Source: Chloroflexota bacterium (GTDB taxonomy: Bacteria; Chloroflexota; UBA6077; SHYK01). Taken from it: 64,000 bases of DNA. The notes beneath the pieces are model-generated. The model ran no database searches, was not told the origin of the DNA, and saw only the letters and a program-made list of their open reading frames with translations. The position numbers and the translations under genes were made by a program. Positions 1 to 64,000 of the stretch are shown here, in pieces. The stretch is taken from NCBI GenBank assembly GCA_035652535.1, contig DASRDP010000152.1, positions 1 through 64,000 on the forward strand, read 5' to 3'. The number at the start of each line of letters is the position of its first letter. Within the stretch, counting starts at the first letter, position 1.

Positions 1-16
1 AGAGGCGCCGTCCGCT

Positions 17-39
17 CCTTCCCCCCTTGCGGGGGAAGG
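17..39 (+). repeat. GC-rich hairpin at window edge
   Basis: Two 9-bp arms (CCTTCCCCC and GGGGGAAGG) are separated by a 5-nt loop. It lies upstream of purM and could be the terminator of a gene outside the window or a member of an interspersed repeat family. No T-run follows. Confidence 0.4.
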
Positions 40-112
40 TCGGGATGGGGGGGCGGGCCCGTGCCGCCACCGCCCAGGCATGCGTCGACCGATCGTTCGG
101 TCGCGAAGCCCC

Positions 113-1228
113 ATGACGGGCGGCCCTCACCCAACCTACTCAGCGGCCGGCGTCGATACCGAGGGGGAAGAGGCCGGCCTCCAGCGCCTCACCGCGCGCC
201 TTCGCCGGACGTGGACACGCCGGGGCGCGGGCCAGGTCGAGCTGGACTTCGGCCAGTACGCGAACGTCGTCCGCATCGACGACCGCCTGGGCATGGCGAT
301 CTCGACCGACGGCGTGGGGACGAAGGTGCTCGTCGCCCAGATGATGGACCGGTACGACACCGTGGGCATCGACTGCGTCGCGATGAACGTGAACGACCTG
401 ATCTGCGTGGGGGCCGAGCCCATATCGATGGTCGACTACATCGCCATCCAGCGCATGGACCCCGCCCTCCTCGACGAGATCGCCGTCGGCCTCGAGGAGG
501 GCGCCCGCCGCGCGAAGATCTCGATCTCCGGCGGAGAGATCGCTCAGCTCCCGGAGATCATCGCCGGCGAGGCCGGCCACAACGCCTTCGACCTCGCCGG
601 TACGGCCATCGGCACCGTCGCCCTCGATCGCATTATCACCGGCCGCCAGGTCGAGCCCGGGGACGTCGTCGTCGGCATCGAGAGCAACGGGGTCCACAGC
701 AACGGGCTCACCCTCGCCCGGCGCGTCCTCCTCTCGGGCAACGACCGTCTCGACGTTCGCGCTTCAGCGCCCGGACTCGAGGGCTGCGTCGGGGACGAGC
801 TGCTCCGCCCCACCCACATCTACGTCCAGGAGGTCGTCGAGATGCTGGCGGCCGGCCTCCAGGTGCGCGGGCTGGCCCACATCACCAGCGACGGGTTCCT
901 GAACCTCCGTCGCCTGACGTGCGATTGCGGCTACGTGATCGACGATCTTCCTGAGGTGCCTCCCATCTTTCGGCTCATCAGGGAGCGCGGCCGGGTCGAC
1001 TGGGCGGAGATGTTCAGCGTTTTCAACATGGGGATCGGCTTCTGCCTCATCGTCCCCCCGAGCGACGCGGGGGCAGTGATCCGCGTCGCGGCCGAGCATG
1101 GGAAGCGCGCGACGGCTATCGGGCGCACGACCCATGATCCCTCACGGACCGTCAGCGTGCCCGCGTTCGGGCTCGTGGGCATCGACAATCACCGCTTCGT
1201 GGCCACCGGGAGCAGCGCCGGGGCCTGA
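113..1228 (+). CDS. purM: Phosphoribosylformylglycinamidine cyclo-ligase (AIR synthetase)
   Basis: PurM makes aminoimidazole ribotide from FGAM with ATP in de novo purine synthesis, in the cytosol. The N-terminus carries the family opening YSAAGVD, then STDGVGTKV and GIDCVAMNVNDL, the nucleotide-binding motifs of the PurM/ThiL/HypE fold, and later NGVHSNG. The length of about 371 residues is near the family norm of 340-350. An upstream in-frame ATG at 80 exists, but the family match begins just after the ATG at 113, so 113 is preferred; neither has a strong Shine-Dalgarno. No other purine gene is adjacent. The C-terminal part is more divergent than the N-terminal part, so a PurM paralogue cannot be wholly excluded. 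Confidence 0.87.
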   Translation: MTGGPHPTYSAAGVDTEGEEAGLQRLTARLRRTWTRRGAGQVELDFGQYANVVRIDDRLGMAISTDGVGTKVLVAQMMDRYDTVGIDCVAMNVNDLICVGAEPISMVDYIAIQRMDPALLDEIAVGLEEGARRAKISISGGEIAQLPEIIAGEAGHNAFDLAGTAIGTVALDRIITGRQVEPGDVVVGIESNGVHSNGLTLARRVLLSGNDRLDVRASAPGLEGCVGDELLRPTHIYVQEVVEMLAAGLQVRGLAHITSDGFLNLRRLTCDCGYVIDDLPEVPPIFRLIRERGRVDWAEMFSVFNMGIGFCLIVPPSDAGAVIRVAAEHGKRATAIGRTTHDPSRTVSVPAFGLVGIDNHRFVATGSSAGA

Positions 1229-1438
1229 GGCGACAGTGACGAATCCTCGACAACACCTCGCGACGAGCGCTTCGGCCGGGGGACCGGACGGATCAAATCG
1301 TTCCGAGGCCGACGAGGGGTTGAGCGACTGACCGCTCGCGACGAGATCCCTCGCGTCGCTCGACTTGACAGACGCATGTCCGAGCGCTCAGGCGAACGGT
1401 TCGATCGCACTTGTGAACGTTTTCGGCGCAAACAGCGC

Positions 1439-1467
1439 GGGGCCCGGAGGGTTCCGCTCCGGGCCCC
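1439..1467. terminator. Strong GC hairpin between convergent genes
   Basis: A perfect 11-bp stem (GGGGCCCGGAG / CTCCGGGCCCC) with a 7-nt loop lies 26 bp past the stop of the leftward gene at 1494 and downstream of purM. Only a short GTTT follows on the plus strand, so it resembles a U-poor bidirectional terminator. Confidence 0.45.
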
Positions 1468-1493
1468 GTTTCGCCGAATCGATCCGGCAGAGG

Positions 1494-2042
1494 TTACGGC
1501 TGTTGCTGCGGTGGCGGCGGCGGTCCGGCGCAGAGGCCCGCGTCGCCAGACTCGATGTGCACGCGAACGTCGCTGGACGAGTCGCTCACGGGCACCGCGA
1601 GCACGCCCACCCACGGCCCCTGATCGCTCTGGCAGAAGAGCCCCTGGGGCGGCCCCTGGTCACCAAAATTCGACGGCGGCCGCCATCCCCGCGACGGGAG
1701 GTTTTGGTCGAAGAATCCGCCGGCGTCGGCTGGCGCCGACGACACGTCCATGATCACGTCCCAGGTCATGATCCCATTCCCCAGGTCTCGGACGATGGTG
1801 CCGACGACGTTCGCACCGGGCGGGAGGGGAAGGTCGAGCGGAGCGTTTGACGCAAGCTGGCCGGGGAGCAATGTGACGCTTTGGGCGCCGCCCGGTCCGC
1901 CGATCGCGCGTCGCGCCAGCTCGGACACGTCGCCTTGCTGGGCCATCGCCGAGCGCTCTCCGGCGTTCGTCAGAATTCCCACCGCCCCGATCACCAGCAC
2001 GCCGGCGATCAGGGAGGCGCCTACGGGCCACCAACGCTTCAT
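1494..2042 (-). CDS. Membrane-anchored or secreted hypothetical protein
   Basis: A 182-residue protein with an N-terminal hydrophobic segment at about residues 6-27 after a short basic start, then a soluble domain of some 140 residues and a C-terminal run of Pro and Gln. It reads as a signal-anchored extracytoplasmic protein. I recognise no catalytic motif. Two cysteines (FCQSD and LCAGP) flank the end of the soluble part and could pair. The ATG start directly precedes the basic/hydrophobic leader, which supports it. A GC hairpin lies just beyond the stop. Function unknown. Confidence 0.7.
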   Translation of the reverse strand: MKRWWPVGASLIAGVLVIGAVGILTNAGERSAMAQQGDVSELARRAIGGPGGAQSVTLLPGQLASNAPLDLPLPPGANVVGTIVRDLGNGIMTWDVIMDVSSAPADAGGFFDQNLPSRGWRPPSNFGDQGPPQGLFCQSDQGPWVGVLAVPVSDSSSDVRVHIESGDAGLCAGPPPPPQQQP

Positions 2043-2066
2043 CGGGTTCGACTCCAGTGAGGTGAT

Positions 2067-2198
2067 TTACATGGGCCAGTCGAGGGGGAACTCCTTGCGG
2101 AGCTCCTGGTACTCGGGATCGTCGGCGTACTCGCGGGCGAACACGGCGAGCTTCGCCGCCAGATCCGAAGCGGTCGTATGCAAAACGCTCGAGACCAT
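2067..2198 (-). CDS. Small 43-residue ORF, possibly remnant of an interrupted gene
   Basis: The ORF encodes a protein-like acidic/amphipathic sequence containing FAREYADDPEYQ and ending LDWPM. A GAGGAG run lies upstream of its ATG. In the same frame further upstream is an ATG at 2282 whose 14-codon ORF ends at a TGA (2238-2240), followed by a second TGA a few codons later; the sequence then reads on to this ORF. So it is either a genuine micro-gene or the 3' part of a roughly 70-residue gene carrying two in-frame stops. It lies just upstream of the gene at 1494-2042 on the same strand. Confidence 0.4.
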   Translation of the reverse strand: MVSSVLHTTASDLAAKLAVFAREYADDPEYQELRKEFPLDWPM

Positions 2199-2349
2199 TC
2201 CCGTGGTCTCCTCGAAGTCACCGCTTCAGTTTCGGTATCAGCCGCGCATGCGCGACATGACGTACCGATCTTCTTCGTTCATGTCGTTCCCCCTGGGTCC
2301 ATAGTCATATTGTACTCGTCGCCATCCTGCCGGTTCCCTCACTCGCGGG

Positions 2350-2766
2350 TCACGACTGGGAGAATCCGACCGGTTGCGTCGTAACGAGCACCGTCTCAGC
2401 GTCCGGCGCGCCATCCTCCCGGAAACTCACGCGAAGGCGCGCGAAGACACGCCAGTCTGCGCTGCGCCATCGGAGGTTGAGGATGACGAACGCGTTCTCG
2501 ACCACCGTTCCCGCGTCCTCGCGGCAGGCCACGAAGAAATCGAGCGTCTCGTCGCCTGCGGGGGCGATCGTCGCCGGCGGGTCGAGGTCGCGGCGCGGGC
2601 TTCGGAAGCGGCCGTGCGGCAGCCACGCCGCCAGGACCGACACCGGTTCGACGTCGTCGTTGCGGACGCGCCACGTCATTCGCCACACACCGGCGTCCGG
2701 CGTGGGCTGACACGCCTCGGCGGTCACGGCAAGCGACGGGCCCGCGGCCGAGGCGAAGCCCGTCAC
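2350..2766 (-). CDS. Hypothetical protein translationally coupled to a methyltransferase
   Basis: A 138-residue protein starting at a GTG that overlaps the stop of the upstream methyltransferase (GTGA overlap, 2763-2766), so the two are probably translationally coupled. Alternating hydrophobic patterns (WRMTWRVRN, RVFARLRVSF) suggest a small beta-sandwich rather than a helical protein. A longer open frame continues upstream to 3354, but that part is antisense-frame shadow within the methyltransferase gene. No known family recognised. Confidence 0.6.
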   Translation of the reverse strand: MTGFASAAGPSLAVTAEACQPTPDAGVWRMTWRVRNDDVEPVSVLAAWLPHGRFRSPRRDLDPPATIAPAGDETLDFFVACREDAGTVVENAFVILNLRWRSADWRVFARLRVSFREDGAPDAETVLVTTQPVGFSQS

Positions 2767-3497
2767 GCGCGGCCCACGACGAAGAGCTTCGCTGGCTCGC
2801 CGTTCGGGTCCAGATCTCGCCGCCAATCGAGAAACGCGACGTCGCGAAAGCCGGCCGCCGACAGCGCGTCGCGAACCTCCAATTCCGAGTGGCACCGCTC
2901 GTCGATCACGATGTCCTTGCGCTCCCACCCCTTCCCGCGCATGAAGACGGTCGCGCGAAACCGAGCGATCCGGCTCGCCCGGTCGTATTCCACCTCCACG
3001 ATGCAAGCCTGGTCCTCGTCCGCGATGCCGAAGGAGCCGGTCCAGTGGCGGAGGTACTTCTCCTCGGTGTTCAGGTCGAACACGAAGGGTCCACCGGGCG
3101 CCAGACTTCGGCGCACGCAGGAGAAGGCCGAGGCCAGGCCGTCGAGATCGATGATGTGGTTCATGCTGTCGGACGTCGAAACCACGGCGTCTGCCGGGGT
3201 TTCCAGGGTGAAGTCGCGCGCATCCGCGTGGATGAACGCGGCGCTTGGCGCGATTTGGCGCGCGTATGCCAGCATGGCGCTCGATCCATCGAGCCCGGTG
3301 ACGCGAAACCCGCGTTCGACGAGATGCCGTGCAAGCTGACCGGTGCCGCAGCACAGGTCCAGGACGTGGGCGCCAGGCGGCAAGTCCTTCAAGGCGAGCG
3401 CGTCGAGCACCTGAGGCGCGAAGAAGCTAAAGCGGCGCCAGTGCCGATGGTAAACGGGCGCGAACGCGTCGTACCCGTCGCAGGCGCTGAACACCAA
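2763..3497 (-). CDS. SAM-dependent class I methyltransferase
   Basis: A 244-residue Rossmann-fold methyltransferase. Motif I is clear at about residues 45-52 (VLDLCCGTGQ), with the acidic loop (GLDGSSAML) and the motif II region (DAVVSTSDSMNH) following. The overall pattern resembles small-molecule methyltransferases of the UbiE/Methyltransf_11-25 type; the substrate is not predictable. The response-regulator gene ends at 3498, immediately upstream, and the 138-residue hypothetical protein overlaps its stop, so 2350-3953 looks like one three-gene leftward operon. Confidence 0.8.
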   Translation of the reverse strand: MVFSACDGYDAFAPVYHRHWRRFSFFAPQVLDALALKDLPPGAHVLDLCCGTGQLARHLVERGFRVTGLDGSSAMLAYARQIAPSAAFIHADARDFTLETPADAVVSTSDSMNHIIDLDGLASAFSCVRRSLAPGGPFVFDLNTEEKYLRHWTGSFGIADEDQACIVEVEYDRASRIARFRATVFMRGKGWERKDIVIDERCHSELEVRDALSAAGFRDVAFLDWRRDLDPNGEPAKLFVVGRA

Positions 3498-3953
3498 CTA
3501 CCGGGCTTCGGCCAGGTCGGACGTGACGATGCCGAGGCGAAACGCGTGGATCTCCTCGACGAGCTGGATGAGCTGCGCCGCGTCCACGGGCTTCGTCATG
3601 TACGCGGCAGCGCCGAGCCGGAGGGATCGCAGGACGTCGTGCTCGTCGCGCGAGGCGGTCAGCACGACGACGGGAACGCTCGCGAGCAACGGGTCCTGGC
3701 CGATCTTCGCCAGCACCTCCTGGCCGCTCACCTTGGGCAGGTTCAGGTCAAGGAGAATGAGATCGGGGCGCGTGGCGTCGCTGTAGGCGCCTTTCCTTTC
3801 GAGGTAGGCGAGCGCTTGCTCGCCGTCGCTGACGACGGTCAAATTGTTGGCCAGCTTCCCTTCGCGGAAGGCTTCCATGGTGAGGCGCACATCGCCGGAG
3901 TTGTCCTCAACGAGCAGGATTTCGATGAGACGGACGTTGCCGGCACCGAGCAA
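3498..3953 (-). CDS. Single-domain response regulator (Rcp1-like CheY superfamily)
   Basis: A 151-residue stand-alone receiver domain. The acidic pocket is LLVEDN near residue 15, the phospho-acceptor is Asp69 in LILLDLNLP, the switch Thr is in VVLTAS and the Lys in MTKPVD. The loop between beta2 and alpha2 is longer than in CheY, as in Rcp1-type regulators that partner phytochrome-like kinases. There is no output domain and no kinase beside it. The start is a TTG with GGAGG 7 nt upstream; an adjacent in-frame ATC is also possible. It is first in the operon with the methyltransferase. Confidence 0.85.
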   Translation of the reverse strand: MLGAGNVRLIEILLVEDNSGDVRLTMEAFREGKLANNLTVVSDGEQALAYLERKGAYSDATRPDLILLDLNLPKVSGQEVLAKIGQDPLLASVPVVVLTASRDEHDVLRSLRLGAAAYMTKPVDAAQLIQLVEEIHAFRLGIVTSDLAEAR

Positions 3954-4253
3954 GATGTTGCCTCCGTTCAGGTCAGGCGACGAGACGTGCCGCGGCGGTC
4001 GGATAGACGGTAGGCTCTTCTAGAAGACTCATCAGCTACCCCACGCATCCTGCAGCGCTGCATTGTATGACGGTAACACTTCGAACACCATGGACGGCAG
4101 CGCCCTCTGTTCCTTACGCTTCGATCAGCATAAGAGAGATCGCCAGCGTTCGGCACGTCGCCCGCTGCAAGGGCCCCCGGATTCCGCTCCGAAATGCCGC
4201 ACAATGTCTTCGACCGGGCCCGTCGCGGCGCCTTTAGCCCAGCAGGGGACGAA
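3954..4253. other. Non-coding interval
   Basis: A 300-bp gap upstream of the response-regulator operon and downstream of the ornithine cyclodeaminase gene. It presumably carries the leftward promoter of the 3953-2350 operon. I see no convincing ORF, RNA gene or strong hairpin. Confidence 0.5.
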
Positions 4254-5408
4254 TCAGTTCCGGATGTCCTGCAGGAACCACTCGGTGGGGACCTCGCGGC
4301 CGAGGCCCGCGGCCTTCGCACGGTCGTAGACGAGCGACGACACCGTCACGAACTGCAGCCCCTGTTTGCCGCCGCCGCCGCCGATCACGCCGCCGGACGC
4401 GCTCACCTCACGCGCGCTCTGCCGTCCGCTGGCCGTGCCTGCGATGAGGTCCACCAGCGGGACGACCCGCGCCCGCTGGGACGCCGTCCGTTCTCGGCGG
4501 GACTCGCCGCCCGACGTTAGATCGTCGCGCCTGCTGCCGGGTCCCATCGCCTCCTCGAGCGCGACACGGCTCCCGGCCAGGTACGTGGTGAAGCCGCGAG
4601 AGTCGTCGATGGGCACGCCTTGCACCACCTGGCTCGTCGGGTCGCCGCCGATGGCCACGTCGATCCGCGCGAGCGCGTCCCGATGGATCTCCCCCATCAC
4701 CTGGGTCAGGTGCATGCCAGGCTCCACCATCGACGCCAACACCGTTGGCGTCACCGAGCTGGTGCAGCTCGCGAGAATCTCGGCGCCGCGAGCCGCCTCC
4801 TCGGCGCTCCCGCAGGGAATCACGTCCAGGTCGAGCGCCTCCGACATCTCCCGGGCATACGCCTCGCGATGCGCAGCCGTCGGCGAGTAGACCTGCACGC
4901 GCTTGATGGATCGCACGGCGGCGAAGGCGAGGAGGTGACTGTGAGCCATGCCGCCAGACCCCAGCATCCCCACCACGCTGGCATCGGATTTCGCTAGGTA
5001 CTTCGCCCCCAGCGCCGCGAGTCCGCCAACCCGCAGATGCTGGAGGTATCCGTCGTTGATGATGGCCAGCGGCTCGCCGGTGTTGGTGTCGAAGAGGAAG
5101 AGGAGCCCGCAGAAGAGGCCCGGCTGGGTGCAGTACTTGTCCTCCACGCGCCGTCCGTCGCCGATGTCCCGCCAGCTAATGATGTCCGACTTCATCCGAA
5201 TCACGTGGCGATGGAGCCCCTTGCTCGAGCCCTCCATCGTTCCCCAGCGATGGAATCGCGCCGGGTCGTCCGTCTCGGTATAGATGTCGACGCGCGGCCG
5301 CGCGACCAGCTCGTGCCTCGCCAGCTCCCGGTGCCCATCTTCCAGGACGCGGAGCGTGTCCTCGACGGTAAGCACCCGTTGGACGTCGTCGTTGTTGAGG
5401 AAGAGCAC
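4254..5408 (-). CDS. Ornithine cyclodeaminase / mu-crystallin family protein
   Basis: A 384-residue NAD(P)-dependent enzyme of the family that includes ornithine cyclodeaminase, alanine dehydrogenase and ketimine reductases. The N-terminal substrate domain carries RMKSD, and the Rossmann dinucleotide loop GMLGSGGMAHSH lies around residues 147-158. The family is usually 310-350 residues; here an insertion of Arg/Ser-rich and then Gly-rich sequence (about residues 290-345) interrupts the C-terminal part. The GTG start lies 2 nt after the XdhC stop, so the gene is probably the last of the molybdoenzyme-accessory operon. The true substrate is unknown. Confidence 0.83.
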   Translation of the reverse strand: MLFLNNDDVQRVLTVEDTLRVLEDGHRELARHELVARPRVDIYTETDDPARFHRWGTMEGSSKGLHRHVIRMKSDIISWRDIGDGRRVEDKYCTQPGLFCGLLFLFDTNTGEPLAIINDGYLQHLRVGGLAALGAKYLAKSDASVVGMLGSGGMAHSHLLAFAAVRSIKRVQVYSPTAAHREAYAREMSEALDLDVIPCGSAEEAARGAEILASCTSSVTPTVLASMVEPGMHLTQVMGEIHRDALARIDVAIGGDPTSQVVQGVPIDDSRGFTTYLAGSRVALEEAMGPGSRRDDLTSGGESRRERTASQRARVVPLVDLIAGTASGRQSAREVSASGGVIGGGGGKQGLQFVTVSSLVYDRAKAAGLGREVPTEWFLQDIRN

Positions 5409-5410
5409 GC

Positions 5411-6193
5411 TTACCGGCTGGCGGCGGGCGCGAACGCGCCGGCGGTGTCGCGGAGGGGCGTCCCGGCCTTCCCGTATCGCGCCGCGACCACTTCCGCCAT
5501 GATGGCGAGCGCGATCTCCTCCGGCGCCTGGGACCCGATGTCGAGCCCGATCGGAGAGTGCACCGCCGCGAGCCGCTCGCGGTCGACGCCGCGGGCGAGG
5601 AGCCGCTGCACGCGCTCCTGGTTCGTCTTGCGGCTGCCGATGGCGCCGATGTAGCTCACGCGCGTCTGCAGCACCCGCTCGAGGATCGGCTCATCCTGCT
5701 TGGGATCGTGCGTCAGCACCACCACGTAGCTGTTCTCGTGGAGCTGCGCGCGGGCCAGGTAGTCCTCCGGATGCTCGATGGCCAGATCGTCCGCTTCGGA
5801 AAAGCGCTCCCGCGTGGCGAAGACGCCCCGAGGGTCGATGACGTTGACCCGAAAGCCGAGGATCTTCGCGAACTTCATGAGGGGGATCCCGACGTGGACA
5901 CCCCCAAAGATGTGGAGGGTCGGCGGCGCTGGGTAGGCGTCGAAAAAGATCTCCGCCTCGTCGCCGGCAGAATCCCGCGCGGTGAAGGCCTTCGACTGGC
6001 CGGATCGCAGGAGCCGCGCGCCCTGGTCGAGCGCCGCCGCGTCGAGGGCGGCATCGCCTAGGGAGCCCCGCAGCTCGCCGCCGGTTAGGACTACGCGCCG
6101 ACCCAGGCGCGTCTCGGGACGCAGGACCGTCGCAACGCCGACCGGAGTCTCCTGTCGAACCAGCTCGGCGATCTCGTCGTACGCGGAGGTCAC
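5411..6193 (-). CDS. xdhC: XdhC/CoxI family molybdoenzyme maturation protein, Rossmann type
   Basis: XdhC-type proteins bind and sulfurate the molybdenum cofactor before its insertion into xanthine/CO dehydrogenase family enzymes. Residues 1-85 resemble the XdhC_CoxI domain, and about 90-235 form the XdhC Rossmann domain: LHIFGGVHVG, DPRGVFATRERF, VVVLTHDP, YIGAIGSRKTNQ and SPIGLDIG are all family hallmarks. It overlaps the preceding short XdhC_CoxI gene by ATGA (6190-6193), implying coupled translation. Molybdenum hydroxylase structural subunits are not in this window. Confidence 0.87.
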   Translation of the reverse strand: MTSAYDEIAELVRQETPVGVATVLRPETRLGRRVVLTGGELRGSLGDAALDAAALDQGARLLRSGQSKAFTARDSAGDEAEIFFDAYPAPPTLHIFGGVHVGIPLMKFAKILGFRVNVIDPRGVFATRERFSEADDLAIEHPEDYLARAQLHENSYVVVLTHDPKQDEPILERVLQTRVSYIGAIGSRKTNQERVQRLLARGVDRERLAAVHSPIGLDIGSQAPEEIALAIMAEVVAARYGKAGTPLRDTAGAFAPAASR

Positions 6194-6516
6194 GGCCTCC
6201 GCTCCGCCGGCAGGGGCTCGATGAGCACTTCAATCGTCCCCCCGCATGAGAGGCCGACCGAGATGCCGAACTCGTCGCTGATGCCGTAGCTCACGAGTCG
6301 TGGCTTGCCCGCTTTCAGCACCTCGAGGGCGTGCATCGCGACGTCGGTCTCCACGCAGCCACCGCTGACCGACCCGACGAGCTGACCCTCGGATCCGACG
6401 AGCAGCTTCGCGCCCTCGCGCCTGGGCGTCGAGCCAGACGTCTTCACAACGGTTGCCAGCGCCGCGTCTTTGCCGGCCGCATGCCACTCCGTCAGGCGCT
6501 CCAGAACCTCGTCCAT
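6190..6516 (-). CDS. XdhC/CoxI N-terminal-domain protein
   Basis: A 108-residue stand-alone XdhC_CoxI domain. It contains LATVVKTSGSTPRREGAKLL, GSVSGGCVE and LSCGGTIEVLIEPL; the two conserved cysteines (GGCVE and SCGG) are the residues proposed to handle cofactor or sulfur in this family. It is separate from, and overlaps by 4 bp, the full XdhC gene downstream. Such short CoxI-like and longer CoxF-like pairs occur in cox clusters. A leftward TACAAT box (6642-6647) lies about 126 nt upstream of the start. Confidence 0.85.
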   Translation of the reverse strand: MDEVLERLTEWHAAGKDAALATVVKTSGSTPRREGAKLLVGSEGQLVGSVSGGCVETDVAMHALEVLKAGKPRLVSYGISDEFGISVGLSCGGTIEVLIEPLPAERRP

Positions 6517-6672
6517 ACGTTACCTCCGTGTATCGGCCGTTGGATCGCCATAGGGCCTCACCGCGGGCGGGAGCTGCCAACCGTGCTCGCGGACCTGGTC
6601 GAGGGCCATTACGATACGGTCATCGCAAGCTCCCTCAGCTCATTGTATCGTCGGCGAACGGCGAGCGCCGGA

Positions 6673-7839
6673 TCAGCCGGCGAGGCGCTGGGTCGCGATT
6701 GAGCGTGGACCGCGCGGCGCGGCCAGGCTGTTGGCCAGCTTCTGTAGGCTGGCCAGATTGTGCGCGGCAGCAAAGATGTCGACGTATGGCAACGCGGCGA
6801 CCATCCCGCGCGCGACCGGCTGGTACCCTTCTCGCCCCAGGAGCGGATTGAGCCAGATCAAGCGCGCCGCGCGCTTCTGCAGGATCGCCATCTGCTCGGC
6901 GAGAAGATCCGTCTGCCCGGTATCCAATCCGTCGCTGAGGATCATGACCACCGTCCGCGGGTCCACCATCCGTCGCGCGAAGCTCTCGTTGAAGGTCCGC
7001 AGGCTCTCGCCGATTCGCGTCCCGCCCGACCAATCGGGGATGTCCGCCGCGATCTCGCCGAGCGCCGTCTGAATGTCGGCGTGCTTGAAGTAACTCGAGA
7101 CGTGATGCAGCGACGTGCTGAACACGAAGGACTCGATGCGGCCGATGACGTTCTGCATGGAGTGCATGAACTGCAGCAGAAAGACGCTGTACTGCTCCAT
7201 GCTCCGGCTCACGTCGCAGATGACCACGATGCGCGGCTTTCGGATCTTCCGCTCCATGCGCGCCAGCTCGATGACCGTGCCCCCAAACTGCACGTTGCGT
7301 CGAATGGTCCGACGGGGATCGACTCGCGTGCCTCGCGTCGTGATCCGGTAACGTCGACTCTTCCGCGTCGCGACACGCCGGGCGATGGTGACGCACGCGC
7401 GGGCCACCGCGCCCAGCTCGTCCGGTTTGAAGTCGGAGAAGTCCTTCTCGATCACCGCTTCCATCGCGCTGTACGAATCGCCGCTCGGCTGACTTTCGGC
7501 GCCCTCTTCTCGGGCCACTGCGATGGTGGGGGCCCGCTCCTCTCGAACGAGCGATTCCTCGTCCGACCAGCCGCCCCAGAAGCGCTCGAACAGCTCGTCG
7601 AATAGCGGCCGCTGGTCCGGGTTCCACAGCAGCACCGACCGCAGAGCAAGATAGAACTCGCCGCGATCGCCGAGATCGATCACGCGGATGGCGCGCACCG
7701 CGTCGTGCACTTCGGCCGGGCTGACCATGAGGTCGTTTGCACGCAAAAAGCGCGCGAAGTCGATCACGTTGTGCGCGAGGTTCGCCCGGGATGCGCGTGA
7801 CGGGTCCGCGCGCGCTCCTCGATGGCCCTCAGCCTCCAT
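6673..7839 (-). CDS. coxE: CoxE-like VWA domain protein
   Basis: A 388-residue protein of the CoxE family, which works with the MoxR-type AAA ATPase CoxD in maturing the Mo/Cu site of CO dehydrogenase-type enzymes. The C-terminal half is a von Willebrand A domain with the MIDAS motif DVSRS starting at Asp209 and a later LSDGLDTG. The open frame extends upstream to 7986, but that stretch is translated interspersed repeat; the ATG at 7839 has a strong GGAGGG 6 nt upstream and is the likely start. It lies downstream of moxR on the same strand, separated by two repeat copies. Confidence 0.87.
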   Translation of the reverse strand: MEAEGHRGARADPSRASRANLAHNVIDFARFLRANDLMVSPAEVHDAVRAIRVIDLGDRGEFYLALRSVLLWNPDQRPLFDELFERFWGGWSDEESLVREERAPTIAVAREEGAESQPSGDSYSAMEAVIEKDFSDFKPDELGAVARACVTIARRVATRKSRRYRITTRGTRVDPRRTIRRNVQFGGTVIELARMERKIRKPRIVVICDVSRSMEQYSVFLLQFMHSMQNVIGRIESFVFSTSLHHVSSYFKHADIQTALGEIAADIPDWSGGTRIGESLRTFNESFARRMVDPRTVVMILSDGLDTGQTDLLAEQMAILQKRAARLIWLNPLLGREGYQPVARGMVAALPYVDIFAAAHNLASLQKLANSLAAPRGPRSIATQRLAG

Positions 7840-7924
7840 TTCGCCCTCCTGTCGCGGCACTGGTTCCGAGTCCGCGTTTCTCGCCCGTTCGTCCTCGGCT
7901 GGCCCCAGGGCGAACGGGGGGACG

Positions 7925-7989
7925 GTCATCCTGGGGGCGTAGCCCGAAGGATCTCGCCCCCGGAGATGCTTCGCTTCGCTCAGCATGAC
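7925..7989 (+). repeat. Interspersed palindromic repeat, copy 1
   Basis: A 65-bp unit opening GTCATCCTGGGGGC, with a core AGCCCGAAGGATCTCGCC and ending GCTCAGCATGAC; its ends are inverted (GTCAT...ATGAC). It is preceded by a flank (AGGGCGAACGGGGGGACG) shared with copy 2. It forms the leader of the CoxE gene and produces a spurious N-terminal extension of that ORF. Confidence 0.75.
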
Positions 7990-8101
7990 ACCGGGCGGTG
8001 GTGCGCACGCCGCGCCCCGGCCCGCAGTTCACGGCGGCGGCCCGCCCTTCGGCAGGCCTGGCCTGTGCGACGCCGAAGGCCCCAGGGCGAACGGGGGGAC
8101 G

Positions 8102-8161
8102 GTCATCTCGAGGGCGCTGCCCGAAGGATCTCGCCCCCGGAGATGCTTCGCTCAGCATGAC
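8102..8161 (+). repeat. Interspersed palindromic repeat, copy 2
   Basis: Same orientation and core as copy 1, with the same 5' flank; it lacks one short TCGCT duplication. It sits between the moxR stop (8172) and copy 1. The 332-bp interval 7840-8171 holds only these two copies and GC-rich spacer. Confidence 0.75.
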
Positions 8162-8171
8162 AGCGGTCGCG

Positions 8172-9110
8172 TCATGCCTCGACGCGGGCGAGCAGGTCCG
8201 GCGCCGCATCCGCGAGCTGTTCGTCGGCAATCTCACCGATGGCGCGAACCAGCCGTTCCACCCGAGGGCCCGCGTAGCGGACGATGTCGTCCCGGTCTTT
8301 CAGGATGCAGCCGAGGGTCTCCGACACGGCCTCCGGCTCCAGGTGATCCTGGTGCAGGGCCATGAGGCTCACGGCCCAGTCGAGCGTCTCGGCCACGCCG
8401 GGAATCTTGGAGAGCTTGAGCTGGCGGGCGACCTGCATGAACGCGGCGACCTGGTGGGCCAGATCGCGAGTGATGCCCGGCACCTTGCTCTGAATAATCT
8501 GCGATTCCTTTTCAAACGTCGGGTAGTCGATCCAGAGGTAAAGGCACCGTCGCTTGAGCGCATCGCTTAGCTCGCGGGTCCGATTCGACGTCAGAGCCAC
8601 GTATGGCCGATGCGCCGCCTCGATGGTGCCCAGCTCGGGGATGGTCACCTGAAAATCCGACAGCACCTCGAGAAGAAAGGCCTCGAACTCCTCGTCGGCA
8701 CGGTCGATCTCGTCGATCAGCAGCACCGGCGGCCGCTCGGGCTCCGTGATCGCCTGCAGGAGCGGCCGCTTGAAAAGAAACGACTCGCTGAAGATGAGCC
8801 GCTCCTTCTCGTCGGTGGATAGCTCCCCCGCCTCTTCGATCCGCATGCGCAGCATCTGCTTTGGGAAGTTCCATTCGTAGAGGGCGGTATTCACGTCCAG
8901 GCCCTCGTAGCATTGCAGACGAATGAGCCGTGTGCCGAGGGCGTGGGCGAGCACCTTCGCAACCTCCGTCTTCCCCACACCGGCGGGCCCTTCGATGAGC
9001 ACCGGCTTCCGCAGCTCCATCGCGAGGTAGACGGTCGTGGCAATCGCCCGGTCGGTCACGTAGTTCTCGCGCTCCATCAGCTCCTGGACGCGGCGCACAC
9101 CTTCAATCAC
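8172..9110 (-). CDS. coxD: MoxR-family AAA+ ATPase (CoxD-like)
   Basis: A 312-residue MoxR ATPase, a chaperone-like remodelling enzyme that partners VWA proteins. Walker A is GPAGVGKT at residues 41-48, Walker B is LLIDEIDR near 130-137, sensor 1 is LTSNRTRELSDA, and the arginine-finger region KRRCLYLWIDYP follows. The position before coxE and the xdhC genes, all leftward, matches cox-type accessory clusters. The gene is flanked on both sides by two copies of an interspersed repeat in opposite orientation. Confidence 0.9.
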   Translation of the reverse strand: MIEGVRRVQELMERENYVTDRAIATTVYLAMELRKPVLIEGPAGVGKTEVAKVLAHALGTRLIRLQCYEGLDVNTALYEWNFPKQMLRMRIEEAGELSTDEKERLIFSESFLFKRPLLQAITEPERPPVLLIDEIDRADEEFEAFLLEVLSDFQVTIPELGTIEAAHRPYVALTSNRTRELSDALKRRCLYLWIDYPTFEKESQIIQSKVPGITRDLAHQVAAFMQVARQLKLSKIPGVAETLDWAVSLMALHQDHLEPEAVSETLGCILKDRDDIVRYAGPRVERLVRAIGEIADEQLADAAPDLLARVEA

Positions 9111-9230
9111 GCAGTCCCACTCCCCGGGTTGGGCTGGCCGGACGGCTCAGTCAAGGCCCCGGCGCGATTGCCCCTGGACAGAGACCTCTGGCGGCCTCCG
9201 GCCCCATAGTCTACCCCGTTTATCCTCGGG

Positions 9231-9290
9231 CTGAGCGCAGCGAAGCATCTCCCTGAGGCGAGATCCTTCGGGCTATGCCCCCAGGATGAC
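9231..9290 (-). repeat. Interspersed palindromic repeat, copy 3
   Basis: Inverse orientation to copies 1 and 2: CTGAGCGCAGCGAAGCATCT, then GGCGAGATCCTTCGGGCT, ending CCCCCAGGATGAC. The GTCAT end is missing. With copy 4 it fills most of the gene-free interval 9111-9463, which otherwise shows no feature. Confidence 0.72.
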
Positions 9291-9335
9291 GAAATCACCG
9301 CCCGTCCGTTACTCGATCGCGACTCGCGAACGCCC

Positions 9336-9401
9336 GTCATGCTGAGCGCAGCGAAGCATCTCTCTGAGGCGAGATCCTTCGGGCTACGCCCCCAGGATGA
9401 C
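9336..9401 (-). repeat. Interspersed palindromic repeat, copy 4
   Basis: Near-identical to copy 3 but with the complete GTCATGCTGAGCGCAGCG end. A similar CGCCCGTCC tail follows both copies, so the repeated unit is longer than the palindromic core. Confidence 0.75.
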
Positions 9402-9463
9402 CAATTCATCGCCCGTCCTTCCTTCCACAAGCTCAGGACGAACGACTTTCGCGAACCATCCCG

Positions 9464-9790
9464 TTAGGGCCCGGGCCAGGGCGTGAGGCCCATCAAGATT
9501 ACGAGGCGCTGGAGACCGGCGTTCTTGACGCCGTGGGTCACGCCGGCGGGGGCAAGCACCGTGTGGCCCGGTCCCGCATGGACCGTCTCGCCCCCCACCT
9601 CAAACTCGCCCTCGCCTTCGACGACGAAATAGAACTTGTCCTGGTCTGCATGCGTGTGGACGCGGTCGCTCTGGCCCGGTTCGAGACAGTTCAGCCCGAG
9701 GAGCATCCGCGGGCTCTCGAATAGGGTGGATTTGAACATCTTGTCGGGGTTCGAGCCGACCAGCGAGCGATAGTCGATCACCTGCGCCAT
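9464..9790 (-). CDS. Small cupin-domain protein
   Basis: A 108-residue single cupin barrel. Metal-binding motif 1 is visible as HTHADQDKFYFVVEGEGEF (two His and a downstream Glu), and motif 2 ends at PAGVTHGVKN. The ATG at 9790 has GGAGGC 5 nt upstream and is preferred to the in-frame start 15 nt earlier. Such cupins may be isomerases, dioxygenases or sugar-binding proteins; nothing here decides. It is transcribed leftward into the repeat-rich interval, from a divergent region shared with the MFS gene. Confidence 0.82.
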   Translation of the reverse strand: MAQVIDYRSLVGSNPDKMFKSTLFESPRMLLGLNCLEPGQSDRVHTHADQDKFYFVVEGEGEFEVGGETVHAGPGHTVLAPAGVTHGVKNAGLQRLVILMGLTPWPGP

Positions 9791-9919
9791 GGGCGCCTCC
9801 TGCAACGCGGGGTAGGTCGCTCAGGGGAATCATACGGAATCGTCCCATTGCCGCAGGCGGGGGCCACGCGCAGCGCCACCCGTTGTTGCCTCATAACTTA
9901 AACCGACCGAAGGGCCACC

Positions 9920-9949
9920 TTGTGATTCGATCGGCCGTGTTTGTATATT
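9920..9949 (+). promoter_or_regulatory. Candidate promoter for the MFS gene
   Basis: TTGTGA and TATATT are separated by 18 bp within the AT-richest stretch of a 219-bp divergent region (9791-10009), 60 nt upstream of the TTG start at 10010. Confidence 0.35.
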
Positions 9950-10009
9950 TCCAGCGGCAATAATTTGCTGTATTTGTAACGACCCGTCCCCCGATTTCGC
10001 TGGAGTCCC

Positions 10010-11260
10010 TTGCACTTCTCCGCACTGTGGCGCCGTCCCGACTTCGTTAAGCTCTGGGCCGGACAGACCGTCTCCCTCTTCGGTTCTCAGCTCACCAGCC
10101 TGGCACTGCCGATGACCGCAGTGCTGGCATTGCGGGCCACCCCGATGCAGCTCGGGCTGCTGGGCGTGGCCCAGAATGCGCCGTTCCTCCTCATCGCGCT
10201 CTTCGCCGGCGTTTGGATCGACCGCGTTCGGCGGCGACCCATCCTCATCCTCTCTGACGTCGGGCGAGGCGTGACGCTCGCCTACGTCCCCGTCGCCGCG
10301 GCCTTCGGCTCCCTGCGGATCGAGCATCTCTACGTCGTGGCTTTCCTCCTCGCCAGCATGACGCTCGTCTTCGACGTAGCGCACATCGCATTTCTCTCGT
10401 CGCTGATCCGGCGGGCCGAGCTGACGGACGGGAACGGGAAGCTGCATCTCAGCCGGTCGCTGGCGTCGATCATCGGCCCCGGCGTGGCAGGGTATCTGCT
10501 GCAGCTCTTCGCGGCTCCGGTCGTGATCTTCGGCGACGCCGCCTCGTTCCTGGTCTCGGCGATCTTCCTCCGTTCCATCCGGCGGCCGGAGCTCCGCCTG
10601 GTCCGGAGCCAGGAGCGGCCATGCGCCTGGGCGGAGGTTCGCGCCGGAGTGCATACGGTCTGGGCAGACCGGACACTTCGCTCCATCACGGCGCGCAACT
10701 GCACGTTCAACCTGTTCGCGAGCTTTCCGGCCATCTACCTGCTCTTCCTCACCCAGGACCTTGCCCTGCCGGCGGGGGTGATCGGGCTCGTCATGGCGAT
10801 CGGAGGCGTCGGCGGCCTCGTCGGCGCGTTCCTCGCCGGACCCGTGGCTCGGAAGCTCGGCGTTGGGCCGGCGATCGCCGTGGCAGCGACGGCCGAGGGG
10901 ATCGCCGGCCTCTTCGCCCCCCTCGCCGTCGGACCGCGGCCGATGCAGCTCGCCCTCCTTGGAGTCGGCCAGTTCGCGTGCGGGCTGGGTGGGCTCGTCT
11001 ACGGAATCAACCAGCTCAGCTTGCGGCAGGCGTGTACGCCGGCCTCCCTCCACGGCCGAGTGAACGCCACGATCCGGTTCCTTGTCTTCGGCGCCGCGCC
11101 GCTGGGCTCGCTGCTCGGCGGCATATTGGCGGAAAGCCTGGGCCTGCGCGCGACGCTCGTCGTCGCGGCCATCGGCATGGCCTCCTCGTCGGTCTGGATT
11201 GTGTGCTCGCCGCTGCGCGAGATGCACGCCGCGCCCGGGCTCGAAGCCTCCGCCGGATAG
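10010..11260 (+). CDS. MFS transporter (MFS_3 / EntS-like exporter family)
   Basis: A 416-residue polytopic protein with about 12 predicted membrane segments. The opening FVKLWAGQTVSLFGSQLTSLALP and the cytoplasmic loop DRVRRRPILILSD between segments 2 and 3 are typical of the enterobactin-exporter/macrolide-efflux branch (MFS_3). It is probably a drug or metabolite exporter in the inner membrane. It starts with TTG, with GGAG 5 nt upstream. The gene is convergent with the LUD-domain gene. Confidence 0.85.
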   Translation: MHFSALWRRPDFVKLWAGQTVSLFGSQLTSLALPMTAVLALRATPMQLGLLGVAQNAPFLLIALFAGVWIDRVRRRPILILSDVGRGVTLAYVPVAAAFGSLRIEHLYVVAFLLASMTLVFDVAHIAFLSSLIRRAELTDGNGKLHLSRSLASIIGPGVAGYLLQLFAAPVVIFGDAASFLVSAIFLRSIRRPELRLVRSQERPCAWAEVRAGVHTVWADRTLRSITARNCTFNLFASFPAIYLLFLTQDLALPAGVIGLVMAIGGVGGLVGAFLAGPVARKLGVGPAIAVAATAEGIAGLFAPLAVGPRPMQLALLGVGQFACGLGGLVYGINQLSLRQACTPASLHGRVNATIRFLVFGAAPLGSLLGGILAESLGLRATLVVAAIGMASSSVWIVCSPLREMHAAPGLEASAG

Positions 11261-11283
11261 CCGCGCGGCTCGCAGGACGCTGC

Positions 11284-11913
11284 TCAGAACCCCAGGGGCT
11301 CGCCGATGAGGAGCATCCGGATCCGTCCGATCGCGCTTTCGCCGTAGAAGATGCCGACCTTATTGATAGCGCTTCCCGCCTCGCCCAGCGCCTTCACGCG
11401 CGCGTCCTCACCGGGTAGGGCCACCTCGCGAATGCGGCGCATGGCGTCCTCGAGCGTCGGCACGATCTTGTTGACCCCGACCACCCAAATCACCCGCTGA
11501 GCGCCGAAGATATACCCGCCCAGGCGCGTGCCCGACGCGTCGCACACGACCGCCACGCCGTCTTCGGTCAGGGCGTTGACGCTGCCGAGGAAATATTCGG
11601 CCAGCGTCGCTCGTCGGCGGTTCGCCGTACGGACGGCTGGGTCTGCGTGCTGCTGCGTTTCCGCGCGAAAATAGCGCAGCTTGCCAGTCTCGTGGAGCCC
11701 CTTGAGCCAGCTCGTGAAACCGATCTGATCGAGCGTCGTCGAGCTGCCGGTCTGCACCTCAGAGCCCAGCGGCACCAGCTCCTTCAACCGCGCGAGCGCC
11801 TCCGCGCCGGTCTCGTAGTACTCGCTCTCGATGTTTCGCTCGCTCAGCGCCGCTCGCAGCCGGGTCACCCGGGCGCGGTCTACCGTTTGCGCCACGCGCT
11901 CGTCCCCCCTCAC
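11284..11913 (-). CDS. LUD-domain protein (LutC/YkgG-like)
   Basis: A 209-residue protein with the LUD fold. VPLGSEVQTGSSTTLDQIGF and the C-terminal GVAVVCDASGTRLGGYIFGAQ and VVGVNKIVPTLEDAM are typical of the YkgG/LutC branch. LutABC oxidises lactate through iron-sulfur proteins, but no lutA or lutB partner is present, so the physiological role is open. Stand-alone LUD proteins are common. The gene lies immediately downstream of the VOC gene on the same strand, with a 42-bp gap. Confidence 0.8.
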   Translation of the reverse strand: MRGDERVAQTVDRARVTRLRAALSERNIESEYYETGAEALARLKELVPLGSEVQTGSSTTLDQIGFTSWLKGLHETGKLRYFRAETQQHADPAVRTANRRRATLAEYFLGSVNALTEDGVAVVCDASGTRLGGYIFGAQRVIWVVGVNKIVPTLEDAMRRIREVALPGEDARVKALGEAGSAINKVGIFYGESAIGRIRMLLIGEPLGF

Positions 11914-11955
11914 GCGGATATCGCTTCGATGGGTTCTCCAAGGTTCGGCATTCCG

Positions 11956-12891
11956 CTATCGACCGGGCCGCCCGCGGCCGCCGCTCGCCGGTGCCTCATC
12001 GAAGTGGGTGCCGGCGTGGGCGATGTATTGCAGGTTGTAGCCATTTGGGTCGAGGAAGTACGTTCCCTCTCCGCCGCCGTCCCCTTCGTTCTCCCGCCGC
12101 ACGATTCGCAGATCACCGTGCGTCGCGTCGCCCCGCTCGTCGTGGTTGATGACGCCATACTCGTCGAGCTGCGCGCATGCCGCCGCGAAGTCCTCGTGAG
12201 GCACGTAGAAGGCGAGGTGGTTCCCACGAAAGCGCGCCCAGGTCTGGATTGATGGGCGCTCGACGCGCTGGAAGCGAAAGAGCTGGCCAGAGGTGGGGAG
12301 CCGAAGGTCCAGGCACGGATTTCCCTCCGGTGACCGCCCGCGATGGGTCACTTCGAACCCCATGGCTCCGACGTAGAAGTCCGCCGTCCGTGAGAGGTCG
12401 GTGGATTCGTAGTCGACCCGGTCGAGCCGAACGATTTCGACTTCGTCTTGGGGGCGCCGCTTGGGCGTCCCCCGGTCCACGAACTCGACGAAATTCCCCT
12501 CCGGGTCGTGCAGCCACACGTGGCTCGCGTCGTCCCCGTCGTCGCCCTGCGGACCGTCGAACGGCACCCCGGCGCGCCGCAACCGGTCGAGAAGCTTGGG
12601 AAAATCCTCCGTCGCGACCTCATATGCCCACCGTGGGATGCCGCGGTTCAGCTTTCGGTACGGGAGCCCCCACAGCTCGTCGCCGAACAGCCCCAGCTCG
12701 ATGGTTCCGAGCTGCACGAACATCGAGGGCGGGCGCGTGCCGTGGGGGTCGGCTTCCGGCTCCCGCCCGTAGTCCAGCCGCTTGCGTTTCACCTTGCCGC
12801 CGAGCACCCCGCAGTAAAACGTCTCTGCGCGGTTGATGTCCTGCATCGCGGTGACGTAGTGGTCGATCTGCTGCGCGAAACAGCGAGCCAT
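11956..12891 (-). CDS. Double VOC (glyoxalase/bleomycin-resistance/dioxygenase) protein
   Basis: A 311-residue protein built of two vicinal-oxygen-chelate domains. The first starts at IDHYVTAMQDINRAETFY and ends at WLHDPEGNFVEFVD; the second starts at VDYESTDLSRTADFYVG and ends at YFLDPNGYNLQYIA. The paired His/Glu positions suit a divalent metal, as in extradiol dioxygenases and glyoxalases. ATG 12891 is preferred to 12927 because it begins the domain and has a GGGGGC run upstream. A leftward TACAAT lies near 12935. The substrate is unknown; the aromatic-degradation setting favours a ring-cleavage type role. Confidence 0.8.
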   Translation of the reverse strand: MARCFAQQIDHYVTAMQDINRAETFYCGVLGGKVKRKRLDYGREPEADPHGTRPPSMFVQLGTIELGLFGDELWGLPYRKLNRGIPRWAYEVATEDFPKLLDRLRRAGVPFDGPQGDDGDDASHVWLHDPEGNFVEFVDRGTPKRRPQDEVEIVRLDRVDYESTDLSRTADFYVGAMGFEVTHRGRSPEGNPCLDLRLPTSGQLFRFQRVERPSIQTWARFRGNHLAFYVPHEDFAAACAQLDEYGVINHDERGDATHGDLRIVRRENEGDGGGEGTYFLDPNGYNLQYIAHAGTHFDEAPASGGRGRPGR

Positions 12892-12964
12892 AGTCCAGCC
12901 CCCAGCATGGGTTCCGCAAGGATGCACCGATTGTAGCCGACCATATTCGCGACCGGGCGGGCCG

Positions 12965-12973
12965 TGCTAGACT
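12965..12973 (+). promoter_or_regulatory. Extended -10 element upstream of amidohydrolase
   Basis: TGCTAGACT, matching the TGnTAnAnT form seen before several genes in this window, 66 nt upstream of the ATG at 13040. No clear -35. Confidence 0.4.
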
Positions 12974-13039
12974 GAGGCTCTCGGACGGCGATCAGCGCCA
13001 ATCGGCCGAGGATCCTGGGCACGCGGGAGGCGCAACCCG

Positions 13040-13966
13040 ATGCTGATCGACTGGCACGCGCATCACACGCCCCCGGAGCTGGGCTCAGCCTTCGAGCGCC
13101 GCGGGGCGCGGCCACCGCGCCCCGACCCGTTTGACTCGCCGGATTTCTCCCGCCGCGTGGCGGAGATGGACGCCGTCGGGATCGACTTTCAGATCGTGTC
13201 TCAGGGCGCCGGCGTCAATGCGGACCGACTGCCGCCGGCCGACGCGATCGCCATCGTCCGGCAGTCCAACGACCTCATCGCCGAGCGCACGTCCTCGCAC
13301 CGCGACCGCCTGGCTGGAAGCATTGCGTTCACGTGGGTCAATCCAATCGAGTCGGCAGCCGAAATTCGCCGTATGGCAGCGGCCGGATTCCGCGCCGTCA
13401 TGATGTACGGCCGAGGCGACGTCATGGGCGACCCAGCCGTCGAGCCCGTCTTCCGCGCCATCAGCGAGGTCGGCTTGCCGGTCTTCCTCCACGGCGGTGC
13501 CGCAGCCGCCGCCAAGGACCCGACGTTGGAGCGCCTGGAAGACGCCGGGCAGGGCGTCGTCGTCAGCGCGTCGGCCGACGCCGCGGTCTCGGACTGCGTG
13601 GTCCGCATGATCGCGGCCGGCCTGTTCGACCGCTACCCGCACCTCCAGGTCGTGATCAGAAGCTCCGGCGGGGGCATCCCGCTGCTCCTCAGCAAGCTGT
13701 GGTGGAAGCACAAGGGACCAGGCGGCGAGGAGCGCTACGCCGATGTGCTCCTGCGGCACTTCTCCGTCGACTGCGCCAGCGCGCAGCCGCGCACGCTGCG
13801 GTTTCTCCTCGACACGCTGGGCGCAGACCGAGTCGTATTCGGGTCCGACTACTGCGGCGGTCTCGGACCCCTCGCCAAGGCGCTCCCGGTCATCAACGAG
13901 CAACCCGACCCGTCACAGATCACCCGCGCGATGGAGCGCAACTCGCGCGCCCTGCTCCACCTGTAG
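13040..13966 (+). CDS. Amidohydrolase-2 family (ACMSD-like) metal hydrolase/decarboxylase
   Basis: A 308-residue TIM-barrel protein. The metal motif DWHAHH is at the extreme N-terminus, a barrel His is in FLHGGAA, and the terminal-strand Asp is in VFGSDYCGG. This pattern matches aminocarboxymuconate-semialdehyde decarboxylase and related 2-hydroxy-acid decarboxylases that act on aromatic ring-cleavage products. It is a lone rightward gene opposite the VOC gene, convergent with another amidohydrolase. The exact reaction is not determinable from sequence. Confidence 0.82.
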   Translation: MLIDWHAHHTPPELGSAFERRGARPPRPDPFDSPDFSRRVAEMDAVGIDFQIVSQGAGVNADRLPPADAIAIVRQSNDLIAERTSSHRDRLAGSIAFTWVNPIESAAEIRRMAAAGFRAVMMYGRGDVMGDPAVEPVFRAISEVGLPVFLHGGAAAAAKDPTLERLEDAGQGVVVSASADAAVSDCVVRMIAAGLFDRYPHLQVVIRSSGGGIPLLLSKLWWKHKGPGGEERYADVLLRHFSVDCASAQPRTLRFLLDTLGADRVVFGSDYCGGLGPLAKALPVINEQPDPSQITRAMERNSRALLHL

Positions 13967-14095
13967 GAATCAACCGTGCTGTGGGCGCACGCCCTCCGCC
14001 GGATGCCCGGTGGGCAGGCTGGCGGTTCGCGCTGAGCCGCCACTCCTCCTTCTTCGAGCGGACGGAGCGACATTCGCGATCCTGCTCGGGCTGGT

Positions 14096-15196
14096 TCAGC
14101 CCCCAGCAGCGGCCGCGGCGGCCGCTGCCTTGGCCGACCCGGCGCCCAGCCCGTAGAAGCGCTCGGCGTTGGCGTGCAGGATGTTCTCCTTGTCCTGCGC
14201 CGTCAGCTCCTCGCACTCCAGCATCTCCTGGATCTCTTCCTTGCAGATGGCGTTGTTGACTTCGTGGGGAAAGTCGGACGAATAGACGAACGCCTCGCTC
14301 CCCACCTGGGCCGACGCGTGGGCCAGCGTGGGCTCGTCGCCCTCGCACCCGATGAAGAGCCGTCCCGCCTGTACGTGCTTGCGGATGTATTCGCTCACGA
14401 CTTCATCCGGCGCCGGCGCCAGCTCGCCCCGCGGGTTCCACTGGATGTGGGTCTCGTGGGCTCGATCGAATCGCTCGATGGCCACCTCGAGCCAGGCGAC
14501 GCCGCCTTCGAGGAATCCCCACTTGACGTTCGGGTAGCGGTCCAGCAATCCGTTGAAGAGGATGCCAGAGAAGTTGATGAGGAGCGCCAAGGGGTGACCC
14601 ATGCCGCCCACTGGCGTGTAAACGTTCATCTGATCGAAGCCGAGGCCGCTGTGGGCGCCGCCGTGCACCCCGAGGGCGCACCCGAGCCGGTCCGCCTCCT
14701 GGTAAACGGGCCAATACTGCTTGGCACCCAGGTGGCTGGCCAGCCCGGTCGACGGAAGCATTGCCCCGCAGAATCCGAGCTGCGTCACCGCGCGGCGCAG
14801 CTCCTCCGCCGCTGCGTCCGGGTCCTGCATGGGTATGAGCGCCATGCCGCGGAATCGCGGGCTTCGCTGCAGGTACTCCTCGTGGAGCCAGTCGTTGTAG
14901 GCGCGACAGAGGGCGATGGCCCAATCCAGATGAAAGACCTTCCCGACCGCGAGTCCGCTCGTCGTGTAGAGCACGGCCGTGTCGATGCCCACATCCTCCA
15001 TGAATTCGATCCATTCCTTCGGTCCAGTTTCCCGTCGGAACGAACCGGGCGGCGTCTCGCCAATGAAGGCGTGGAAGTGATCGAGCGGGGGGAACCAGCG
15101 CTCGAGCGATCGGCCGTCCTTGAAGGGGGACGGCAGATACTTCCGGAGCCCGTCAGAGTCCTCGAATACGTGGCCATCGCCGTCGATGATCTTCAC
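14096..15196 (-). CDS. Amidohydrolase-2 family protein
   Basis: A 366-residue member of the same superfamily as the preceding gene but of the longer branch found with Rieske oxygenases. It has DGDGHVFED at the N-terminus, GVHGGAHSG mid-protein and VYSSDFPHEVN at the metal-binding Asp. It ends in an alanine run. The GTG at 15196 with GAGGAGG 6 nt upstream is the best start. Likely a decarboxylase or hydrolase in aromatic or cyclic compound breakdown; the substrate is unknown. Confidence 0.82.
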   Translation of the reverse strand: MKIIDGDGHVFEDSDGLRKYLPSPFKDGRSLERWFPPLDHFHAFIGETPPGSFRRETGPKEWIEFMEDVGIDTAVLYTTSGLAVGKVFHLDWAIALCRAYNDWLHEEYLQRSPRFRGMALIPMQDPDAAAEELRRAVTQLGFCGAMLPSTGLASHLGAKQYWPVYQEADRLGCALGVHGGAHSGLGFDQMNVYTPVGGMGHPLALLINFSGILFNGLLDRYPNVKWGFLEGGVAWLEVAIERFDRAHETHIQWNPRGELAPAPDEVVSEYIRKHVQAGRLFIGCEGDEPTLAHASAQVGSEAFVYSSDFPHEVNNAICKEEIQEMLECEELTAQDKENILHANAERFYGLGAGSAKAAAAAAAAGG

Positions 15197-15292
15197 CGGA
15201 GACCTCCTCACTCGGGTGTCGCTGGTTCGTCTCGAGGGCCGGCCACGCGGCCGGCGCTCACGTGGGTATCTTACCCCTGTCTGTCGGCCCGA

Positions 15293-15823
15293 TCACGTCC
15301 GCGACTGCTTCCACCGCTCGACGAGCTGACCCACCTGGTCGATGTGCTCGTTGTAGTGGTCCGTCACCCAGCCCAGCACGTCCGCCGCGCGCGTGGCATA
15401 CGGCTCCGTGGCGTCCGCTCCGTATAGCACGTTCGATGGGCGGACGTATTCCTCCGACCCCATGGCGCGCACGCGCGCCGCGAGGGCATCGTGCGCGGCG
15501 CGCATATCCCGAAAGACGCCCGGGCGCTCGGCGCTCCCGAAGCCGTCGCGCACCATCGCATCTCGTTGCCGCTTGGCGTCGTCCGCAGCGTCGAGCGCCC
15601 GCACCTCGCCATAGTTCGCGCCTTTCATGAGATCGAGCACGTGAACGTAGTGGAGCAGCACGTCGGTGACGTGGACCGCCAGCCCGCCGAGCGTGTAGTC
15701 CTCCCCCTCCGGCACGTACGTCAGCGCCTCGTCAGGGACCTGCTGATACGCCTGCTCGAGCCCCTCACGGGCCCGCGCAAAGGCGGCCAGATCGGCGCCC
15801 TGATCCGGTGTGCCCGCACTCAT
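15293..15823 (-). CDS. DinB-superfamily protein
   Basis: A 176-residue four-helix-bundle protein of the DinB/YfiT type. The conserved His positions are visible as GGLAVHVTDVLLHYVH and, near the C-terminus, VTDHYNEHIDQV, which would form the three-His metal site. Family members include thiol-dependent transferases; many have no assigned function. The leader has GGAGGAGG before the ATG. Its likely promoter overlaps the end of the Rieske gene. Confidence 0.78.
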   Translation of the reverse strand: MSAGTPDQGADLAAFARAREGLEQAYQQVPDEALTYVPEGEDYTLGGLAVHVTDVLLHYVHVLDLMKGANYGEVRALDAADDAKRQRDAMVRDGFGSAERPGVFRDMRAAHDALAARVRAMGSEEYVRPSNVLYGADATEPYATRAADVLGWVTDHYNEHIDQVGQLVERWKQSRT

Positions 15824-15849
15824 CGACTCCTCCTCCCGACGAATGGGGC

Positions 15850-15858
15850 GATTGTATC
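15850..15858 (-). promoter_or_regulatory. Extended -10 element upstream of DinB gene
   Basis: Reading leftward, TGATACAAT lies 27 nt before the ATG at 15823, overlapping the stop codon of the Rieske gene. Confidence 0.4.
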
Positions 15859-17110
15859 AGAGCGTCAGCGGCAGCTCGTCGAACGCCGCGTCTCGCGATG
15901 CCAGGAACGCGGCCGAGCGCACGCGGTAGGCCCCACCCCTCGCGGCGGCGATGGGCTCGACGCCGCGCTCGAGGTCGGCGATCGACCGGAGGAGGAGCCT
16001 CCGCATCGAGATGATCGCCGTGTCGCTCGAGCCGAGGTGCTCCATCGTGCGGTCTGCGATCGGTCCGTGCTGGTCTTCCTGGACGGCCAAGTCCTGCTCC
16101 CGAATTCCCCGGATGCCGGTGAAGGAATCGTGCCGCTGCTTCTCGCGATCGATCAGGTAGTCGTTCGCCATGTTGGCGACCGGGAAGAACGTACGAGGGT
16201 CCACTTCGGCGTAGATCCCCGTCCAGGATTCGATTCGCGCGACGTCTTCGGACGTGAGCGGGCGGTCCGGTCGCCACGTCACCGTGTAGCCCCACATGTG
16301 TGTGTCATCGATGGGGATCGCCGCGGTGAAGCTGATCGGGGATCCAGGCTCGCTGGGGATCATCGTGTAGGAAGGCATGAGGAACTGCGTGACGCGCCAG
16401 TAGTACTGCCCATCGTCCCAGTTTCGCCGGGCGCCGATCACCAGTCCGTAGTCCGTTTCCCGGACGTCGAACGTCGGCGCAAAGTGGCGCGCTCGGCTCA
16501 GAAGCCGCTGGCCCGACACCGTCGCCCCGTCGTAGTCAGGCCGAAGCGAACGGTGGAGGAAAGACACGTGGCTCGAATCAACCTCGCCTTCCACGTTTTG
16601 CAGATAGCTCGACGCCTGGAACCGCTTGTGCACGTATCGGTGGCTTTCCGGAACGAGCGTCCACTCCAGCTCCGGCAGGTGCGGGACGCGGTCTGCGGGG
16701 CCCATGTAGGTCCAGAGGATCCCCCCGCGCTCGACGCACGGATAGGCCAGGTGTCGGACTCGATCCTTGAAGCTGCTTGCGGGCGGCTCGTTTGGCATGT
16801 CGACGCAACGGCCCTCGGTGTTAAATTTCCAGCCGTGATACACACAGCGCAGGCCTCCCTCCTCGTTGCGCCCGAAGAAGAGGCTCGCACCACGGTGCGG
16901 ACAGTGGACACCGAGCAGGCCGACGAAACCCCGCGTGTCGCGAAAGGCAACGAGGGGCTCACCCAGCAGCGTGACCCGCACGGGCGTGCAGTCGGGCTCC
17001 GGAAGCTCCGAGGAGAGGAGGACCGGCAACCAGAACCGCCGGAACAGCTCCCCCATTGGGGTCCCCGCGGAAACGCGCGTTAGCCGTTCGTTTTCCTCAC
17101 GCGAAAGCAC
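15857..17110 (-). CDS. Rieske aromatic-ring oxygenase, alpha subunit (phthalate 4,5-dioxygenase type)
   Basis: A 417-residue oxygenase component that would activate O2 to hydroxylate or demethylate an aromatic substrate using electrons from a separate reductase. Rieske [2Fe-2S] ligands are Cys70, His72, Cys89 and His92 (CPHRG and CVYHGW). The mononuclear iron site follows with Asp178, His181 and His186 (DSSHVSFLH). The GTG at 17110 with GGGGAGGG just upstream is chosen because the protein then starts MLSREENE, like its paralogue at 29371 (MLSKEENE). No reductase gene is nearby. It is divergent from the chemosensory operon. Confidence 0.88.
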   Translation of the reverse strand: MLSREENERLTRVSAGTPMGELFRRFWLPVLLSSELPEPDCTPVRVTLLGEPLVAFRDTRGFVGLLGVHCPHRGASLFFGRNEEGGLRCVYHGWKFNTEGRCVDMPNEPPASSFKDRVRHLAYPCVERGGILWTYMGPADRVPHLPELEWTLVPESHRYVHKRFQASSYLQNVEGEVDSSHVSFLHRSLRPDYDGATVSGQRLLSRARHFAPTFDVRETDYGLVIGARRNWDDGQYYWRVTQFLMPSYTMIPSEPGSPISFTAAIPIDDTHMWGYTVTWRPDRPLTSEDVARIESWTGIYAEVDPRTFFPVANMANDYLIDREKQRHDSFTGIRGIREQDLAVQEDQHGPIADRTMEHLGSSDTAIISMRRLLLRSIADLERGVEPIAAARGGAYRVRSAAFLASRDAAFDELPLTL

Positions 17111-17189
17111 GGCGCCCTCCCCGATCGCGGCCGGCTGGAATTCCGCCAGACTCGGCACTGGTGTGAACAAGAGCACACAATCGAAACAG

Positions 17190-17208
17190 TTCTAGATATC
17201 TAATAGAA
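17190..17208 (+). promoter_or_regulatory. Palindromic operator candidate before the chemosensory operon
   Basis: In an AT-rich patch, the perfect 10-bp palindrome TAGATATCTA (17193-17202) is nested in outer inverted arms TTCTA and TAGAA. It lies in the 130-bp divergent region between the Rieske gene and cheW, about 33 nt upstream of the cheW start, where it could overlap a -10 element. Confidence 0.4.
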
Positions 17209-17240
17209 TTGGCCGTAGCATGATAGGCCCGAGGCGCGTG

Positions 17241-17738
17241 ATGGTGGCCATGGCAGGCGCAGCGGCGAGCGCCATTCGCGTCGTCGTATTCAGGCTCGAC
17301 ACCCAGTCGTATGCGGTGTCCCTCGACTCTGTCATTCGGGTGGAGCGCATGGTCGCCGTCTCCCCGTTGCCGCGCGCGCCGCACGTGTGCCTCGGCGTCG
17401 TCAACGTGCACGGACAGATCGTACCGGTTCTCGACCTCCGCCGCCGGCTCGGGCTCGCTCCGCGCGCGTACGGGGTCGACGCACAGCTTCTCATCGCCAG
17501 AACGTCGGCGCGCACCGTGGCGATTCCCGTCGACGCGGTGACGCGCGTCGAAAGCGCGGCGCAGCTTCAGGTCACCCCAACGCGAGACATCGTGCCGGGC
17601 ATCGAGCACGTCGAAGGGATTCTCCCCATCGGTGACGAGCTCCTCTTCATCCACGACGTCGAACGATTCCTCTCGAAGTCCGAAGAACGAGAGATCCAGG
17701 CCGCCATTGAAGGGATGGGCGATGCGGGTCACGCCTGA
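17241..17738 (+). CDS. cheW: CheW-type coupling protein (WspB-like)
   Basis: A 165-residue CheW-domain adaptor linking receptors to CheA. The double SH3-like core is visible from IRVVVFRLDTQSYAVSL through VERMVAVSPLP, GVVNVHGQIVPVLDLRRR and VDAVTRV to GDELLFIHDVERFL. ATG 17241 has GAGG 7 nt upstream and sits right before the domain; 17220 is an alternative. First gene of the operon; its 3' end overlaps cheR by 17 bp, suggesting coupled translation. The position before CheR-TPR parallels wspB. Confidence 0.86.
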   Translation: MVAMAGAAASAIRVVVFRLDTQSYAVSLDSVIRVERMVAVSPLPRAPHVCLGVVNVHGQIVPVLDLRRRLGLAPRAYGVDAQLLIARTSARTVAIPVDAVTRVESAAQLQVTPTRDIVPGIEHVEGILPIGDELLFIHDVERFLSKSEEREIQAAIEGMGDAGHA

Positions 17739-19302
17739 AGCGCTGGAGCGGGCCCGGCAGATCATTGCCGCACGCTTCGGCCTCGATGTTCCGGACAGCC
17801 GAATGGAGGACCTACGCCGCGGACTCCAGAAGGTGCTCCACGCCGGATCGCCGGACCTCGGCGTGCTCCAGCTCGCAGGACTGCCGGACGACAGCCCGGT
17901 GTTCGGCGAGCTGATGCCGTGGCTGACCATCGGCGAGACCTATTTCTTTCGCGACCGCGCCTGTTTCGACGCGCTGGAGCGCAGCATCCTGCCCGCCTTG
18001 ATCGCAGAGCGCCGCGGCGCTGGGGCCCAATTCATCCGCGTTTGGAGCGCCGGCTGCGCCAGCGGTGAGGAGCCATATTCGTTGGCGATCGTTCTCGACC
18101 GCCTGCTGCCGGATCGAGATCGCTGGTCCATTTCAATCCTGGCTTCGGACATCAATCCGCGCGCCCTCGAGACCGCGCGCGAAGGGCTGTATCGCTCCTG
18201 GTCCCTCCGCGACACGCCAGACGCCATCATATGGACGTACTTCCGCGAGCGGGGGGACCAGTTGTTCGAGGTGGACCCGCGCATTCGCGAGATGGTGACC
18301 TTCACCCGGCTCAACCTTGCCGCCGACCGCTATCCCAGCGACAACCCGGACGCCACCGGCCTCGACTTGATCTTCTGCAAGAACGTCCTGATGTACTTCA
18401 CCCGCGATGCGCGCGAGGCGGCGGCGCGCCGACTGGGCCGTGCCCTGGCTCCGAACGGCTTTCTGGCGGTTAGTCCTGCCGAGACGTCAATCGAGCTGTT
18501 CCATCCGCTCGTGAGCGCATCATTTCCCGGCGCCGTCTTCTACCGCAAGTCCTCCGAGACCTGGGCCTCGTCCGGGGAGCAATCCGCCGCGCCACAGCAG
18601 CTGATCGGCGGACCGGCCGCCTCATCGACCCTCGATCCGCCACCGATCTGGTACCCTGCGCCGACGCCCGGACCCTTCGAGCTCCGTGACGATCATCCGC
18701 CGGTCGCAGCCGATGTGGCCCTCGCCGCCCCCGCTTCGGAGTCGGCGGACGCAGCCCTCGCCGCCCCCGCTTCGGAGTCGGCGGACGCAGCCCTTCCCGA
18801 TCACGTCGACCCGGCGACCGACACGACGGCGGAGCCCCGGACCGACGATGGTCCGGACAACGCCGTCGTTCGGTTGATGGAGCGCGCGCGGGCAGCGGCC
18901 GACGGGGGGGACCTGGCCGCCGCGCGCGTCGCGTGCGCGGCGGCGCTGGCAGCGGACCCGCTGTTCCTCGCGGCGCACCTGCTCATGGCAGATATCGCGC
19001 GCGAGACAGGAGACATCGGCGCGGCCCGCGAAGCATTGCAGCGGGCGATCTTTCTCGCTCCGCGGGCCGCCGCCGCCCACTTCGCCCTGGGCACGCTCCT
19101 GATTCGACACGGGCTCCACGCCGAGGGACGGCGTTCGTTGCGCGCGGCGATCGGCATCCTCGAAGCGCAGCACCCGGATGCTCCGGTGGAGGGCAGCGAA
19201 GGCCTTACGGCAGGCCGAATCGTCGAGATCGCCCACGAGCTTCTCGACGCAGGATCGGCGACCGATCCTGCGCAGCCGCGGGGAAGGGTGCTGGATGCAT
19301 GA
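17722..19302 (+). CDS. cheR: CheR methyltransferase with C-terminal TPR repeats (WspC-like)
   Basis: A 526-residue receptor glutamate methyltransferase. The N-terminal helical domain (residues 1-80) leads to LTIGETYFFRD, then the SAM site VWSAGCASGEEPYSLAI (about 105-120) and FCKNVLMYF, all CheR hallmarks. After residue 270 comes a Pro/Ala-rich linker with a duplicated 12-residue unit, then about 110 residues of TPR-like helices (AADPLFLAAHLLMADIARETG, APRAAAAHFALGTLL). The CheR-plus-TPR layout matches WspC and FrzF. It overlaps both neighbours (17 bp with cheW; ATGA with the second cheW). Confidence 0.87.
   Translation: MRVTPEALERARQIIAARFGLDVPDSRMEDLRRGLQKVLHAGSPDLGVLQLAGLPDDSPVFGELMPWLTIGETYFFRDRACFDALERSILPALIAERRGAGAQFIRVWSAGCASGEEPYSLAIVLDRLLPDRDRWSISILASDINPRALETAREGLYRSWSLRDTPDAIIWTYFRERGDQLFEVDPRIREMVTFTRLNLAADRYPSDNPDATGLDLIFCKNVLMYFTRDAREAAARRLGRALAPNGFLAVSPAETSIELFHPLVSASFPGAVFYRKSSETWASSGEQSAAPQQLIGGPAASSTLDPPPIWYPAPTPGPFELRDDHPPVAADVALAAPASESADAALAAPASESADAALPDHVDPATDTTAEPRTDDGPDNAVVRLMERARAAADGGDLAAARVACAAALAADPLFLAAHLLMADIARETGDIGAAREALQRAIFLAPRAAAAHFALGTLLIRHGLHAEGRRSLRAAIGILEAQHPDAPVEGSEGLTAGRIVEIAHELLDAGSATDPAQPRGRVLDA
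18718..18789 (+). repeat. Tandem 36-bp duplication inside cheR linker
   Basis: Two exact consecutive copies of a 36-bp unit encode ALAAPASESADA twice in the linker between the methyltransferase and TPR regions. The identity at every base points to a recent slippage or unequal-exchange event, in frame. Confidence 0.85.
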
Positions 19303-19889
19303 TTGACGCCTCTGGGATGCCAGACCCGACCGAGCCCCTGGCTCGTGCGATGGGCCGAGCGGAAGTGGGCGGCGCCCTGCCGGCCGGCGCGTCGGTCGCC
19401 GAGGTGCTGCTGGAGCGCGCGCGCGCCCTGGCCCGGCCCATCGAGACCGGTCCGGTCCGACTTGAGCGCGGCCGGGTTCTCCTCTTCACCCTCGGCGCCC
19501 AACGATTCGCGGTGGACGTTGGCGCGGTCGAGGCCGTCATTCGCATCCCATCGATCACGCAGGTCCCGGGCGCGCCCGACGCGATTGTCGGTATTGCGCT
19601 TCACCGCGGCAACGTGATCCCGATCGTGGACGTTCGCTCGTTCTTCGGAGAGATTCGGAGCGGCGACCACGGGTTCGGCGTCGTCGTCCGCGCGAGCGAC
19701 GGCCCCTATGGCCTCCTTGCGGACGAGGTCGTCGGCGTCGTCCCGCACGGGATCGTCGAGGCCCCGGCCTCCAGCGACGATGCGCAGCGACCGTCCGCCG
19801 TGACGCGGGTCGGCGACGAGGTGGTGGTCATGCTGGACCCCGACGCCATTGCGCGCGATCCGCGAGTGGTCGTGGACGAATCACTATGA
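19299..19889 (+). CDS. cheW: Second CheW-domain coupling protein (WspD-like)
   Basis: A 196-residue CheW protein with a roughly 60-residue N-terminal extension before the CheW fold, which runs from RVLLFTLGAQRFAVDVGAVEAVI to GDEVVVMLDPDAI. WspD likewise is a longer CheW encoded after the CheR-TPR gene. The ATG overlaps the cheR stop by ATGA. Its extended N-terminus (DPTEPLARAMGRAEVGGA) is unassigned. Confidence 0.84.
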   Translation: MIDASGMPDPTEPLARAMGRAEVGGALPAGASVAEVLLERARALARPIETGPVRLERGRVLLFTLGAQRFAVDVGAVEAVIRIPSITQVPGAPDAIVGIALHRGNVIPIVDVRSFFGEIRSGDHGFGVVVRASDGPYGLLADEVVGVVPHGIVEAPASSDDAQRPSAVTRVGDEVVVMLDPDAIARDPRVVVDESL

Positions 19890-19902
19890 GAGGGAGGACG
19901 CC

Positions 19903-21483
19903 GTGAACTGGACTGTCGGTCAGCGCATAACCGCCGGCTACGCGGTCATTCTGCTACTTCTGGCCATCGTGGCGGGCGTGGGAATCTTCTCGCTGCCGCG
20001 CACGACGGACGCGCTGAGCGCGGCATTGCACGAGCAGGGCCAGGAGCTGAGCGGAACCTTGACGCGGCGGGAGAGCCTCAACTCCGCGCTCGCCGACTTC
20101 CTCGAATACCTGATCGCCCCGAGCAGCGATTCGCTGGCCGCGTGGCGCACTGCCATGGACAGCACGAGAAAGACGACAGTTGAGCTCCGCGACCAGAGCC
20201 CCTCGCCTGAGCTGAAGTCTTCCTGGAACGACGTATTGACCACGACGGACGAGTGGCAGAAGTCCATGCAGCGAGCCGTGGACGCGAAGGCGGCCGGCGA
20301 CGACGCGACTGCGGTTCGCATCGCGACGACCGATGTAATTCCGGTCCGCGCCCAGCTCAGCCAGCAGGTCGATCGCCTCAACAGCGGCGCCCTGGCGCGC
20401 CTCACCGAGTCCAGCAATGCCGCCACGGACAACGCATCTCGCGCATTCTGGCTCATGCTGTTCGTCGGCATCGTCGCCTTCGTCGCCGGGTTGGCCATCG
20501 CGTGGGCCCTAACGCGGTCCATCACCGCGCCGCTGCGGGCGACAGTGAACACCCTCGCATCCGCCTCCACGGAGATCCTCGCCGCGACGACCCAACAGGC
20601 GAGCGGCGCGGCAGAGGAAGGGGCGGCGGTTCAGGAGACGACCACGACGGTGGAGGAAGTGAAGCAGACGTCGCAGGTCTCGCTGCAGAAGGCTCAGGCC
20701 GTTGCGGAGACCGCGCAGAAGACGGTCCATATTTCGCAGGAGGGCCAGCGCGCGGTCAGCGAGACCAGCCAGGGCATGCAGGAGCTGAAGGGCCGAATGG
20801 AGGGCCTCGCGCAGCGGATCCTGGCCGTGAGCGACCAGAGCCAGGCAATCGGCGAGATCATGGCCACGGTGAACGACCTGGCCGAGCAATCGAACCTGCT
20901 CGCGGTCAACGCGGCCATCGAAGCCGCCAAGGCCGGCGAGGCCGGGGCGGGCTTTGGCGTCGTCGCCTCCGAAGTAAAAGCGCTTGCCGAGCAATCGAAG
21001 CAAGCCGCCGCCCAGGTCCGCGGGATCTTGAATGAGATTCAGCGGGCCACCCAGGCGGCCGTCCTGGCCGCGGAACAGGGCGTGAAGGCCTCCGAGGACG
21101 CCGAGGCCGTGGCCAACCGCGCCGGCGATGCCATTCGCGTGCTCGCCGACGGCCTGAACGAGTCTGCCCAGGCCGCCCAGCAAATTGTCGCGTCGGTCCA
21201 GCAGGGCGTCGTCGGCATCGACCAGGTGTCCCTTGCCATGCAGAACATCCAGCAGGCGTCCTCCCAGAACATGGCCTCGACGCGACAGGTGGAGCGGGCC
21301 GCGGCCGACCTAAATGAGCTTGCCCGCGGGCTCCGCGATCTCGTCGCGCGGGAGCCGTCCACCAACGGCCGCGCGTACGCGGCGGCCCGTGGCATCGGTG
21401 GCGCCCGATCCAGGGTCGCGGCCCGCACCGATGCCGCCGACGCGGGCGGCGACGGGACGGTCGCGGCGGGACGCTCCGGTTGA
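19903..21483 (+). CDS. Methyl-accepting chemotaxis receptor (WspA-like)
   Basis: A 526-residue receptor with membrane segment 1 at about residues 11-31, a periplasmic/extracellular helical sensor (four-helix-bundle style) at 32-180 and membrane segment 2 at about 181-203. The signalling hairpin tip is clear (LAEQSNLLAVNAAIEAAKAGEAGAGF...). After segment 2 only the first element of a HAMP domain (RSITAPL) is recognisable; the second HAMP helix appears missing. No C-terminal CheR-tethering pentapeptide is present. The GTG start has GGGAGG 5 nt upstream, 13 nt after cheW. Confidence 0.88.
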   Translation: MNWTVGQRITAGYAVILLLLAIVAGVGIFSLPRTTDALSAALHEQGQELSGTLTRRESLNSALADFLEYLIAPSSDSLAAWRTAMDSTRKTTVELRDQSPSPELKSSWNDVLTTTDEWQKSMQRAVDAKAAGDDATAVRIATTDVIPVRAQLSQQVDRLNSGALARLTESSNAATDNASRAFWLMLFVGIVAFVAGLAIAWALTRSITAPLRATVNTLASASTEILAATTQQASGAAEEGAAVQETTTTVEEVKQTSQVSLQKAQAVAETAQKTVHISQEGQRAVSETSQGMQELKGRMEGLAQRILAVSDQSQAIGEIMATVNDLAEQSNLLAVNAAIEAAKAGEAGAGFGVVASEVKALAEQSKQAAAQVRGILNEIQRATQAAVLAAEQGVKASEDAEAVANRAGDAIRVLADGLNESAQAAQQIVASVQQGVVGIDQVSLAMQNIQQASSQNMASTRQVERAAADLNELARGLRDLVAREPSTNGRAYAAARGIGGARSRVAARTDAADAGGDGTVAAGRSG

Positions 21484-21516
21484 TCGGGAAACGAGGGGGA
21501 GCACGAGGCTAGAACC

Positions 21517-23754
21517 ATGACGGGGAGAGATGCGCAGCTCCGAGAGCGCCTGATGGCCACGTTCAAGGCCGAAGCAGAGGAACTGAGCCACGTTCTGATG
21601 GCGAACCTCAATTCGATGGCGCAAGGAGCGTCGGGCGAGGCGGGGCGCCAGCTCGTCGAGTCGACTTTTCGGTCGGCGCACACCCTCAAGGGCGCGGCCC
21701 GCTCGGTGGGTATGCGCCAGATCGAGTCGCTCTGCCAGTCGATAGAGACGATCCTTCGGGGCCTCACCCGCGACGAGGTGCAGCTTTCACCCAGCCTTAT
21801 CTCGCTTCTCACCGAAGGCGTGCGCGGCGTCAGCCACCTCCTCGCCGGAGACGACGCCGCCTTCCTGGAACCCCTCGTGGCCAGACTCGACGCTGTCCCG
21901 CGCGGAGGTCAGCCCGGCCCCGATGGCGCCGACGCCTCGTCGGCCGTCCCACCGATGCCGGAGGCGCAGGCTGAGGCATCGGCCGCGCGCCCGGCCATCA
22001 CTCCGGACACGCTGCGCGTCGCCCGGTCCAAGCTCGACGCCCTCTTTTTCCAGAGCGAGGAATTTCTCCTCCACAAGCTGCGGGCCGCGGAGCGCCGGAG
22101 GAGCGCGGAGGTGTTGGCCGAGGTGCTCACCCAATGCCAGCGCGATGGCAACGCGGCGGATATCGCGGCGGCCGTCTCCCTCGTGCAGCAGCTCGTGAGC
22201 GACTTGCGCGCCGACGAACGGGACGTGGTGCACGCCGTCGATGCGCTGCATCGTGAAACGCGCCAGCTCCGTCTAGCGCCGGCATCGGTGATTCTGAACG
22301 TCTTTCCCGGGATGGTGGTCGACCTCTGCGCGGAGCAGGGCAAGGTCGTGGATCTTGCGATCCAGGGATCCGAGATCGAAGTTGACCTGCAGATCCTCGA
22401 GGCGGTGAAGGACCCCCTCATCCACCTCGTCCGAAATGCCGTCGACCACGGCATCGAAGCGCCACCGGCGCGTCAGCGCGCGGGGAAGAGCGATCGGGGC
22501 CGTATCGACTTGAGCGTGGGCATCGGATCCGATGGTCGCGTCGAGTTCTCTGTCCGCGACGATGGGGCGGGGATCGATCCGGCCAAAGTCCGCGCCGCGG
22601 CGGTTCGCGGAGGCTTCCTGAAGGCGGAGTCCGCGGAGGCGCTCGCCGACGACGCTGCGGTCGACCTCCTGTTCCTGTCGGGCCTCAGCACGAGCAGCGT
22701 CATCACCCAGATCTCCGGCCATGGGCTCGGACTGGCCATCGTCCGCGAGCGCGTCGAAGCCCTGGGCGGCTCCGTCCGCGTCGAGAGCCAGGTCGGCGTG
22801 GGGACCAGCATTCGGCTGGCGCTGCCGGCGAACGTGGCGACCTTACGCGGACTCCTCGTTCGGGCCGGCGGGTCCTCGTTCCTCATCCCCCTGGACGCCG
22901 TGCAGCGGATAATCCGTGCCGATGAGCAGACCATCCAGCGCGCCGAGGGCCGCGACGTGATGGTCTTGAGCAATCGGGACGTCGTTCCTGTGGCCGCGCT
23001 CGCGCAGCTCCTGAGCCTGCCGGGCGGCACGGCGAACGGCCGCTCGGGGCGCGCCAACGGCCAAGCCACCCCTTCGTTTCGCGACGAGTTTGAGACGACG
23101 GCCCAGCTCGCCGTTCTCTTGAAGGTCGCCGATCAATCGGCCGTCGTGCTCGTCGATGCGATCGAGGGCGACCGAGACGTTCTCGTCAAGGAGATGCGGC
23201 CGCCGATGGCGCGGGTGCGACACGTCCAAAGCGCGGGGCTGCTTGGAAGTGGCGAGCTGGTCTTGAACCTCCGACCAGGCGATCTGATTCGGTCCGTTCG
23301 CTCGAAGCCGTCGATGGAACCTCGGCGAGCATCGGAAGACGAATCGCCGCCGCCGTTGATCCTGGCCGCGGACGACTCCATCACGACGCGGTCCTTGATG
23401 CGGAACATTCTCGAAGCCGCCGGCTACCGGGTGCGGGTCGCGGTGGACGGCATGGATGCGTGGACGACGCTGAAGAGCGAACGATGCGATCTCCTCGTCT
23501 CCGACGTGGACATGCCGCGCATGAACGGCTTCGAGCTGACGGCCCGGGTGCGGCGCGATCCCGCCCTCGAGTCGCTCCCGGTCGTTCTCGTCACGGCCCT
23601 CGATTCGCGCGAGGACAAGGAGCGAGGAATCGAAGCCGGCGCCAACGCCTACGTCGTGAAATCAGACATGGAGCAGTCGAACCTTTTGGAGATCATCCGT
23701 CGGCTCGTTGATTCCCCGAGCGTCGGCGGGTCCGGGGGGGTGGCTCGCCGATGA
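21517..23754 (+). CDS. cheA: CheA histidine kinase fused to a receiver domain (WspE-like)
   Basis: A 745-residue hybrid CheA. The HPt domain has phospho-accepting His55 in SAHTLKGAARS. The catalytic ATPase domain shows the N box LVRNAVDHGIE (from 305), DDGAGIDP and GHGLGLAIV; the CheW-like P5 region follows (about 430-610). The C-terminal receiver has acidic pair ADDS and phospho-Asp663 in LLVSDVDMPRMNG. No clear P2 domain is seen. CheA-REC fusions mark Wsp, Frz and other alternative-function systems rather than simple flagellar chemotaxis. The stop overlaps cheB by ATGA. Confidence 0.9.
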   Translation: MTGRDAQLRERLMATFKAEAEELSHVLMANLNSMAQGASGEAGRQLVESTFRSAHTLKGAARSVGMRQIESLCQSIETILRGLTRDEVQLSPSLISLLTEGVRGVSHLLAGDDAAFLEPLVARLDAVPRGGQPGPDGADASSAVPPMPEAQAEASAARPAITPDTLRVARSKLDALFFQSEEFLLHKLRAAERRRSAEVLAEVLTQCQRDGNAADIAAAVSLVQQLVSDLRADERDVVHAVDALHRETRQLRLAPASVILNVFPGMVVDLCAEQGKVVDLAIQGSEIEVDLQILEAVKDPLIHLVRNAVDHGIEAPPARQRAGKSDRGRIDLSVGIGSDGRVEFSVRDDGAGIDPAKVRAAAVRGGFLKAESAEALADDAAVDLLFLSGLSTSSVITQISGHGLGLAIVRERVEALGGSVRVESQVGVGTSIRLALPANVATLRGLLVRAGGSSFLIPLDAVQRIIRADEQTIQRAEGRDVMVLSNRDVVPVAALAQLLSLPGGTANGRSGRANGQATPSFRDEFETTAQLAVLLKVADQSAVVLVDAIEGDRDVLVKEMRPPMARVRHVQSAGLLGSGELVLNLRPGDLIRSVRSKPSMEPRRASEDESPPPLILAADDSITTRSLMRNILEAAGYRVRVAVDGMDAWTTLKSERCDLLVSDVDMPRMNGFELTARVRRDPALESLPVVLVTALDSREDKERGIEAGANAYVVKSDMEQSNLLEIIRRLVDSPSVGGSGGVARR

Positions 23755-24905
23755 TCCGCGTCGTCCTCGTGGAAGACTCGCCGACGACCAGAGAGTATCT
23801 GACATCGATCCTGGATGGCGATCCCGAGCTTCGCCTGGTCGGCACGGCGCGCGATGGCTCTGAGGGAGTCCAGCAGGTCCTCAGCCTGAGGCCAGACGTC
23901 GTGCTCATGGACGTCCACATGCCGCGCATGGGCGGCTACGAGGCCACGCGCCAGATCATGGAGCGCGCGGCAACGCCCATCGTGCTCATCAGTGCGAGCT
24001 TCAACGCGGCCGAGGTGGCGATGACCTTCCAGGCGTTGGAAGCCGGCGCCCTCACCGTCGTCGAGAAACCGGCCGGCCCAGGGGACCCGTTGGCGGACGA
24101 GTCGGCGCAGAAGCTGCTCCAGACTCTCCGACTCATGGCCGAGGTGCGCGTCGTCCATCGCTGGCCGCGGCGAAACGGCTCAACCGGCGGCGCAACCGGC
24201 CCCGCTCTGACGAGCGGCAACGACCCAACAGCCGTCGATGGTCGGTCGGAACAGGCGCACGCGATCCTGCTCCCGAGCCGGCGCACCCGCCTCATCGCGA
24301 TCGGCGCATCGACGGGCGGCCCCAATGCCCTGTCGCGCATCCTGGGCGCACTCCCATCGGCCTTTGACATCCCGATCATCGTCGCGCAGCACATTACGCC
24401 GGGCTTTGTCGATGGGCTGGCCGACTGGCTGGGCCAATGCACGCCGATGAGGGTGAAGATCGCGGAGTCGGGAGAGCCGCTCCGAGGCGGCACCGTGTAC
24501 CTCGCGCCGGCCGATTGCCACGTGGGCGCCGGCCCGGGCCGCATTCGACTGAGCAATGGGCCGTCGGACGACGGGTTCTATCCATCGGCGACTGAGCTGT
24601 TTCGTTCCGCCGCCCTGGCGTACGGACCTTCGGCCGTCGGCGTGCTCCTCACCGGCATGGGCCGCGACGGCGCGGCTGGCCTCCTGGCCATGCGTCGAGT
24701 CGGCGCACTGACGATTACCCAGGACCGAGAGAGCTGCGTCGTCTACGGAATGCCCGCGGAGGCCGTTCGGCTCGGCGCTGCCCAATACGTGCTGTCGCCC
24801 GAGGACATCAGCGTCCTCCTGGGACGTGTCGCCAGACAGAGGCCCGGCTACGACGCGCCCGTCCCACCGTCCGACGCCCTCGAGCGTCCGGGCAGCCGCC
24901 CATGA
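23751..24905 (+). CDS. cheB: CheB protein-glutamate methylesterase (WspF-like)
   Basis: A 384-residue response-regulator methylesterase that resets receptor methylation. The N-terminal receiver has phospho-Asp54 (VLMDVHMPRMGG). A linker at about 130-175 leads to the esterase domain with catalytic Ser187 (GASTGGP), His214 (AQHITPGF) and Asp306 (GMGRDGA). All three catalytic residues are intact. It is translationally coupled on both sides by ATGA overlaps (23751-23754, 24902-24905). Confidence 0.92.
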   Translation: MIRVVLVEDSPTTREYLTSILDGDPELRLVGTARDGSEGVQQVLSLRPDVVLMDVHMPRMGGYEATRQIMERAATPIVLISASFNAAEVAMTFQALEAGALTVVEKPAGPGDPLADESAQKLLQTLRLMAEVRVVHRWPRRNGSTGGATGPALTSGNDPTAVDGRSEQAHAILLPSRRTRLIAIGASTGGPNALSRILGALPSAFDIPIIVAQHITPGFVDGLADWLGQCTPMRVKIAESGEPLRGGTVYLAPADCHVGAGPGRIRLSNGPSDDGFYPSATELFRSAALAYGPSAVGVLLTGMGRDGAAGLLAMRRVGALTITQDRESCVVYGMPAEAVRLGAAQYVLSPEDISVLLGRVARQRPGYDAPVPPSDALERPGSRP

Positions 24906-26629
24906 CCGAGCGCATCCTCGTCGTCGAAGACAGCCAGACCCAGGCGGAGCTGGTTCGCCTCGTCCTCGAGGACGAGGGCTACCAGGTTGTCGTCGCCGAA
25001 AATGGCCGGGTGGCGTTGGAGCGAATCAAAGAATCGCCGCCAGATTTGGTGCTCTCCGACATCATGATGCCTGAGATGGATGGCCACGAGCTGTGCCAGG
25101 CGATGAAGGCCGACGAGGGCACGCGGGTCATCCCGGTCGTGATGCTGACCTCGCTTCAGGCCCAGCACGATCGGATTCGAGCCCTCGAGAACGGCGCCGA
25201 CGATTTTCTGAGCAAGCCGGTGGACCCCGACGAGCTGGTGGCGCGCGTTCGGTCGCTCCTTCGCCTCAAAGCCGTGTACGACAAGCTCCTCCAACATGAC
25301 CAGCGCGAGACCCAGCGTGTGCTCGTAGCGGAGGACAGCCGCACCGAAGCGGAGAACCTTCGCGCACTCCTCGAAGAGGCTGGGTACGAGATCGAGCTGG
25401 TCACCGATGGCCGCAGCGCCCTCGCCCGCGCCCGCGCCGCCCCGCCGGACCTCGTCCTCACCGACGTGATCATGCCCGAGATGGATGGCGTCGCCTTCTG
25501 CCGGGCGCTGAAGGCTGCCGATGCGACGCGGCGCATCCCCGTGATCATGCTGACCTCCCTCCAGGAGCGGGGAGATCGCATCTTGGCCCTCGAGGCCGGC
25601 GCCGACGATTTCCTCACCAAGCCGATCGATCGTGCGGAGCTGCTGGCCCGCGCCCGATCGCTCCTCCGTCTGAAGGCGTTGCACGACCAGCTCACCCAGC
25701 GCGGCGACGAGATCGCGCGCCAGGCCGAGGAGCTGGCCAAGACGAACGCCGAGCTGGTCCAGCTCACCGTCGAGCTGGAAGATCGCGTGGCGGCTCGGAC
25801 CGCCGAGCTCGAGTCCAAGACGGAGGAGCTGAAAGCGACCTCGCAGCAGCTCTGGCAAACGGCCAAATTGGCGACGATGGGAGAGCTCGCGGCGAGCGTG
25901 GCCCACGAGCTGAACAACCCGCTCGCGACCGTGAGCCTGCGCATCGAATCCATGCTGGCTTCGACCGCCGAGGATGACCAGCGGCGGCGCTCCCTCGAGA
26001 TCGTCGACGCCGAAGTCGAACGCATGGCTCGGCTCGTCGCGCGGCTCCTGGAATTCAGCCGGCATACCGAGCGGCAGATCAGCACCATCGATCTCCCATC
26101 GGAGATCGCGAACTCCCTCGAGCTGGTCCAAGGGTACGTCCGTAACCGCCGCGTAACGCCGGTTACGGAGTATGCGTCGGGCCCCCTCACGATCCTCGCC
26201 GATCGTCAACAGCTCCGTCAGGTGCTCTTGAACCTCATCACGAATGCGTGCGATGCGATGGAGTCCGGAGGAACGCTGACCATTCGCGTCTATCGCGAAG
26301 ATTCAGCCGCCGTCCAGCTCGCTCCTGACCGCCGCACCGACAACGGCGGTCAGGAAGGCCGTCCGACCGTCGTCATCGAGATCGCGGACACAGGGTCTGG
26401 GATCTCGCCGGCCGATCTGGCACGGGTGACGGAGCCGTTCTTCACGACCAAGCCCGAAGGGAAGGGCACCGGCCTCGGGCTCGCCATCTGTCGGCGGATC
26501 GTGCAGGAGCATGCCGGGAAGCTCGAGATCGCCAGCGAAGTCGGCGTCGGCACGACGATTCGCGTAAAACTTCCCGCCCCGGAGACGGGCCCGAATGGAG
26601 GCGGTCGCGGCAACTATGGACCAGCATAA
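24902..26629 (+). CDS. Multi-receiver histidine kinase, REC-REC-HisKA-HATPase
   Basis: A 575-residue soluble kinase in the place where wspR would be. Receiver 1 has phospho-Asp53 (LVLSDIMMPEMDG); receiver 2 has Asp188 (LVLTDVIMPEMDG). The receivers and their following linkers (SLLRLKAVYDKL, SLLRLKALHDQL) are so alike that they look like an internal duplication. A coiled coil (about 265-320) precedes the dimerisation His335 (SVAHELNNPLATVS); the ATPase shows LITNACDAMESGG, DTGSGI and GTGLGLAIC. No membrane or DNA-binding part. It overlaps cheB by ATGA, so it belongs to the operon. Confidence 0.9.
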   Translation: MTERILVVEDSQTQAELVRLVLEDEGYQVVVAENGRVALERIKESPPDLVLSDIMMPEMDGHELCQAMKADEGTRVIPVVMLTSLQAQHDRIRALENGADDFLSKPVDPDELVARVRSLLRLKAVYDKLLQHDQRETQRVLVAEDSRTEAENLRALLEEAGYEIELVTDGRSALARARAAPPDLVLTDVIMPEMDGVAFCRALKAADATRRIPVIMLTSLQERGDRILALEAGADDFLTKPIDRAELLARARSLLRLKALHDQLTQRGDEIARQAEELAKTNAELVQLTVELEDRVAARTAELESKTEELKATSQQLWQTAKLATMGELAASVAHELNNPLATVSLRIESMLASTAEDDQRRRSLEIVDAEVERMARLVARLLEFSRHTERQISTIDLPSEIANSLELVQGYVRNRRVTPVTEYASGPLTILADRQQLRQVLLNLITNACDAMESGGTLTIRVYREDSAAVQLAPDRRTDNGGQEGRPTVVIEIADTGSGISPADLARVTEPFFTTKPEGKGTGLGLAICRRIVQEHAGKLEIASEVGVGTTIRVKLPAPETGPNGGGRGNYGPA

Positions 26630-26706
26630 CGGAGCAGACCGACATCTCCGCCGACGCTGCGCGGGCGGCGGACGGATTCGATCGCGTCCGCTACGCGGAT
26701 TGTGAG

Positions 26707-29325
26707 GTGGGCCGAGTGGTAGGACAGCCAGCATTGGGGCGCGTCCTGGTCGTCGACGACGAAACTGAGCTGATGTCGACCCTGTGCGAGATGCTCTCCG
26801 CCCAGAACTACGAGGCGGTGGGCTACACGTCACCCAAGGAGGCCTTGGACGCGCTGACGGAGCAAGACTTCGACCTCCTGTTGTCCGATCTCAGCATGCC
26901 GGAGATGGACGGCATCGAGCTGCTTCGACGGGCCCTCGAGCTGGACCCGCTCATCGTGCCGGTCATCATGACCGGCCAGGGATCAGTCCAGACCGCGGTC
27001 GAGGCGATGAAGAGCGGCGCCTTCGACTATCTGCTGAAGCCTTTCAAAATCAGCTCACTCCTTCCGCTGCTCAGCCGATGCATGGACGTGCGTCGGCTTC
27101 GCCTCGAAAACGTCCAGCTCCGCGAAACCCTCGCCATTCACGAGCTCAGCAAGGCCGTCGCCATGACGCTCGACCTGAACTCGATCCTCAACAAAGTCGC
27201 GGACGCCGCGGTGCAGCAGTGCGAGGCAGACGAGGTGTCCATCATGCTGCCGACGCGCGATGGCCGCGAGCTCTACGTTGCGGCCGTCCGCGGCGCCCAG
27301 CGCGACCACATCCTTGGCCAACGCGTGCCCTTCGATCGCGGCATCGCCGGGTGGGTCGCCCAGCACCTGGAGCCGCTGACATTGACCGGGGAAGTGAAGG
27401 ATCCGCGCTTCACCTCCGCACACCCGCGACCGGAGATTCGGTGGGCCATCTCGATGCCGATGATGGTGGGCGGCAAGCTCGTGGGCATTCTCAACGTGAA
27501 CGCGCTGCAGCGCCGCGCGTTCACCCTGGGTCAAGTCAAAGCCCTGAGCATCCTCACGACGACCGGCGCCGCCGCGCTGGAGCACACCGGCCTGTATCTG
27601 GAGGCGCGCGAGGCTGAAGCGCGCTACCGTTCGATCGCGAGCCGCCTCGCAGCCATCAACGAGTTCTCCCGGGCCGTGGGAAGCACGCTCGATCTGAAGA
27701 GCCTCTTCGGCATCATCCTGCACCACGTCTCCGCGCTGACCGAGTGCCGCTCGTGCAGCATTGCCCAGCATGACCCCTTCTCGGAATCGTTCCACGTGGT
27801 CGCGTTCTGGGAGCGCGACGGCGGCGCCGTTGTCGGTGAGCCCGACGGCGCGGAGGAGCGGGTCGTGGTCCAGGCGCCCTCGGAGGTGGGTGAGATCCGA
27901 GGCCGAAGCCCTATCGTCATCGAGGATACGCGCCAGTCGGATCAAGATCGCGTGCGGCGATTTGCCGAGCAATCGGTGCTGTCGCTGGTCTCTGTCCCGG
28001 TGGAGATCAATGGACGGCTCTGGGGAATCCTCAGCGTGGGATTCGAAGAAGTCAACGCGGCAACGCCGGACCGGGTGGAATTCCTCGGCGCCATCGCGTC
28101 CCACCTGGCCGTAGCCATCAAGAACGCGGAGCTGTACAGCCAGCTCCAGGACGCGTACGACGAGCTGCACGAAACGCAGCGGCGCGTGGTCCAGCAAGAG
28201 CGGTTGAGCGCGCTCGGTCAGATGGCCAGCGGCATCGCCCACGACCTCAACAACGCGCTGGTGCCGGCCCTGGGGTTCACCGAGCTGCTCCTCGATCGCC
28301 CCGACGGCCTCGACGATCACGACAAGGTCCGCGAGTATCTCAAGCTCGTGCAGACCGGCGCCCAGGATGCCGCCAAGATCGTCGGCAGGTTGCGCGAGTT
28401 TTACCGGGAGCGGAAAGACGATGAGGTCTTCGCCCCCGTCAGTCTCAACGTGATTGTCGAACAGGCGGTATCGCTGACCCAGCCGCGCTGGAAGGACCAG
28501 GCGCAGGCGAAGGGCGTCACCATTCGCGTCGTCACGGACCTCGCGAACGTGCCTCCCATCCTGGCCAGCGGAGCGGAGCTGCGCGAAGCAGTGGCGAATC
28601 TCATCTTCAACGCCGTCGACGCCATATCGGAGAGCGGGACGATCACGCTGCGCACGCGCCATGATGGCGGCTCGGTGTTCCTCGATGTCGCGGACACCGG
28701 AGTGGGGATGAGCGAGGAGGTGCGGCAACGCTGTCTCGAGCCATTCTTCTCGACCAAGGGCGAGCAGGGCACAGGTCTTGGTCTGCCAATGGTCTATGGC
28801 ATCGTGCAGCGACACGAAGGAAATGTCGAAATCGAAAGCGAGGAGGGTGTCGGCACGCGATTCAGCCTCGAGTTTCCCGTGCCTCGTGGCGCGGGAGCCG
28901 CGGATGATGACACCGCCCCCGGCCTGCAACAGAACCAGCTCCGCGTGCTTGTCGTGGACGACGAGCAGATGGTTCGCGAGGTTGTCGCCCAGTACCTGGC
29001 CAGCGACGGTCACACGGTTGAGACGGCGTCCAACGCGGCGGACGCGATGCAGCTCTTCAGCGAATCCGCGTTCGACCTGGTCATCACCGACCGAGGGATG
29101 CCGGAGATGACCGGCGATCAGATGGCCGGGGCGATGAAACAGACCCACCCCAACATCCCGATTATTCTGCTCACGGGGTTCGGCGACCTCATGCGGGCGA
29201 GTGGTGATCGGCCCTCATCGGTCGACGAGATCGTGAGCAAGCCCGTGCGAATCGCTGTGCTCCGGCAATCGATCGCGCGGCTCACCGCTGATCGAGCGGA
29301 CGCCCGCGCCCGCCAGTCCGACTGA
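26707..29325 (+). CDS. Hybrid histidine kinase, REC-GAF-GAF-HisKA-HATPase-REC
   Basis: An 872-residue soluble sensor kinase. Receiver 1 has Asp61 (LLLSDLSMPEMDG). Two GAF domains follow (about 150-300 and 320-480; RGIAGWVAQH and VSVPVEINGRLWGILSV are typical). The phospho-accepting His512 is in GIAHDLNNALVP, the ATPase has LIFNAVDAISESG and GTGLGLPMV, and a terminal receiver has Asp795 (LVITDRGMPEM). The GAF domains could bind a small ligand or cyclic nucleotide. The GTG start is 77 nt after the previous stop; starts a few codons downstream are possible. Probably the last gene of the chemosensory operon. Confidence 0.88.
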   Translation: MGRVVGQPALGRVLVVDDETELMSTLCEMLSAQNYEAVGYTSPKEALDALTEQDFDLLLSDLSMPEMDGIELLRRALELDPLIVPVIMTGQGSVQTAVEAMKSGAFDYLLKPFKISSLLPLLSRCMDVRRLRLENVQLRETLAIHELSKAVAMTLDLNSILNKVADAAVQQCEADEVSIMLPTRDGRELYVAAVRGAQRDHILGQRVPFDRGIAGWVAQHLEPLTLTGEVKDPRFTSAHPRPEIRWAISMPMMVGGKLVGILNVNALQRRAFTLGQVKALSILTTTGAAALEHTGLYLEAREAEARYRSIASRLAAINEFSRAVGSTLDLKSLFGIILHHVSALTECRSCSIAQHDPFSESFHVVAFWERDGGAVVGEPDGAEERVVVQAPSEVGEIRGRSPIVIEDTRQSDQDRVRRFAEQSVLSLVSVPVEINGRLWGILSVGFEEVNAATPDRVEFLGAIASHLAVAIKNAELYSQLQDAYDELHETQRRVVQQERLSALGQMASGIAHDLNNALVPALGFTELLLDRPDGLDDHDKVREYLKLVQTGAQDAAKIVGRLREFYRERKDDEVFAPVSLNVIVEQAVSLTQPRWKDQAQAKGVTIRVVTDLANVPPILASGAELREAVANLIFNAVDAISESGTITLRTRHDGGSVFLDVADTGVGMSEEVRQRCLEPFFSTKGEQGTGLGLPMVYGIVQRHEGNVEIESEEGVGTRFSLEFPVPRGAGAADDDTAPGLQQNQLRVLVVDDEQMVREVVAQYLASDGHTVETASNAADAMQLFSESAFDLVITDRGMPEMTGDQMAGAMKQTHPNIPIILLTGFGDLMRASGDRPSSVDEIVSKPVRIAVLRQSIARLTADRADARARQSD

Positions 29326-29370
29326 CCCGGCCGCGATGACGGACCGGCGGAAGGCCCGCGGGCAGGCCGT

Positions 29371-30663
29371 CTATCCGGCCCGCTGCTCCGCGAGCCCACG
29401 CTCCGCCGTCAGATCTTCGGCGGTCAAGGCCATGTGCGGGAAGTGCCCGTGCCAATCCGACCCATCGTCCTCGATGACACCGTAGGTCGCGTTGGCGTGG
29501 CGGAAGTCGTTCCGCTCGAAGTCCCGGACGAGGTGCGGCGGCTCTCTTCCGTCCTGCAACGCCTTGATGGCATCCAGGAGGTACCGGCGCACGGCGATCA
29601 CTCCTTTGTCGCTCGCCCCTAGGTGCTCCCGGCTTCGATCGAAGAGAGGCCCCATCGACTCGGTCGCGCAGGAGTCGTGCGTGAGGAAGTCGGTCATCCC
29701 GGTGAAATTGACGGCGCGCTGCATCTCGCGGTCCTGAAGGTAGTGGTTGTCCGCGTTGGGAATCCGTCGATAGTCCGGACCGATCACCAGGCGACGATGG
29801 ACGTCGGCGTCGGTGACAACGCGACTTCGACGAAAGCCAAAGTCGAACCGCCAACTGTGCGTGTCGTCGATCGGCGTGTAGAAGTGCACTTCGTACCCGT
29901 CGAGGTTTCCCGACGCGTCCCGGGTGCCAACCGGGACCGCCACCCCGACCGGCATGATCTGAGCCGAAACGCGGACGTAGCGCTTGCCGGGACCCGCCTT
30001 TCGCGTCGCGATGAGTCGCATGCCGAAATCGGCTTCCTCGGTCTCATAGGCCGGCGCCGAGTCACTCTGGTACAGGCTTTGGTCGCCATCGCGGCTAAAG
30101 GTCCGGTGGAGGAACGAGAGGTGCGAGGAATCGCACTCCCCCTCGAGCCCCTGCAGATAGTTGCACGACTGGTACGCCTTGGTCACGTACGTGTGGTCAG
30201 TCGGAACCTGGGTCCAATCGTAGTTGGGGAACAGCGGCATCCGCTCGCGCGGGCCCAGATATGCAAAGATGATCCCGGCCACCTCGTGAGTCGGGTAGGC
30301 GGGGTGGCGGAGCTTCTCCTTGAAGCGGCTGCCGGCCGGCTCGGCGGGCGTATCGACGACGTGGCCCTCGACATCGTACTTCCACCCGTGGTAGACGCAG
30401 CGGAGCCCGCACTCTTCATTCCGGCCGTAAAACAGCGACGTGCCGCGGTGGTGACAATGCTCGTCCAGCAGACCGATGCGGCCGTTCGTGTCGCGAAACG
30501 CCACCAGCTCCTCGCCCAGGATCCGGACTTGGACCGGCGGCGAGTCCGGCGTTGGGATCTCCTCGGTGAGCAGGGCCGGGATCCAATACCGTCGCATGAG
30601 ATTTCCCATCGGAGTGCCAGGCCCGGCCCGAGTGATCAGCTCGTTTTCTTCCTTCGACAGCAT
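29371..30663 (-). CDS. Rieske aromatic-ring oxygenase, alpha subunit (paralogue)
   Basis: A 430-residue paralogue of the oxygenase at 15857. Rieske ligands fall at the same positions, Cys70, His72, Cys89 and His92 (CHHRG and CVYHGW), as does the iron site Asp178, His181 and His186 (DSSHLSFLH). The start is ATG 30663 with AAGGAGG 9 nt upstream; the long frame beyond it is not coding. It is convergent with the chemosensory operon, with a 45-bp gap. No reductase or beta subunit is adjacent, so it probably uses a shared electron donor encoded elsewhere. Confidence 0.88.
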   Translation of the reverse strand: MLSKEENELITRAGPGTPMGNLMRRYWIPALLTEEIPTPDSPPVQVRILGEELVAFRDTNGRIGLLDEHCHHRGTSLFYGRNEECGLRCVYHGWKYDVEGHVVDTPAEPAGSRFKEKLRHPAYPTHEVAGIIFAYLGPRERMPLFPNYDWTQVPTDHTYVTKAYQSCNYLQGLEGECDSSHLSFLHRTFSRDGDQSLYQSDSAPAYETEEADFGMRLIATRKAGPGKRYVRVSAQIMPVGVAVPVGTRDASGNLDGYEVHFYTPIDDTHSWRFDFGFRRSRVVTDADVHRRLVIGPDYRRIPNADNHYLQDREMQRAVNFTGMTDFLTHDSCATESMGPLFDRSREHLGASDKGVIAVRRYLLDAIKALQDGREPPHLVRDFERNDFRHANATYGVIEDDGSDWHGHFPHMALTAEDLTAERGLAEQRAG

Positions 30664-30793
30664 CTGCCCTTTCCTCCTTGGCGGTTCGGGTCCCGACGGG
30701 TAGCGGTGCCGGTAGTGTAGCGCACGCCGCTCCTTGGCTAGCGGGACGTCCGTGTACCATCTTGGAGTAGCTCGATGCGAAGGACGCGAACCC

Positions 30794-31093
30794 GTGGCAC
30801 GTCGCAGACGACGCTCGTCACCACGACCAATCCCTCCGCTTCCCCGCGCCGTCGAGCGCGGGCATCCCGCGCCGCCGGCGCGCGGGAGCATCGCGCCGAC
30901 GATCGTGTGGGGCGTCGCGGCGTCGTTCACCACCGCGCTCCTGGTGATCGTCGCCCTCCTGCCGTTCTCCCAGCCGCACCTCCCCGGAACGCGCTGGAGA
31001 TTTGCCGGAATGATCCTCATCCTCGCAGTCATTACGCTGGCGCTTGCCCTGAAGGCGCTGCAGGCATTCCTTAACTGGAAGGACCCCGACTGA
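30794..31093 (+). CDS. Small two-helix membrane protein
   Basis: About 99 residues: an Arg/Pro-rich cytoplasmic head followed by two hydrophobic segments (APTIVWGVAASFTTALLVIV and GMILILAVITLALALKALQA). No family recognised. The GTG at 30794 is a plausible start; a TTG at 30734 would add 20 residues of poor quality. The gene ends 7 nt before the EamA transporter start, so the two are probably co-transcribed. Confidence 0.6.
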   Translation: MARRRRRSSPRPIPPLPRAVERGHPAPPARGSIAPTIVWGVAASFTTALLVIVALLPFSQPHLPGTRWRFAGMILILAVITLALALKALQAFLNWKDPD

Positions 31094-31100
31094 GCGCGCG

Positions 31101-32075
31101 GTGCACGGCGCCGACGGCGCGCAACAACCCGCGCCGGTGGGGCCGGCGGCGAACGACGTGACGGCACGCTCGGCGGCGCAGATTGGCTCGCACGGGCTCG
31201 ACCTCGCCGGGCTCGTCAACCTCGCCGTCGTGTATCTCGGATGGAGCGGCACGTACGTGGCGATTCGCTTCGCGGTGCGCGAGGGGTCAGGATTCCCGCC
31301 CTTCAGCCTGATCGCCGCGCGGCTTCTCGTTGCCGGCGTCGTCCTCCTCGGGTGGGCCGCGGCGCAGCGGGACCGCATCCGGCCGACCGGGCGGGAACTT
31401 GCCGCCCTCACCGTGTCGGGCGTGCTGCTCTGGGGCGGCGGAAACGGCCTCGTGGTGTGGGCCGAGCAGCGCGCCGGCGCGGGGTACGCGGCCCTGTTGA
31501 TCGCCACGACCCCGATCTGGGCATCGCTGATCACGGCCCTCCTGAATCGGCGACCTCCGACGCCCCTGCTCGCCGCCGCGCTCGTGGTCGGCTTCGCCGG
31601 CGTGGCGACCCTGGCCGCCCCGGTCCTCTCCGGCGGCTCCTCAGCCGACGTCTACGCGCTCCTCGCCCTCTTGCTGGCTCCGGCGACGTGGGCCTCGGGG
31701 TCCGTGCTCCAGGCGCGGCGGAGCGTGCCGATGTCGTCCATCGCGACCGCCGCGCACCAGCATCTGATCGGCGGGGTCCTCTTCGTCGGGCTCGCCCTCG
31801 TGGCACGGGAGCCGATGCCCAATCCGACGATGGAGGCGTGGCTTGGGTGGGGGTACCTCGTCGTGTTCGGCTCCTTGGTGACGTTCACGTCGTATCTGCG
31901 CGCCCTCAGGCTCCTCCCCACGAGCGTCGTGATGACGTACAGCTACGTCAACCCCGTGGGCGCCGTCGTCCTGGGTGCGCTCCTGCTCGGGGAAGCGGTG
32001 TCAGGCTGGACGGCCGCCGGCGCGGGCCTGGTCCTGCTCGGCGTCGCTGGTGTGTTTCGCAGCAGGCCGGCGTGA
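31101..32075 (+). CDS. EamA/DMT-family transporter
   Basis: A 324-residue inner-membrane protein with ten predicted helices arranged as two EamA repeats. The first includes WSGTYVAIRFAVREG and GLVVWAEQRAGAGYAALLIATTPIW; the second includes TFTSYLRALRLLPTSVVMTYSYVNPVGAVVLG. Members export amino acids or other metabolites; the cargo is not predictable. It starts with GTG and follows the two-helix protein by 7 nt. Confidence 0.86.
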   Translation: MHGADGAQQPAPVGPAANDVTARSAAQIGSHGLDLAGLVNLAVVYLGWSGTYVAIRFAVREGSGFPPFSLIAARLLVAGVVLLGWAAAQRDRIRPTGRELAALTVSGVLLWGGGNGLVVWAEQRAGAGYAALLIATTPIWASLITALLNRRPPTPLLAAALVVGFAGVATLAAPVLSGGSSADVYALLALLLAPATWASGSVLQARRSVPMSSIATAAHQHLIGGVLFVGLALVAREPMPNPTMEAWLGWGYLVVFGSLVTFTSYLRALRLLPTSVVMTYSYVNPVGAVVLGALLLGEAVSGWTAAGAGLVLLGVAGVFRSRPA

Positions 32076-32088
32076 TGAAAGCTGATCT

Positions 32089-32385
32089 TCAGGGTTGCGG
32101 GACCGCCCCCACCAGGCCCGGCTCGACGACGTTCTCGGCCTCGGCGGCCTTGAGCGCGGTCAAGATCGCGAAGGCCAGATCGCGGGCCGATTCCGCGCTC
32201 AGCTCAACCGCGACGCGCGCACCTGGGCCCTGCGCCTCGTTGACGAAGTCGATGAGCAGCGCGTGGTCCAACGGCGCCGAGACGGGATGATCGAAGGCCA
32301 CGTGGGCGCGATTGAGCGGAAACCAGCCAAGCTGGCCCTTGGCGCTCCCGGCGAGATCGGCATGCTCGACGATATAGGTGCACAT
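32089..32385 (-). CDS. Conserved small protein (resembles DUF6295)
   Basis: A 98-residue cytosolic protein opening MCTYIVEHADLAGSAKGQ, a start I associate from memory with the family called DUF6295. Function unknown. GAGGAGAGG precedes the ATG, and the start lies 12 nt after the dienelactone hydrolase stop on the same strand, so they probably form a two-gene unit. It is convergent with the EamA gene. Confidence 0.6.
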   Translation of the reverse strand: MCTYIVEHADLAGSAKGQLGWFPLNRAHVAFDHPVSAPLDHALLIDFVNEAQGPGARVAVELSAESARDLAFAILTALKAAEAENVVEPGLVGAVPQP

Positions 32386-32397
32386 CGGTTCCTCTCC

Positions 32398-33189
32398 TCA
32401 GCGTGCGGCGGCGCCGACCGCCGCCGGCGCTTCTGATTCAGCAGTCAGATACCGACGGTAGAAGGCCAACACCTTGCTCCACCCATCAACCGCCTGTTCC
32501 GGCCGGTAGCCCGAGCGGTCCGCGGCGAAAAACCCGTGTCCCGCGCCATCATACCGGTGAAACTCGTAGTTTTTGTTGTACTTCATCAACTCGTCTTCGG
32601 TGCGGTTCACGTGCGCGGGAGATGGGTTCGGATCGTCGTTCCCAAAGATCCCGAGCAGCGGACAGCTCAGATTTTTCGTGAGGTCGAGCACCTGGACCGG
32701 CTGCTTTGGGTTGATGTCGCCGGGTCGGTCCGCGACCACGCGGCCGCCCCAGCAGTCGACCGCCGCGTCGATGCCCGGTACCGTGCATGCCACCAGGTAG
32801 CTGTGGCGCCCACCCGAGCAGAAGCCGATGACGCCGATCCGGCCGTTATGGTTGACGAGGGTTCGCAGGTACTCCATCGAGCCCTTGACGTCCCCGATCA
32901 CCTGGTCGTCCGATACGCCGCCAGCCGCCCGCGCCGCGGCCGTGACGTCGTCCCAGCTCCCCGGGCCGAATCGACAATACAAATGGGGCGCGACCGCCGC
33001 GAAGCCGTTGTGCGCCAACTTACGCGCCACCTCCTTGGTCCAGGAGTCCCAACCGGGCGCGTGGTGAATGACGACGACTCCGCCGACTGGGCTCGGGCCC
33101 AGCGGGCGCGCGACGTACGACTCGATCACGTCGCCGTCGTACCCCGGATAGCAGACCGTTTCCGCAATCATCCCTTCGTATGGATACAC
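32398..33189 (-). CDS. Dienelactone hydrolase family protein
   Basis: An alpha/beta hydrolase of about 263 residues. The nucleophile elbow is GFCSGGR (Cys, as in dienelactone hydrolase rather than Ser), and the late His is in GAGHGFF. DLH opens 4-carboxymethylenebutenolide in chloroaromatic and catechol pathways, which suits the oxygenase-rich setting. The start is uncertain: GTG 33189 has GGGAGG 6 nt upstream, while ATG 33228 overlaps a TATAAT box and lacks a Shine-Dalgarno. Confidence 0.82.
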   Translation of the reverse strand: MYPYEGMIAETVCYPGYDGDVIESYVARPLGPSPVGGVVVIHHAPGWDSWTKEVARKLAHNGFAAVAPHLYCRFGPGSWDDVTAAARAAGGVSDDQVIGDVKGSMEYLRTLVNHNGRIGVIGFCSGGRHSYLVACTVPGIDAAVDCWGGRVVADRPGDINPKQPVQVLDLTKNLSCPLLGIFGNDDPNPSPAHVNRTEDELMKYNKNYEFHRYDGAGHGFFAADRSGYRPEQAVDGWSKVLAFYRRYLTAESEAPAAVGAAAR

Positions 33190-33226
33190 GATCGCCTCCC
33201 AGCCAACCGGACCGAAATTCGCGCCC

Positions 33227-33232
33227 ATTATA
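33227..33232 (-). promoter_or_regulatory. Consensus TATAAT box upstream of dienelactone hydrolase
   Basis: Read leftward, CCTATAATGGG gives a perfect -10 hexamer 38 nt before the GTG at 33189. No good -35 is seen. Its overlap with the alternative ATG argues against that ATG. Confidence 0.4.
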
Positions 33233-33265
33233 GGACGGACACGGTGCGCGCCTCTTCGGCAAGCG

Positions 33266-33721
33266 CTAGACGGAGGATCGAAGAGGCTGGACCGGACCGA
33301 TCTGAAGGAGCATGCCCAGCTCATCGCGGCTGACCCACTCCTCCGCGATCCGCCCGTCCTCGAAGCGGAAAATCGCGATGGCGCTCCAGCTCACTGACTT
33401 TCCAGCCGCCGCGACCCGCCCGATGCGCGTGTCCCAGTCCGCGCGGTGCACGACGCGGTGCATGATACGCGCCACGACCCGATCCGCCTCAGCAATGAGG
33501 TCCTCGATGGCCGAGTGGAACTCGGCGTAGACGCCAGCGTTCCGGAGGAAGCCTGCGCGCAGCGCCTCCCGGCCCCGGATCGGTTGGGCAAGCTCCGGCC
33601 GATGCACCACGCAATCGGCGATAAAGAGGTCGTCGATGAGCCGCGGGTCCCGCACATCGAGCCGCGCGAAGTACTCCCGCACGATCGCCTTGTTCCGCTC
33701 GAGAATGTCCAAGTCGTTCAT
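33266..33721 (-). CDS. SnoaL-like / NTF2-fold polyketide-cyclase family protein
   Basis: A 151-residue protein of the SnoaL ester-cyclase type. It has NKAIVREYFARLDVRDP at the N-terminus, IRGREALRAGFL, and the closing FRFEDGRIAEEWVSRDELGMLLQIG that is typical of the family. These small cones bind hydrophobic ligands and many are of unknown function. The ATG at 33721 has GGAG 7 nt upstream; the longer frame to 33934 is not coding-like. Confidence 0.82.
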   Translation of the reverse strand: MNDLDILERNKAIVREYFARLDVRDPRLIDDLFIADCVVHRPELAQPIRGREALRAGFLRNAGVYAEFHSAIEDLIAEADRVVARIMHRVVHRADWDTRIGRVAAAGKSVSWSAIAIFRFEDGRIAEEWVSRDELGMLLQIGPVQPLRSSV

Positions 33722-33845
33722 CCTGTCGCTCCACGCGGAGAGCCCCGGAGCATTGTCAACGGATTTGGTCGTCAGTACTCGCCCTGGGACGCCGAAACGC
33801 GAAGTGTCTCTTCCGGTTTCGCTCAGCCCTTGTGGCAGGCACTCA

Positions 33846-34070
33846 TTAGGCAGAATGCGCACGGGAAAGCAGAGCTTCCTCCGCTTCCGACAACCCACCC
33901 ATGGCCTGCTCTCGGGGGACGGTTGGGAAATCAATCAGGAACTCGTCGAGGGACTGCCCGGATTTCGGGTAGTTCAGAAGAGTCTGGACGGGAACCCGTG
34001 CACCGACAAGGACAAGCATCCCGCCAAGGATCTCCGGGTCCCGGGCCGTGTAATGTGATGGCTGGCTCAC
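33846..34070 (-). CDS. DUF433 antitoxin-like protein
   Basis: A 74-residue helix-turn-helix protein of the DUF433 family (RDPEILGGMLVLVGARVPVQTLL then GQSLDEFLIDFPTVPREQA). DUF433 proteins are usually the antitoxin half of pairs with a PIN-like DUF5615 toxin. No toxin gene is adjacent here, so it is solitary. It starts with GTG. The usual GGKPVI sequence has diverged to GGMLVL. Confidence 0.78.
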   Translation of the reverse strand: MSQPSHYTARDPEILGGMLVLVGARVPVQTLLNYPKSGQSLDEFLIDFPTVPREQAMGGLSEAEEALLSRAHSA

Positions 34071-34118
34071 CGCGTCATCTCCGCTGCAGTCCCGGCCATC
34101 ATAGCGCGCGGATGCGCG

Positions 34119-34475
34119 TCAGAGCTTGATGAGCGTCAGCGCGGCCAGGATCGTGCCGACGACAGCGGCGCCGTAGCAGAGGACCGCGATCCCCATGCGA
34201 CCGCCACGCAGCCCGAGATCGAAGACGAAGTAGCGGAACCGATGGGCCCAATGATAGAGCGGCAGCGAGATCAGCACAAAGAGATACAGCTTCACGATGG
34301 GGTTTCCGAGGAGGGCGACGACGTGGCGCGCGAGCACCTCCGGGTTCACGAGTCCCAGCGGCGCGGCGATCCCCTGGATCAGGATGTGGATCGGGAGGAG
34401 CATGCCGATGACGCCGGCGCCCGCCATGAAGAGTCCCCACCAGAAGGGCTCGATCGTGTCGATCTTGTATCGCAT
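34119..34475 (-). CDS. frdD: Fumarate reductase/succinate dehydrogenase membrane subunit D
   Basis: A 118-residue three-helix membrane anchor. EPFWWGLFMAGAGVIG and LLPIHILIQGIAAPLGLV match E. coli FrdD in order and spacing; later LFVLISLPLYHWAHR carries the conserved His region near the quinone site. Last gene of the leftward frdABCD operon, starting 4 nt after frdC. Confidence 0.88.
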   Translation of the reverse strand: MRYKIDTIEPFWWGLFMAGAGVIGMLLPIHILIQGIAAPLGLVNPEVLARHVVALLGNPIVKLYLFVLISLPLYHWAHRFRYFVFDLGLRGGRMGIAVLCYGAAVVGTILAALTLIKL

Positions 34476-34479
34476 CCGC

Positions 34480-34881
34480 CTACCCCATCAAGAGGATGGC
34501 GCCGATCACGATGGTCGCGACCGCCCACCCTACGAACATCACGCCGTTGAGCTGACCAGACGGGACGACCTGCTTTCCCATGCGCAGGTGTACGAGCGTT
34601 CCCGTGGCCGTGAAGGCCGTCCAGGCATGGTAGAGGACAAACGCGAGCGCGATGATGCTGAAGACCAGCCATCCCGGAGAGCGGAAGGTGGCCGCCCACG
34701 CGGCCGGGTTCCGGCCGTTCCCGGCGAGCTGAACGAGAAAAGCCACGACCCACAGCGCGGCGAATACGGCGGTCACCTCGCGGATCATGTACCTGATATA
34801 GTCGCCATTCTTGAGCCACCACCCCGCCGGCATGTGCCACGGATAGCCGGCCGGGCGCCGAACCGATGACTCCCCGTGCAT
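34480..34881 (-). CDS. frdC: Fumarate reductase/succinate dehydrogenase membrane subunit C
   Basis: A 133-residue three-helix anchor protein. RPAGYPWHMPAGWWLKNGDY followed by MIREVTAVFAALWV corresponds to the FrdC opening, and LYHAWTAFTATGTLVH to its middle helix. ATG 34881 shares its A with the frdB TGA stop (TGATG), giving tight coupling. With FrdD it forms the quinone-reactive membrane domain and lacks obvious paired heme-ligand histidines of the SdhC type. Confidence 0.87.
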   Translation of the reverse strand: MHGESSVRRPAGYPWHMPAGWWLKNGDYIRYMIREVTAVFAALWVVAFLVQLAGNGRNPAAWAATFRSPGWLVFSIIALAFVLYHAWTAFTATGTLVHLRMGKQVVPSGQLNGVMFVGWAVATIVIGAILLMG

Positions 34882-35642
34882 CAGCGGTTCCCCCACGGCA
34901 TCAAGATCGACCTGAAGAAGTCGTTCGTGGTCGCGAGCTTGGTCCGCTGGATGGCCGCCGCCGGGTCCACGTGCTTCGGACACACCACCGTGCACTCACC
35001 CACGAAGGTGCACTCCCAGATCCCCTCGGAGCTGCCGACGTACCCCATTCGTTGATCGCGCCCCTGGTCGCGCGAGTCCATGTTGTATCGGTGCGCCAGG
35101 GCGATGGCGGCCGGCCCGAGAAAGCGCGGCTCCATGCCGTACACCGGACAGGCCGCATAGCACAACATGCAGTTGATGCACATGCCGAACTGCCGGTAGT
35201 CGTCGATCTGCTCGGGCGCCTGGCGGAACTCGTTCCCCTTGCCGACCGGCGCGGAGTCAACGTCCGGCCGAATGATGTACGGCTTGATCTCTTCGAGCTT
35301 GTGCATGAAATCGTCGATGTCCACAACGAGATCGCGAATGATGGGGAAGTTCGCCAACGGTTCGACGCGGATCTCACCCGGGTAGTACTCCCGCAGGAAC
35401 GCGGCGCAGGTCAGCCGGGGGGTCCCATTGATCATCATCCCACAGCTCCCGCAGATGCCCATGTGGCACGACCAGCGGAACGAAAGGGTCCCGTCCTCTT
35501 GGTCCTTGATGTACTGAAGGGCGTCCAGCACCACCCAGTCCTCGTTGTACGGAACGTCGTACGACTGTGTGATCGGGTCCCGATCCTGACCGGGGCGATA
35601 GCGCGTGACGGTCAACTTCACTGTGCGTGTTTGCGTAGCCAT
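34881..35642 (-). CDS. frdB: Fumarate reductase/succinate dehydrogenase iron-sulfur subunit
   Basis: A 253-residue electron-transfer subunit. The [2Fe-2S] motif is CHMGICGSCGMMINGTPRLTC near residues 60-80. The C-terminal clusters are supplied by CINCMLCYAACP and ECTFVGECTVVCPKHVDP, giving the full set of cysteines for [4Fe-4S] and [3Fe-4S]-type centres. It sits between frdA and frdC, and is peripheral on the cytoplasmic membrane face. Confidence 0.93.
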   Translation of the reverse strand: MATQTRTVKLTVTRYRPGQDRDPITQSYDVPYNEDWVVLDALQYIKDQEDGTLSFRWSCHMGICGSCGMMINGTPRLTCAAFLREYYPGEIRVEPLANFPIIRDLVVDIDDFMHKLEEIKPYIIRPDVDSAPVGKGNEFRQAPEQIDDYRQFGMCINCMLCYAACPVYGMEPRFLGPAAIALAHRYNMDSRDQGRDQRMGYVGSSEGIWECTFVGECTVVCPKHVDPAAAIQRTKLATTNDFFRSILMPWGNR

Positions 35643-35716
35643 TCAACCTCCGTCGTGGACGCGTGGCATCGCGTCGCTCACCGCCTTCGGTGACCAGAGA
35701 CCCCTGCGCCGACGGC

Positions 35717-37450
35717 TCAGTAGACGCGCTCTTTCGGCGCCAGCTCGTGCAGGACCGCTCCCGGCCATTCCAACACGGCCTCCTGCCACTCGACACGCGG
35801 CCCATCGGGCGTACGGAAGACCATGCTGTGGGCGAGGAACCTTTCGTCGTCTCGCTTGGGGAAGTCCCGCCGCGCCTGGGAGCCGCGCGACTCCTCCCGG
35901 AGGATCGCCGGCGCGACAACCGTCTCCGCGATGTCCAGCAGGTTCTCCAGCTCCAAGGCCGCGGTCAACTCCGTGTTGAATACCTTGCTCGTGTCGTCGA
36001 GTCGCACGTGACGGAATCGCTCCTGGAGCGCGCGAACGTCTTCGGCAGCCTGCATCAGACCCTCCTTCGTTCTGTACACGCCCACGTTGCGCTCCATCGC
36101 TTGCTGGAGGTCCGATCGAATGAGCCCGACGCGCTCGTTGCCGTCCGAACGGTCGATGAACCGCGCGATCACGTCGCGCTCGGCGTCATCGGCCTGGGCG
36201 TCGAGGGCGGGGCTGGGCGGGGTCGTGAGCGCCTTCGCGTACTGCGTCGCGGCCCGCGCGGTCCGGTGGCCGAAGACGAGGCACTCCGTGAGGGAGTTCG
36301 ACCCGAGCCGATTGGCGCCGTTCAATCCCTCCTGCGCGCACTCGCCGCACGCGTACAGCCCAGGGATCGACGTCTCGCCGTCGAGGTTGGTTCGCACCCC
36401 GCCCATCATGTAGTGCACGACGGGACGGACCGGGATGGGCTCGCGGACCGGGTCGATGCCCACGTAGTTCTCCGCTAGCTCCCGGACGAAGGGCAGCTTC
36501 TGGTTGATTTTCGCCTCGCCAAGGTGCCGCAGATCGAGAAGGAGGTACTCGCCGAAATGTCCGTGAATCCCCCTTCCAGCAGCGAACTCATCCATCATGG
36601 CGCGGGAGATCATGTCGCGCGGCCCCAGCTCCATTCGGCTGGCCACCGCCGAGTTCCGGAGGAAGCGGTCGCCATCCTTGTTGATCAAGTAGCCGCCCTC
36701 GCCGCGCGCCGCCTCGGTGATCAGAATCCCGGTGCCCGGGAGCCCCGTCGGGTGGTACTGGGGAAATTCCATGTCTGAGAGCGGCGCACCCGCGCGGTAG
36801 GCTAGCCCGAGTCCGTCGCCGGTGTTGATGAAGGCGTTCGTGGTAAAGGCCCAGAGCCGACCGCAGCCGCCGGTCGCCAGAATCGTGGCCTTCGCCGAGA
36901 AGTGCCGAAATTCTCCCGTCCGCATGTCGAACGCCACGACGCCGCGACACACGCCGTCGTCCACCAGCAGCTTCGTGACGAAGTGCTCGTCGTAGCGATG
37001 GATCCGGTCGAACCGGAGCGTCGTCTGGAAGATCGCGTGGAGGAGATGGAACCCAGACTTATCGGCTGCGAAGAGGGTGCGGTTGACGCTCATCCCGCCG
37101 AAAGCGCGCACGCTCACCGACCCGTCCGGTTCGCGGCTCCAGGGGCATCCCCAGTGCTCCATTTGGATCAGCTCGTTGGGCGCCTCGTGAACGAAGTACT
37201 CGACGACGTTCTGGTCGGCGATGAAGTCGCTTCCCTTGACGGTGTCCTCGAAGTGGAGCTGCAGGCTATCGCCCGTATCGTCGCGGACCACCGCGGCGGC
37301 TCCGCCCTCCGCCGAAACCGTGTGGCTGCGCATCGGGTACACCTTGGAGACAAGTCCGACGCTCAGGCCCTCGCTGGCGGCGGTGATCGCCGCCCGAAGC
37401 CCCGCCAGTCCGCCCCCAATCACGAGAATGTCGTGCGTGATGCTTTCCAT
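35717..37450 (-). CDS. frdA: Fumarate reductase/succinate dehydrogenase flavoprotein subunit
   Basis: A 577-residue catalytic subunit that interconverts fumarate and succinate. The FAD dinucleotide loop is VIGGGLAGLRAA, and the covalent-FAD His lies in MRSHTVSAEGGAAAV. QYHPTGLPGTGILITEAARGEGG and the C-terminal RLGSNSLTECLVFG are invariant family blocks. ATG 37450 has GGAG 6 nt upstream. The four-subunit A-B-C-D order and E. coli-like anchors indicate a quinol:fumarate reductase architecture; the in vivo direction cannot be read from sequence. Confidence 0.93.
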   Translation of the reverse strand: MESITHDILVIGGGLAGLRAAITAASEGLSVGLVSKVYPMRSHTVSAEGGAAAVVRDDTGDSLQLHFEDTVKGSDFIADQNVVEYFVHEAPNELIQMEHWGCPWSREPDGSVSVRAFGGMSVNRTLFAADKSGFHLLHAIFQTTLRFDRIHRYDEHFVTKLLVDDGVCRGVVAFDMRTGEFRHFSAKATILATGGCGRLWAFTTNAFINTGDGLGLAYRAGAPLSDMEFPQYHPTGLPGTGILITEAARGEGGYLINKDGDRFLRNSAVASRMELGPRDMISRAMMDEFAAGRGIHGHFGEYLLLDLRHLGEAKINQKLPFVRELAENYVGIDPVREPIPVRPVVHYMMGGVRTNLDGETSIPGLYACGECAQEGLNGANRLGSNSLTECLVFGHRTARAATQYAKALTTPPSPALDAQADDAERDVIARFIDRSDGNERVGLIRSDLQQAMERNVGVYRTKEGLMQAAEDVRALQERFRHVRLDDTSKVFNTELTAALELENLLDIAETVVAPAILREESRGSQARRDFPKRDDERFLAHSMVFRTPDGPRVEWQEAVLEWPGAVLHELAPKERVY

Positions 37451-37572
37451 CGGCGCTCCGAAACACGATCGCTCCCTGCGTCGGTGCAGGGGCCTCGTCC
37501 AGCCGGCGCAGTCAACCGCGGACGGACGTGGAAGAACCACCTGTGGACTGAGCCACAACATGATACCGCAAA

Positions 37573-37595
37573 GGCGCGGAGCGGCGCTCCGCGCC
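37573..37595. promoter_or_regulatory. Hairpin in frdA / yfhO divergent region
   Basis: A perfect 10-bp inverted repeat (GGCGCGGAGC / GCTCCGCGCC) with a 3-nt loop, 123 nt upstream of the frdA ATG. It could be a leader hairpin in either direction. Together with the site at 37658-37690 it is the only structure in the 305-bp gene-free interval 37451-37755. Confidence 0.4.
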
Positions 37596-37657
37596 AGCGG
37601 CGGCGAACGCGCCTCTTAGGTTATTCTTACATTCGCCGCGCGCTGGTCCGCCGTCTC

Positions 37658-37690
37658 TGCGCGATTCGCGCACAGCTCACGATTCGCGCA
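37658..37690. promoter_or_regulatory. Palindromic operator candidate with half-site repeat
   Basis: A perfect 15-bp palindrome, TGCGCGATTCGCGCA (37658-37672), is followed 18 bp along by a direct repeat of 11 of its bases (CGATTCGCGCA, 37680-37690). The 18-bp periodicity suits a dimeric regulator binding on roughly the same DNA face. It lies between divergent frdA and the YfhO-like gene. Confidence 0.45.
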
Positions 37691-37743
37691 TAGTAAGGAG
37701 GACGGCGCTCGCCTTCGCCGTTGGTGCTGCACCTCGTCGCTTC

Positions 37744-37758
37744 GGAGGCCGCCTCATC
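37744..37758 (+). promoter_or_regulatory. Ribosome binding site with ATC start codon
   Basis: GGAGG (37744-37748) lies 7 nt before an in-frame ATC at 37756. There is no ATG, GTG or TTG in frame between the upstream stop (37561) and the ATG at 37864, yet a membrane segment is encoded in between. Confidence 0.55.
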
Positions 37759-40700
37759 GTCCGCTGGCTGCGCGCGTCAAGCTCCGGTGTTGTCGCGGCG
37801 CTCATCTTCCTCGGCGCCGCGCTCCTCTTTCATCTCCCCGCCTGGCGGTATGGCCTGATTCCAATGGAAGACGACGTCAAAGTCTTCTACTTCCCGCTGG
37901 TCGTCGCCACCACCCAGGCGCTGGCCCACGGCACGCTCGCGCTCTGGACGCCCTCCGTATTCGGAGGCTACCCGCTCTTCGCCGACGGCGAGGCAGGCAT
38001 GCTGTACCCGCTCCACCTGATCGCCTATCGGCTGCTCGCTCCGGAGACCAGCATCGTCGTTTTGCGAATCGTCCACAGCTTCATGGCCAGCGGCTTCGCA
38101 TATCTTTTCGCGCGCGCTCTGGGCGCGCGCCCCGTCGGCGCGGTGATCACCGGCATTACCTACGCCTACAGCAGCTTTGCGGCCGAGCAGATCATCCACA
38201 CCAATATGTTCGAGGGGATGGTCTGGCTTCCCCTCGAGCTGGCGTTACTCGAGCGCGCGCTCCAGACTGGCGGGGCCGCGCGCTATCGATATGCCGTGCT
38301 GGTCGGCGCCGTCGTCGGCATTCAGGCCCTCGCCCTCCACATCCATGTGACGATGATGAGCGCCGTCGCCATCGGGGTGTACCTCGGCTACCGCGGGCTC
38401 GTCGTCGGCTGGCAGGGGAGCGATCGCCGGCGCGGCCTTCTTCGCGGGCTCATCGCCGCGGCCACGATCCTGGCCATCGTCGGGACTATCGGGATCGGGC
38501 TCGGAGCGATCCAGCTTCTCCCCCTCGACGAGCTGGCCCAGCAGACGTACCGCGGCAGCGGGCTCAGCGAGTCGCGCGCTTCGGTCAACAGCATCTGGCC
38601 CGGCGGCCTCCTCACGCTTCTCCTTCCGGGCCTCTTCGACACGGCGAAAGGCGGCTTCTGGGGGCCCTGGGTAAAGTGGGAGACCACCGTCTACGTTGGG
38701 ATGATGCCGATGATCCTGGCAGTCATCGGCGTGACCGCGCGATCCGGGCGGCACCGATGGTTCTTCGCCGCCGTGGCCGCGGTGTCGCTGGCCCTGGCGC
38801 TCGGCGCCTACGCGCCCGTGCGCCTCTGGGACGCGTTGCACGATCTTCCGGGCTTCGAGTCGCTCCAATCGCCGGGCCGATTTACGCTGCTCTTCTGTCT
38901 GGCCGTCGCCGTGTTGGCCGGCTACGGGGCAGATTGGCTCGCCGAGTGCGACACCGCTGGTCCTCGGCGCTTTCGATACACCCGCGCCGCCGTTGGCGCG
39001 GCTGCCGGCCTCGCGGTCGTGCTGGGCATCGCAAAAGGGCTCGCCATCGCCAGCGAGCGGATTGCCGACATCAACCTTAACGCCCCCTCCCCCATCGACC
39101 AGTACCTGCACCTCCCTGGCATCCCCGCTAACGTCGATGACGCCGAGCTCACCGCCCAGCGCGTGCGCGACCTCGCGGCGCACGCGCTCTTCCCCGGGAC
39201 GGTGACGACGGCTAGCCAGCTCTTGCTGGCGAGCGCAGCGGTGGCGATCGTCGGGCTCTGGCTGCTCTCGGGAACGGAACGGGCGCGGCGCTTGCGCATC
39301 GCCTGCGCCGCCCTTGCCACCTGCCTGACGTTCGTCGACCTTTGCGCCCTCGGGCTCACAGCTCACCCATTCGCGCCGATCGCCAGTCTTCGCCCGCGCC
39401 TCCCCGCCGTGCTGTACCAGCCGGTGGGCGAGCAGTACCGCGTCTATACGCCGCCGACCACCGAGGACAAGCGCACCCAGGTGGAGCCCAATCGGCTCCT
39501 CGCGGCGGGCCTCCAGGAGGCGAACGGCTACTCGTCGCTCGAGCCGGACCGCCACGCGGCCTACGTGGCGGCGGTGCAGTACACCGACAATCAGCTCCTC
39601 GACCTCTGGAACGTTCGCTACGTCGTGAAGCGCGTTCGCCAACAGCTCTTCCCCAGCTACGCCGGCGTCAGCTTCCATCCTCAGCGGCCGCTCCTGAGCG
39701 GGAAAGACGAGGGGGCGGACGGCTCCCTCGTCCCGGATGGCGGCGCGGCCTCCGCGCGCGAGCTCGATGTCGTTTCGGCCATGTGGGACGCCGCGGACGT
39801 TCCGAATGGCAAGACCATCGCCAAGATCAGGGTCCGGAACGCCGAAGGCGACGTCCGCGAGTTTCCCTTCGTCGCGGGGCGCGACGTTTCCGACGGCGCC
39901 ATGGACGTGCCCGGTAATACGCGGACCTTTGCCCACGCGCGCGCGACCGTCGCGTTTCAGTACCAGCGTTTCAACCCGGACGGCGATGCCTTCGGCGAGC
40001 AGCTCTACTTCACTCGCATTCCGATCAACCCGCCTATGGCCGTGACAAGCGTCACCGTGGACCATCTCGACGGCGTGGGGGCGCTCGAGGTGTACGGCGT
40101 GGGGCTCGTTGATCCAAAAACCGGTGACGTCACGCAGGCCAGAGACAAGCGCAAATACCACCTCGTCTATCGGGACCAACAGATCCAGGTCTTCGAGAAC
40201 AGCCAGGTGATGGACCGCGCATTCCTCGTGGACGACGGCTTGATCGCGCCGCCCGGCCGCGACGTGCTCGCCTGGATGCGCGATGGCACAGTTGAGCTTG
40301 CGCGAAGCGCGATCCTCGAATGCGGCGGTGAGGCCGCCTGCGGCGCAGGCGGGTCCGCGATCCCCCACCGGCCGCCGGGCGCCAGCGAGACGCCCCCCGG
40401 TCACGCGCGCATCGTCTCCTACGCCAGCGATCGGGTGGTCGTCAATGCGGACGCGACGCACTCGTCGATCCTCCTCCTCACCGATCCATACTTCCCCGGA
40501 TGGGTCGCGGAGATCGACGGCAAGCCCACGGCGATTCTTCGGGCGGACTACATGTTTCGCGGCGTTCTCGTCCCCTCTGGCTCGCACGTGGTGACCTTCA
40601 CCTACCGTCCGATCTCCGTCGCGTTCGGGTTTGCCGGTACACTCCTCACCGGAATTTGCGTCCTGGCTTTGTTTGTGGTTCCTGACATCGAGCGCCTCCG

Positions 40701-40845
40701 CCGACGCGCGGGCTCGGCCATCCGTTCGCTCAAGCCACGAGCCGTCCGCCAGCCGGCTCCGGGCTATGCGCTGTCCTTGCCGAGCGACCCAGCCTCCCAA
40801 TCGATCTTCCGCGCCGGCTCGCCCCACGACCTCCGTGAGACGTGA
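37756..40845 (+). CDS. YfhO-like polytopic membrane protein
   Basis: About 1,029 residues if initiated at ATC 37756. The N-terminal half is a GT-C-like multi-spanning domain with EDDVKVFYFP in the first outside loop, SFAAEQIIHTNMFEGMVWLP and LPGFESLQSPGRFTLLFCLA; the C-terminal third is an extracytoplasmic beta-rich domain closing with YFPGWVAEIDGKPTAILRA and a last membrane helix. This is the architecture of YfhO proteins, which in Firmicutes glycosylate lipoteichoic acid. The first canonical ATG (37864) would remove the first membrane helix. A surface-glycan role is inferred. Confidence 0.78.
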   Translation: MVRWLRASSSGVVAALIFLGAALLFHLPAWRYGLIPMEDDVKVFYFPLVVATTQALAHGTLALWTPSVFGGYPLFADGEAGMLYPLHLIAYRLLAPETSIVVLRIVHSFMASGFAYLFARALGARPVGAVITGITYAYSSFAAEQIIHTNMFEGMVWLPLELALLERALQTGGAARYRYAVLVGAVVGIQALALHIHVTMMSAVAIGVYLGYRGLVVGWQGSDRRRGLLRGLIAAATILAIVGTIGIGLGAIQLLPLDELAQQTYRGSGLSESRASVNSIWPGGLLTLLLPGLFDTAKGGFWGPWVKWETTVYVGMMPMILAVIGVTARSGRHRWFFAAVAAVSLALALGAYAPVRLWDALHDLPGFESLQSPGRFTLLFCLAVAVLAGYGADWLAECDTAGPRRFRYTRAAVGAAAGLAVVLGIAKGLAIASERIADINLNAPSPIDQYLHLPGIPANVDDAELTAQRVRDLAAHALFPGTVTTASQLLLASAAVAIVGLWLLSGTERARRLRIACAALATCLTFVDLCALGLTAHPFAPIASLRPRLPAVLYQPVGEQYRVYTPPTTEDKRTQVEPNRLLAAGLQEANGYSSLEPDRHAAYVAAVQYTDNQLLDLWNVRYVVKRVRQQLFPSYAGVSFHPQRPLLSGKDEGADGSLVPDGGAASARELDVVSAMWDAADVPNGKTIAKIRVRNAEGDVREFPFVAGRDVSDGAMDVPGNTRTFAHARATVAFQYQRFNPDGDAFGEQLYFTRIPINPPMAVTSVTVDHLDGVGALEVYGVGLVDPKTGDVTQARDKRKYHLVYRDQQIQVFENSQVMDRAFLVDDGLIAPPGRDVLAWMRDGTVELARSAILECGGEAACGAGGSAIPHRPPGASETPPGHARIVSYASDRVVVNADATHSSILLLTDPYFPGWVAEIDGKPTAILRADYMFRGVLVPSGSHVVTFTYRPISVAFGFAGTLLTGICVLALFVVPDIERLRRRAGSAIRSLKPRAVRQPAPGYALSLPSDPASQSIFRAGSPHDLRET

Positions 40846-40867
40846 GGCGACTCCGCCACCGTCCCTG

Positions 40868-43800
40868 ATGCTGAACAACGGGAGCAGACAAACACGCCGT
40901 GAGTCGTCGTTCTCCGTCGTTCGACAGCCGCTGGTCTTCTTGATCCCTCCCCTCGTCATCGGGCTCGCCCTCATCGTCGCGGCGAGTCGGGTTATCGATG
41001 TGTCTCCGCGACCCCAACCCGCTCCGCCGGCCCTCCCGCTCCCGCCTCATCGGTCGATCCCACCCGACCGATACGTGCCCCTCGGCGACATCCCCTGGCG
41101 CTCCGCCACGACCGGTTGGCAGGTGCTGGCCGACCGCGACGGCCCGATCCTTGACTCGTCTTTCACCTACGACGCGATGTCCGTCGCCGGGCAGACGTTC
41201 GATCGCGGCATCGCCACCTACCCGTTGTCGGACATCGTCTATGAGCTCGATCCCCACACCGTACGGTTCAGGTCGAGCATCGGGGTGACGGACGATTCAG
41301 CCGGCGAGGGCAGCGTTCGCTTCTCGGTGTACGGAGACGACCTCCTGCTCTACGCCAGCGCCGTGGTGCGGGCCGGCACGGAGGCCGAGAGCATCGACGT
41401 CGACATCGAGGGGGTGCGCCAGCTGCGCCTCGTCGTGGACGATGCCGGCGACGGGTCCCTCGGCGACTACGCCCTCTGGGCCGATCCCCAGCTCGGCGTG
41501 ATCGATGCCCAGCTCGACACATCGACCCCGTCGGACGTCGCGCGCGCGATCCAGGAGCAGCGGGGGCGCGACGCCAGGTCCGAGGCCGATGAGGAAGCGC
41601 GCCTCCGCGATCGCACGGCAGCCGTTCGCTCCCTCTTGAGCCAGCGACTCCCGGCCGGCTCGGGCGCCCAGGCCGCGATCGACGGCGGCTCCTCGTCCGC
41701 GCTCCTGGCGAACCAGCAGATCGGCGTCGCTCTGGGTTACGGCGGCCAGCAAAACGGCCGACTTACCGTGCTCGATCGAGACGCTTCCCTCCCAGTCTTG
41801 CTCGACGTATCCCCGCGCATCGTGCTGGAGGACGGCTCGACGTTCGCATTGACGACCCTCCAGCCCGACTCCGTCGGGCAGCCGACCACCATCCGCATCG
41901 ACGACCCATACCAAGGAGGGGGCGCGCAGGTTCGGGCGCGATTCCGGGTCGGGACCGGGGGCGCTCTCGACGTGGCGCTCACCGTGTTCGACACGGGCCG
42001 GGCCCTGCGCCTCGGCTTGTCCTCAGAGGGCGTTCGCCTGCGCGCGGTGCAGTATCTGGATCCGACGACCGGTTCGGTCGTCCTCGGCGACGACGCCCGG
42101 TATCTCACGGATCGGTCCCATCTCTATCAGGGCTCGATCTTCCCGGATGGTCGCGTTCGGCGCGCACCCGTCGAGGCAACGGAGCCAGCGCTCCTCTGGA
42201 GCGATGGGGACCAGCGAGGCGTACTCTTCGCCCTCATGGACTACGTGCCGTCGCCCCTGTGGCTCTCGATGGAACGGGCGCAGGGTCGCCGCGCGGCCTC
42301 CGTTGGACTTCAATTAACGGCGCAGCTCGATGACTTCGGTCCTGATGCGGCGTCTCCGCCGCCCCTCACCATCGAGCTGACCAGCGGGCCCCTCGGCGCT
42401 GGCACCTTCCAGCTCCTCCGATCGATCGCCGCAGCGCGTTATCCCCAGGAGCCGCTCCCGCCCGGCGCGCGGTTCCAGTGGGGAAGCTGGTACGCCTACG
42501 GCCCGGGCGTGGACGCCGACGGCTTCGTCCGGCAGGCTCGCCTCCTGGCGAACCGATTCGGCGACCTCGGACGCTGGCAAATGCTCCTCGACGCCGGCTG
42601 GTACGTCCAGTACGGCCGAGAGGACGCCGAGCTGGGCAACGTTGACACAGCCAAGTTCCCGAACGGCATCGGCGCAGTCGCGGACGCCGTGCACTCCCTG
42701 GGCATGGACCTCATCCTCTATCTCGGCACCGGATTCGTCCACGACAGCACGGCGAACGGCGGCGAGTGGCTCGCGCTCACCGGCCTGATCCACCAGCATC
42801 CCGACTGGATGATTCCGTTTCAGACCGTGCCGAGCCCCGTGCATCGGTACCTGCTGGACTACAAAAACCCCGCGGTGCAGGACTACGTCGGGGGCGTCGT
42901 TCGGGACATCCTGGCCGTCCACCGCGCGGATGGCATCCTCGTCGACGGCCTTGCGGACGCGGAGGGCCAGCTCATCCCCCGCACTGAGCGCGATTCGCCC
43001 ACCGGACCTCCGCATCCCCTGCTCCCGACCCTCGACATTTACCGACTCGTGCGCACCGCCGCCGATACGGTGAATCCGAACGCCTTTATCTCGGGCGGCT
43101 GGCTGAATCCCCTCGCCGCCGACCCCGACGCCCAGATCTTCTTCTATGCCGATGAGAGCGATCAGATCGACGCGCCGTACCCGTTCCCGGGATTTCTTCA
43201 GAAGCTCGACTATGCCCTCTTCAACATGGTCGCCCTGAACCAGCGGACGTACGTCGGCGCGGCGATGGGCGAGCCGACGCGGCCCGACGCCCACTGGTGG
43301 ATTCAGGCTTCTGCCGCGCTCGGTGTTCCCGCGATTGTGGATCTCAACCTGGACCGCCTCGATCCAGCCACCGTTGCCGCCTTTCGTGCCGACCTCCGAG
43401 AGGTCGATCCGTCGTCCGGAGTGACGCGATACATGCAGGGCGTCTTCCCGCCCGCGTTCGCCACGACCCGCGACGGCGTGACGTATTTGGGGGTCGTCAA
43501 CCGCGCGATGACAGATCAATCCATCTCGCTTTCACTGGACCAGCTTGGGCTCGTCAATGGTCAGTACACGGCGCTCGACGCGTCCACCGGGCAGGGGCAG
43601 AGTGTCCAGGGAAGCTTCGCGGTTGACATGCCCGGACGAAGTTTCCGCTACTTCGTCCTTCGCCCAGATGCCGGGCTCCTGCGAACCGATAGCTCGGCGA
43701 CCATCGAGGTTTCGGACCAATCCGCCGGCATCATCTCCATCGCCGTGCAGGGGCCGAGTGACGTGCCCGGCTTCGCGCAGATCGCGGCGCCTGAGCCCTC

Positions 43801-43948
43801 CACCGTGTTCATCGACGGCGCCCCCGCGACGCGTGTCGCCGACCCGGCTGCCGCCATGGCCACCGCCGGAACCTACGCGTTCGATGGGGGCATCGTCACC
43901 GTTGGCTACGCCCATCGAGGAAAGCGCCAGGTCCAGGTGCGCTGGTAG
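40868..43948 (+). CDS. Membrane-anchored NPCBM and alpha-galactosidase-like glycoside hydrolase
   Basis: A 1,026-residue protein: N-terminal signal anchor (about residues 20-42), then an NPCBM carbohydrate-binding domain (about 70-215: TFDRGIATYPLSDIVYEL, LRLVVDDAGDG), a beta-sandwich region, and a clan GH-D-like TIM barrel from about residue 535. There LLDAGWYVQYG, KFPNGIGAVADAVHSLGMDLILYL, HRYLLDYKNPAVQDYV and DGILVDGL resemble GH27/GH36 enzymes. The usual KxD nucleophile motif is not clear, so specificity is uncertain. It follows the YfhO-like gene by 22 nt, suggesting joint action on cell-surface or exogenous glycans. Confidence 0.76.
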   Translation: MLNNGSRQTRRESSFSVVRQPLVFLIPPLVIGLALIVAASRVIDVSPRPQPAPPALPLPPHRSIPPDRYVPLGDIPWRSATTGWQVLADRDGPILDSSFTYDAMSVAGQTFDRGIATYPLSDIVYELDPHTVRFRSSIGVTDDSAGEGSVRFSVYGDDLLLYASAVVRAGTEAESIDVDIEGVRQLRLVVDDAGDGSLGDYALWADPQLGVIDAQLDTSTPSDVARAIQEQRGRDARSEADEEARLRDRTAAVRSLLSQRLPAGSGAQAAIDGGSSSALLANQQIGVALGYGGQQNGRLTVLDRDASLPVLLDVSPRIVLEDGSTFALTTLQPDSVGQPTTIRIDDPYQGGGAQVRARFRVGTGGALDVALTVFDTGRALRLGLSSEGVRLRAVQYLDPTTGSVVLGDDARYLTDRSHLYQGSIFPDGRVRRAPVEATEPALLWSDGDQRGVLFALMDYVPSPLWLSMERAQGRRAASVGLQLTAQLDDFGPDAASPPPLTIELTSGPLGAGTFQLLRSIAAARYPQEPLPPGARFQWGSWYAYGPGVDADGFVRQARLLANRFGDLGRWQMLLDAGWYVQYGREDAELGNVDTAKFPNGIGAVADAVHSLGMDLILYLGTGFVHDSTANGGEWLALTGLIHQHPDWMIPFQTVPSPVHRYLLDYKNPAVQDYVGGVVRDILAVHRADGILVDGLADAEGQLIPRTERDSPTGPPHPLLPTLDIYRLVRTAADTVNPNAFISGGWLNPLAADPDAQIFFYADESDQIDAPYPFPGFLQKLDYALFNMVALNQRTYVGAAMGEPTRPDAHWWIQASAALGVPAIVDLNLDRLDPATVAAFRADLREVDPSSGVTRYMQGVFPPAFATTRDGVTYLGVVNRAMTDQSISLSLDQLGLVNGQYTALDASTGQGQSVQGSFAVDMPGRSFRYFVLRPDAGLLRTDSSATIEVSDQSAGIISIAVQGPSDVPGFAQIAAPEPSTVFIDGAPATRVADPAAAMATAGTYAFDGGIVTVGYAHRGKRQVQVRW

Positions 43949-43953
43949 GCTCC

Positions 43954-43961
43954 TGTACAAT
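43954..43961 (+). promoter_or_regulatory. -10-like element before KimA-like gene
   Basis: TGTACAAT lies 35 nt upstream of the TTG start at 43997, straight after the glycosidase stop, so the transporter may have its own promoter. Confidence 0.35.
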
Positions 43962-43996
43962 CCGGACCGGGGAGCGAAGCGGAAGCCGAGGAGCAA

Positions 43997-46078
43997 TTGC
44001 AGGACCAGGAACGCACGGACGCGCGGCGGGAAACAAACGGCCGGGTTCGTGCTGACGGCACCGGCCGGGCGGACGCGACCCACCAACCGGAAGCGGACAT
44101 CGAGTACCGCCAGTTCGTGCGCGGGAGACGATCTGGCGAGCAATACGTACGCATCGTCCGAACCTCGACCGGCATTCGGCGGCGCGGTCGAGGGCACCTG
44201 GAAGCGACGCGCGAGGTCTTTCGCCCGCGACACCCGATCGGGCGGTTCCTCGCCTACACCAAGCAGATTCTCCTCGGCGAGCCGCTCGCCACAGCCCAGC
44301 TCGCCCACGAACGTCTCACCAAAGTCAAAGCGCTCGCGGTCTTCTCCTCCGACGCGCTGTCCTCGTCGGCATACGCGACGGAGGAGATCCTTCTCGTGCT
44401 CGTCCTCGCGGGCACCGGCGCGCTCAGCCTCACGATCCCCATCTCCATCGCCATCGCGACGCTGCTGGCCATCGTGGCCTTCTCTTATCGCCAGACCATT
44501 CGCGCGTATCCCCAGGGGGGCGGGAGCTACATCGTCACCAAGGACAATCTGGGGACGTGGCCCTCCCTGGTGGCGGCGTCGGCGCTCTTGATCGACTACG
44601 TGCTCACCGTCGCCGTCAGCATCTCCGCCGGCGTGGCGGCGGTGACATCGGCTATCCCCCCTTTGCTCCCCTACACGGTCGAACTCGCCGTCGGCTTCGT
44701 TATCCTCATCACGCTCATCAACCTGCGGGGCGTTCGCGAGTCGGGCACGATCTTCGCGGCTCCGACGTACCTCTTCATCGGCTCCATTGTCCTGATGCTG
44801 GTCGCCGGCATCGCGCGCCTGGCGATCGGCGACTTGCCACCTGTCCCGGCCCGGGAAGTCGTGGCCAGCGAGCCGCTCACCGTGTTCCTGGTGCTCCGCG
44901 CCTTCGCCTCCGGGTGCGCAGCCCTCACGGGAACGGAGGCGATCTCCGACGGCGTGCCCGCGTTCAAGCCGCCGGAGTGGGTCAACGCGCGGACCACGCT
45001 TTCGTGGATGGCCATCATCCTCGGGGTCCTGTTTCTCGGTATCTCCGCTCTGGCCCGCGCGCTCCAGATCGTTCCGCTCGAGGACGAGACCGTCGTGTCG
45101 CAGATCGCCCGCGCGGTGTTCGGGGATACCCCGCTCTACTATGTGACGCAGGCTGCCACGATGGCCATCCTGGTGCTGGCTGCCAACACGAGCTTCTCCG
45201 ACTTCCCGCGGCTCTCGTATTTCCTGGCGCGGGACCACTTCCTGCCGCACCAGTTCCAGTTCCGCGGCGACCGGCTCGCCTTCAGCACCGGTATCCTGGC
45301 CCTCGGCCTCGTCTCCATCGCAGTCGTGGTCCACTTCGGCGCCGAGACGCACGCCCTGATCCCGCTCTACGCGGTGGGCGTGTTCACGGCGTTTACCCTG
45401 TCCCAGGCGAGCATGGTTCGACGATGGTGGACGCGCCGCGAGCCCGGATGGCATCGGAGCATGATCATCAATGGGATCGGGGCGACGGCGACGGGGATCG
45501 TGGCGATCGTGATCGCCAGCGCCAAATTCGCGCACGGGGCGTGGATCGTCCTCGTGCTGGTGCCGATCCTCGTCATGATCATGCGCGCGGTCAATCGTCA
45601 TTACTCGGCGGTCGCCGAGCAGCTCGCCATCGAAGACGGGGGTGAGGAGGAGCTGGCGGCCATCGCCGAGCCCACCAAGCCCGCGGTCATCGTCCCCGTT
45701 GCAGGCCTCGACCGCGCCACCGCCCACACGATCGCCGTGGCGCGCTCCCTTTCGCCCACCATCACGGCGGTGCACGTCACGGATGATCCCGAGGAGGGCC
45801 AGGAGCTGCAGCGTCGCTGGGAGGAGACCATTAAAGATGTCCCGCTCCTCGTCCTCGACTCCCCGTATCGATCGCTCGTCACTCCCCTCCTCGCCTTCGT
45901 CGACGCCGTTCGCCAGCGGCCCGGCACCGGCACCGTTCTCGTCGTGCTGTCGGAGTACGTTCCTCGGCACTTTTGGGAGTACCCCCTGCACAACCAATCG
46001 GCGCTCCGTCTCAAGACCGCGCTCTTCTTCCGCCCGAACACCGCGGTCATGGACGTGCCCTACCACCTGGAGCGCTGA
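43997..46078 (+). CDS. APC-superfamily transporter, KimA-like
   Basis: A 693-residue permease with about 12 membrane helices preceded by a roughly 105-residue hydrophilic Arg-rich head and followed by a roughly 150-residue cytosolic tail resembling a USP/nucleotide-binding fold (VIVPVAGLDRATAHTIAVARSL). KALAVFSSDALSSSAYATEEIL, YPQGGGSYIVTKDNLG and FKPPEWVNARTTLSWM match the Bacillus KimA (YdaO) potassium importer group; KimA itself is inhibited by c-di-AMP. Amino-acid transport cannot be excluded. The TTG start has GAGGAG 4 nt upstream. No riboswitch fits in the 48-bp gap. Confidence 0.82.
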   Translation: MQDQERTDARRETNGRVRADGTGRADATHQPEADIEYRQFVRGRRSGEQYVRIVRTSTGIRRRGRGHLEATREVFRPRHPIGRFLAYTKQILLGEPLATAQLAHERLTKVKALAVFSSDALSSSAYATEEILLVLVLAGTGALSLTIPISIAIATLLAIVAFSYRQTIRAYPQGGGSYIVTKDNLGTWPSLVAASALLIDYVLTVAVSISAGVAAVTSAIPPLLPYTVELAVGFVILITLINLRGVRESGTIFAAPTYLFIGSIVLMLVAGIARLAIGDLPPVPAREVVASEPLTVFLVLRAFASGCAALTGTEAISDGVPAFKPPEWVNARTTLSWMAIILGVLFLGISALARALQIVPLEDETVVSQIARAVFGDTPLYYVTQAATMAILVLAANTSFSDFPRLSYFLARDHFLPHQFQFRGDRLAFSTGILALGLVSIAVVVHFGAETHALIPLYAVGVFTAFTLSQASMVRRWWTRREPGWHRSMIINGIGATATGIVAIVIASAKFAHGAWIVLVLVPILVMIMRAVNRHYSAVAEQLAIEDGGEEELAAIAEPTKPAVIVPVAGLDRATAHTIAVARSLSPTITAVHVTDDPEEGQELQRRWEETIKDVPLLVLDSPYRSLVTPLLAFVDAVRQRPGTGTVLVVLSEYVPRHFWEYPLHNQSALRLKTALFFRPNTAVMDVPYHLER

Positions 46079-46165
46079 TATCGCCCATTCACAAGCGCGG
46101 GATATGATGAGAGAAGCTACCCTCGTGAACACCGTCCGCGCGATGTCGCCCTAGCGGCATGGCCC

Positions 46166-46242
46166 GTCATCCTGAGCCAAGCGAAGGATCCATTGTGGCA
46201 GGCATTCGTCCGGGCATGCTTCGCCCGCCGGCTCAGAATGAC
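46166..46242. repeat. Interspersed palindromic repeat, divergent copy
   Basis: A 77-bp element with inverted ends GTCATCCTGAGCC and GGCTCAGAATGAC (one mismatch) and internal AGCGAAGGATC. It belongs to the same family as the copies around moxR, but with a different centre. It lies in the 226-bp gap between the KimA-like gene and the secreted protein. Confidence 0.6.
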
Positions 46243-46304
46243 CGTGTCCATCCGGCCCGCTAGCGGCGTCTACGAGAGCGCGGACGGGAAGAAAGGAGAA
46301 GGGC

Positions 46305-47306
46305 ATGCTACCCGTCAACCTCAGGCGAGGCTTTTGGCATTGCGCCTCCATCGCGGCGCTCGGGGGGCTTCTGCTCACAGCGAGCTTCGTTGCGGAAGGA
46401 GCGAGGGCGCAAGGAGGACCGACCGTCATGGCGGCGCCCGACGGCATGGGCGGGACCCTCCTCACGGACGGGAGCGGCTGGACGCTCTACGCCTGGGCAG
46501 GCGACGCCCCCGGCGTCAGCAACTGCTTCGACGCCTGCGCGGACGCATGGCCCCCGTACGTTGTGGAGGGCGACCTCGTCGTGCCCGGCGACGTGCCCGG
46601 GACCGTAGGTGTCATTGATCGTGGCGATGGGAGCTGGCAGGTCACCATGGAAGGATGGCCCCTCTACTACTTCTCCGGCGATGCTCAGCCTGGCGACGTG
46701 AACGGAAACGGGATCGTGGGATTCGGCGCCGGCTGGCACGTGGTCGCCCTCAGTACCGCATCGGCCCCGCCGGCTTCCTACGGCATCGCGCCATACGGCG
46801 GCGCACCTGCCTCGATGGCGCCCCCGCCCTACCTCCCCCCGCCCAGCACGCAGCAAGCCGCGCCCCCGCAGCAGGCCCCGCCGCAGGCGTCGCCACCCAG
46901 CCCCTTCTACAATCCCTATGCGCCCAATGCGAGCTACAGCGGTCCATCGATCCAACAAGGCAGGCCGCTGGGCACGGCTCCGATCTACTCGGCGCCATAC
47001 ATCCCCAGCGGGTACTCGCAGACCCTCACCATTGTCGCGCCCCCCAACGGCATCGTTTCGCTAACTTGGGTCGCCACCCCAGCCGCCCAGTCGTATCGGA
47101 TCTACGATACGCTGTCGACGCAGCCGCTGAACTTCAGCGTCGCGCGCACGGTGTCCCAGAGCATGGGCCAGCTGGTGACCAACGCGATCCTCACCGGGCT
47201 CACGCCGGGCGCAACCTACTTCGTCCAGGTCCGCGCCGTGGACCCGAATGGGCTGGAAACCGTTACGCCGGCCTCAGCGCTGACGGGGCCGATGCTGGGG
47301 AGGTGA
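46305..47306 (+). CDS. Secreted COG4315-type repeat protein with C-terminal Fn3-like domain
   Basis: A 333-residue exported protein. A signal peptide covers about residues 1-35 (cleavage near GARAQG). Two COG4315-type repeats follow (GSGWTLYAWAGDAPGVSNCFDACADAWPP and WQVTMEGWPLYYFSGDAQPGD), then a Pro/Gln/Tyr-rich linker (about 150-235) and a fibronectin type III-like domain (LTWVATPAAQSYRIYDT ... GLTPGATYFVQVRAVDPNG). Function of the repeats is unknown. AAAGGAG precedes the ATG. Confidence 0.8.
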   Translation: MLPVNLRRGFWHCASIAALGGLLLTASFVAEGARAQGGPTVMAAPDGMGGTLLTDGSGWTLYAWAGDAPGVSNCFDACADAWPPYVVEGDLVVPGDVPGTVGVIDRGDGSWQVTMEGWPLYYFSGDAQPGDVNGNGIVGFGAGWHVVALSTASAPPASYGIAPYGGAPASMAPPPYLPPPSTQQAAPPQQAPPQASPPSPFYNPYAPNASYSGPSIQQGRPLGTAPIYSAPYIPSGYSQTLTIVAPPNGIVSLTWVATPAAQSYRIYDTLSTQPLNFSVARTVSQSMGQLVTNAILTGLTPGATYFVQVRAVDPNGLETVTPASALTGPMLGR

Positions 47307-47336
47307 CGGGCGGGTCGAGCCGCGCCCGCGCAGCCC

Positions 47337-47342
47337 TATAAT
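47337..47342 (+). promoter_or_regulatory. Consensus TATAAT box upstream of cupin gene
   Basis: A perfect -10 hexamer in GC-rich surroundings, 82 nt before the ATG at 47425 in a 118-bp gap. No -35 recognised. Confidence 0.4.
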
Positions 47343-47424
47343 CTCGTTCCCAGCCATGCGGACAGGCCGGCCATCGACGATTGACCTGTGACGCCATCGG
47401 GTGTCGTCGGGAAGGAGGAAGAGG

Positions 47425-47874
47425 ATGGCGATCGAGACGAAGCAAGCGGCCGAGGTGTACGACCTGCGGACTCCGTACCTCGAGCAGGGGCGCACGACAG
47501 ACGTGCGGGCCCGGACCGATCTGATGACCGTGACGGTGAAGGTCTACGCCGAGGGCGGCGAGAACGCGATGCACAACCACCCCACCGAGGACCACTCCTT
47601 CATCGTCCTCGAAGGGGAGGCCACCTTCTTCCTCGAATCGGATGACAACCCACGGGTCGTGCGGCGGTACGAGGGCGTGATGCTGCCCAAGGGCGCCAAC
47701 TACTGGTTCAAGAGCACGGGCGAGGGGAATCTGGTCATGGTGCGCGTCGGAGCGTCGATTCCGGGGGCGGCTCGCGGTCGGCTCACGCCAGAGGGCAGAG
47801 ACATCCCGGGCGACTCCGTCGAGAACAAGACGGTCGAGCGGATCGAGCGCCCGGGGCCTGGCTTCGGCGCCTGA
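47425..47874 (+). CDS. Cupin-domain protein
   Basis: A 149-residue single cupin. Motif 1 is HNHPTEDHSFIVLEGEATFF and the barrel closes at LPKGANYWFKSTGEGNLVMVRVG. The His/Glu set would bind one metal. GGAGG lies 8 nt before the ATG. The reaction is unknown; it stands alone between the secreted protein and an MFS transporter. Confidence 0.82.
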   Translation: MAIETKQAAEVYDLRTPYLEQGRTTDVRARTDLMTVTVKVYAEGGENAMHNHPTEDHSFIVLEGEATFFLESDDNPRVVRRYEGVMLPKGANYWFKSTGEGNLVMVRVGASIPGAARGRLTPEGRDIPGDSVENKTVERIERPGPGFGA

Positions 47875-47957
47875 AAGCGTTCGACCGAGCCCGAATGCCG
47901 GATCCTCGGGTCCAGCCGTTTGTGCTGAGCCCGCCGACGCCCCCGTCGCCGTAACGG

Positions 47958-49154
47958 GTGGAATCGACGATCGCGCGGCCGTGGTGGCGCCTCGTCCTTC
48001 TCTGGCTGTCGGGGATGGACCTGCGCGTCACGCTGCTGGCCGTCCCGCCATTGCTTCCCCTGATCCATGCCCAGTTCGCCCTCGACGAGAAAGCCGTCGC
48101 GGCGCTCTCGAGCGTGCCGGTGCTCCTGCTGGGCATCGCCGCCGCGCCGGGCGCCTACCTCGTCGCCCGGATCGGAGCGCGCCGCGCGCTAATCGGCGGC
48201 CTCGCGACGATCGCGCTGGGCGCCGCGTTGCGCGGCGCTGGCCCCTCCACTCCATTCCTCTTTGCCATGACGTTCTGCATGGGCGCGGGCGTCGCCATCA
48301 GCCAGCCCAGCATGGCCGTCCTCGTCCGCCTGTGGTTCCCGCGCCAGGTCATGCGAATGACGGGCGTGTGGTCGAGCGGCCTCCTGGTGGGAGAGCTGCT
48401 CGGCGCATCGCTCACCGTACCCCTTATCCTGCCCTTGGCCGGCGGAAGCTGGGAGGTGGCGCTCGCCCTCTGGTCGACGCCGGTCTTTGCCACGCTGGCG
48501 CTCATCGTCGCGACAACCCGACACGCAGAGGGCGAAGCTGTCGTCACCCGTGGTGGCGGCTGGCCCGATTGGCGAAACGGGCGGGTGTGGCAGCTCGGCC
48601 TGCTCCAGTCGTCGGCAAGCCTGATCTATTTCGGCGCGAATACGTTCCTGCCGGACTACCTCCACGGAGGCGGTCAGGCGGATCTGCTGGTTCCCGCCCT
48701 CACCGCCATCAACATGGCGCAGGTTCCCGCCTCATTGACCGTCGGCCTGGTCCCGTGGCACGTCCTCTCGCACCGATGGACTGCCATCCTCACCGGTGTC
48801 GCTGCCACCGCGTGCCTTCCGGCCCTCGTGTCGGGCCAGCCAGTGTTGCTCGTCGGCGCGGCCGCCGTCCTCGGCTTCCTGTCCGCTGCGGTCCTCGTCG
48901 TCTGCTTCGCGCTCCCGGCCGTCCTCGCCCCCGCGATGGACATCGCGCGCCTCTCGGCGGGCGGATTCACCATCGGCTACTCGACCGCCTTCGTCACGAA
49001 CCTGGCAGCCGGCGCGCTCTGGGATGCCACGCACGTTCCCTCTTTCGCGTTCCTTCCGGTGCTTCTGGGGAGCGTGATCATCCTCGTGCTGGGTCCAAAG
49101 CTCCTTGCCGCCAGCGGCGCGGGCATGCCCGAGCGGGCTCGCGCCCCGATCTGA
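47958..49154 (+). CDS. MFS transporter (CynX/NimT-like)
   Basis: A 398-residue permease with about 12 helices. The opening RLVLLWLSGMDLRVTLLAVPPLLPLIHAQF and the motif ARIGARRALIGG between helices 2 and 3 resemble the cyanate/nitroimidazole transporter group. Cargo unknown. It starts with GTG. Confidence 0.82.
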   Translation: MESTIARPWWRLVLLWLSGMDLRVTLLAVPPLLPLIHAQFALDEKAVAALSSVPVLLLGIAAAPGAYLVARIGARRALIGGLATIALGAALRGAGPSTPFLFAMTFCMGAGVAISQPSMAVLVRLWFPRQVMRMTGVWSSGLLVGELLGASLTVPLILPLAGGSWEVALALWSTPVFATLALIVATTRHAEGEAVVTRGGGWPDWRNGRVWQLGLLQSSASLIYFGANTFLPDYLHGGGQADLLVPALTAINMAQVPASLTVGLVPWHVLSHRWTAILTGVAATACLPALVSGQPVLLVGAAAVLGFLSAAVLVVCFALPAVLAPAMDIARLSAGGFTIGYSTAFVTNLAAGALWDATHVPSFAFLPVLLGSVIILVLGPKLLAASGAGMPERARAPI

Positions 49155-49169
49155 ATCGTCGAGATGGCG

Positions 49170-49178
49170 TGCTAGAAT
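49170..49178 (+). promoter_or_regulatory. Extended -10 element upstream of LLM oxidoreductase
   Basis: TGCTAGAAT, 74 nt before the ATG at 49253. Same form as the elements at 12965 and 51500. Confidence 0.4.
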
Positions 49179-49252
49179 CGGGCGCGCCCGTACTCGCTCG
49201 CTGCCCGCCCCGCTCATCGGGGTGAGTTGGTGACCGCGCCCGGAGGGAAGCC

Positions 49253-50311
49253 ATGCGCTTCGGCACCTTCAGCTACAACAGCGCGCGTCCCAATACGACC
49301 GAGCCCCGAAGCTTCCACGAGCTGCTCGACCAGATCGTCCTCACCGAAGAGCTGGGCTTCGACGACGCGTGGTTCGCGGAGCACCACCACTCCGACTACG
49401 GGCTCCTCTCCTCTCCGAATCTGATCGTCGCCACGCTCGCCGCGCGCACGCGGCGCCTCCGGCTCGGCAACTTGGTGAACGTCCTGCCACTCCACGATCC
49501 CATTCGGCTCGCGGAGGAATGCGCCATTCTCGACATCCTGACCGGTGGGCGATTGAACGTGGGGCTCGGCCGAGGCGTCCCCCGGGACGACATCAAGCAC
49601 GGCCTCGATCGCGACACGGCGCAGGCGCGATTCGAAGAGGGAATCGCGATTCTCCAGCGCGCGTGGACTGAGGAAACCTTCTCCCACGAAGGCACCGCGT
49701 GGCGATACACCGACATCTCGTGTCGGCCCCGGCCGATACAGGAGCCACACCCGCCCATCTACTACGGCGCCACCTCGCCCGAAACGCCGAGGATCCTGGC
49801 GCGTCGGGGGTGGAACATGGCGCTCTCCCGCCAGCCGATGGACAACGTCGTTCGCGCCATCGAAACGTATCGAGCAGCGCGCGCGGAGCCGGGCGCCGCG
49901 CCCGGCGGCGGCGACGTGATCCTCGTGCGCGATATCTACGTGGCGGAAACGGACGAGCAGGCCTGGGCCGAAGCAGGACCGCAGATCGCGCGATTCTGGC
50001 AACTCGCGGCGGACAACCGATGGATCGGCGATTCCGTGCCCCTGGACGACCTTCCGCGCTTCACCTCGCGCTTCGCCTACTTTCCGGGTGGGCTCACCCG
50101 CGAGCGCATGGTGGATTGGGGGACCTCGCTCATCGGCAGCCCCGAGACCGTGACACGGCAGGCGCGCGCGATGATCGAGCGCGCCCAGCCCGATTGCCTG
50201 GTGGGCATGTTCAGCTTCGGGGCGCTCGCGCACGATCAGGTCATCCGGTCGCTCGAGCTCTTCGCGACCCGCGTCATGCCCGCGCTCGCCGCCGTGCGGG
50301 CCGCAGGCTAG
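49253..50311 (+). CDS. LLM-class (luciferase-like) flavin-dependent oxidoreductase
   Basis: A 352-residue TIM-barrel enzyme. The opening MRFGTFSYN, EELGFDDAWFAEHHHSDYG, ARTRRLRLGNLVNVLPLHDPIRLAEECAILD and the GRLNVGLGRG loop are characteristic of LLM monooxygenases using reduced FMN (some members use F420). A flavin reductase is not nearby. The last 4 bp overlap the 3' end of convergent aroC. Confidence 0.88.
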   Translation: MRFGTFSYNSARPNTTEPRSFHELLDQIVLTEELGFDDAWFAEHHHSDYGLLSSPNLIVATLAARTRRLRLGNLVNVLPLHDPIRLAEECAILDILTGGRLNVGLGRGVPRDDIKHGLDRDTAQARFEEGIAILQRAWTEETFSHEGTAWRYTDISCRPRPIQEPHPPIYYGATSPETPRILARRGWNMALSRQPMDNVVRAIETYRAARAEPGAAPGGGDVILVRDIYVAETDEQAWAEAGPQIARFWQLAADNRWIGDSVPLDDLPRFTSRFAYFPGGLTRERMVDWGTSLIGSPETVTRQARAMIERAQPDCLVGMFSFGALAHDQVIRSLELFATRVMPALAAVRAAG

Positions 50312-51462
50312 ACGAGGGCGGTCCACCCGATCGAGGAGAGGAACCGCTCCATATTCGAGCGCGTCTCCTTGATGTTGTCCCCCCCGAACTTCTCGAGGTA
50401 CGCGTCGGCGAGGACGAGGGACACCATCGCCTCCACGACGACCGCCGCCGCGGGGACGGCGCAGATGTCGGACCGCTGGTATTCCATCACGGTCTCGGTG
50501 CCGGTTCGGACGTCGACGGATGGCTGCGGCGTGAGCGTCGTCGAGATGGGCTTCATGGCGGCCCGAATGACGATGGGCTCGCCGTTCGTCACGCCGCCCT
50601 CGGTCCCGCCGGCGCGGTTGGTGGCGCGAATGGGGCGCCCCTCCCCCCACCGAATCGCGTCCTGCACCTGCGTGCCGGGTCGGTGGGCGGACGCGAAGCC
50701 GTCGCCGATCTCGACGCCCTTGATGGCGTTGATGCTCATAACGGCGCCCGCGAGGCGGCCGTCCAGCTTGCGGTCCCAGTGCACGAAGCTTCCGACGCCG
50801 GGTGCGAGCCCCCACGCCACGACCTCCACGACCCCGCCCAGCGTGTCGCGGTCCGCCTTCGCTCGGTCGATGCGCTCGACCATGCGCGCGGTGGCCTCGG
50901 CATCGTAGCACCGCACCTCGGAATCCTCCGCCCGGCGGAACAACTCGTCCCATGGCAGGTCGGGGACCGGCGCCTCGACCTCTCCGATGGAGACGACGTG
51001 CCCCCCGACGCGCACGCCCAGCTCGCGCAAGAGCGCCTTCGCCACTCCGGCCGCGGCCACGCGGGCGGTCGTCTCCCGGGCGCTCGAGCGCTCCAGGACG
51101 AGGCGCATATCGTCGTGCTGGTACTTCAGCGCGCCCGACAGATCGGCGTGCCCCGGCCGCGGGACCGTGATGGGCGGCAGCGTCTTGCCCTTCCAGTTGG
51201 CGTAGTCCTTGTTCTCGATGCTCAGGGCGATGGGAGCGCCGGTCGTGAGCCCGTTCGTGACACCGGCCGTGATGTACGCGTAGTCCTGCTCGATGAGCAT
51301 GCGGCCGCCCCGCCCGTATCCGCCCTGGCGACGGCGCAGGTCGACCTCGAGCTGCTCCTCCGTGAGCGGCACGGCAGCCGGCATTCCTTCGACGATGATG
51401 GAAAGGCCGGGCCCGTGGGACTCCCCGGCCGTCAGAAAACGCAGCGATCCCATCTGCACCAC
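50308..51462 (-). CDS. aroC: Chorismate synthase
   Basis: A 384-residue enzyme converting EPSP to chorismate with reduced FMN, the last step of the shikimate pathway. TAGESHGPGL, RRRQGGYGRGGRMLIEQD and SSARETTARVAAAG are the three family signatures, and length is typical. Two ATG codons (51462 and 51453) are possible. No other aro gene is adjacent; it is divergent from fni. Confidence 0.94.
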   Translation of the reverse strand: MVQMGSLRFLTAGESHGPGLSIIVEGMPAAVPLTEEQLEVDLRRRQGGYGRGGRMLIEQDYAYITAGVTNGLTTGAPIALSIENKDYANWKGKTLPPITVPRPGHADLSGALKYQHDDMRLVLERSSARETTARVAAAGVAKALLRELGVRVGGHVVSIGEVEAPVPDLPWDELFRRAEDSEVRCYDAEATARMVERIDRAKADRDTLGGVVEVVAWGLAPGVGSFVHWDRKLDGRLAGAVMSINAIKGVEIGDGFASAHRPGTQVQDAIRWGEGRPIRATNRAGGTEGGVTNGEPIVIRAAMKPISTTLTPQPSVDVRTGTETVMEYQRSDICAVPAAAVVVEAMVSLVLADAYLEKFGGDNIKETRSNMERFLSSIGWTALV

Positions 51463-51499
51463 CGTTGCGGATCGACGCGAATGATACGCGCGACCGCTG

Positions 51500-51508
51500 A
51501 GCTAGAAT
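51500..51508 (+). promoter_or_regulatory. -10-like element upstream of fni
   Basis: AGCTAGAAT, 27 nt before the GTG at 51536. It resembles the extended -10 elements elsewhere in the window. Confidence 0.4.
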
Positions 51509-51520
51509 GTGCCTCTGAAA

Positions 51521-51534
51521 GAGGAGTGATCCTC
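51521..51534 (+). promoter_or_regulatory. Small hairpin enclosing the fni Shine-Dalgarno
   Basis: GAGGA and TCCTC form a 5-bp stem with a GTGA loop. The GAGGAG of the ribosome site is inside the 5' arm, so folding would hide it. Weak on its own. Confidence 0.3.
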
Positions 51535-51535
51535 C

Positions 51536-52630
51536 GTGGATGATATCCCGGCCCGCAAGGCGGATCACATCGACGTCGCGGCAAATCGGCCGGTGGCCGC
51601 CTCAATATCCCCCGGTTGGGACGACGTTACGCTCCTCCATCAGTCGCTGCCCGAGATCAACCTCTCCGACGTGGATCTGGGCGTCGACCTGTTCGGCCGC
51701 CACCTACAGGCCCCGATCGTCATCGCCTCCATGACCGGGGGGCACCCGCGGGCCGAGGAGATCAACCGCACGCTGGCACGGGCGGCGCAAGAATTTGGCC
51801 TCGCGATGGGCGTTGGCAGCCAGCGCGCCGGGATCCGGAGGCCAGAGCTGATCCCGACCTACGCCGTGGCGCGCGCGGCGGCGCCGGATGCATTCCTCAT
51901 CGCGAACGTGGGCGCTCCGCAGCTCATCGCCCAAAGGGACGAGCCGGCCCTGACCGATTCCGAGATCGCGCGTCTGGTCGCCGTGATTCAGGCGGACGCC
52001 CTGGCGATCCATCTGAACTATCTGCAGGAGGTCGTCCAACCGGAGGGGGACACGGACGCACGCGGGTGTTTGGACGCGGTCCGACGCGTAGCGCGAACGA
52101 TCGGCGTCCCGGTGATCGCGAAGGAGACCGGCGCGGGCGTGACGCGATCGCAGGCCCGGGCGCTCCGCGATGCAGGTGTCGCGGCGATCGATGTGGGGGG
52201 AGCCGGCGGAACCTCATTCGCCCTCGTGGAGGCGCTGCGCGCCGCCGATCGCGGCCTGTCATCGGCGGAGGACTTGGGCAAGACCCTGGCGGACTGGGGC
52301 ACGCCGACGGCCGCCTCGGTTCTGGAATGCGTTGGGCTCGGACTCCCGATCATCGCGACCGGCGGGATCCGCTCCGGCCTTGATGCCGCCAAGGCGCTGG
52401 CGCTGGGGGCCGACGCCGCGTCCATCGCCCGCCCCATGCTGTCAGCCGCCCTCGAAGGATACGAGGCGCTGCGCCAGTACGTGCGTGGGCTGCTGGACAC
52501 GCTTCGCGCCGTCCTGTTCCTCACCGGCTCGCCCACGGTGCGTGACCTCCAGATGCGCGACCACGTCATCACCGGACGGACAGCGGAGTGGATTCGGGCG
52601 CGGGGGCTAGTCCCGAAACTGCTGGGATGA
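51536..52630 (+). CDS. fni: Type 2 isopentenyl-diphosphate delta-isomerase
   Basis: A 364-residue FMN- and NADPH-dependent isomerase interconverting IPP and DMAPP. ARKADHI, IASMTGGH, GVGSQRAGIR, IHLNYLQEVVQPEGD (substrate His/Gln/Glu), KETGAGV, DVGGAGGTS and ATGGIRSGLD are all family blocks. Type 2 enzymes are typical of Firmicutes, Archaea, Chloroflexota and some others. It starts with GTG. The 3' end overlaps the convergent small gene by 24 bp. Confidence 0.93.
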   Translation: MDDIPARKADHIDVAANRPVAASISPGWDDVTLLHQSLPEINLSDVDLGVDLFGRHLQAPIVIASMTGGHPRAEEINRTLARAAQEFGLAMGVGSQRAGIRRPELIPTYAVARAAAPDAFLIANVGAPQLIAQRDEPALTDSEIARLVAVIQADALAIHLNYLQEVVQPEGDTDARGCLDAVRRVARTIGVPVIAKETGAGVTRSQARALRDAGVAAIDVGGAGGTSFALVEALRAADRGLSSAEDLGKTLADWGTPTAASVLECVGLGLPIIATGGIRSGLDAAKALALGADAASIARPMLSAALEGYEALRQYVRGLLDTLRAVLFLTGSPTVRDLQMRDHVITGRTAEWIRARGLVPKLLG

Positions 52631-52873
52631 GTGGCGCGGCAGCACGTGCACCCGCACATCATGCTGCAGCATTGCGTCGACGGTGCGCTCGGCGACCAGG
52701 TCCTGAATCACGAAGTCGTCGTCGACGTAGCTGTACACGCTGAGGTAGATGCGCCCGTCCTCGCTCACGCGGACCTCGAACGTCGCATCGGCGAACCGCT
52801 CCAGGATCGCATCCATCAGCTCGGCGAGAATCGTGTCTGCGACTCGTTCGGCGCGGGTTCTCCGGGCCCTCAC
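52607..52873 (-). CDS. Small partner protein of the HEPN gene
   Basis: An 88-residue protein: a basic helix (VRARRTRAERVADTILAEL) followed by an alternating beta-type region (ATFEVRVSEDGRIYLSVYSYV) and a C-terminal EVAERTVDAML-like helix and strand. The GTG start overlaps the HEPN stop by 4 bp (GTGA), so the two are coupled. HEPN genes usually pair with a nucleotidyltransferase; the GS-and-D-D motif of that fold is not seen here, so this is a different or very reduced partner. Function unknown. Confidence 0.6.
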   Translation of the reverse strand: MRARRTRAERVADTILAELMDAILERFADATFEVRVSEDGRIYLSVYSYVDDDFVIQDLVAERTVDAMLQHDVRVHVLPRHSSQQFRD

Positions 52874-53310
52874 TGGCTTCCCACCCGCGCCGAGACGAGA
52901 CCGACGAAGGACTGCGCACGCCGCACCGCCTCCCGAGCCGTCGTCTCGCTGACCGCGTCCGGCTCGTAATCGGCCTTCAGCCGCTCGTCGAAGATCGCCT
53001 TCAGGGTCCCCCGCATTCCATTCGGGTAGCGATGGAGCTGATCGACCAGGACGGAGGGGAACTTCACCTGGACGACATCGTGCGGCCAGTAGCGCTCGAC
53101 GACCGGCGCGACGTCCTCCGCGACCAGCGCCGCGACGGCTGCCTGGTAGCACGCGTAGTACGCGCGATTGACCGCGCTGTCGTGGTAGCCGCGGTCCAGC
53201 TCCAGCTGCGCGCAGGAAAGACTCGCGAGCGCTTTCGCCAGGTACGGGGCCCCTGTGGGCGCAACGCCCCGAACGGTTCGTCCGCGACGTAAGCCAAAGA
53301 GATCCGCCAA
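52870..53310 (-). CDS. HEPN-domain protein
   Basis: A 146-residue all-helical HEPN protein. LDRGYHDSAVNRAYYACYQAAVAAL and, later, KADYEPDAVSETTAREAVRRAQSFVG match the HEPN pattern common in bacterial toxin-antitoxin-like pairs. The Rx4-6H RNase motif is not evident, so ribonuclease activity is doubtful. It starts with TTG shortly after GGAGGAGG. Coupled to the small gene downstream. Confidence 0.75.
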   Translation of the reverse strand: MADLFGLRRGRTVRGVAPTGAPYLAKALASLSCAQLELDRGYHDSAVNRAYYACYQAAVAALVAEDVAPVVERYWPHDVVQVKFPSVLVDQLHRYPNGMRGTLKAIFDERLKADYEPDAVSETTAREAVRRAQSFVGLVSARVGSQ

Positions 53311-53430
53311 GGCCTCCTCCGCACGCTCAGTCTAACGGCCGCTTCCGACACCCCGCAACGCCTCCTGAAATGATGCCACCGCTGGCCAGCGCCGCCCCTC
53401 CATCCGCTCGCGATTCGGTAAGCTTTTGGC

Positions 53431-54261
53431 ATGTGTCCGGCTGACGAACCTGGTTTGGCCCTCGCATCCGATGCCATCGCATCCACGGCGCGGCGCGCTC
53501 CGGCGGTCCCCGAGGCGCTCGAGGCGGTGGTCTTCGATCTCGGCGGGACGCTGATCGACTATCTGGGCGGCGCGCCCAAGTGGCCAGAGATGGAGTTCCC
53601 GGGCGTCCACGCCCTCCATGCGCACCTCACCGCCGCCGGGCTTGGCGTCAACGTCGATCGTTTTCGCGCCCGCTTCATCGCGGCCATGGACCGGCGCTGG
53701 CGTTCGGCGACCGATTCCCTGCTCGATCCGCCCACCCTCGTGGCGCTTATCGACGAGATGTGCGAGGCGATGGGGCTCGCGCTCGATCTCGATGCGCGCG
53801 AGGCGGCCGTGATGAGCTACTGCCAGCCGATCGCCGAGCGCGCGACCCTGAAGGATGGCGCCGCGGAGCTGCTGCGTTGGCTAGCGGCGCGCGGCGTCCG
53901 GATCGGCCTGATCTCCAACTCGGTCTGGCCTGGCGACGCCCACCGCCGCGACCTCGAGCGGTTCGGCCTGCTGCGGCACTTCGACGCCACCGTGTTCTCG
54001 TCGGAATGCGGGCTCTGGAAACCGGACCCCCAGGTGTTCGCGCACACCCTCGGCCTGATGGGCGCGCGGCCAGCGGGGACCGTCTTCGTCGGTGACCGAT
54101 TGCTGGAGGACGTGCAGGGCGCGCAGCGGGCCGGTCTCCGATCGGTATTCGTCGAAGGGACGCCGGACTATCAGGACATCGACCCGAACAGCTTCCGGCC
54201 GGACGCGAGAATCCAGCGACTCGCGGACCTGCCCGGTGCGCTCGCCCGGCTGTTTGCCTGA
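53431..54261 (+). CDS. HAD-superfamily hydrolase (subfamily IA)
   Basis: A 276-residue phosphatase-type protein. Motif I is VVFDLGGTLID (nucleophile Asp and acid Asp-to-Gly variant DxGGT), motif II is GLISNSVWP, motif III is the Lys in GLWKPDPQVF, and motif IV is VFVGDRLLEDVQGAQRAG. Cap-domain length fits subfamily IA. The first 28 residues lie outside the domain, so the ATG at 53431 may be slightly upstream of the real start. Substrate unknown. Confidence 0.83.
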   Translation: MCPADEPGLALASDAIASTARRAPAVPEALEAVVFDLGGTLIDYLGGAPKWPEMEFPGVHALHAHLTAAGLGVNVDRFRARFIAAMDRRWRSATDSLLDPPTLVALIDEMCEAMGLALDLDAREAAVMSYCQPIAERATLKDGAAELLRWLAARGVRIGLISNSVWPGDAHRRDLERFGLLRHFDATVFSSECGLWKPDPQVFAHTLGLMGARPAGTVFVGDRLLEDVQGAQRAGLRSVFVEGTPDYQDIDPNSFRPDARIQRLADLPGALARLFA

Positions 54262-54310
54262 AGGCACCAGCCGGGCGACGGGCCCATTCTTCGCTGGTGG
54301 CGGCCGACAA

Positions 54311-54864
54311 TCAGCGAGAAACGCGCGCGAACAGGACGCGCACAGGGCAGGGGAACCCGGGCAACAGCGGCGATTGGAGCAGCTCGTCCTCGATCATGGT
54401 GGTGGCGGGGTGCAGGCCCTCCTGCGCGCGTCGGCAGCACTGGACCTGGCGCCGCCGCCAGTCCATGATCCAGTACTCGCGCACACCGCTGCGCCCGTAG
54501 AGCACGGGCGTGGCCTCGCGGTCGCGGCGCTCGTTCGCAGCTCCGGGGGAGAGGACTTCGATCACGAGGTCGGGCGCGCCGTGAAGCTTGCGGTCCGGTC
54601 AAGGAGCGTCGGGAGCCGCTCGGCGGTCACGTAGACGAGGTCTGGGGCGACGTCATCGTCCTCGGCGAAGATCAGGCCGGGGGCAACGTTGACCGCGCCG
54701 AGGCCCGTGTCCGTGCATCACGTATCGAGCGCTACCGCCAGCGCGACGCAGACGAGCTGATGATCCCAACCGGGCTGTTGTGACACAAACAGCGCTCCGT
54801 CGATGATCTCGTAGCGCTTTCCATCGTCCAAAAATGCGTCGAGATCGGCGGATGTGCAACGCAT
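54311..54864 (-). pseudogene. Uma2-family restriction-endonuclease-like gene, frameshifted
   Basis: Read leftward from ATG 54864, the first frame gives LDAFLDDGKRYEIIDGALFV and stops at TGA 54718-54720. A second frame continues with APGLIFAEDDDVAPDLVYVTAERLPTLLDRT, and near 54590 it must shift again to read DLVIEVLSPGAANERRDREA, LYGRSGVREYWIMDW and the end at 54311. These are the ordered blocks of a Uma2 (PD-(D/E)xK fold) protein of about 185 residues. Two frameshifts make it a pseudogene unless they are sequencing errors. Confidence 0.82.
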
Positions 54865-54952
54865 CGAGCGCGCCACGGGTCCTCTCCGGTCGGTGATGCG
54901 CCTGAGTTCACCCGCGCATTACGGAACTGTCGGGCTTACAATCCCTGCTGCG

Positions 54953-55801
54953 ATGGCAGATGCTTGCTTCTTTCACGATGAACACACGGAGATTTTTCTC
55001 TCCGACTGCCTGGCGCTCCCCAGCTTGATCCATCGACCCGCGCACCTCATCGTGACCAGTCCACCCTACAATCTCGGCAAGGATTACGGCGCGCGGAGCG
55101 ACCAGCTCAGCTACTCGCATTATCTCGAGGACGTGCGCCGGTGGGGCGAAGCGTGGCGGCAGGTCCTCGCGCCGGGGGCGCGAATCGCCATCAACATCCC
55201 TGTCGACACCAACGGGGAGCGGACCGGTCGCGGCAAGGGAAGCCGCAAGCTTACGACGGAGAAACGCTTCCTCCTTGCAGACTACCACCAGATCTTCGCG
55301 TCGCTGGGCTACATCTACAACACGACGATCCTCTGGGACGAGGGCAATGTGAGCCGCCGAACGGCCTGGGGCTCGTGGAAGAGCGCCAGCGACCCCTGGA
55401 TCACGACCCCCACGGAGGCGATCCTCGTCTACTCCTGGCAAACACGCAAGCGACCGGACGCGCGCGGAAAGGAGAGCGACGTCTGGCGCGACGAGTTTCT
55501 CGAGTGGTCGCTGGGCACGTGGCGTTTTGCGGGCGAATCCCCCAGCCGCGCCGGCGGCCATCCCGCCGCGTTTCCGCCCGAGCTGCCTCGGCGGCTCATC
55601 AAGCTCTACTCATTCAAGGGCGACACCGTGCTCGACCCCTTCAATGGATCCGGCACCACGACGGCAGTCGCGCGGTCGCTCGGCCGTTTCGGGATCGGGT
55701 TCGACGTGGAGCGGAAGTACTGTGCGCATGCAGCCGAGCGGGCCCGGGCCACGTGCTTCGGTGGAGAGAGCCTTCCCGATCCCCATACGCGCGTGGGGTA
55801 A
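54953..55801 (+). CDS. Site-specific DNA methyltransferase (beta-class amino-methyltransferase)
   Basis: A 282-residue DNA methyltransferase. The catalytic motif IV is VTSPPYNLGKDY near the N-terminus, and the SAM-binding motif I is DPFNGSGTTTAVARSLGR near the C-terminus; that order is the beta class, and SPPY favours N4-cytosine or N6-adenine methylation. ATG 54953 is chosen as it begins the conserved DACFFHDEHTEIFLSDCLAL block; upstream starts give a poor extension. No cognate restriction enzyme is adjacent, so it appears to be an orphan. Confidence 0.85.
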   Translation: MADACFFHDEHTEIFLSDCLALPSLIHRPAHLIVTSPPYNLGKDYGARSDQLSYSHYLEDVRRWGEAWRQVLAPGARIAINIPVDTNGERTGRGKGSRKLTTEKRFLLADYHQIFASLGYIYNTTILWDEGNVSRRTAWGSWKSASDPWITTPTEAILVYSWQTRKRPDARGKESDVWRDEFLEWSLGTWRFAGESPSRAGGHPAAFPPELPRRLIKLYSFKGDTVLDPFNGSGTTTAVARSLGRFGIGFDVERKYCAHAAERARATCFGGESLPDPHTRVG

Positions 55802-55862
55802 GGGCGGAACCGCTGGAGCCGCGGAGGCTGTTCCGCTGATCAGCGCCGGGCGCAGGGGCGTT

Positions 55863-56516
55863 TCAGTTTCGCGAGAAGGGGCCGAGGCTGCCCCCACGCC
55901 GCTGGAGGTGCTCCTCGAGGATTCGGCTCTCCCGGCGCAGAAGCTCGCGCTCCAGCTCGAGCCGACTCACCGTCGTGTCCATCTCCAGCAGCCGCTGGCG
56001 CTCCTCGTTGCCCACTCGAAGCACCGCCCCCACCAGGTATGACAGCTCCTCAGCCGTCGGTGGGAGCTGGAGCGGGGTGATCTCTTGCTCCGAAGCCGCC
56101 TGGAGCATCGCGACGTACCGCTGCACCAACGCCCCAACGTCGCTCACGACCGACTCGCTCGGTGTCGCATCGCTCTGCGCGTCTTCCAGCACCTCGACTT
56201 CGCCCACCATGTACGACCGCTTCTGCGCCGAATAGCTCTGGATGCGAAATCGCCGCGTGCCCACGGTCACGATGTTCATGCGCCCATCCTGCATCCGGTC
56301 GACGCCGATGATTTTGGCCAGCGTGCCCACGTCGAAGGGCACGGCCGGCTCCCCAACCTCCAGGCCTTCCTTGATGAGGACGACGCCGAAGGGGCGGTTC
56401 TGCTCAGAGCACATGCCGATCATCTCTCGGTACCGCTGCTCGAAAATGTGGAGCGGCAGTGGCATGCCGGGAAAGAGCACGGTATTGAGCGGAAAGAGGG
56501 GAATCTCCTCTGCCAC
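55863..56516 (-). CDS. Lon substrate-binding (LON/PUA-like) domain protein
   Basis: A 217-residue protein consisting of the Lon N-terminal domain only. IPLFPLNTVLFPGMPLPLHIFEQRYREMI and FGVVLIKEG are the family opening; the C-terminal part (about 130-217) is helical and rich in Glu/Arg. The ATPase and protease domains of Lon are absent, as usual for this stand-alone family. GTG 56516 has GGAGG 7 nt upstream and is preferred over ATG 56546. Divergent from the sigma-factor gene. Confidence 0.84.
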   Translation of the reverse strand: MAEEIPLFPLNTVLFPGMPLPLHIFEQRYREMIGMCSEQNRPFGVVLIKEGLEVGEPAVPFDVGTLAKIIGVDRMQDGRMNIVTVGTRRFRIQSYSAQKRSYMVGEVEVLEDAQSDATPSESVVSDVGALVQRYVAMLQAASEQEITPLQLPPTAEELSYLVGAVLRVGNEERQRLLEMDTTVSRLELERELLRRESRILEEHLQRRGGSLGPFSRN

Positions 56517-56669
56517 CCCATCGCCTCCGTGTGCGCTGCCTCGCATTCTACTCGTTCACATCGGCGAATACGCTACTATTTTCTGGCACGATGCCGACCG
56601 GCACCTGCGCAAACCGCTCGCCGGCCTGCGCGGTCCGGCACAGATCGCCAGGCGGGGGGACGGTTCACC

Positions 56670-57284
56670 ATCGCCATCTCTCAATCGCACCAGCCGCCGC
56701 GTTTCACCGGCGCTGACGAGCACGGCTTCACCGACGATGAGGCGCTCGAGTACATCGACGCCCTCTATCGGGCGGCGCTGCGCCTCATGCGCAACACGGC
56801 CGACGCGGAAGACCTCGTCCAGGAGACGTACCTCCGCGCCTTTCGCTTTCGCAACCAGTTCATCCGGGGATCGAACCTCCGCGCGTGGCTCTTCAAGATC
56901 CTCAGCAACACGGCCATCAGCCGCTTCCGACACACCAGTCACGAGCGCGGAAACGCGTCCCTCGACGAGATGGTCGAGGCCGAGCTGTATCCGCAGCTCA
57001 CGGACGGTGTGAGCGCACTAACGGAGAGCGCGGAGGACGAGGCCCTCAGCGGAATTCTGGACGTGGACGTTCGGCGCGCGCTCGAGTCCCTCCCCGAGCC
57101 ATTCCGCCTCGCCGTCGTCCTCTCGGATGTCGCCGGCTTCTCATACAAGGAAATTGCGGATATGCTCGAAGTACCGCAGGGCACCGTCATGTCGCGGCTA
57201 TTCCGCGGCAGGCGAATCTTGCGGAAGTGGCTTGCCGACTACGCGCGCCGGGTATCGCCCCCGACGGAGGGTTCCCCCCAATGA
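56670..57284 (+). CDS. ECF sigma-70 family RNA polymerase sigma factor
   Basis: About 204 residues. Region 2 is clear (YIDALYRAALRLMRNTADAEDLVQETYLRAFRFR ... NLRAWLFKILSNTAISRFR), and region 4 follows (LPEPFRLAVVLSDVAGFSYKEIADMLEVPQGTVMSRLFRGRRIL). No ATG/GTG/TTG lies in frame just before region 2. ATC at 56670, after a GGCGGGGGG run, is my preferred start; the alternative GTG at 56529 would leave only 12 nt to the divergent gene and add an Arg-rich tail. The stop overlaps the anti-sigma gene by ATGA. Confidence 0.86.
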   Translation: MAISQSHQPPRFTGADEHGFTDDEALEYIDALYRAALRLMRNTADAEDLVQETYLRAFRFRNQFIRGSNLRAWLFKILSNTAISRFRHTSHERGNASLDEMVEAELYPQLTDGVSALTESAEDEALSGILDVDVRRALESLPEPFRLAVVLSDVAGFSYKEIADMLEVPQGTVMSRLFRGRRILRKWLADYARRVSPPTEGSPQ

Positions 57285-57514
57285 ACTGCGACGAAGCGCT
57301 GCAGCTCCTCGAGCAATTTGTCGACCGAGAGTTGACGAGCGAGGAGATCACGGAGGTCCAGCGGCACCTCGGCGCGTGTCCGCCCTGTCTGCGCCTGTTT
57401 CACTTCGAGGAAAATCTACGCCGATTGGTTCGCCGCGCTTGCAACGAGTCCGCCCCCTCGGCGCTCCGCGAGCGCATCGTGAGTCAGTCGATAGGAGCGG
57501 AAACGCGAGACTAG
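57281..57514 (+). CDS. Zinc-finger anti-sigma factor (ZAS, zf-HC2)
   Basis: A 77-residue protein with the zinc motif HLGACPPC (H-x3-C-x2-C) and upstream Cys in MNCDEAL, as in RsrA-type anti-sigma factors that release their sigma factor on redox change. No membrane segment follows, so it is cytosolic. The ATGA overlap with the ECF sigma gene shows they are partners. Confidence 0.85.
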   Translation: MNCDEALQLLEQFVDRELTSEEITEVQRHLGACPPCLRLFHFEENLRRLVRRACNESAPSALRERIVSQSIGAETRD

Positions 57515-57601
57515 CAGGCGGCAGGCGCTCCGCCGGAGACGAATCCCAGAGACCGTCCACCGCCCCACCACTCGCTTCGCCGCGGCCCGTCCGGATCGCT
57601 G

Positions 57602-57610
57602 TGATAGACT
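57602..57610 (+). promoter_or_regulatory. Extended -10 element upstream of zinc-ribbon gene
   Basis: TGATAGACT lies 83 nt before the proposed ATC start at 57694, in the gap after the anti-sigma gene. Confidence 0.4.
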
Positions 57611-57681
57611 GAACATCGAGCACCGCGGGCGCGGAATAAATTTGGAGCGCAACCAGCCAGCGCCATCGCGCCTGGACCAAA

Positions 57682-57696
57682 GAGGAGGATCACATC
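57682..57696 (+). promoter_or_regulatory. Ribosome binding site with ATC start codon
   Basis: GAGGAGG (57682-57688) is 5 nt before ATC 57694. The frame has a TAA at 57637 and no ATG/GTG/TTG until GTG 57724, which lies after the zinc-binding CxxC, so ATC is the best-placed initiator. Confidence 0.6.
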
Positions 57697-58083
57697 GCAC
57701 GCTGTGAAGTATGCGGCCGCAAAGTGAAGCAGCCGTCGAAATCGATCTTGAATGGACGGATCATCTGCGCGGTCCACAACCCGCGCCAGGACCAGCGGGC
57801 CAATCGCCGCGACGATCGCCCGCGGCGGCCAGATGGCGACGTTCGGTACGGAGCGCCGGGCCCAGCGCCAGCCGTCGCCGCGGCGGTGGCCCCAGCGACG
57901 CCCGAGACAGCAGTCGCTGCGCCGGACCCCGCGGGTCTCACCCAATCGGCCGGCGTAGCGGAGCCGACGCCCGCTGAAGGTGGGCACGCGCCCGCCCCTG
58001 CAGACCTCGGGGCTGCGTCGTCGGACGCTGCCGCCTCTGTTTCCGCGCCCGCTCGGGGCGAGGAACACCCCGACACAGATTGA
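57694..58083 (+). CDS. Small zinc-ribbon protein with Ala/Pro-rich tail
   Basis: A 129-residue protein if started at ATC. The N-terminus is a compact zinc site, CEVCGRKVKQ followed by IICAVHNPR (C-x2-C ... C-x2-H), then an Arg/Asp-rich stretch and about 80 residues of Ala/Pro-rich disordered tail. Similar small treble-clef-like heads act as nucleic-acid or protein docking modules, but no function is known. The gene precedes the MoxR/VWA pair. Confidence 0.6.
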   Translation: MARCEVCGRKVKQPSKSILNGRIICAVHNPRQDQRANRRDDRPRRPDGDVRYGAPGPAPAVAAAVAPATPETAVAAPDPAGLTQSAGVAEPTPAEGGHAPAPADLGAASSDAAASVSAPARGEEHPDTD

Positions 58084-58144
58084 CAGAATCCGGGCTCCGA
58101 ATCGAGTATGCTAGGTTGGAGCTCTTCGTAGACAAGGAGTTGGC

Positions 58145-59539
58145 ATGAACCAGCCGAGGACGTTCGGCGAACTGCGACGCAGCGGATATCAGCCGCTTTC
58201 GGTCAAGGAGGAGATGCGCAAAAACCTCGCCGACCGGATTCGGAAGGGTGAAGAGCTCTTTCCCGGCATCGTCGGCTACGAGGATTCCGTCATCCCCCAG
58301 ATCGAGAACGCGATCATGTCCGGCCAGGACATCATCTTCCTCGGCGAGCGAGGCCAGGCCAAGACGCGCATCGCGCGTTCGCTCCTGAACCTGCTGGACG
58401 ACGAGATCCCCGTCGTTGCCGGCTCCGAAGTCAACGACAATCCATTCGCCCCCATCAGCCGTTACGCCATCGAGCGCCTCGAGGCGGAAGGCGACGACAC
58501 CGAAATCACCTGGGTCCCGCGCGAGCGCCGCTACGGCGAGAAGCTCGCGACGCCGGACACGACCATCGCGGACCTGATCGGCGAGGTAGATCCCATCAAG
58601 GTGGCGGAGGGCCGCTACCTCTCCGACGAGCTGACCATCCACTACGGGATGCTTCCGCGCACGAACCGGGGCGTCTTCTGCATCAACGAGCTGCCGGACC
58701 TGGCCGAGCGCATCCAGGTCGGGCTCCTGAACATCATGGAAGAGCGCGACGTTCAGATCCGCGGCTACAAGATCCGCCTACCCCTCGACGTGTTCATGGT
58801 GGCGAGTGCCAACCCGGAGGACTACACGAACCGCGGCCGGATCATCACACCCATCAAAGACCGGTTCGGGTCCGAGATTCGCACCCACTACCCGAAGACG
58901 CTCGAGCACGAGATCAGCATCATGGAACAGGAGTCCCAGCGCTTTTCGCTGCCGGGCCTCCAATCCGACGTGCCCACGTACATGAAGGAGATCGTCGCCG
59001 AGGTGACCCACCTCGCGCGCAAGAGCCCGGACATCTCGCAGCGCTCCGGCGTCTCGGTCCGCGTCTCGATCTCCAACTACGAAAACTTGATCGCCAGCGC
59101 GATGCGTCGATCTCTGCGCGTCGGCGAGGCCGACGTGTCCCCGCGCGTCAGCGACCTGGCCGCCCTTCTCGCTTCGACCACGGGAAAGATCGAGCTGGAG
59201 ACCGTGGGCGATTCGAAAGAGGACCGCATCGTGGACCGGCTGATTCAGGGAGCCGTGTTGAACGTCTTCAACCGCTACTTCACGGTTCAGGAGTTCGACG
59301 ATCTCGTCCACGCCTTCGAGAGCGGGCTGTCCGTAGAGGTCGGCGACACCCTGCCCTCCATGGAGTACATGCTCCAGGCGTCGTCGGCCGTGGGCCTCAA
59401 GGCTGCCGTGGCCAAGCTGGGGGTGCCGAACAACCCAGCCGCCATCGCCTCGGCCGTCGAGTTCGTGCTGGAGGGGCTCCACCTGAATCGCAAGCTGAAC
59501 AAGGACCGCATGGACCACCGCACGCGATATCGCAGGTAA
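58145..59539 (+). CDS. Magnesium-chelatase-I/MoxR-like AAA+ ATPase
   Basis: A 464-residue AAA+ protein. Walker A is GERGQAKT (residues 67-74). The Walker B position reads VFCINELPDL, with Asn where Asp is usual before the Glu, a trait I associate with this subfamily. Sensor 1 is VASANPEDYTNRGRIITPIKDRFG, and the C-terminal lid is helical. It probably remodels a client with the VWA protein encoded 30 nt downstream. GACAAGGAG precedes the ATG. It is not a chlorophyll-pathway gene by context. Confidence 0.86.
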   Translation: MNQPRTFGELRRSGYQPLSVKEEMRKNLADRIRKGEELFPGIVGYEDSVIPQIENAIMSGQDIIFLGERGQAKTRIARSLLNLLDDEIPVVAGSEVNDNPFAPISRYAIERLEAEGDDTEITWVPRERRYGEKLATPDTTIADLIGEVDPIKVAEGRYLSDELTIHYGMLPRTNRGVFCINELPDLAERIQVGLLNIMEERDVQIRGYKIRLPLDVFMVASANPEDYTNRGRIITPIKDRFGSEIRTHYPKTLEHEISIMEQESQRFSLPGLQSDVPTYMKEIVAEVTHLARKSPDISQRSGVSVRVSISNYENLIASAMRRSLRVGEADVSPRVSDLAALLASTTGKIELETVGDSKEDRIVDRLIQGAVLNVFNRYFTVQEFDDLVHAFESGLSVEVGDTLPSMEYMLQASSAVGLKAAVAKLGVPNNPAAIASAVEFVLEGLHLNRKLNKDRMDHRTRYRR

Positions 59540-59569
59540 CCGCCCCGGCGACAGGAGGAGGACTGGCGC

Positions 59570-61831
59570 ATGCAAGCTGACAACGTCCCGGGGGGCCGCG
59601 CGCCGCAGTCCTCGTTCGGACCTCGATTGACCGCGTTTAGTCGATACCGCTACTCCCGATGGGACGGCACGCAGCAGGTCAGCCCCTTCGACGCCGATGA
59701 GATCATGGAGAACCTCGCCGATGATCTGCTGGGAGACGGCGACGTCCGGAGCGCGCTCCAGCGGATCCTCCAGCGCGGGTTCCAGCACCGAAGCGGCGAT
59801 CGCACCATGGGGCTCCAGAACATTTTGGAGCGGCTGCGCGCTGCCCGCCAGCGACAGCTCGACCGCCACGACCTCGGCGGCATGATCGACCAAATCCGGG
59901 AAAAGCTCGAGGACGTGCTCCGGACGGAGCGCGAGGGCATTCAGCGGCGCCTGGAGGAAGCGCGGGCCCGTAGCCAGCAGCCGCCCAGCGGCGTTGAGCA
60001 GGGCGCAGAAGGCGCAGAGGACGCGGACGCCGGCTCACAGGGCCGCGAGCCGCGGGGGCCGACGTCACAGGGACAGCAGCAGGCGGGATCCCGGCCGTCG
60101 GGCCAGCAGCCGGGCTCGCCCACGGGCCAGGACGGGGGCCCCCAGGGGCCGTCGCAGCCCTCAAGCTCGCCGAGCGGGCCAAGCCCTCTGGAGATGCTCG
60201 AAAACATCGCCGGGAAGAAGCTCCAGTACCTCGACGACGTCCCGCAGGACATCGGCGGCGCCGTCCAGGCCCTGAACGACTATGACTTCATGGACCCCGA
60301 GGCGCGCGAGAAGTTCCAGGAGCTGCTCCGGATGCTGCAGCAGCAGGTGCTGCAGTCCTACTTCCAGGGCATGCAGCAGAGCATGCAGTCGCTCTCGCCG
60401 GAAGACATGGCGGCCATGCGACAGATGCTCCAGGACTTGAACCAAATGCTGCGGGACCGCGCTGAGGGCCGCGAGCCCGACTTTGACCAGTTCATGCAGC
60501 GCTGGGGACAGAACTTCCCCGGGGACATCACTAACCTCGACGATCTGGTCGAGCACATCCAGCAGCGCATCGGCCAGATGCAGTCGATCCTGCAGAGCAT
60601 GTCACCCGATCAGCGCCGCCAGCTCCAGGAGATGGCCGAGCAGCTCATGGAGCAGGCTGGCCTCAGCGAGGAGCTGGCGGAGCTGGCCGATCTCCTCGAC
60701 CAGATGGCGCCCGGCGCGCGGTCCAGCCGACAGTACCCGTTCCGAGGCGACGAGCCCGTCAGCCTGGCCGAGGCGATGCAGATCATGGAGCAGCTCCAGG
60801 AGCTGGACGCGCTCGAGCGACAGATCCAGCAAGCGCGCGATCTCAGCAGCCTCGAGGACCTGGACATCGAGAAGGTGCGCCAACTCCTCGGCGACGACGA
60901 GGCGAACGCGCTGGAGCAGCTCCGCGAGCTACAGAAGATCCTCGAAGAGGCCGGGTATGTCACCAGGCGCGGCAACGAGATGGAGCTGACGGCGCGGGGG
61001 ATGCGCAAAATCGGCGAAAAGGCGCTCACCGACATCTTCCACAACCTGAAGCGCGACAGCTTCGGCAAGCATCCCATGAATTACCGCGGGCCGGGCGGCG
61101 AGCGGGTCGACGAATCCAAGATTTACGAGTTCGGCGATCCCTTCTCCCTGGACATGCAGAAGACCCTCATGAACTCCGTGGTCCGAGAGGGCCCCGGCAC
61201 ACCGGTTCGCCTCACCCCAGATGATTTCGAGGTGTATCGGCACGAGCTGGTCACGCAAAGCTCGACGGTCATCGTGCTGGACATGAGCCGCTCGATGTTC
61301 CTACGGGGGTGCATCCTCGCGGCAAAGAAGGTCGCGGTCGCCCTCAACTCCCTCATCAAGGGCCTGTACCCGCGCGACAACCTCTACATCATCGCCTTTT
61401 CCTACTATGCGCGCGAGATCAATACCGAGGACCTCCCCCACTTGAGCTGGAGCGAGTGGGGATACGGGACCAACATGCAGCATGCCTTTATGGTCTCGCG
61501 CCAGCTCCTGGCGCGCCACCGGGGAGGCACCAAGCAGGTCATCCTCGTCACCGACGGCGAACCCACCGCGTACTTCGAGGGCGGTCAGATCGAGTTCTCC
61601 TACCCCCCGACGTACCGCACATTCCAGGAAACGTTGCGTGAAGTGAGCCGCTGCACCCGCGAGAACATCCGCATCAACACCTTCATGATGGAGCGCGGGC
61701 GCTACCTCACCGACTTCGTCGACCAGATGACGAAGATCAACCGCGGCCGCGCCTTTTACGCGACGCCGGACCGGCTCGGCGAGTACATCCTGGTCGATTA
61801 CGTCGACAACAAACGGAAGACGATCCGCTGA
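59570..61831 (+). CDS. VWA-domain partner of the AAA+ ATPase (ChlD/CoxE-like)
   Basis: A 753-residue protein. A roughly 120-residue N-terminal domain is followed by a disordered Gln/Gly/Ser/Pro linker (about 135-205), a long helical region rich in Met and Gln (about 205-470), and a C-terminal von Willebrand A domain with an intact MIDAS (DMSRS from Asp571, GTNMQHA, VTDGEPT). VWA proteins of this kind present clients to their MoxR/ChlI ATPase. GAGGAGG precedes the ATG at 59570. Confidence 0.85.
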   Translation: MQADNVPGGRAPQSSFGPRLTAFSRYRYSRWDGTQQVSPFDADEIMENLADDLLGDGDVRSALQRILQRGFQHRSGDRTMGLQNILERLRAARQRQLDRHDLGGMIDQIREKLEDVLRTEREGIQRRLEEARARSQQPPSGVEQGAEGAEDADAGSQGREPRGPTSQGQQQAGSRPSGQQPGSPTGQDGGPQGPSQPSSSPSGPSPLEMLENIAGKKLQYLDDVPQDIGGAVQALNDYDFMDPEAREKFQELLRMLQQQVLQSYFQGMQQSMQSLSPEDMAAMRQMLQDLNQMLRDRAEGREPDFDQFMQRWGQNFPGDITNLDDLVEHIQQRIGQMQSILQSMSPDQRRQLQEMAEQLMEQAGLSEELAELADLLDQMAPGARSSRQYPFRGDEPVSLAEAMQIMEQLQELDALERQIQQARDLSSLEDLDIEKVRQLLGDDEANALEQLRELQKILEEAGYVTRRGNEMELTARGMRKIGEKALTDIFHNLKRDSFGKHPMNYRGPGGERVDESKIYEFGDPFSLDMQKTLMNSVVREGPGTPVRLTPDDFEVYRHELVTQSSTVIVLDMSRSMFLRGCILAAKKVAVALNSLIKGLYPRDNLYIIAFSYYAREINTEDLPHLSWSEWGYGTNMQHAFMVSRQLLARHRGGTKQVILVTDGEPTAYFEGGQIEFSYPPTYRTFQETLREVSRCTRENIRINTFMMERGRYLTDFVDQMTKINRGRAFYATPDRLGEYILVDYVDNKRKTIR

Positions 61832-61851
61832 TCGCGCGGTAAAGTCTGCGC

Positions 61852-62349
61852 GTGATCCGAACAGCTTGCCCCAACCGCGTTCGGCACGCGGCAGCCCTCA
61901 CGTTCGCCGCGCTCGCGTTCGCGTGTTCGAGCCCGAAGGCCGTGATCGATCCGCCCCATCCCCCACCTGCCCCGGCTACGCCTGCCGCGTCACCGACCGC
62001 GTCGGCGCACCCCGGCAGCCCGTCTTCCACGGCGACGCAATCGACCGCCGCGGACCAGAGCGGCGGCCCCGACGCGGCGGCCGTGGCCGAAGAGGAGCCG
62101 ACGAGCACCGCCGAACCGACGCCCTCTCCCACGCGCGCACCCACGGCCCCGTCTCCGACGCGAACGCCAAAGCCGCTGACCGCTGAAGACGCCGCTCCGT
62201 GCAGCATCGGCCAGATCAAGGGGAACGTGAGCTCGAAAATCTACCACGTGCCGACAGGCGGTTCGTACGCGCGCACCAAGAACAAGGTCGAGTGCTTCGA
62301 TAACGAGTCAGACGCCCAGGCGGCCGGCTATCGGCGCGCCAGGAATTGA
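61852..62349 (+). CDS. Small secreted lipoprotein with C-terminal metal-binding-like (sunset) domain
   Basis: A 165-residue protein with a signal sequence ending in a likely lipobox (ALAFACSS, Cys near residue 25), a long Pro/Thr/Ser/Ala-rich linker (about 30-115), and a compact C-terminal domain IKGNVSSKIYHVPTGGSYARTK ... ECFDNESDAQAAGYRRA. That end motif resembles the small domain seen at the ends of many secreted nucleases and surface proteins. GTG start. Probably tethered outside the membrane. Confidence 0.75.
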   Translation: MIRTACPNRVRHAAALTFAALAFACSSPKAVIDPPHPPPAPATPAASPTASAHPGSPSSTATQSTAADQSGGPDAAAVAEEEPTSTAEPTPSPTRAPTAPSPTRTPKPLTAEDAAPCSIGQIKGNVSSKIYHVPTGGSYARTKNKVECFDNESDAQAAGYRRARN

Positions 62350-62365
62350 GCCGGCCCCGACCAGG

Positions 62366-62398
62366 CCACGAGCCGGAGAGATGGCCTCCGGCTCGTGG
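62366..62398. terminator. Strong hairpin between convergent genes
   Basis: A perfect 13-bp stem (CCACGAGCCGGAG / CTCCGGCTCGTGG) with a 7-nt loop lies between the stops of the lipoprotein gene (62349) and the Tyr-rich gene (62429). It has no T-run and would serve both directions. Confidence 0.55.
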
Positions 62399-62428
62399 GG
62401 TGCGTTGACGCAGCACGTCGCGCTATTG

Positions 62429-62845
62429 CTAATACCCGTAGTACATCCCGCCGTAGTACGGGCCATAGTAGCCGTAGTAGTACGGATAGTAGGAGCTCGA
62501 ATAGGAGTATGGGTAGTAACTGGAATAGTAGGAAGGGTACATCGAGTAATACGGGTAGGAATAGTAGCTCGAGTAGTAGTACGGATAGTAGCTCGAGTAG
62601 TAGGACGGATAGTAGCTCGAGTAGTAGGACGGATACGAATAGCTGGAGTAATAGTAAGGGTAGTACGACGAAGAATAGTACGGGTAGTACCCGTAATAGT
62701 TGCCGTAGCCGTAGGAGCTACAGCCGTAGTAGTAGCACTGCGCGTTGGCGGCCGGGACGGCGACCCCGCCAGTGGCGCCCAGCATCACGGCGAGCGCCAG
62801 CACCGGGAGCACGATCCACCGCAGCGCGCGAAGGCGTTTGCGCAT
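62429..62845 (-). CDS. Tyrosine-rich low-complexity secreted protein
   Basis: A 138-residue protein with a clear signal peptide (basic MRKRLRALR, hydrophobic core, cleavage near ANAQ, residue 36). About half of the mature part is tyrosine, arranged in blocks such as SSYYPYYY and SYYSSYYPS with only Ser, Pro, Gly and two Cys among other residues. GGAGG precedes the ATG, and a TGATACAAG box lies upstream. Such composition suggests an extracellular structural, adhesive or dityrosine-crosslinked material; no homologue is recognised. The codons TAC/TAT repeat so regularly that the DNA is itself repetitive. Confidence 0.75.
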   Translation of the reverse strand: MRKRLRALRWIVLPVLALAVMLGATGGVAVPAANAQCYYYGCSSYGYGNYYGYYPYYSSSYYPYYYSSYSYPSYYSSYYPSYYSSYYPYYYSSYYSYPYYSMYPSYYSSYYPYSYSSSYYPYYYGYYGPYYGGMYYGY

Positions 62846-62952
62846 TCCGTTCCCTCCTCGGGTGATCTGTCTCTCTTGTATCAACCCGAGGGAACCGCGA
62901 ACCTTGCGCAACGTTGCCAGTGAGTAACGGTCAAAACGCTTACGAGCGCGGA

Positions 62953-64000
62953 TCAGCCGTTCGCTGGCTGCCGCTGGCCCCTCGCGATCTGCGCTTCGCG
63001 CCGCTGGACGCGCTCTTCGAGCGACATCTTGAACAGCCGCATGCCCTCGTCCCACGAGACGTGGCGGATCTCGCCCGGCACCGGGATGTAGCGCTCCGCG
63101 GCCTCGCCGCGCACGATCCCGATGGGGTCGAGGCCTTCTTCCACCCGAGAGACCTGTTCTCGCCAGAGGTCGTGCATCAGGGTCAAGCCTCGATCCGACG
63201 TTGCGAGCCGCCACCGGTCCCAATCGGGAAGGCGATTGCGCGCTTCGGACCCCTGGGTTCCCATGATCACCTCGTCCTCCCAGATCGGCCCCTGACGCAG
63301 GGGGTGGCCGTGGTTCCACCAGTGGCCCACGTCTTCAACCCACCCGTCGTAGAAGGGACCGCCGGCGTCCGACGGCGTCTGGCTGAACATGCGTTGCTGC
63401 ACGCTTGGGGGGATCTCGCCATGCTCGTCGAAGGGGTGAAAGGAGACTCCGAACCACCGCGTGGTCGCGTCGTCGATGGGCACGGCCCAGTTGATGGAGG
63501 ATCCGCCCGGTTGGCCCATCCGCTGGCACGGCATGACGGCGTGCGTTTCGTGATACTCGTAGACACCCTCCTTCGCGGTGTTCTGGAGGGTCACATAGCA
63601 GGCGCCCCAGGGCGTCCGCTCGAACTTGATGGGCGTCGGCTCCTGCCCGTTCGTGCCGTGGTGAATCGAACCCACACGCGGAACGGCTTTGAACCACCCG
63701 TGGGCGACCTCGCGATGCCAAACGTCAAGCACGTTGTCCAGGGTCTGGAGGAAGACATTCGACTTCTGGATCCGCCGACCATTCCCGGTGATTCGAACCC
63801 CGTCCTCGCGGAACAGCTGCGGAAATCGAGGGAATGGCGGCTCCTTCTCGGGCGGACCCATGTACGCAAAGATGAGCCCGCCGACCTCCCGGCACGGATA
63901 CGCGGGATGGCGAACCGTGTGCTTGAAGCTGCTCTCCGGTGGCTCGGCCGGCGTGTCGAGACATCGCCCTTCCCGGTCGTACAGCCATCCGTGGTAGAGG
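62953..64000 (-). CDS. Rieske aromatic-ring oxygenase, alpha subunit (partial, runs off window)
   Basis: The C-terminal 348 residues or so of a third Rieske oxygenase; the 5' end is beyond the window. The visible Rieske half-motif is LYHGW at the very edge, then DTPAEPPESSFKHTVRHPAYPCREVGG, and the catalytic iron triad Asp-x2-His-x4-His in DVWHREVAHG. It is more distant from the other two copies than they are from each other. Strand and end codon are clear; the substrate is unknown. Confidence 0.88.
   Translation of the reverse strand, partial: LYHGWLYDREGRCLDTPAEPPESSFKHTVRHPAYPCREVGGLIFAYMGPPEKEPPFPRFPQLFREDGVRITGNGRRIQKSNVFLQTLDNVLDVWHREVAHGWFKAVPRVGSIHHGTNGQEPTPIKFERTPWGACYVTLQNTAKEGVYEYHETHAVMPCQRMGQPGGSSINWAVPIDDATTRWFGVSFHPFDEHGEIPPSVQQRMFSQTPSDAGGPFYDGWVEDVGHWWNHGHPLRQGPIWEDEVIMGTQGSEARNRLPDWDRWRLATSDRGLTLMHDLWREQVSRVEEGLDPIGIVRGEAAERYIPVPGEIRHVSWDEGMRLFKMSLEERVQRREAQIARGQRQPANG

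What the first reader, a model, noticed from the sequence alone, without database searches (positions are those of the whole stretch)
17241..29325. Wsp-like chemosensory operon whose output is two multi-receiver histidine kinases
Seen: CheW, CheR-TPR, CheW, receptor, CheA-REC, CheB, REC-REC-HK, REC-GAF-GAF-HK-REC, in one strand with ATGA or larger overlaps at five junctions. Known: the Pseudomonas Wsp pathway uses WspA (receptor), B (CheW), C (CheR-TPR), D (CheW), E (CheA-REC), F (CheB) and the diguanylate cyclase WspR. Here the set B-C-D-A-E-F is complete but no GGDEF protein, CheY or flagellar gene follows. Inference: the array signals into soluble hybrid kinases, giving a receptor-to-phosphorelay cascade that differs from both flagellar chemotaxis and Wsp.
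Basis: partly seen in the sequence, partly recalled or inferred. Interest (0 to 1): 0.88.

Follow-up and report, generated by a model that had tools for sequence, protein, structure and literature searches.

The report
Chemosensory operon with histidine-kinase outputs
This is a non-swimming relative of the bacterial chemotaxis machinery that hands its signal to two further sensor kinases; that general design is already known and common, and the new detail is that the kinase pair behaves like a swappable output cassette also found in Nitrospirota and Thermodesulfobacteriota.

Summary
The gene order is real: CheW, CheR-TPR, CheW, receptor, CheA-REC, CheB, REC-REC-HK, REC-GAF-GAF-HK-REC, all intact. 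It is not Wsp proper: there is no WspR, and the genome lacks FliP. But a CheA-REC/CheB operon feeding receiver-kinases is a known, common design. R. centenum CheA3 phosphorylates CheS3, and about 40% of response regulators in CheR-TPR clusters carry a kinase. In 49 of 80 related loci I fetched, a REC+HK gene directly follows CheB, and 20 carry two or more kinases.

New here: the two kinases form a pair. The REC-HK + REC-GAF-X pair sits behind CheB in Nitrospirota and Thermodesulfobacteriota and stands apart from the che genes in a same-family genome. The CheA tree rejects common descent with those operons, so the pair moved as an output cassette. In the second protein REC-GAF is conserved while the output is HD-GYP or kinase. 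A receiver signature suggests series wiring, CheA to REC-REC-HK to the second kinase, rather than CheA to both. That wiring is inference. The final target is unknown.

The parts
17220..17738 (+). CheW1 (WspB/D-like coupling protein); alternative start 17241
   Evidence: PF01584 7.5e-26
17722..19302 (+). CheR methyltransferase with weak C-terminal TPR (WspC-like); overlaps CheW1 by 17 nt
   Evidence: PF01739 5.5e-48, TPR_16 4e-7; start
19299..19889 (+). CheW2; ATGA overlap with CheR
   Evidence: PF01584 2.6e-26; start
19903..21483 (+). Chemoreceptor with 4HB periplasmic domain and two TM helices; no full HAMP detected
   Evidence: PF12729 5.8e-9, PF00015 5.1e-29, no PF00672; TM at about residues 4 and 177
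21517..23754 (+). CheA-REC hybrid kinase: P1 His55, REC Asp663, no P2 detected
   Evidence: Hpt, HATPase_c, CheW, Response_reg; residues
23751..24905 (+). CheB: REC Asp54 plus methylesterase; ATGA overlap
   Evidence: PF01339 1.5e-58, PF00072
24902..26629 (+). RRHK: REC(D53)-REC(D188)-HisKA(H335)-HATPase; first output kinase, ATGA overlap with CheB
   Evidence: in a 100/98-supported HK clade with five post-CheB kinases and the G001 homologue
26707..29325 (+). RGGHR: REC(D61)-GAF-GAF-HisKA(H512)-HATPase-REC(D795); second output kinase
   Evidence: REC-GAF half 58-62% identical to the second gene of five other loci

Best explanation
A non-flagellar chemosensory operon of the 'alternative cellular function' type. 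The membrane receptor, two CheWs and CheA form the sensory array; CheR and CheB adapt it (inferred from family knowledge). CheA~P loses phosphate to its own REC and to CheB-REC, and passes phosphate to the receivers of the first output kinase, RRHK (inferred from R. centenum CheA3 to CheS3 and from receiver signatures). Phosphorylation of those receivers switches the RRHK kinase on or off. RRHK is the cognate kinase of the N-terminal receiver of RGGHR, so RGGHR is in effect a response regulator whose output is a second kinase, also tuned by whatever its GAF domains sense. RGGHR then passes phosphate through its C-terminal receiver or directly to a regulator encoded elsewhere (unknown). RRHK plus REC-GAF-X is a two-gene output cassette that has moved between che operons, with the output domain X exchangeable (HD-GYP or HK).
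For: Domains and catalytic residues are intact. Among 80 named CheA-REC loci, 49 have REC+HK directly after CheB. The RRHK kinase domain is in a supported clade (100/98) with the post-CheB kinases of L050, L088, L095, L101 and L106 plus the G001 homologue. RGGHR 1-300 matches the next gene in the same five loci at 58-62% (E 1e-117 or better; next unrelated hit 3e-27). Pfam shows HD-GYP or HK behind that REC-GAF. CheA of these loci is not one clade with the window's (p-AU 9e-37). Series wiring: the residue after the acidic pair is Ser in 87/90 CheA-RECs, 83/85 CheB-RECs and 54/54 N-RECs of the first post-CheB kinase, but in 0/66 C-RECs of kinases, 3/17 HD-GYP RECs and 13/38 N-RECs of other kinases. 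RRHK REC1 and REC2 have Ser; RGGHR REC1 and RECc have Glu. In G001, where the pair is unlinked from che, the RRHK receiver reads DDN, while the DHp and the partner's REC1 stay conserved. Direct precedent: CheA3 phosphorylates CheS3-REC1 and CheS3, not CheA3, phosphorylates CheY3 (PMC3868531).
Against: No biochemistry; phosphotransfer order is inferred. The Ser signature counts related sequences, is one position, and could mark ancestry rather than partner choice. The 80 loci were chosen by CheA similarity, and 'first kinase' was assigned by script. G001 is a broken assembly (80% complete): a gap of roughly 200 nt separates its two kinase contigs, and it has CheW-CheR at a contig end, so the pair is unlinked from che, not che-free. 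RRHK in the window has an extra N-terminal REC that the relatives lack. No target regulator was identified.
Confidence: 0.6

Rival explanations
1. Parallel fan-out: CheA phosphorylates receivers of both kinases directly, which then act as two independent outputs.
For: Both kinases lie in the operon and both have intact N-terminal receivers.
Against: RGGHR REC1 lacks the Ser signature seen in CheA-REC, CheB-REC and first-kinase receivers, and its relatives belong to HD-GYP-type regulators paired with a REC-HK. One same-phylum relative, G317, has REC-GAF-HD-GYP beside an ordinary HK and RR with no CheW or CheB in the genome.
Confidence: 0.2
2. The two kinases are an ordinary two-component pair that merely lies downstream of a complete che operon, and the che output goes to unlinked regulators.
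For: In G001 the pair is away from che genes. There is a 77-nt gap before RGGHR.
Against: ATGA overlap of CheB and RRHK; no CheY or other output in the operon; 49 of 80 operons have REC+HK in this very place; the first-kinase receivers share the CheA/CheB receiver signature.
Confidence: 0.15
3. A Wsp system whose diguanylate cyclase is encoded elsewhere: CheA signals to one of the seven GGDEF proteins and the kinases are accessory.
For: Wsp-like gene set; seven GGDEF genes elsewhere in the genome.
Against: No REC-GGDEF gene in the operon; only 5 of 80 related loci have REC-GGDEF after CheB. I did not check whether any of the seven GGDEF proteins carries a REC domain.
Confidence: 0.05

Closest known systems
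Rhodospirillum centenum Che3 pathway (CheA3-CheS3-CheY3; PMC3868531)
   Same: CheA-REC hybrid, two CheWs, CheR, CheB, one MCP, and a REC-REC-HK in the cluster; a che-type cascade that gates another kinase; non-flagellar function.
   Different: CheS3 has a PAS domain, a HWE kinase and a second receiver without its Asp (A191); RRHK has HisKA, no PAS and both Asp present. Che3 has CheY3 as target; here the operon has no CheY but a second REC-GAF-GAF-HK-REC.
Wsp pathway of Pseudomonas (WspA-F, WspR)
   Same: Same core set: receptor, two CheWs, CheR-TPR, CheA-REC, CheB, no flagellar genes.
   Different: Gene order B-C-D-A-E-F; no WspR (REC-GGDEF); two kinases instead. The receptor lacks a detectable HAMP.
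CheR-TPR / ACF chemosensory clusters (PMC3447774; Chloroflexi included)
   Same: CheR-TPR, multidomain response regulators with a HisKA-HATPase module (about 40% of RRs in such clusters), GAF and extra REC domains reported.
   Different: The conserved two-gene REC-HK + REC-GAF-X cassette and its exchange between operons is not described in the passages I read.
Nitrospirota locus L050 (SCQE01000055.1)
   Same: CheA-REC, CheB, REC-HK, then REC-GAF-...-HK in one strand: the same architecture.
   Different: Single REC on the first kinase; PAS domains in the second; followed by REC and REC-HD-GYP; CheA only 39% identical and in another clade.

Membership tests
Chemosensory system, ACF (alternative cellular function) class | Core MCP + CheW + CheA in one operon | tested here: met
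   Pfam hits above cut-off for MCPsignal, CheW and the CheA domains
Chemosensory system, ACF (alternative cellular function) class | Multidomain response regulators as output and CheR-TPR | tested here: met
   RRHK and RGGHR; CheR with weak TPR (TPR_16 4e-7, just below gathering score)
Chemosensory system, ACF (alternative cellular function) class | Not linked to flagella | tested here: met
   No FliP in a 98% complete genome; no motility gene beside the operon
Chemosensory system, ACF (alternative cellular function) class | CheA falls in the ACF clade of the reference CheA phylogeny | not tested
   No reference ACF model at hand; CheA groups inside 79 rows of Wsp-order loci (99% SH-aLRT)
Wsp pathway | Receptor, two CheWs, CheR-TPR, CheA-REC, CheB | tested here: met
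Wsp pathway | WspR, REC-GGDEF diguanylate cyclase, in the operon | tested here: not met
   No GGDEF in the operon or its flanks
CheA3-CheS3 type cascade (R. centenum Che3) | REC-REC-HK encoded in a CheA-REC operon | tested here: met
   RRHK 24902-26629
CheA3-CheS3 type cascade (R. centenum Che3) | Kinase of HWE type with PAS; CheY3 in cluster | tested here: not met
   HisKA kinase without PAS; no single-REC CheY gene in the operon
CheA3-CheS3 type cascade (R. centenum Che3) | CheA~P phosphorylates a receiver of the second kinase | not testable with these tools
   Needs purified proteins

The most novel reading that the evidence does not exclude
RRHK plus REC-GAF-X is a mobile two-gene output cassette for chemosensory arrays: the first kinase reads CheA through its receivers and always talks to the REC-GAF protein, whose output (HD-GYP or a further kinase) is swapped freely. 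In this organism it yields a three-kinase series (CheA, RRHK, RGGHR) running from one receptor.
Probability: 0.4. Interest if true: 0.6.

Novelty: new member of a known kind. Interest (0 to 1): 0.42.

Why it matters
It gives a clean example of how chemotaxis-type arrays are rewired to new outputs: the core and the output cassette have different histories, and the output domain of the last protein is exchanged while its receiver is kept. It also yields a simple testable rule: the residue after the acidic pair of a receiver (Ser for receivers of CheA, CheB and the first post-CheB kinase) may predict which receivers CheA feeds in the many uncharacterised operons of this kind.

Tried and rejected
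Idea that G001 has the kinase pair with no che genes at all: rejected, because G001 has CheW-CheR at a contig end; the pair is unlinked, not che-free. Idea that the whole operon was inherited as one unit with the Nitrospirota/Thermodesulfobacteriota operons: rejected by the CheA tree. Idea that the che core is native to the order: CheA groups with Solirubrobacter (Actinomycetota), not with four same-order operons (p-AU 0.011); weakly rejected. First HK tree was contaminated by CheA ATPase domains and was rebuilt without them. Plasmid search for the REC-GAF unit found nothing. An adenylate/guanylate cyclase gene follows the pair in G001; seven cyclases exist in the window genome, but nothing ties one to this operon. 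Promoter/terminator scan found no more than chance. Structure prediction was not run: domain assignments were already unambiguous.

Full report
WHAT IS THERE. The window lies in contig C152 (65 kb) of a 4.45 Mb, 98% complete assembly. I did not establish the organism's name; the genome set behind it suggests Chloroflexota, which is my inference only. Eight genes on the + strand, 17220-29325, encode CheW, CheR with a weak TPR, CheW, a 4HB chemoreceptor, CheA-REC, CheB, REC-REC-HK (here RRHK) and REC-GAF-GAF-HK-REC (here RGGHR). Neither output kinase has a transmembrane helix. Four junctions overlap clearly, so a single transcript with translational coupling up to RRHK is likely; a 77-nt gap precedes RGGHR. 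The flanks are Rieske/LigXa-type oxygenases and amidohydrolases, with no motility gene; the genome has no FliP.

HOW COMMON THE DESIGN IS. A scan of genome contigs with the CheA-REC gave 440 relatives, of which 80 were kept. Scoring their neighbourhoods with domain profiles built here, the gene directly after CheB is REC+HK in 49 of the 80, REC-GGDEF in 5, REC-HD-GYP in 2 and a receiver without recognised output in 11; the rest are cut, empty or lack a downstream CheB. Twenty of the 80 carry two or more kinases in the run after CheB. Phyla include Acidobacteriota, Nitrospirota, Bacteroidota, Thermodesulfobacteriota and methanogen-related archaea. The literature already holds the two key points. 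CheR-TPR clusters, in Chloroflexi among others, carry multidomain response regulators of which about 40% contain a kinase module (PMC3447774). In R. centenum CheA3 phosphorylates receiver 1 of the REC-REC-PAS-HK protein CheS3, and CheS3, not CheA3, phosphorylates CheY3 (PMC3868531). A 2008 Geobacter survey already grouped such CheA/Y clusters with P. aeruginosa cluster 3 and R. centenum cluster 3 (PMC2577667).

THE TWO KINASES ARE A PAIR. The kinase domain of RRHK forms a supported clade (ultrafast bootstrap 100, SH-aLRT 98) with the first post-CheB kinases of L050 (Nitrospirota), L088, L101 and L106 (Thermodesulfobacteriota) and L095 (uncultured delta), plus a homologue in the same-family genome G001. 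The next gene in those same five loci begins with a REC-GAF unit 58-62% identical to residues 1-300 of RGGHR, at E 1e-117 or better; the best match outside the group is 3e-27. What follows that unit differs. It is PAS domains plus HD-GYP in L088 and L101 by Pfam and HD-GYP in L106 by my profiles. It is PAS domains plus a kinase in L050. It is GAF-HK-REC in the window. The kinase-receiver half of RGGHR is instead closest to other hybrid kinases of its own class, including a REC-x-HK-REC that follows CheB in genome G023. RGGHR therefore looks like a REC-GAF front joined to a locally available HK-REC back. In 400 genomes drawn from the phylum, only four hold the REC-GAF unit at E below 1e-45: G000, G001, G004 and G317. 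In G317 it heads a REC-GAF-HD-GYP protein beside an HK and a LuxR-type regulator, and that genome has no CheW or CheB.

THE PAIR AND THE CHE CORE HAVE DIFFERENT HISTORIES. The window's CheA is sister to that of Solirubrobacter soli (100% SH-aLRT), whose own post-CheB kinase is of another lineage. Forcing the six pair-bearing CheAs together is rejected (p-AU 9e-37). Four same-order operons with the same core order carry an Hpt-REC gene after CheB, and their CheA does not group with the window's (p-AU 0.011). In G001 the REC-HK lies at the end of a contig whose upstream genes are lysS and serS by my reading of the translations, not che genes. Another contig begins with the last 66 residues of the same kinase (76% identical to RRHK 493-558), followed by the REC-GAF-GAF-HK-REC, a cyclase and a receiver. 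G001 does have CheW-CheR at the end of a third contig, so there the pair is unlinked from che, not without it. G004 has REC-CheW-CheR-CheW-MCP-CheA running off a contig.

WIRING. Receivers fed by different kinases differ in helix 1 (general knowledge of two-component specificity). In the collected loci, the residue after the acidic pair is Ser in 87 of 90 CheA receivers, 83 of 85 CheB receivers and all 54 N-terminal receivers of the first post-CheB kinase (two of them from the window). It is Ser in none of 66 C-terminal kinase receivers, 3 of 17 HD-GYP receivers and 13 of 38 N-terminal receivers of other kinases. Both RRHK receivers have Ser, like CheA-REC and CheB-REC. Both RGGHR receivers have Glu. 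In G001, where the pair stands apart from che, the kinase receiver has Asn, while its DHp domain (70% over 60 residues) and the partner's REC1 (65%) are kept. The simplest reading is a series: CheA to the RRHK receivers, which gate the RRHK kinase; RRHK kinase to RGGHR REC1; RGGHR kinase, tuned by its GAF domains, to an unknown regulator. Shown: domains, residues, gene order, synteny, trees and signature counts. Inferred: every phosphotransfer step, the sign of each step, and the final target. The counts include related sequences and rest on one position, so they are suggestive, not proof.

VERDICT. This is a new member of a known kind, the ACF-type chemosensory operon with kinase outputs. The pair behaving as a transferable output cassette with an exchangeable last domain was not described in the passages I read, and it is the part worth following.

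Noticed in passing
window 15857-17176 and 29371-31167 (both - strand): Two Rieske oxygenases with LigXa_C domains flank the operon on both sides, with amidohydrolases (13040-13966 +, 14096-15211 -) and a dienelactone hydrolase (32398-33324 -): an aromatic-degradation neighbourhood around a sensory operon.
   Followed up: partly
window 19903-21483: The receptor has a 4HB domain and two TM helices but no detectable HAMP; the MCP in contig C93 of the same genome has a HAMP.
   Followed up: no
L126 (G000:C93:84001-104000): Second chemosensory cluster of the genome: GAF-HD protein, CheW, CheA without REC, CheY, CheB, CheR and a large MCP, although the genome has no FliP.
   Followed up: partly
L120, L121, L124, L128 after CheB: In four same-order genomes the gene after CheB is scored Hpt-REC by my profiles, a different output from both GGDEF and kinase.
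   Followed up: partly
L142:2398-4016 (G001:C424): After the kinase pair in G001 come a class III nucleotidyl cyclase and a single receiver: a possible target of the pair there.
   Followed up: partly
L142:3-2782: The REC-GAF-GAF-HK-REC gene of G001 is read in two frames around position 450, either a real frameshift or an assembly error.
   Followed up: no
window 27055-29148 (- strand): A 697-aa open frame runs antisense to RGGHR; probably a by-product of 67% G+C.
   Followed up: no
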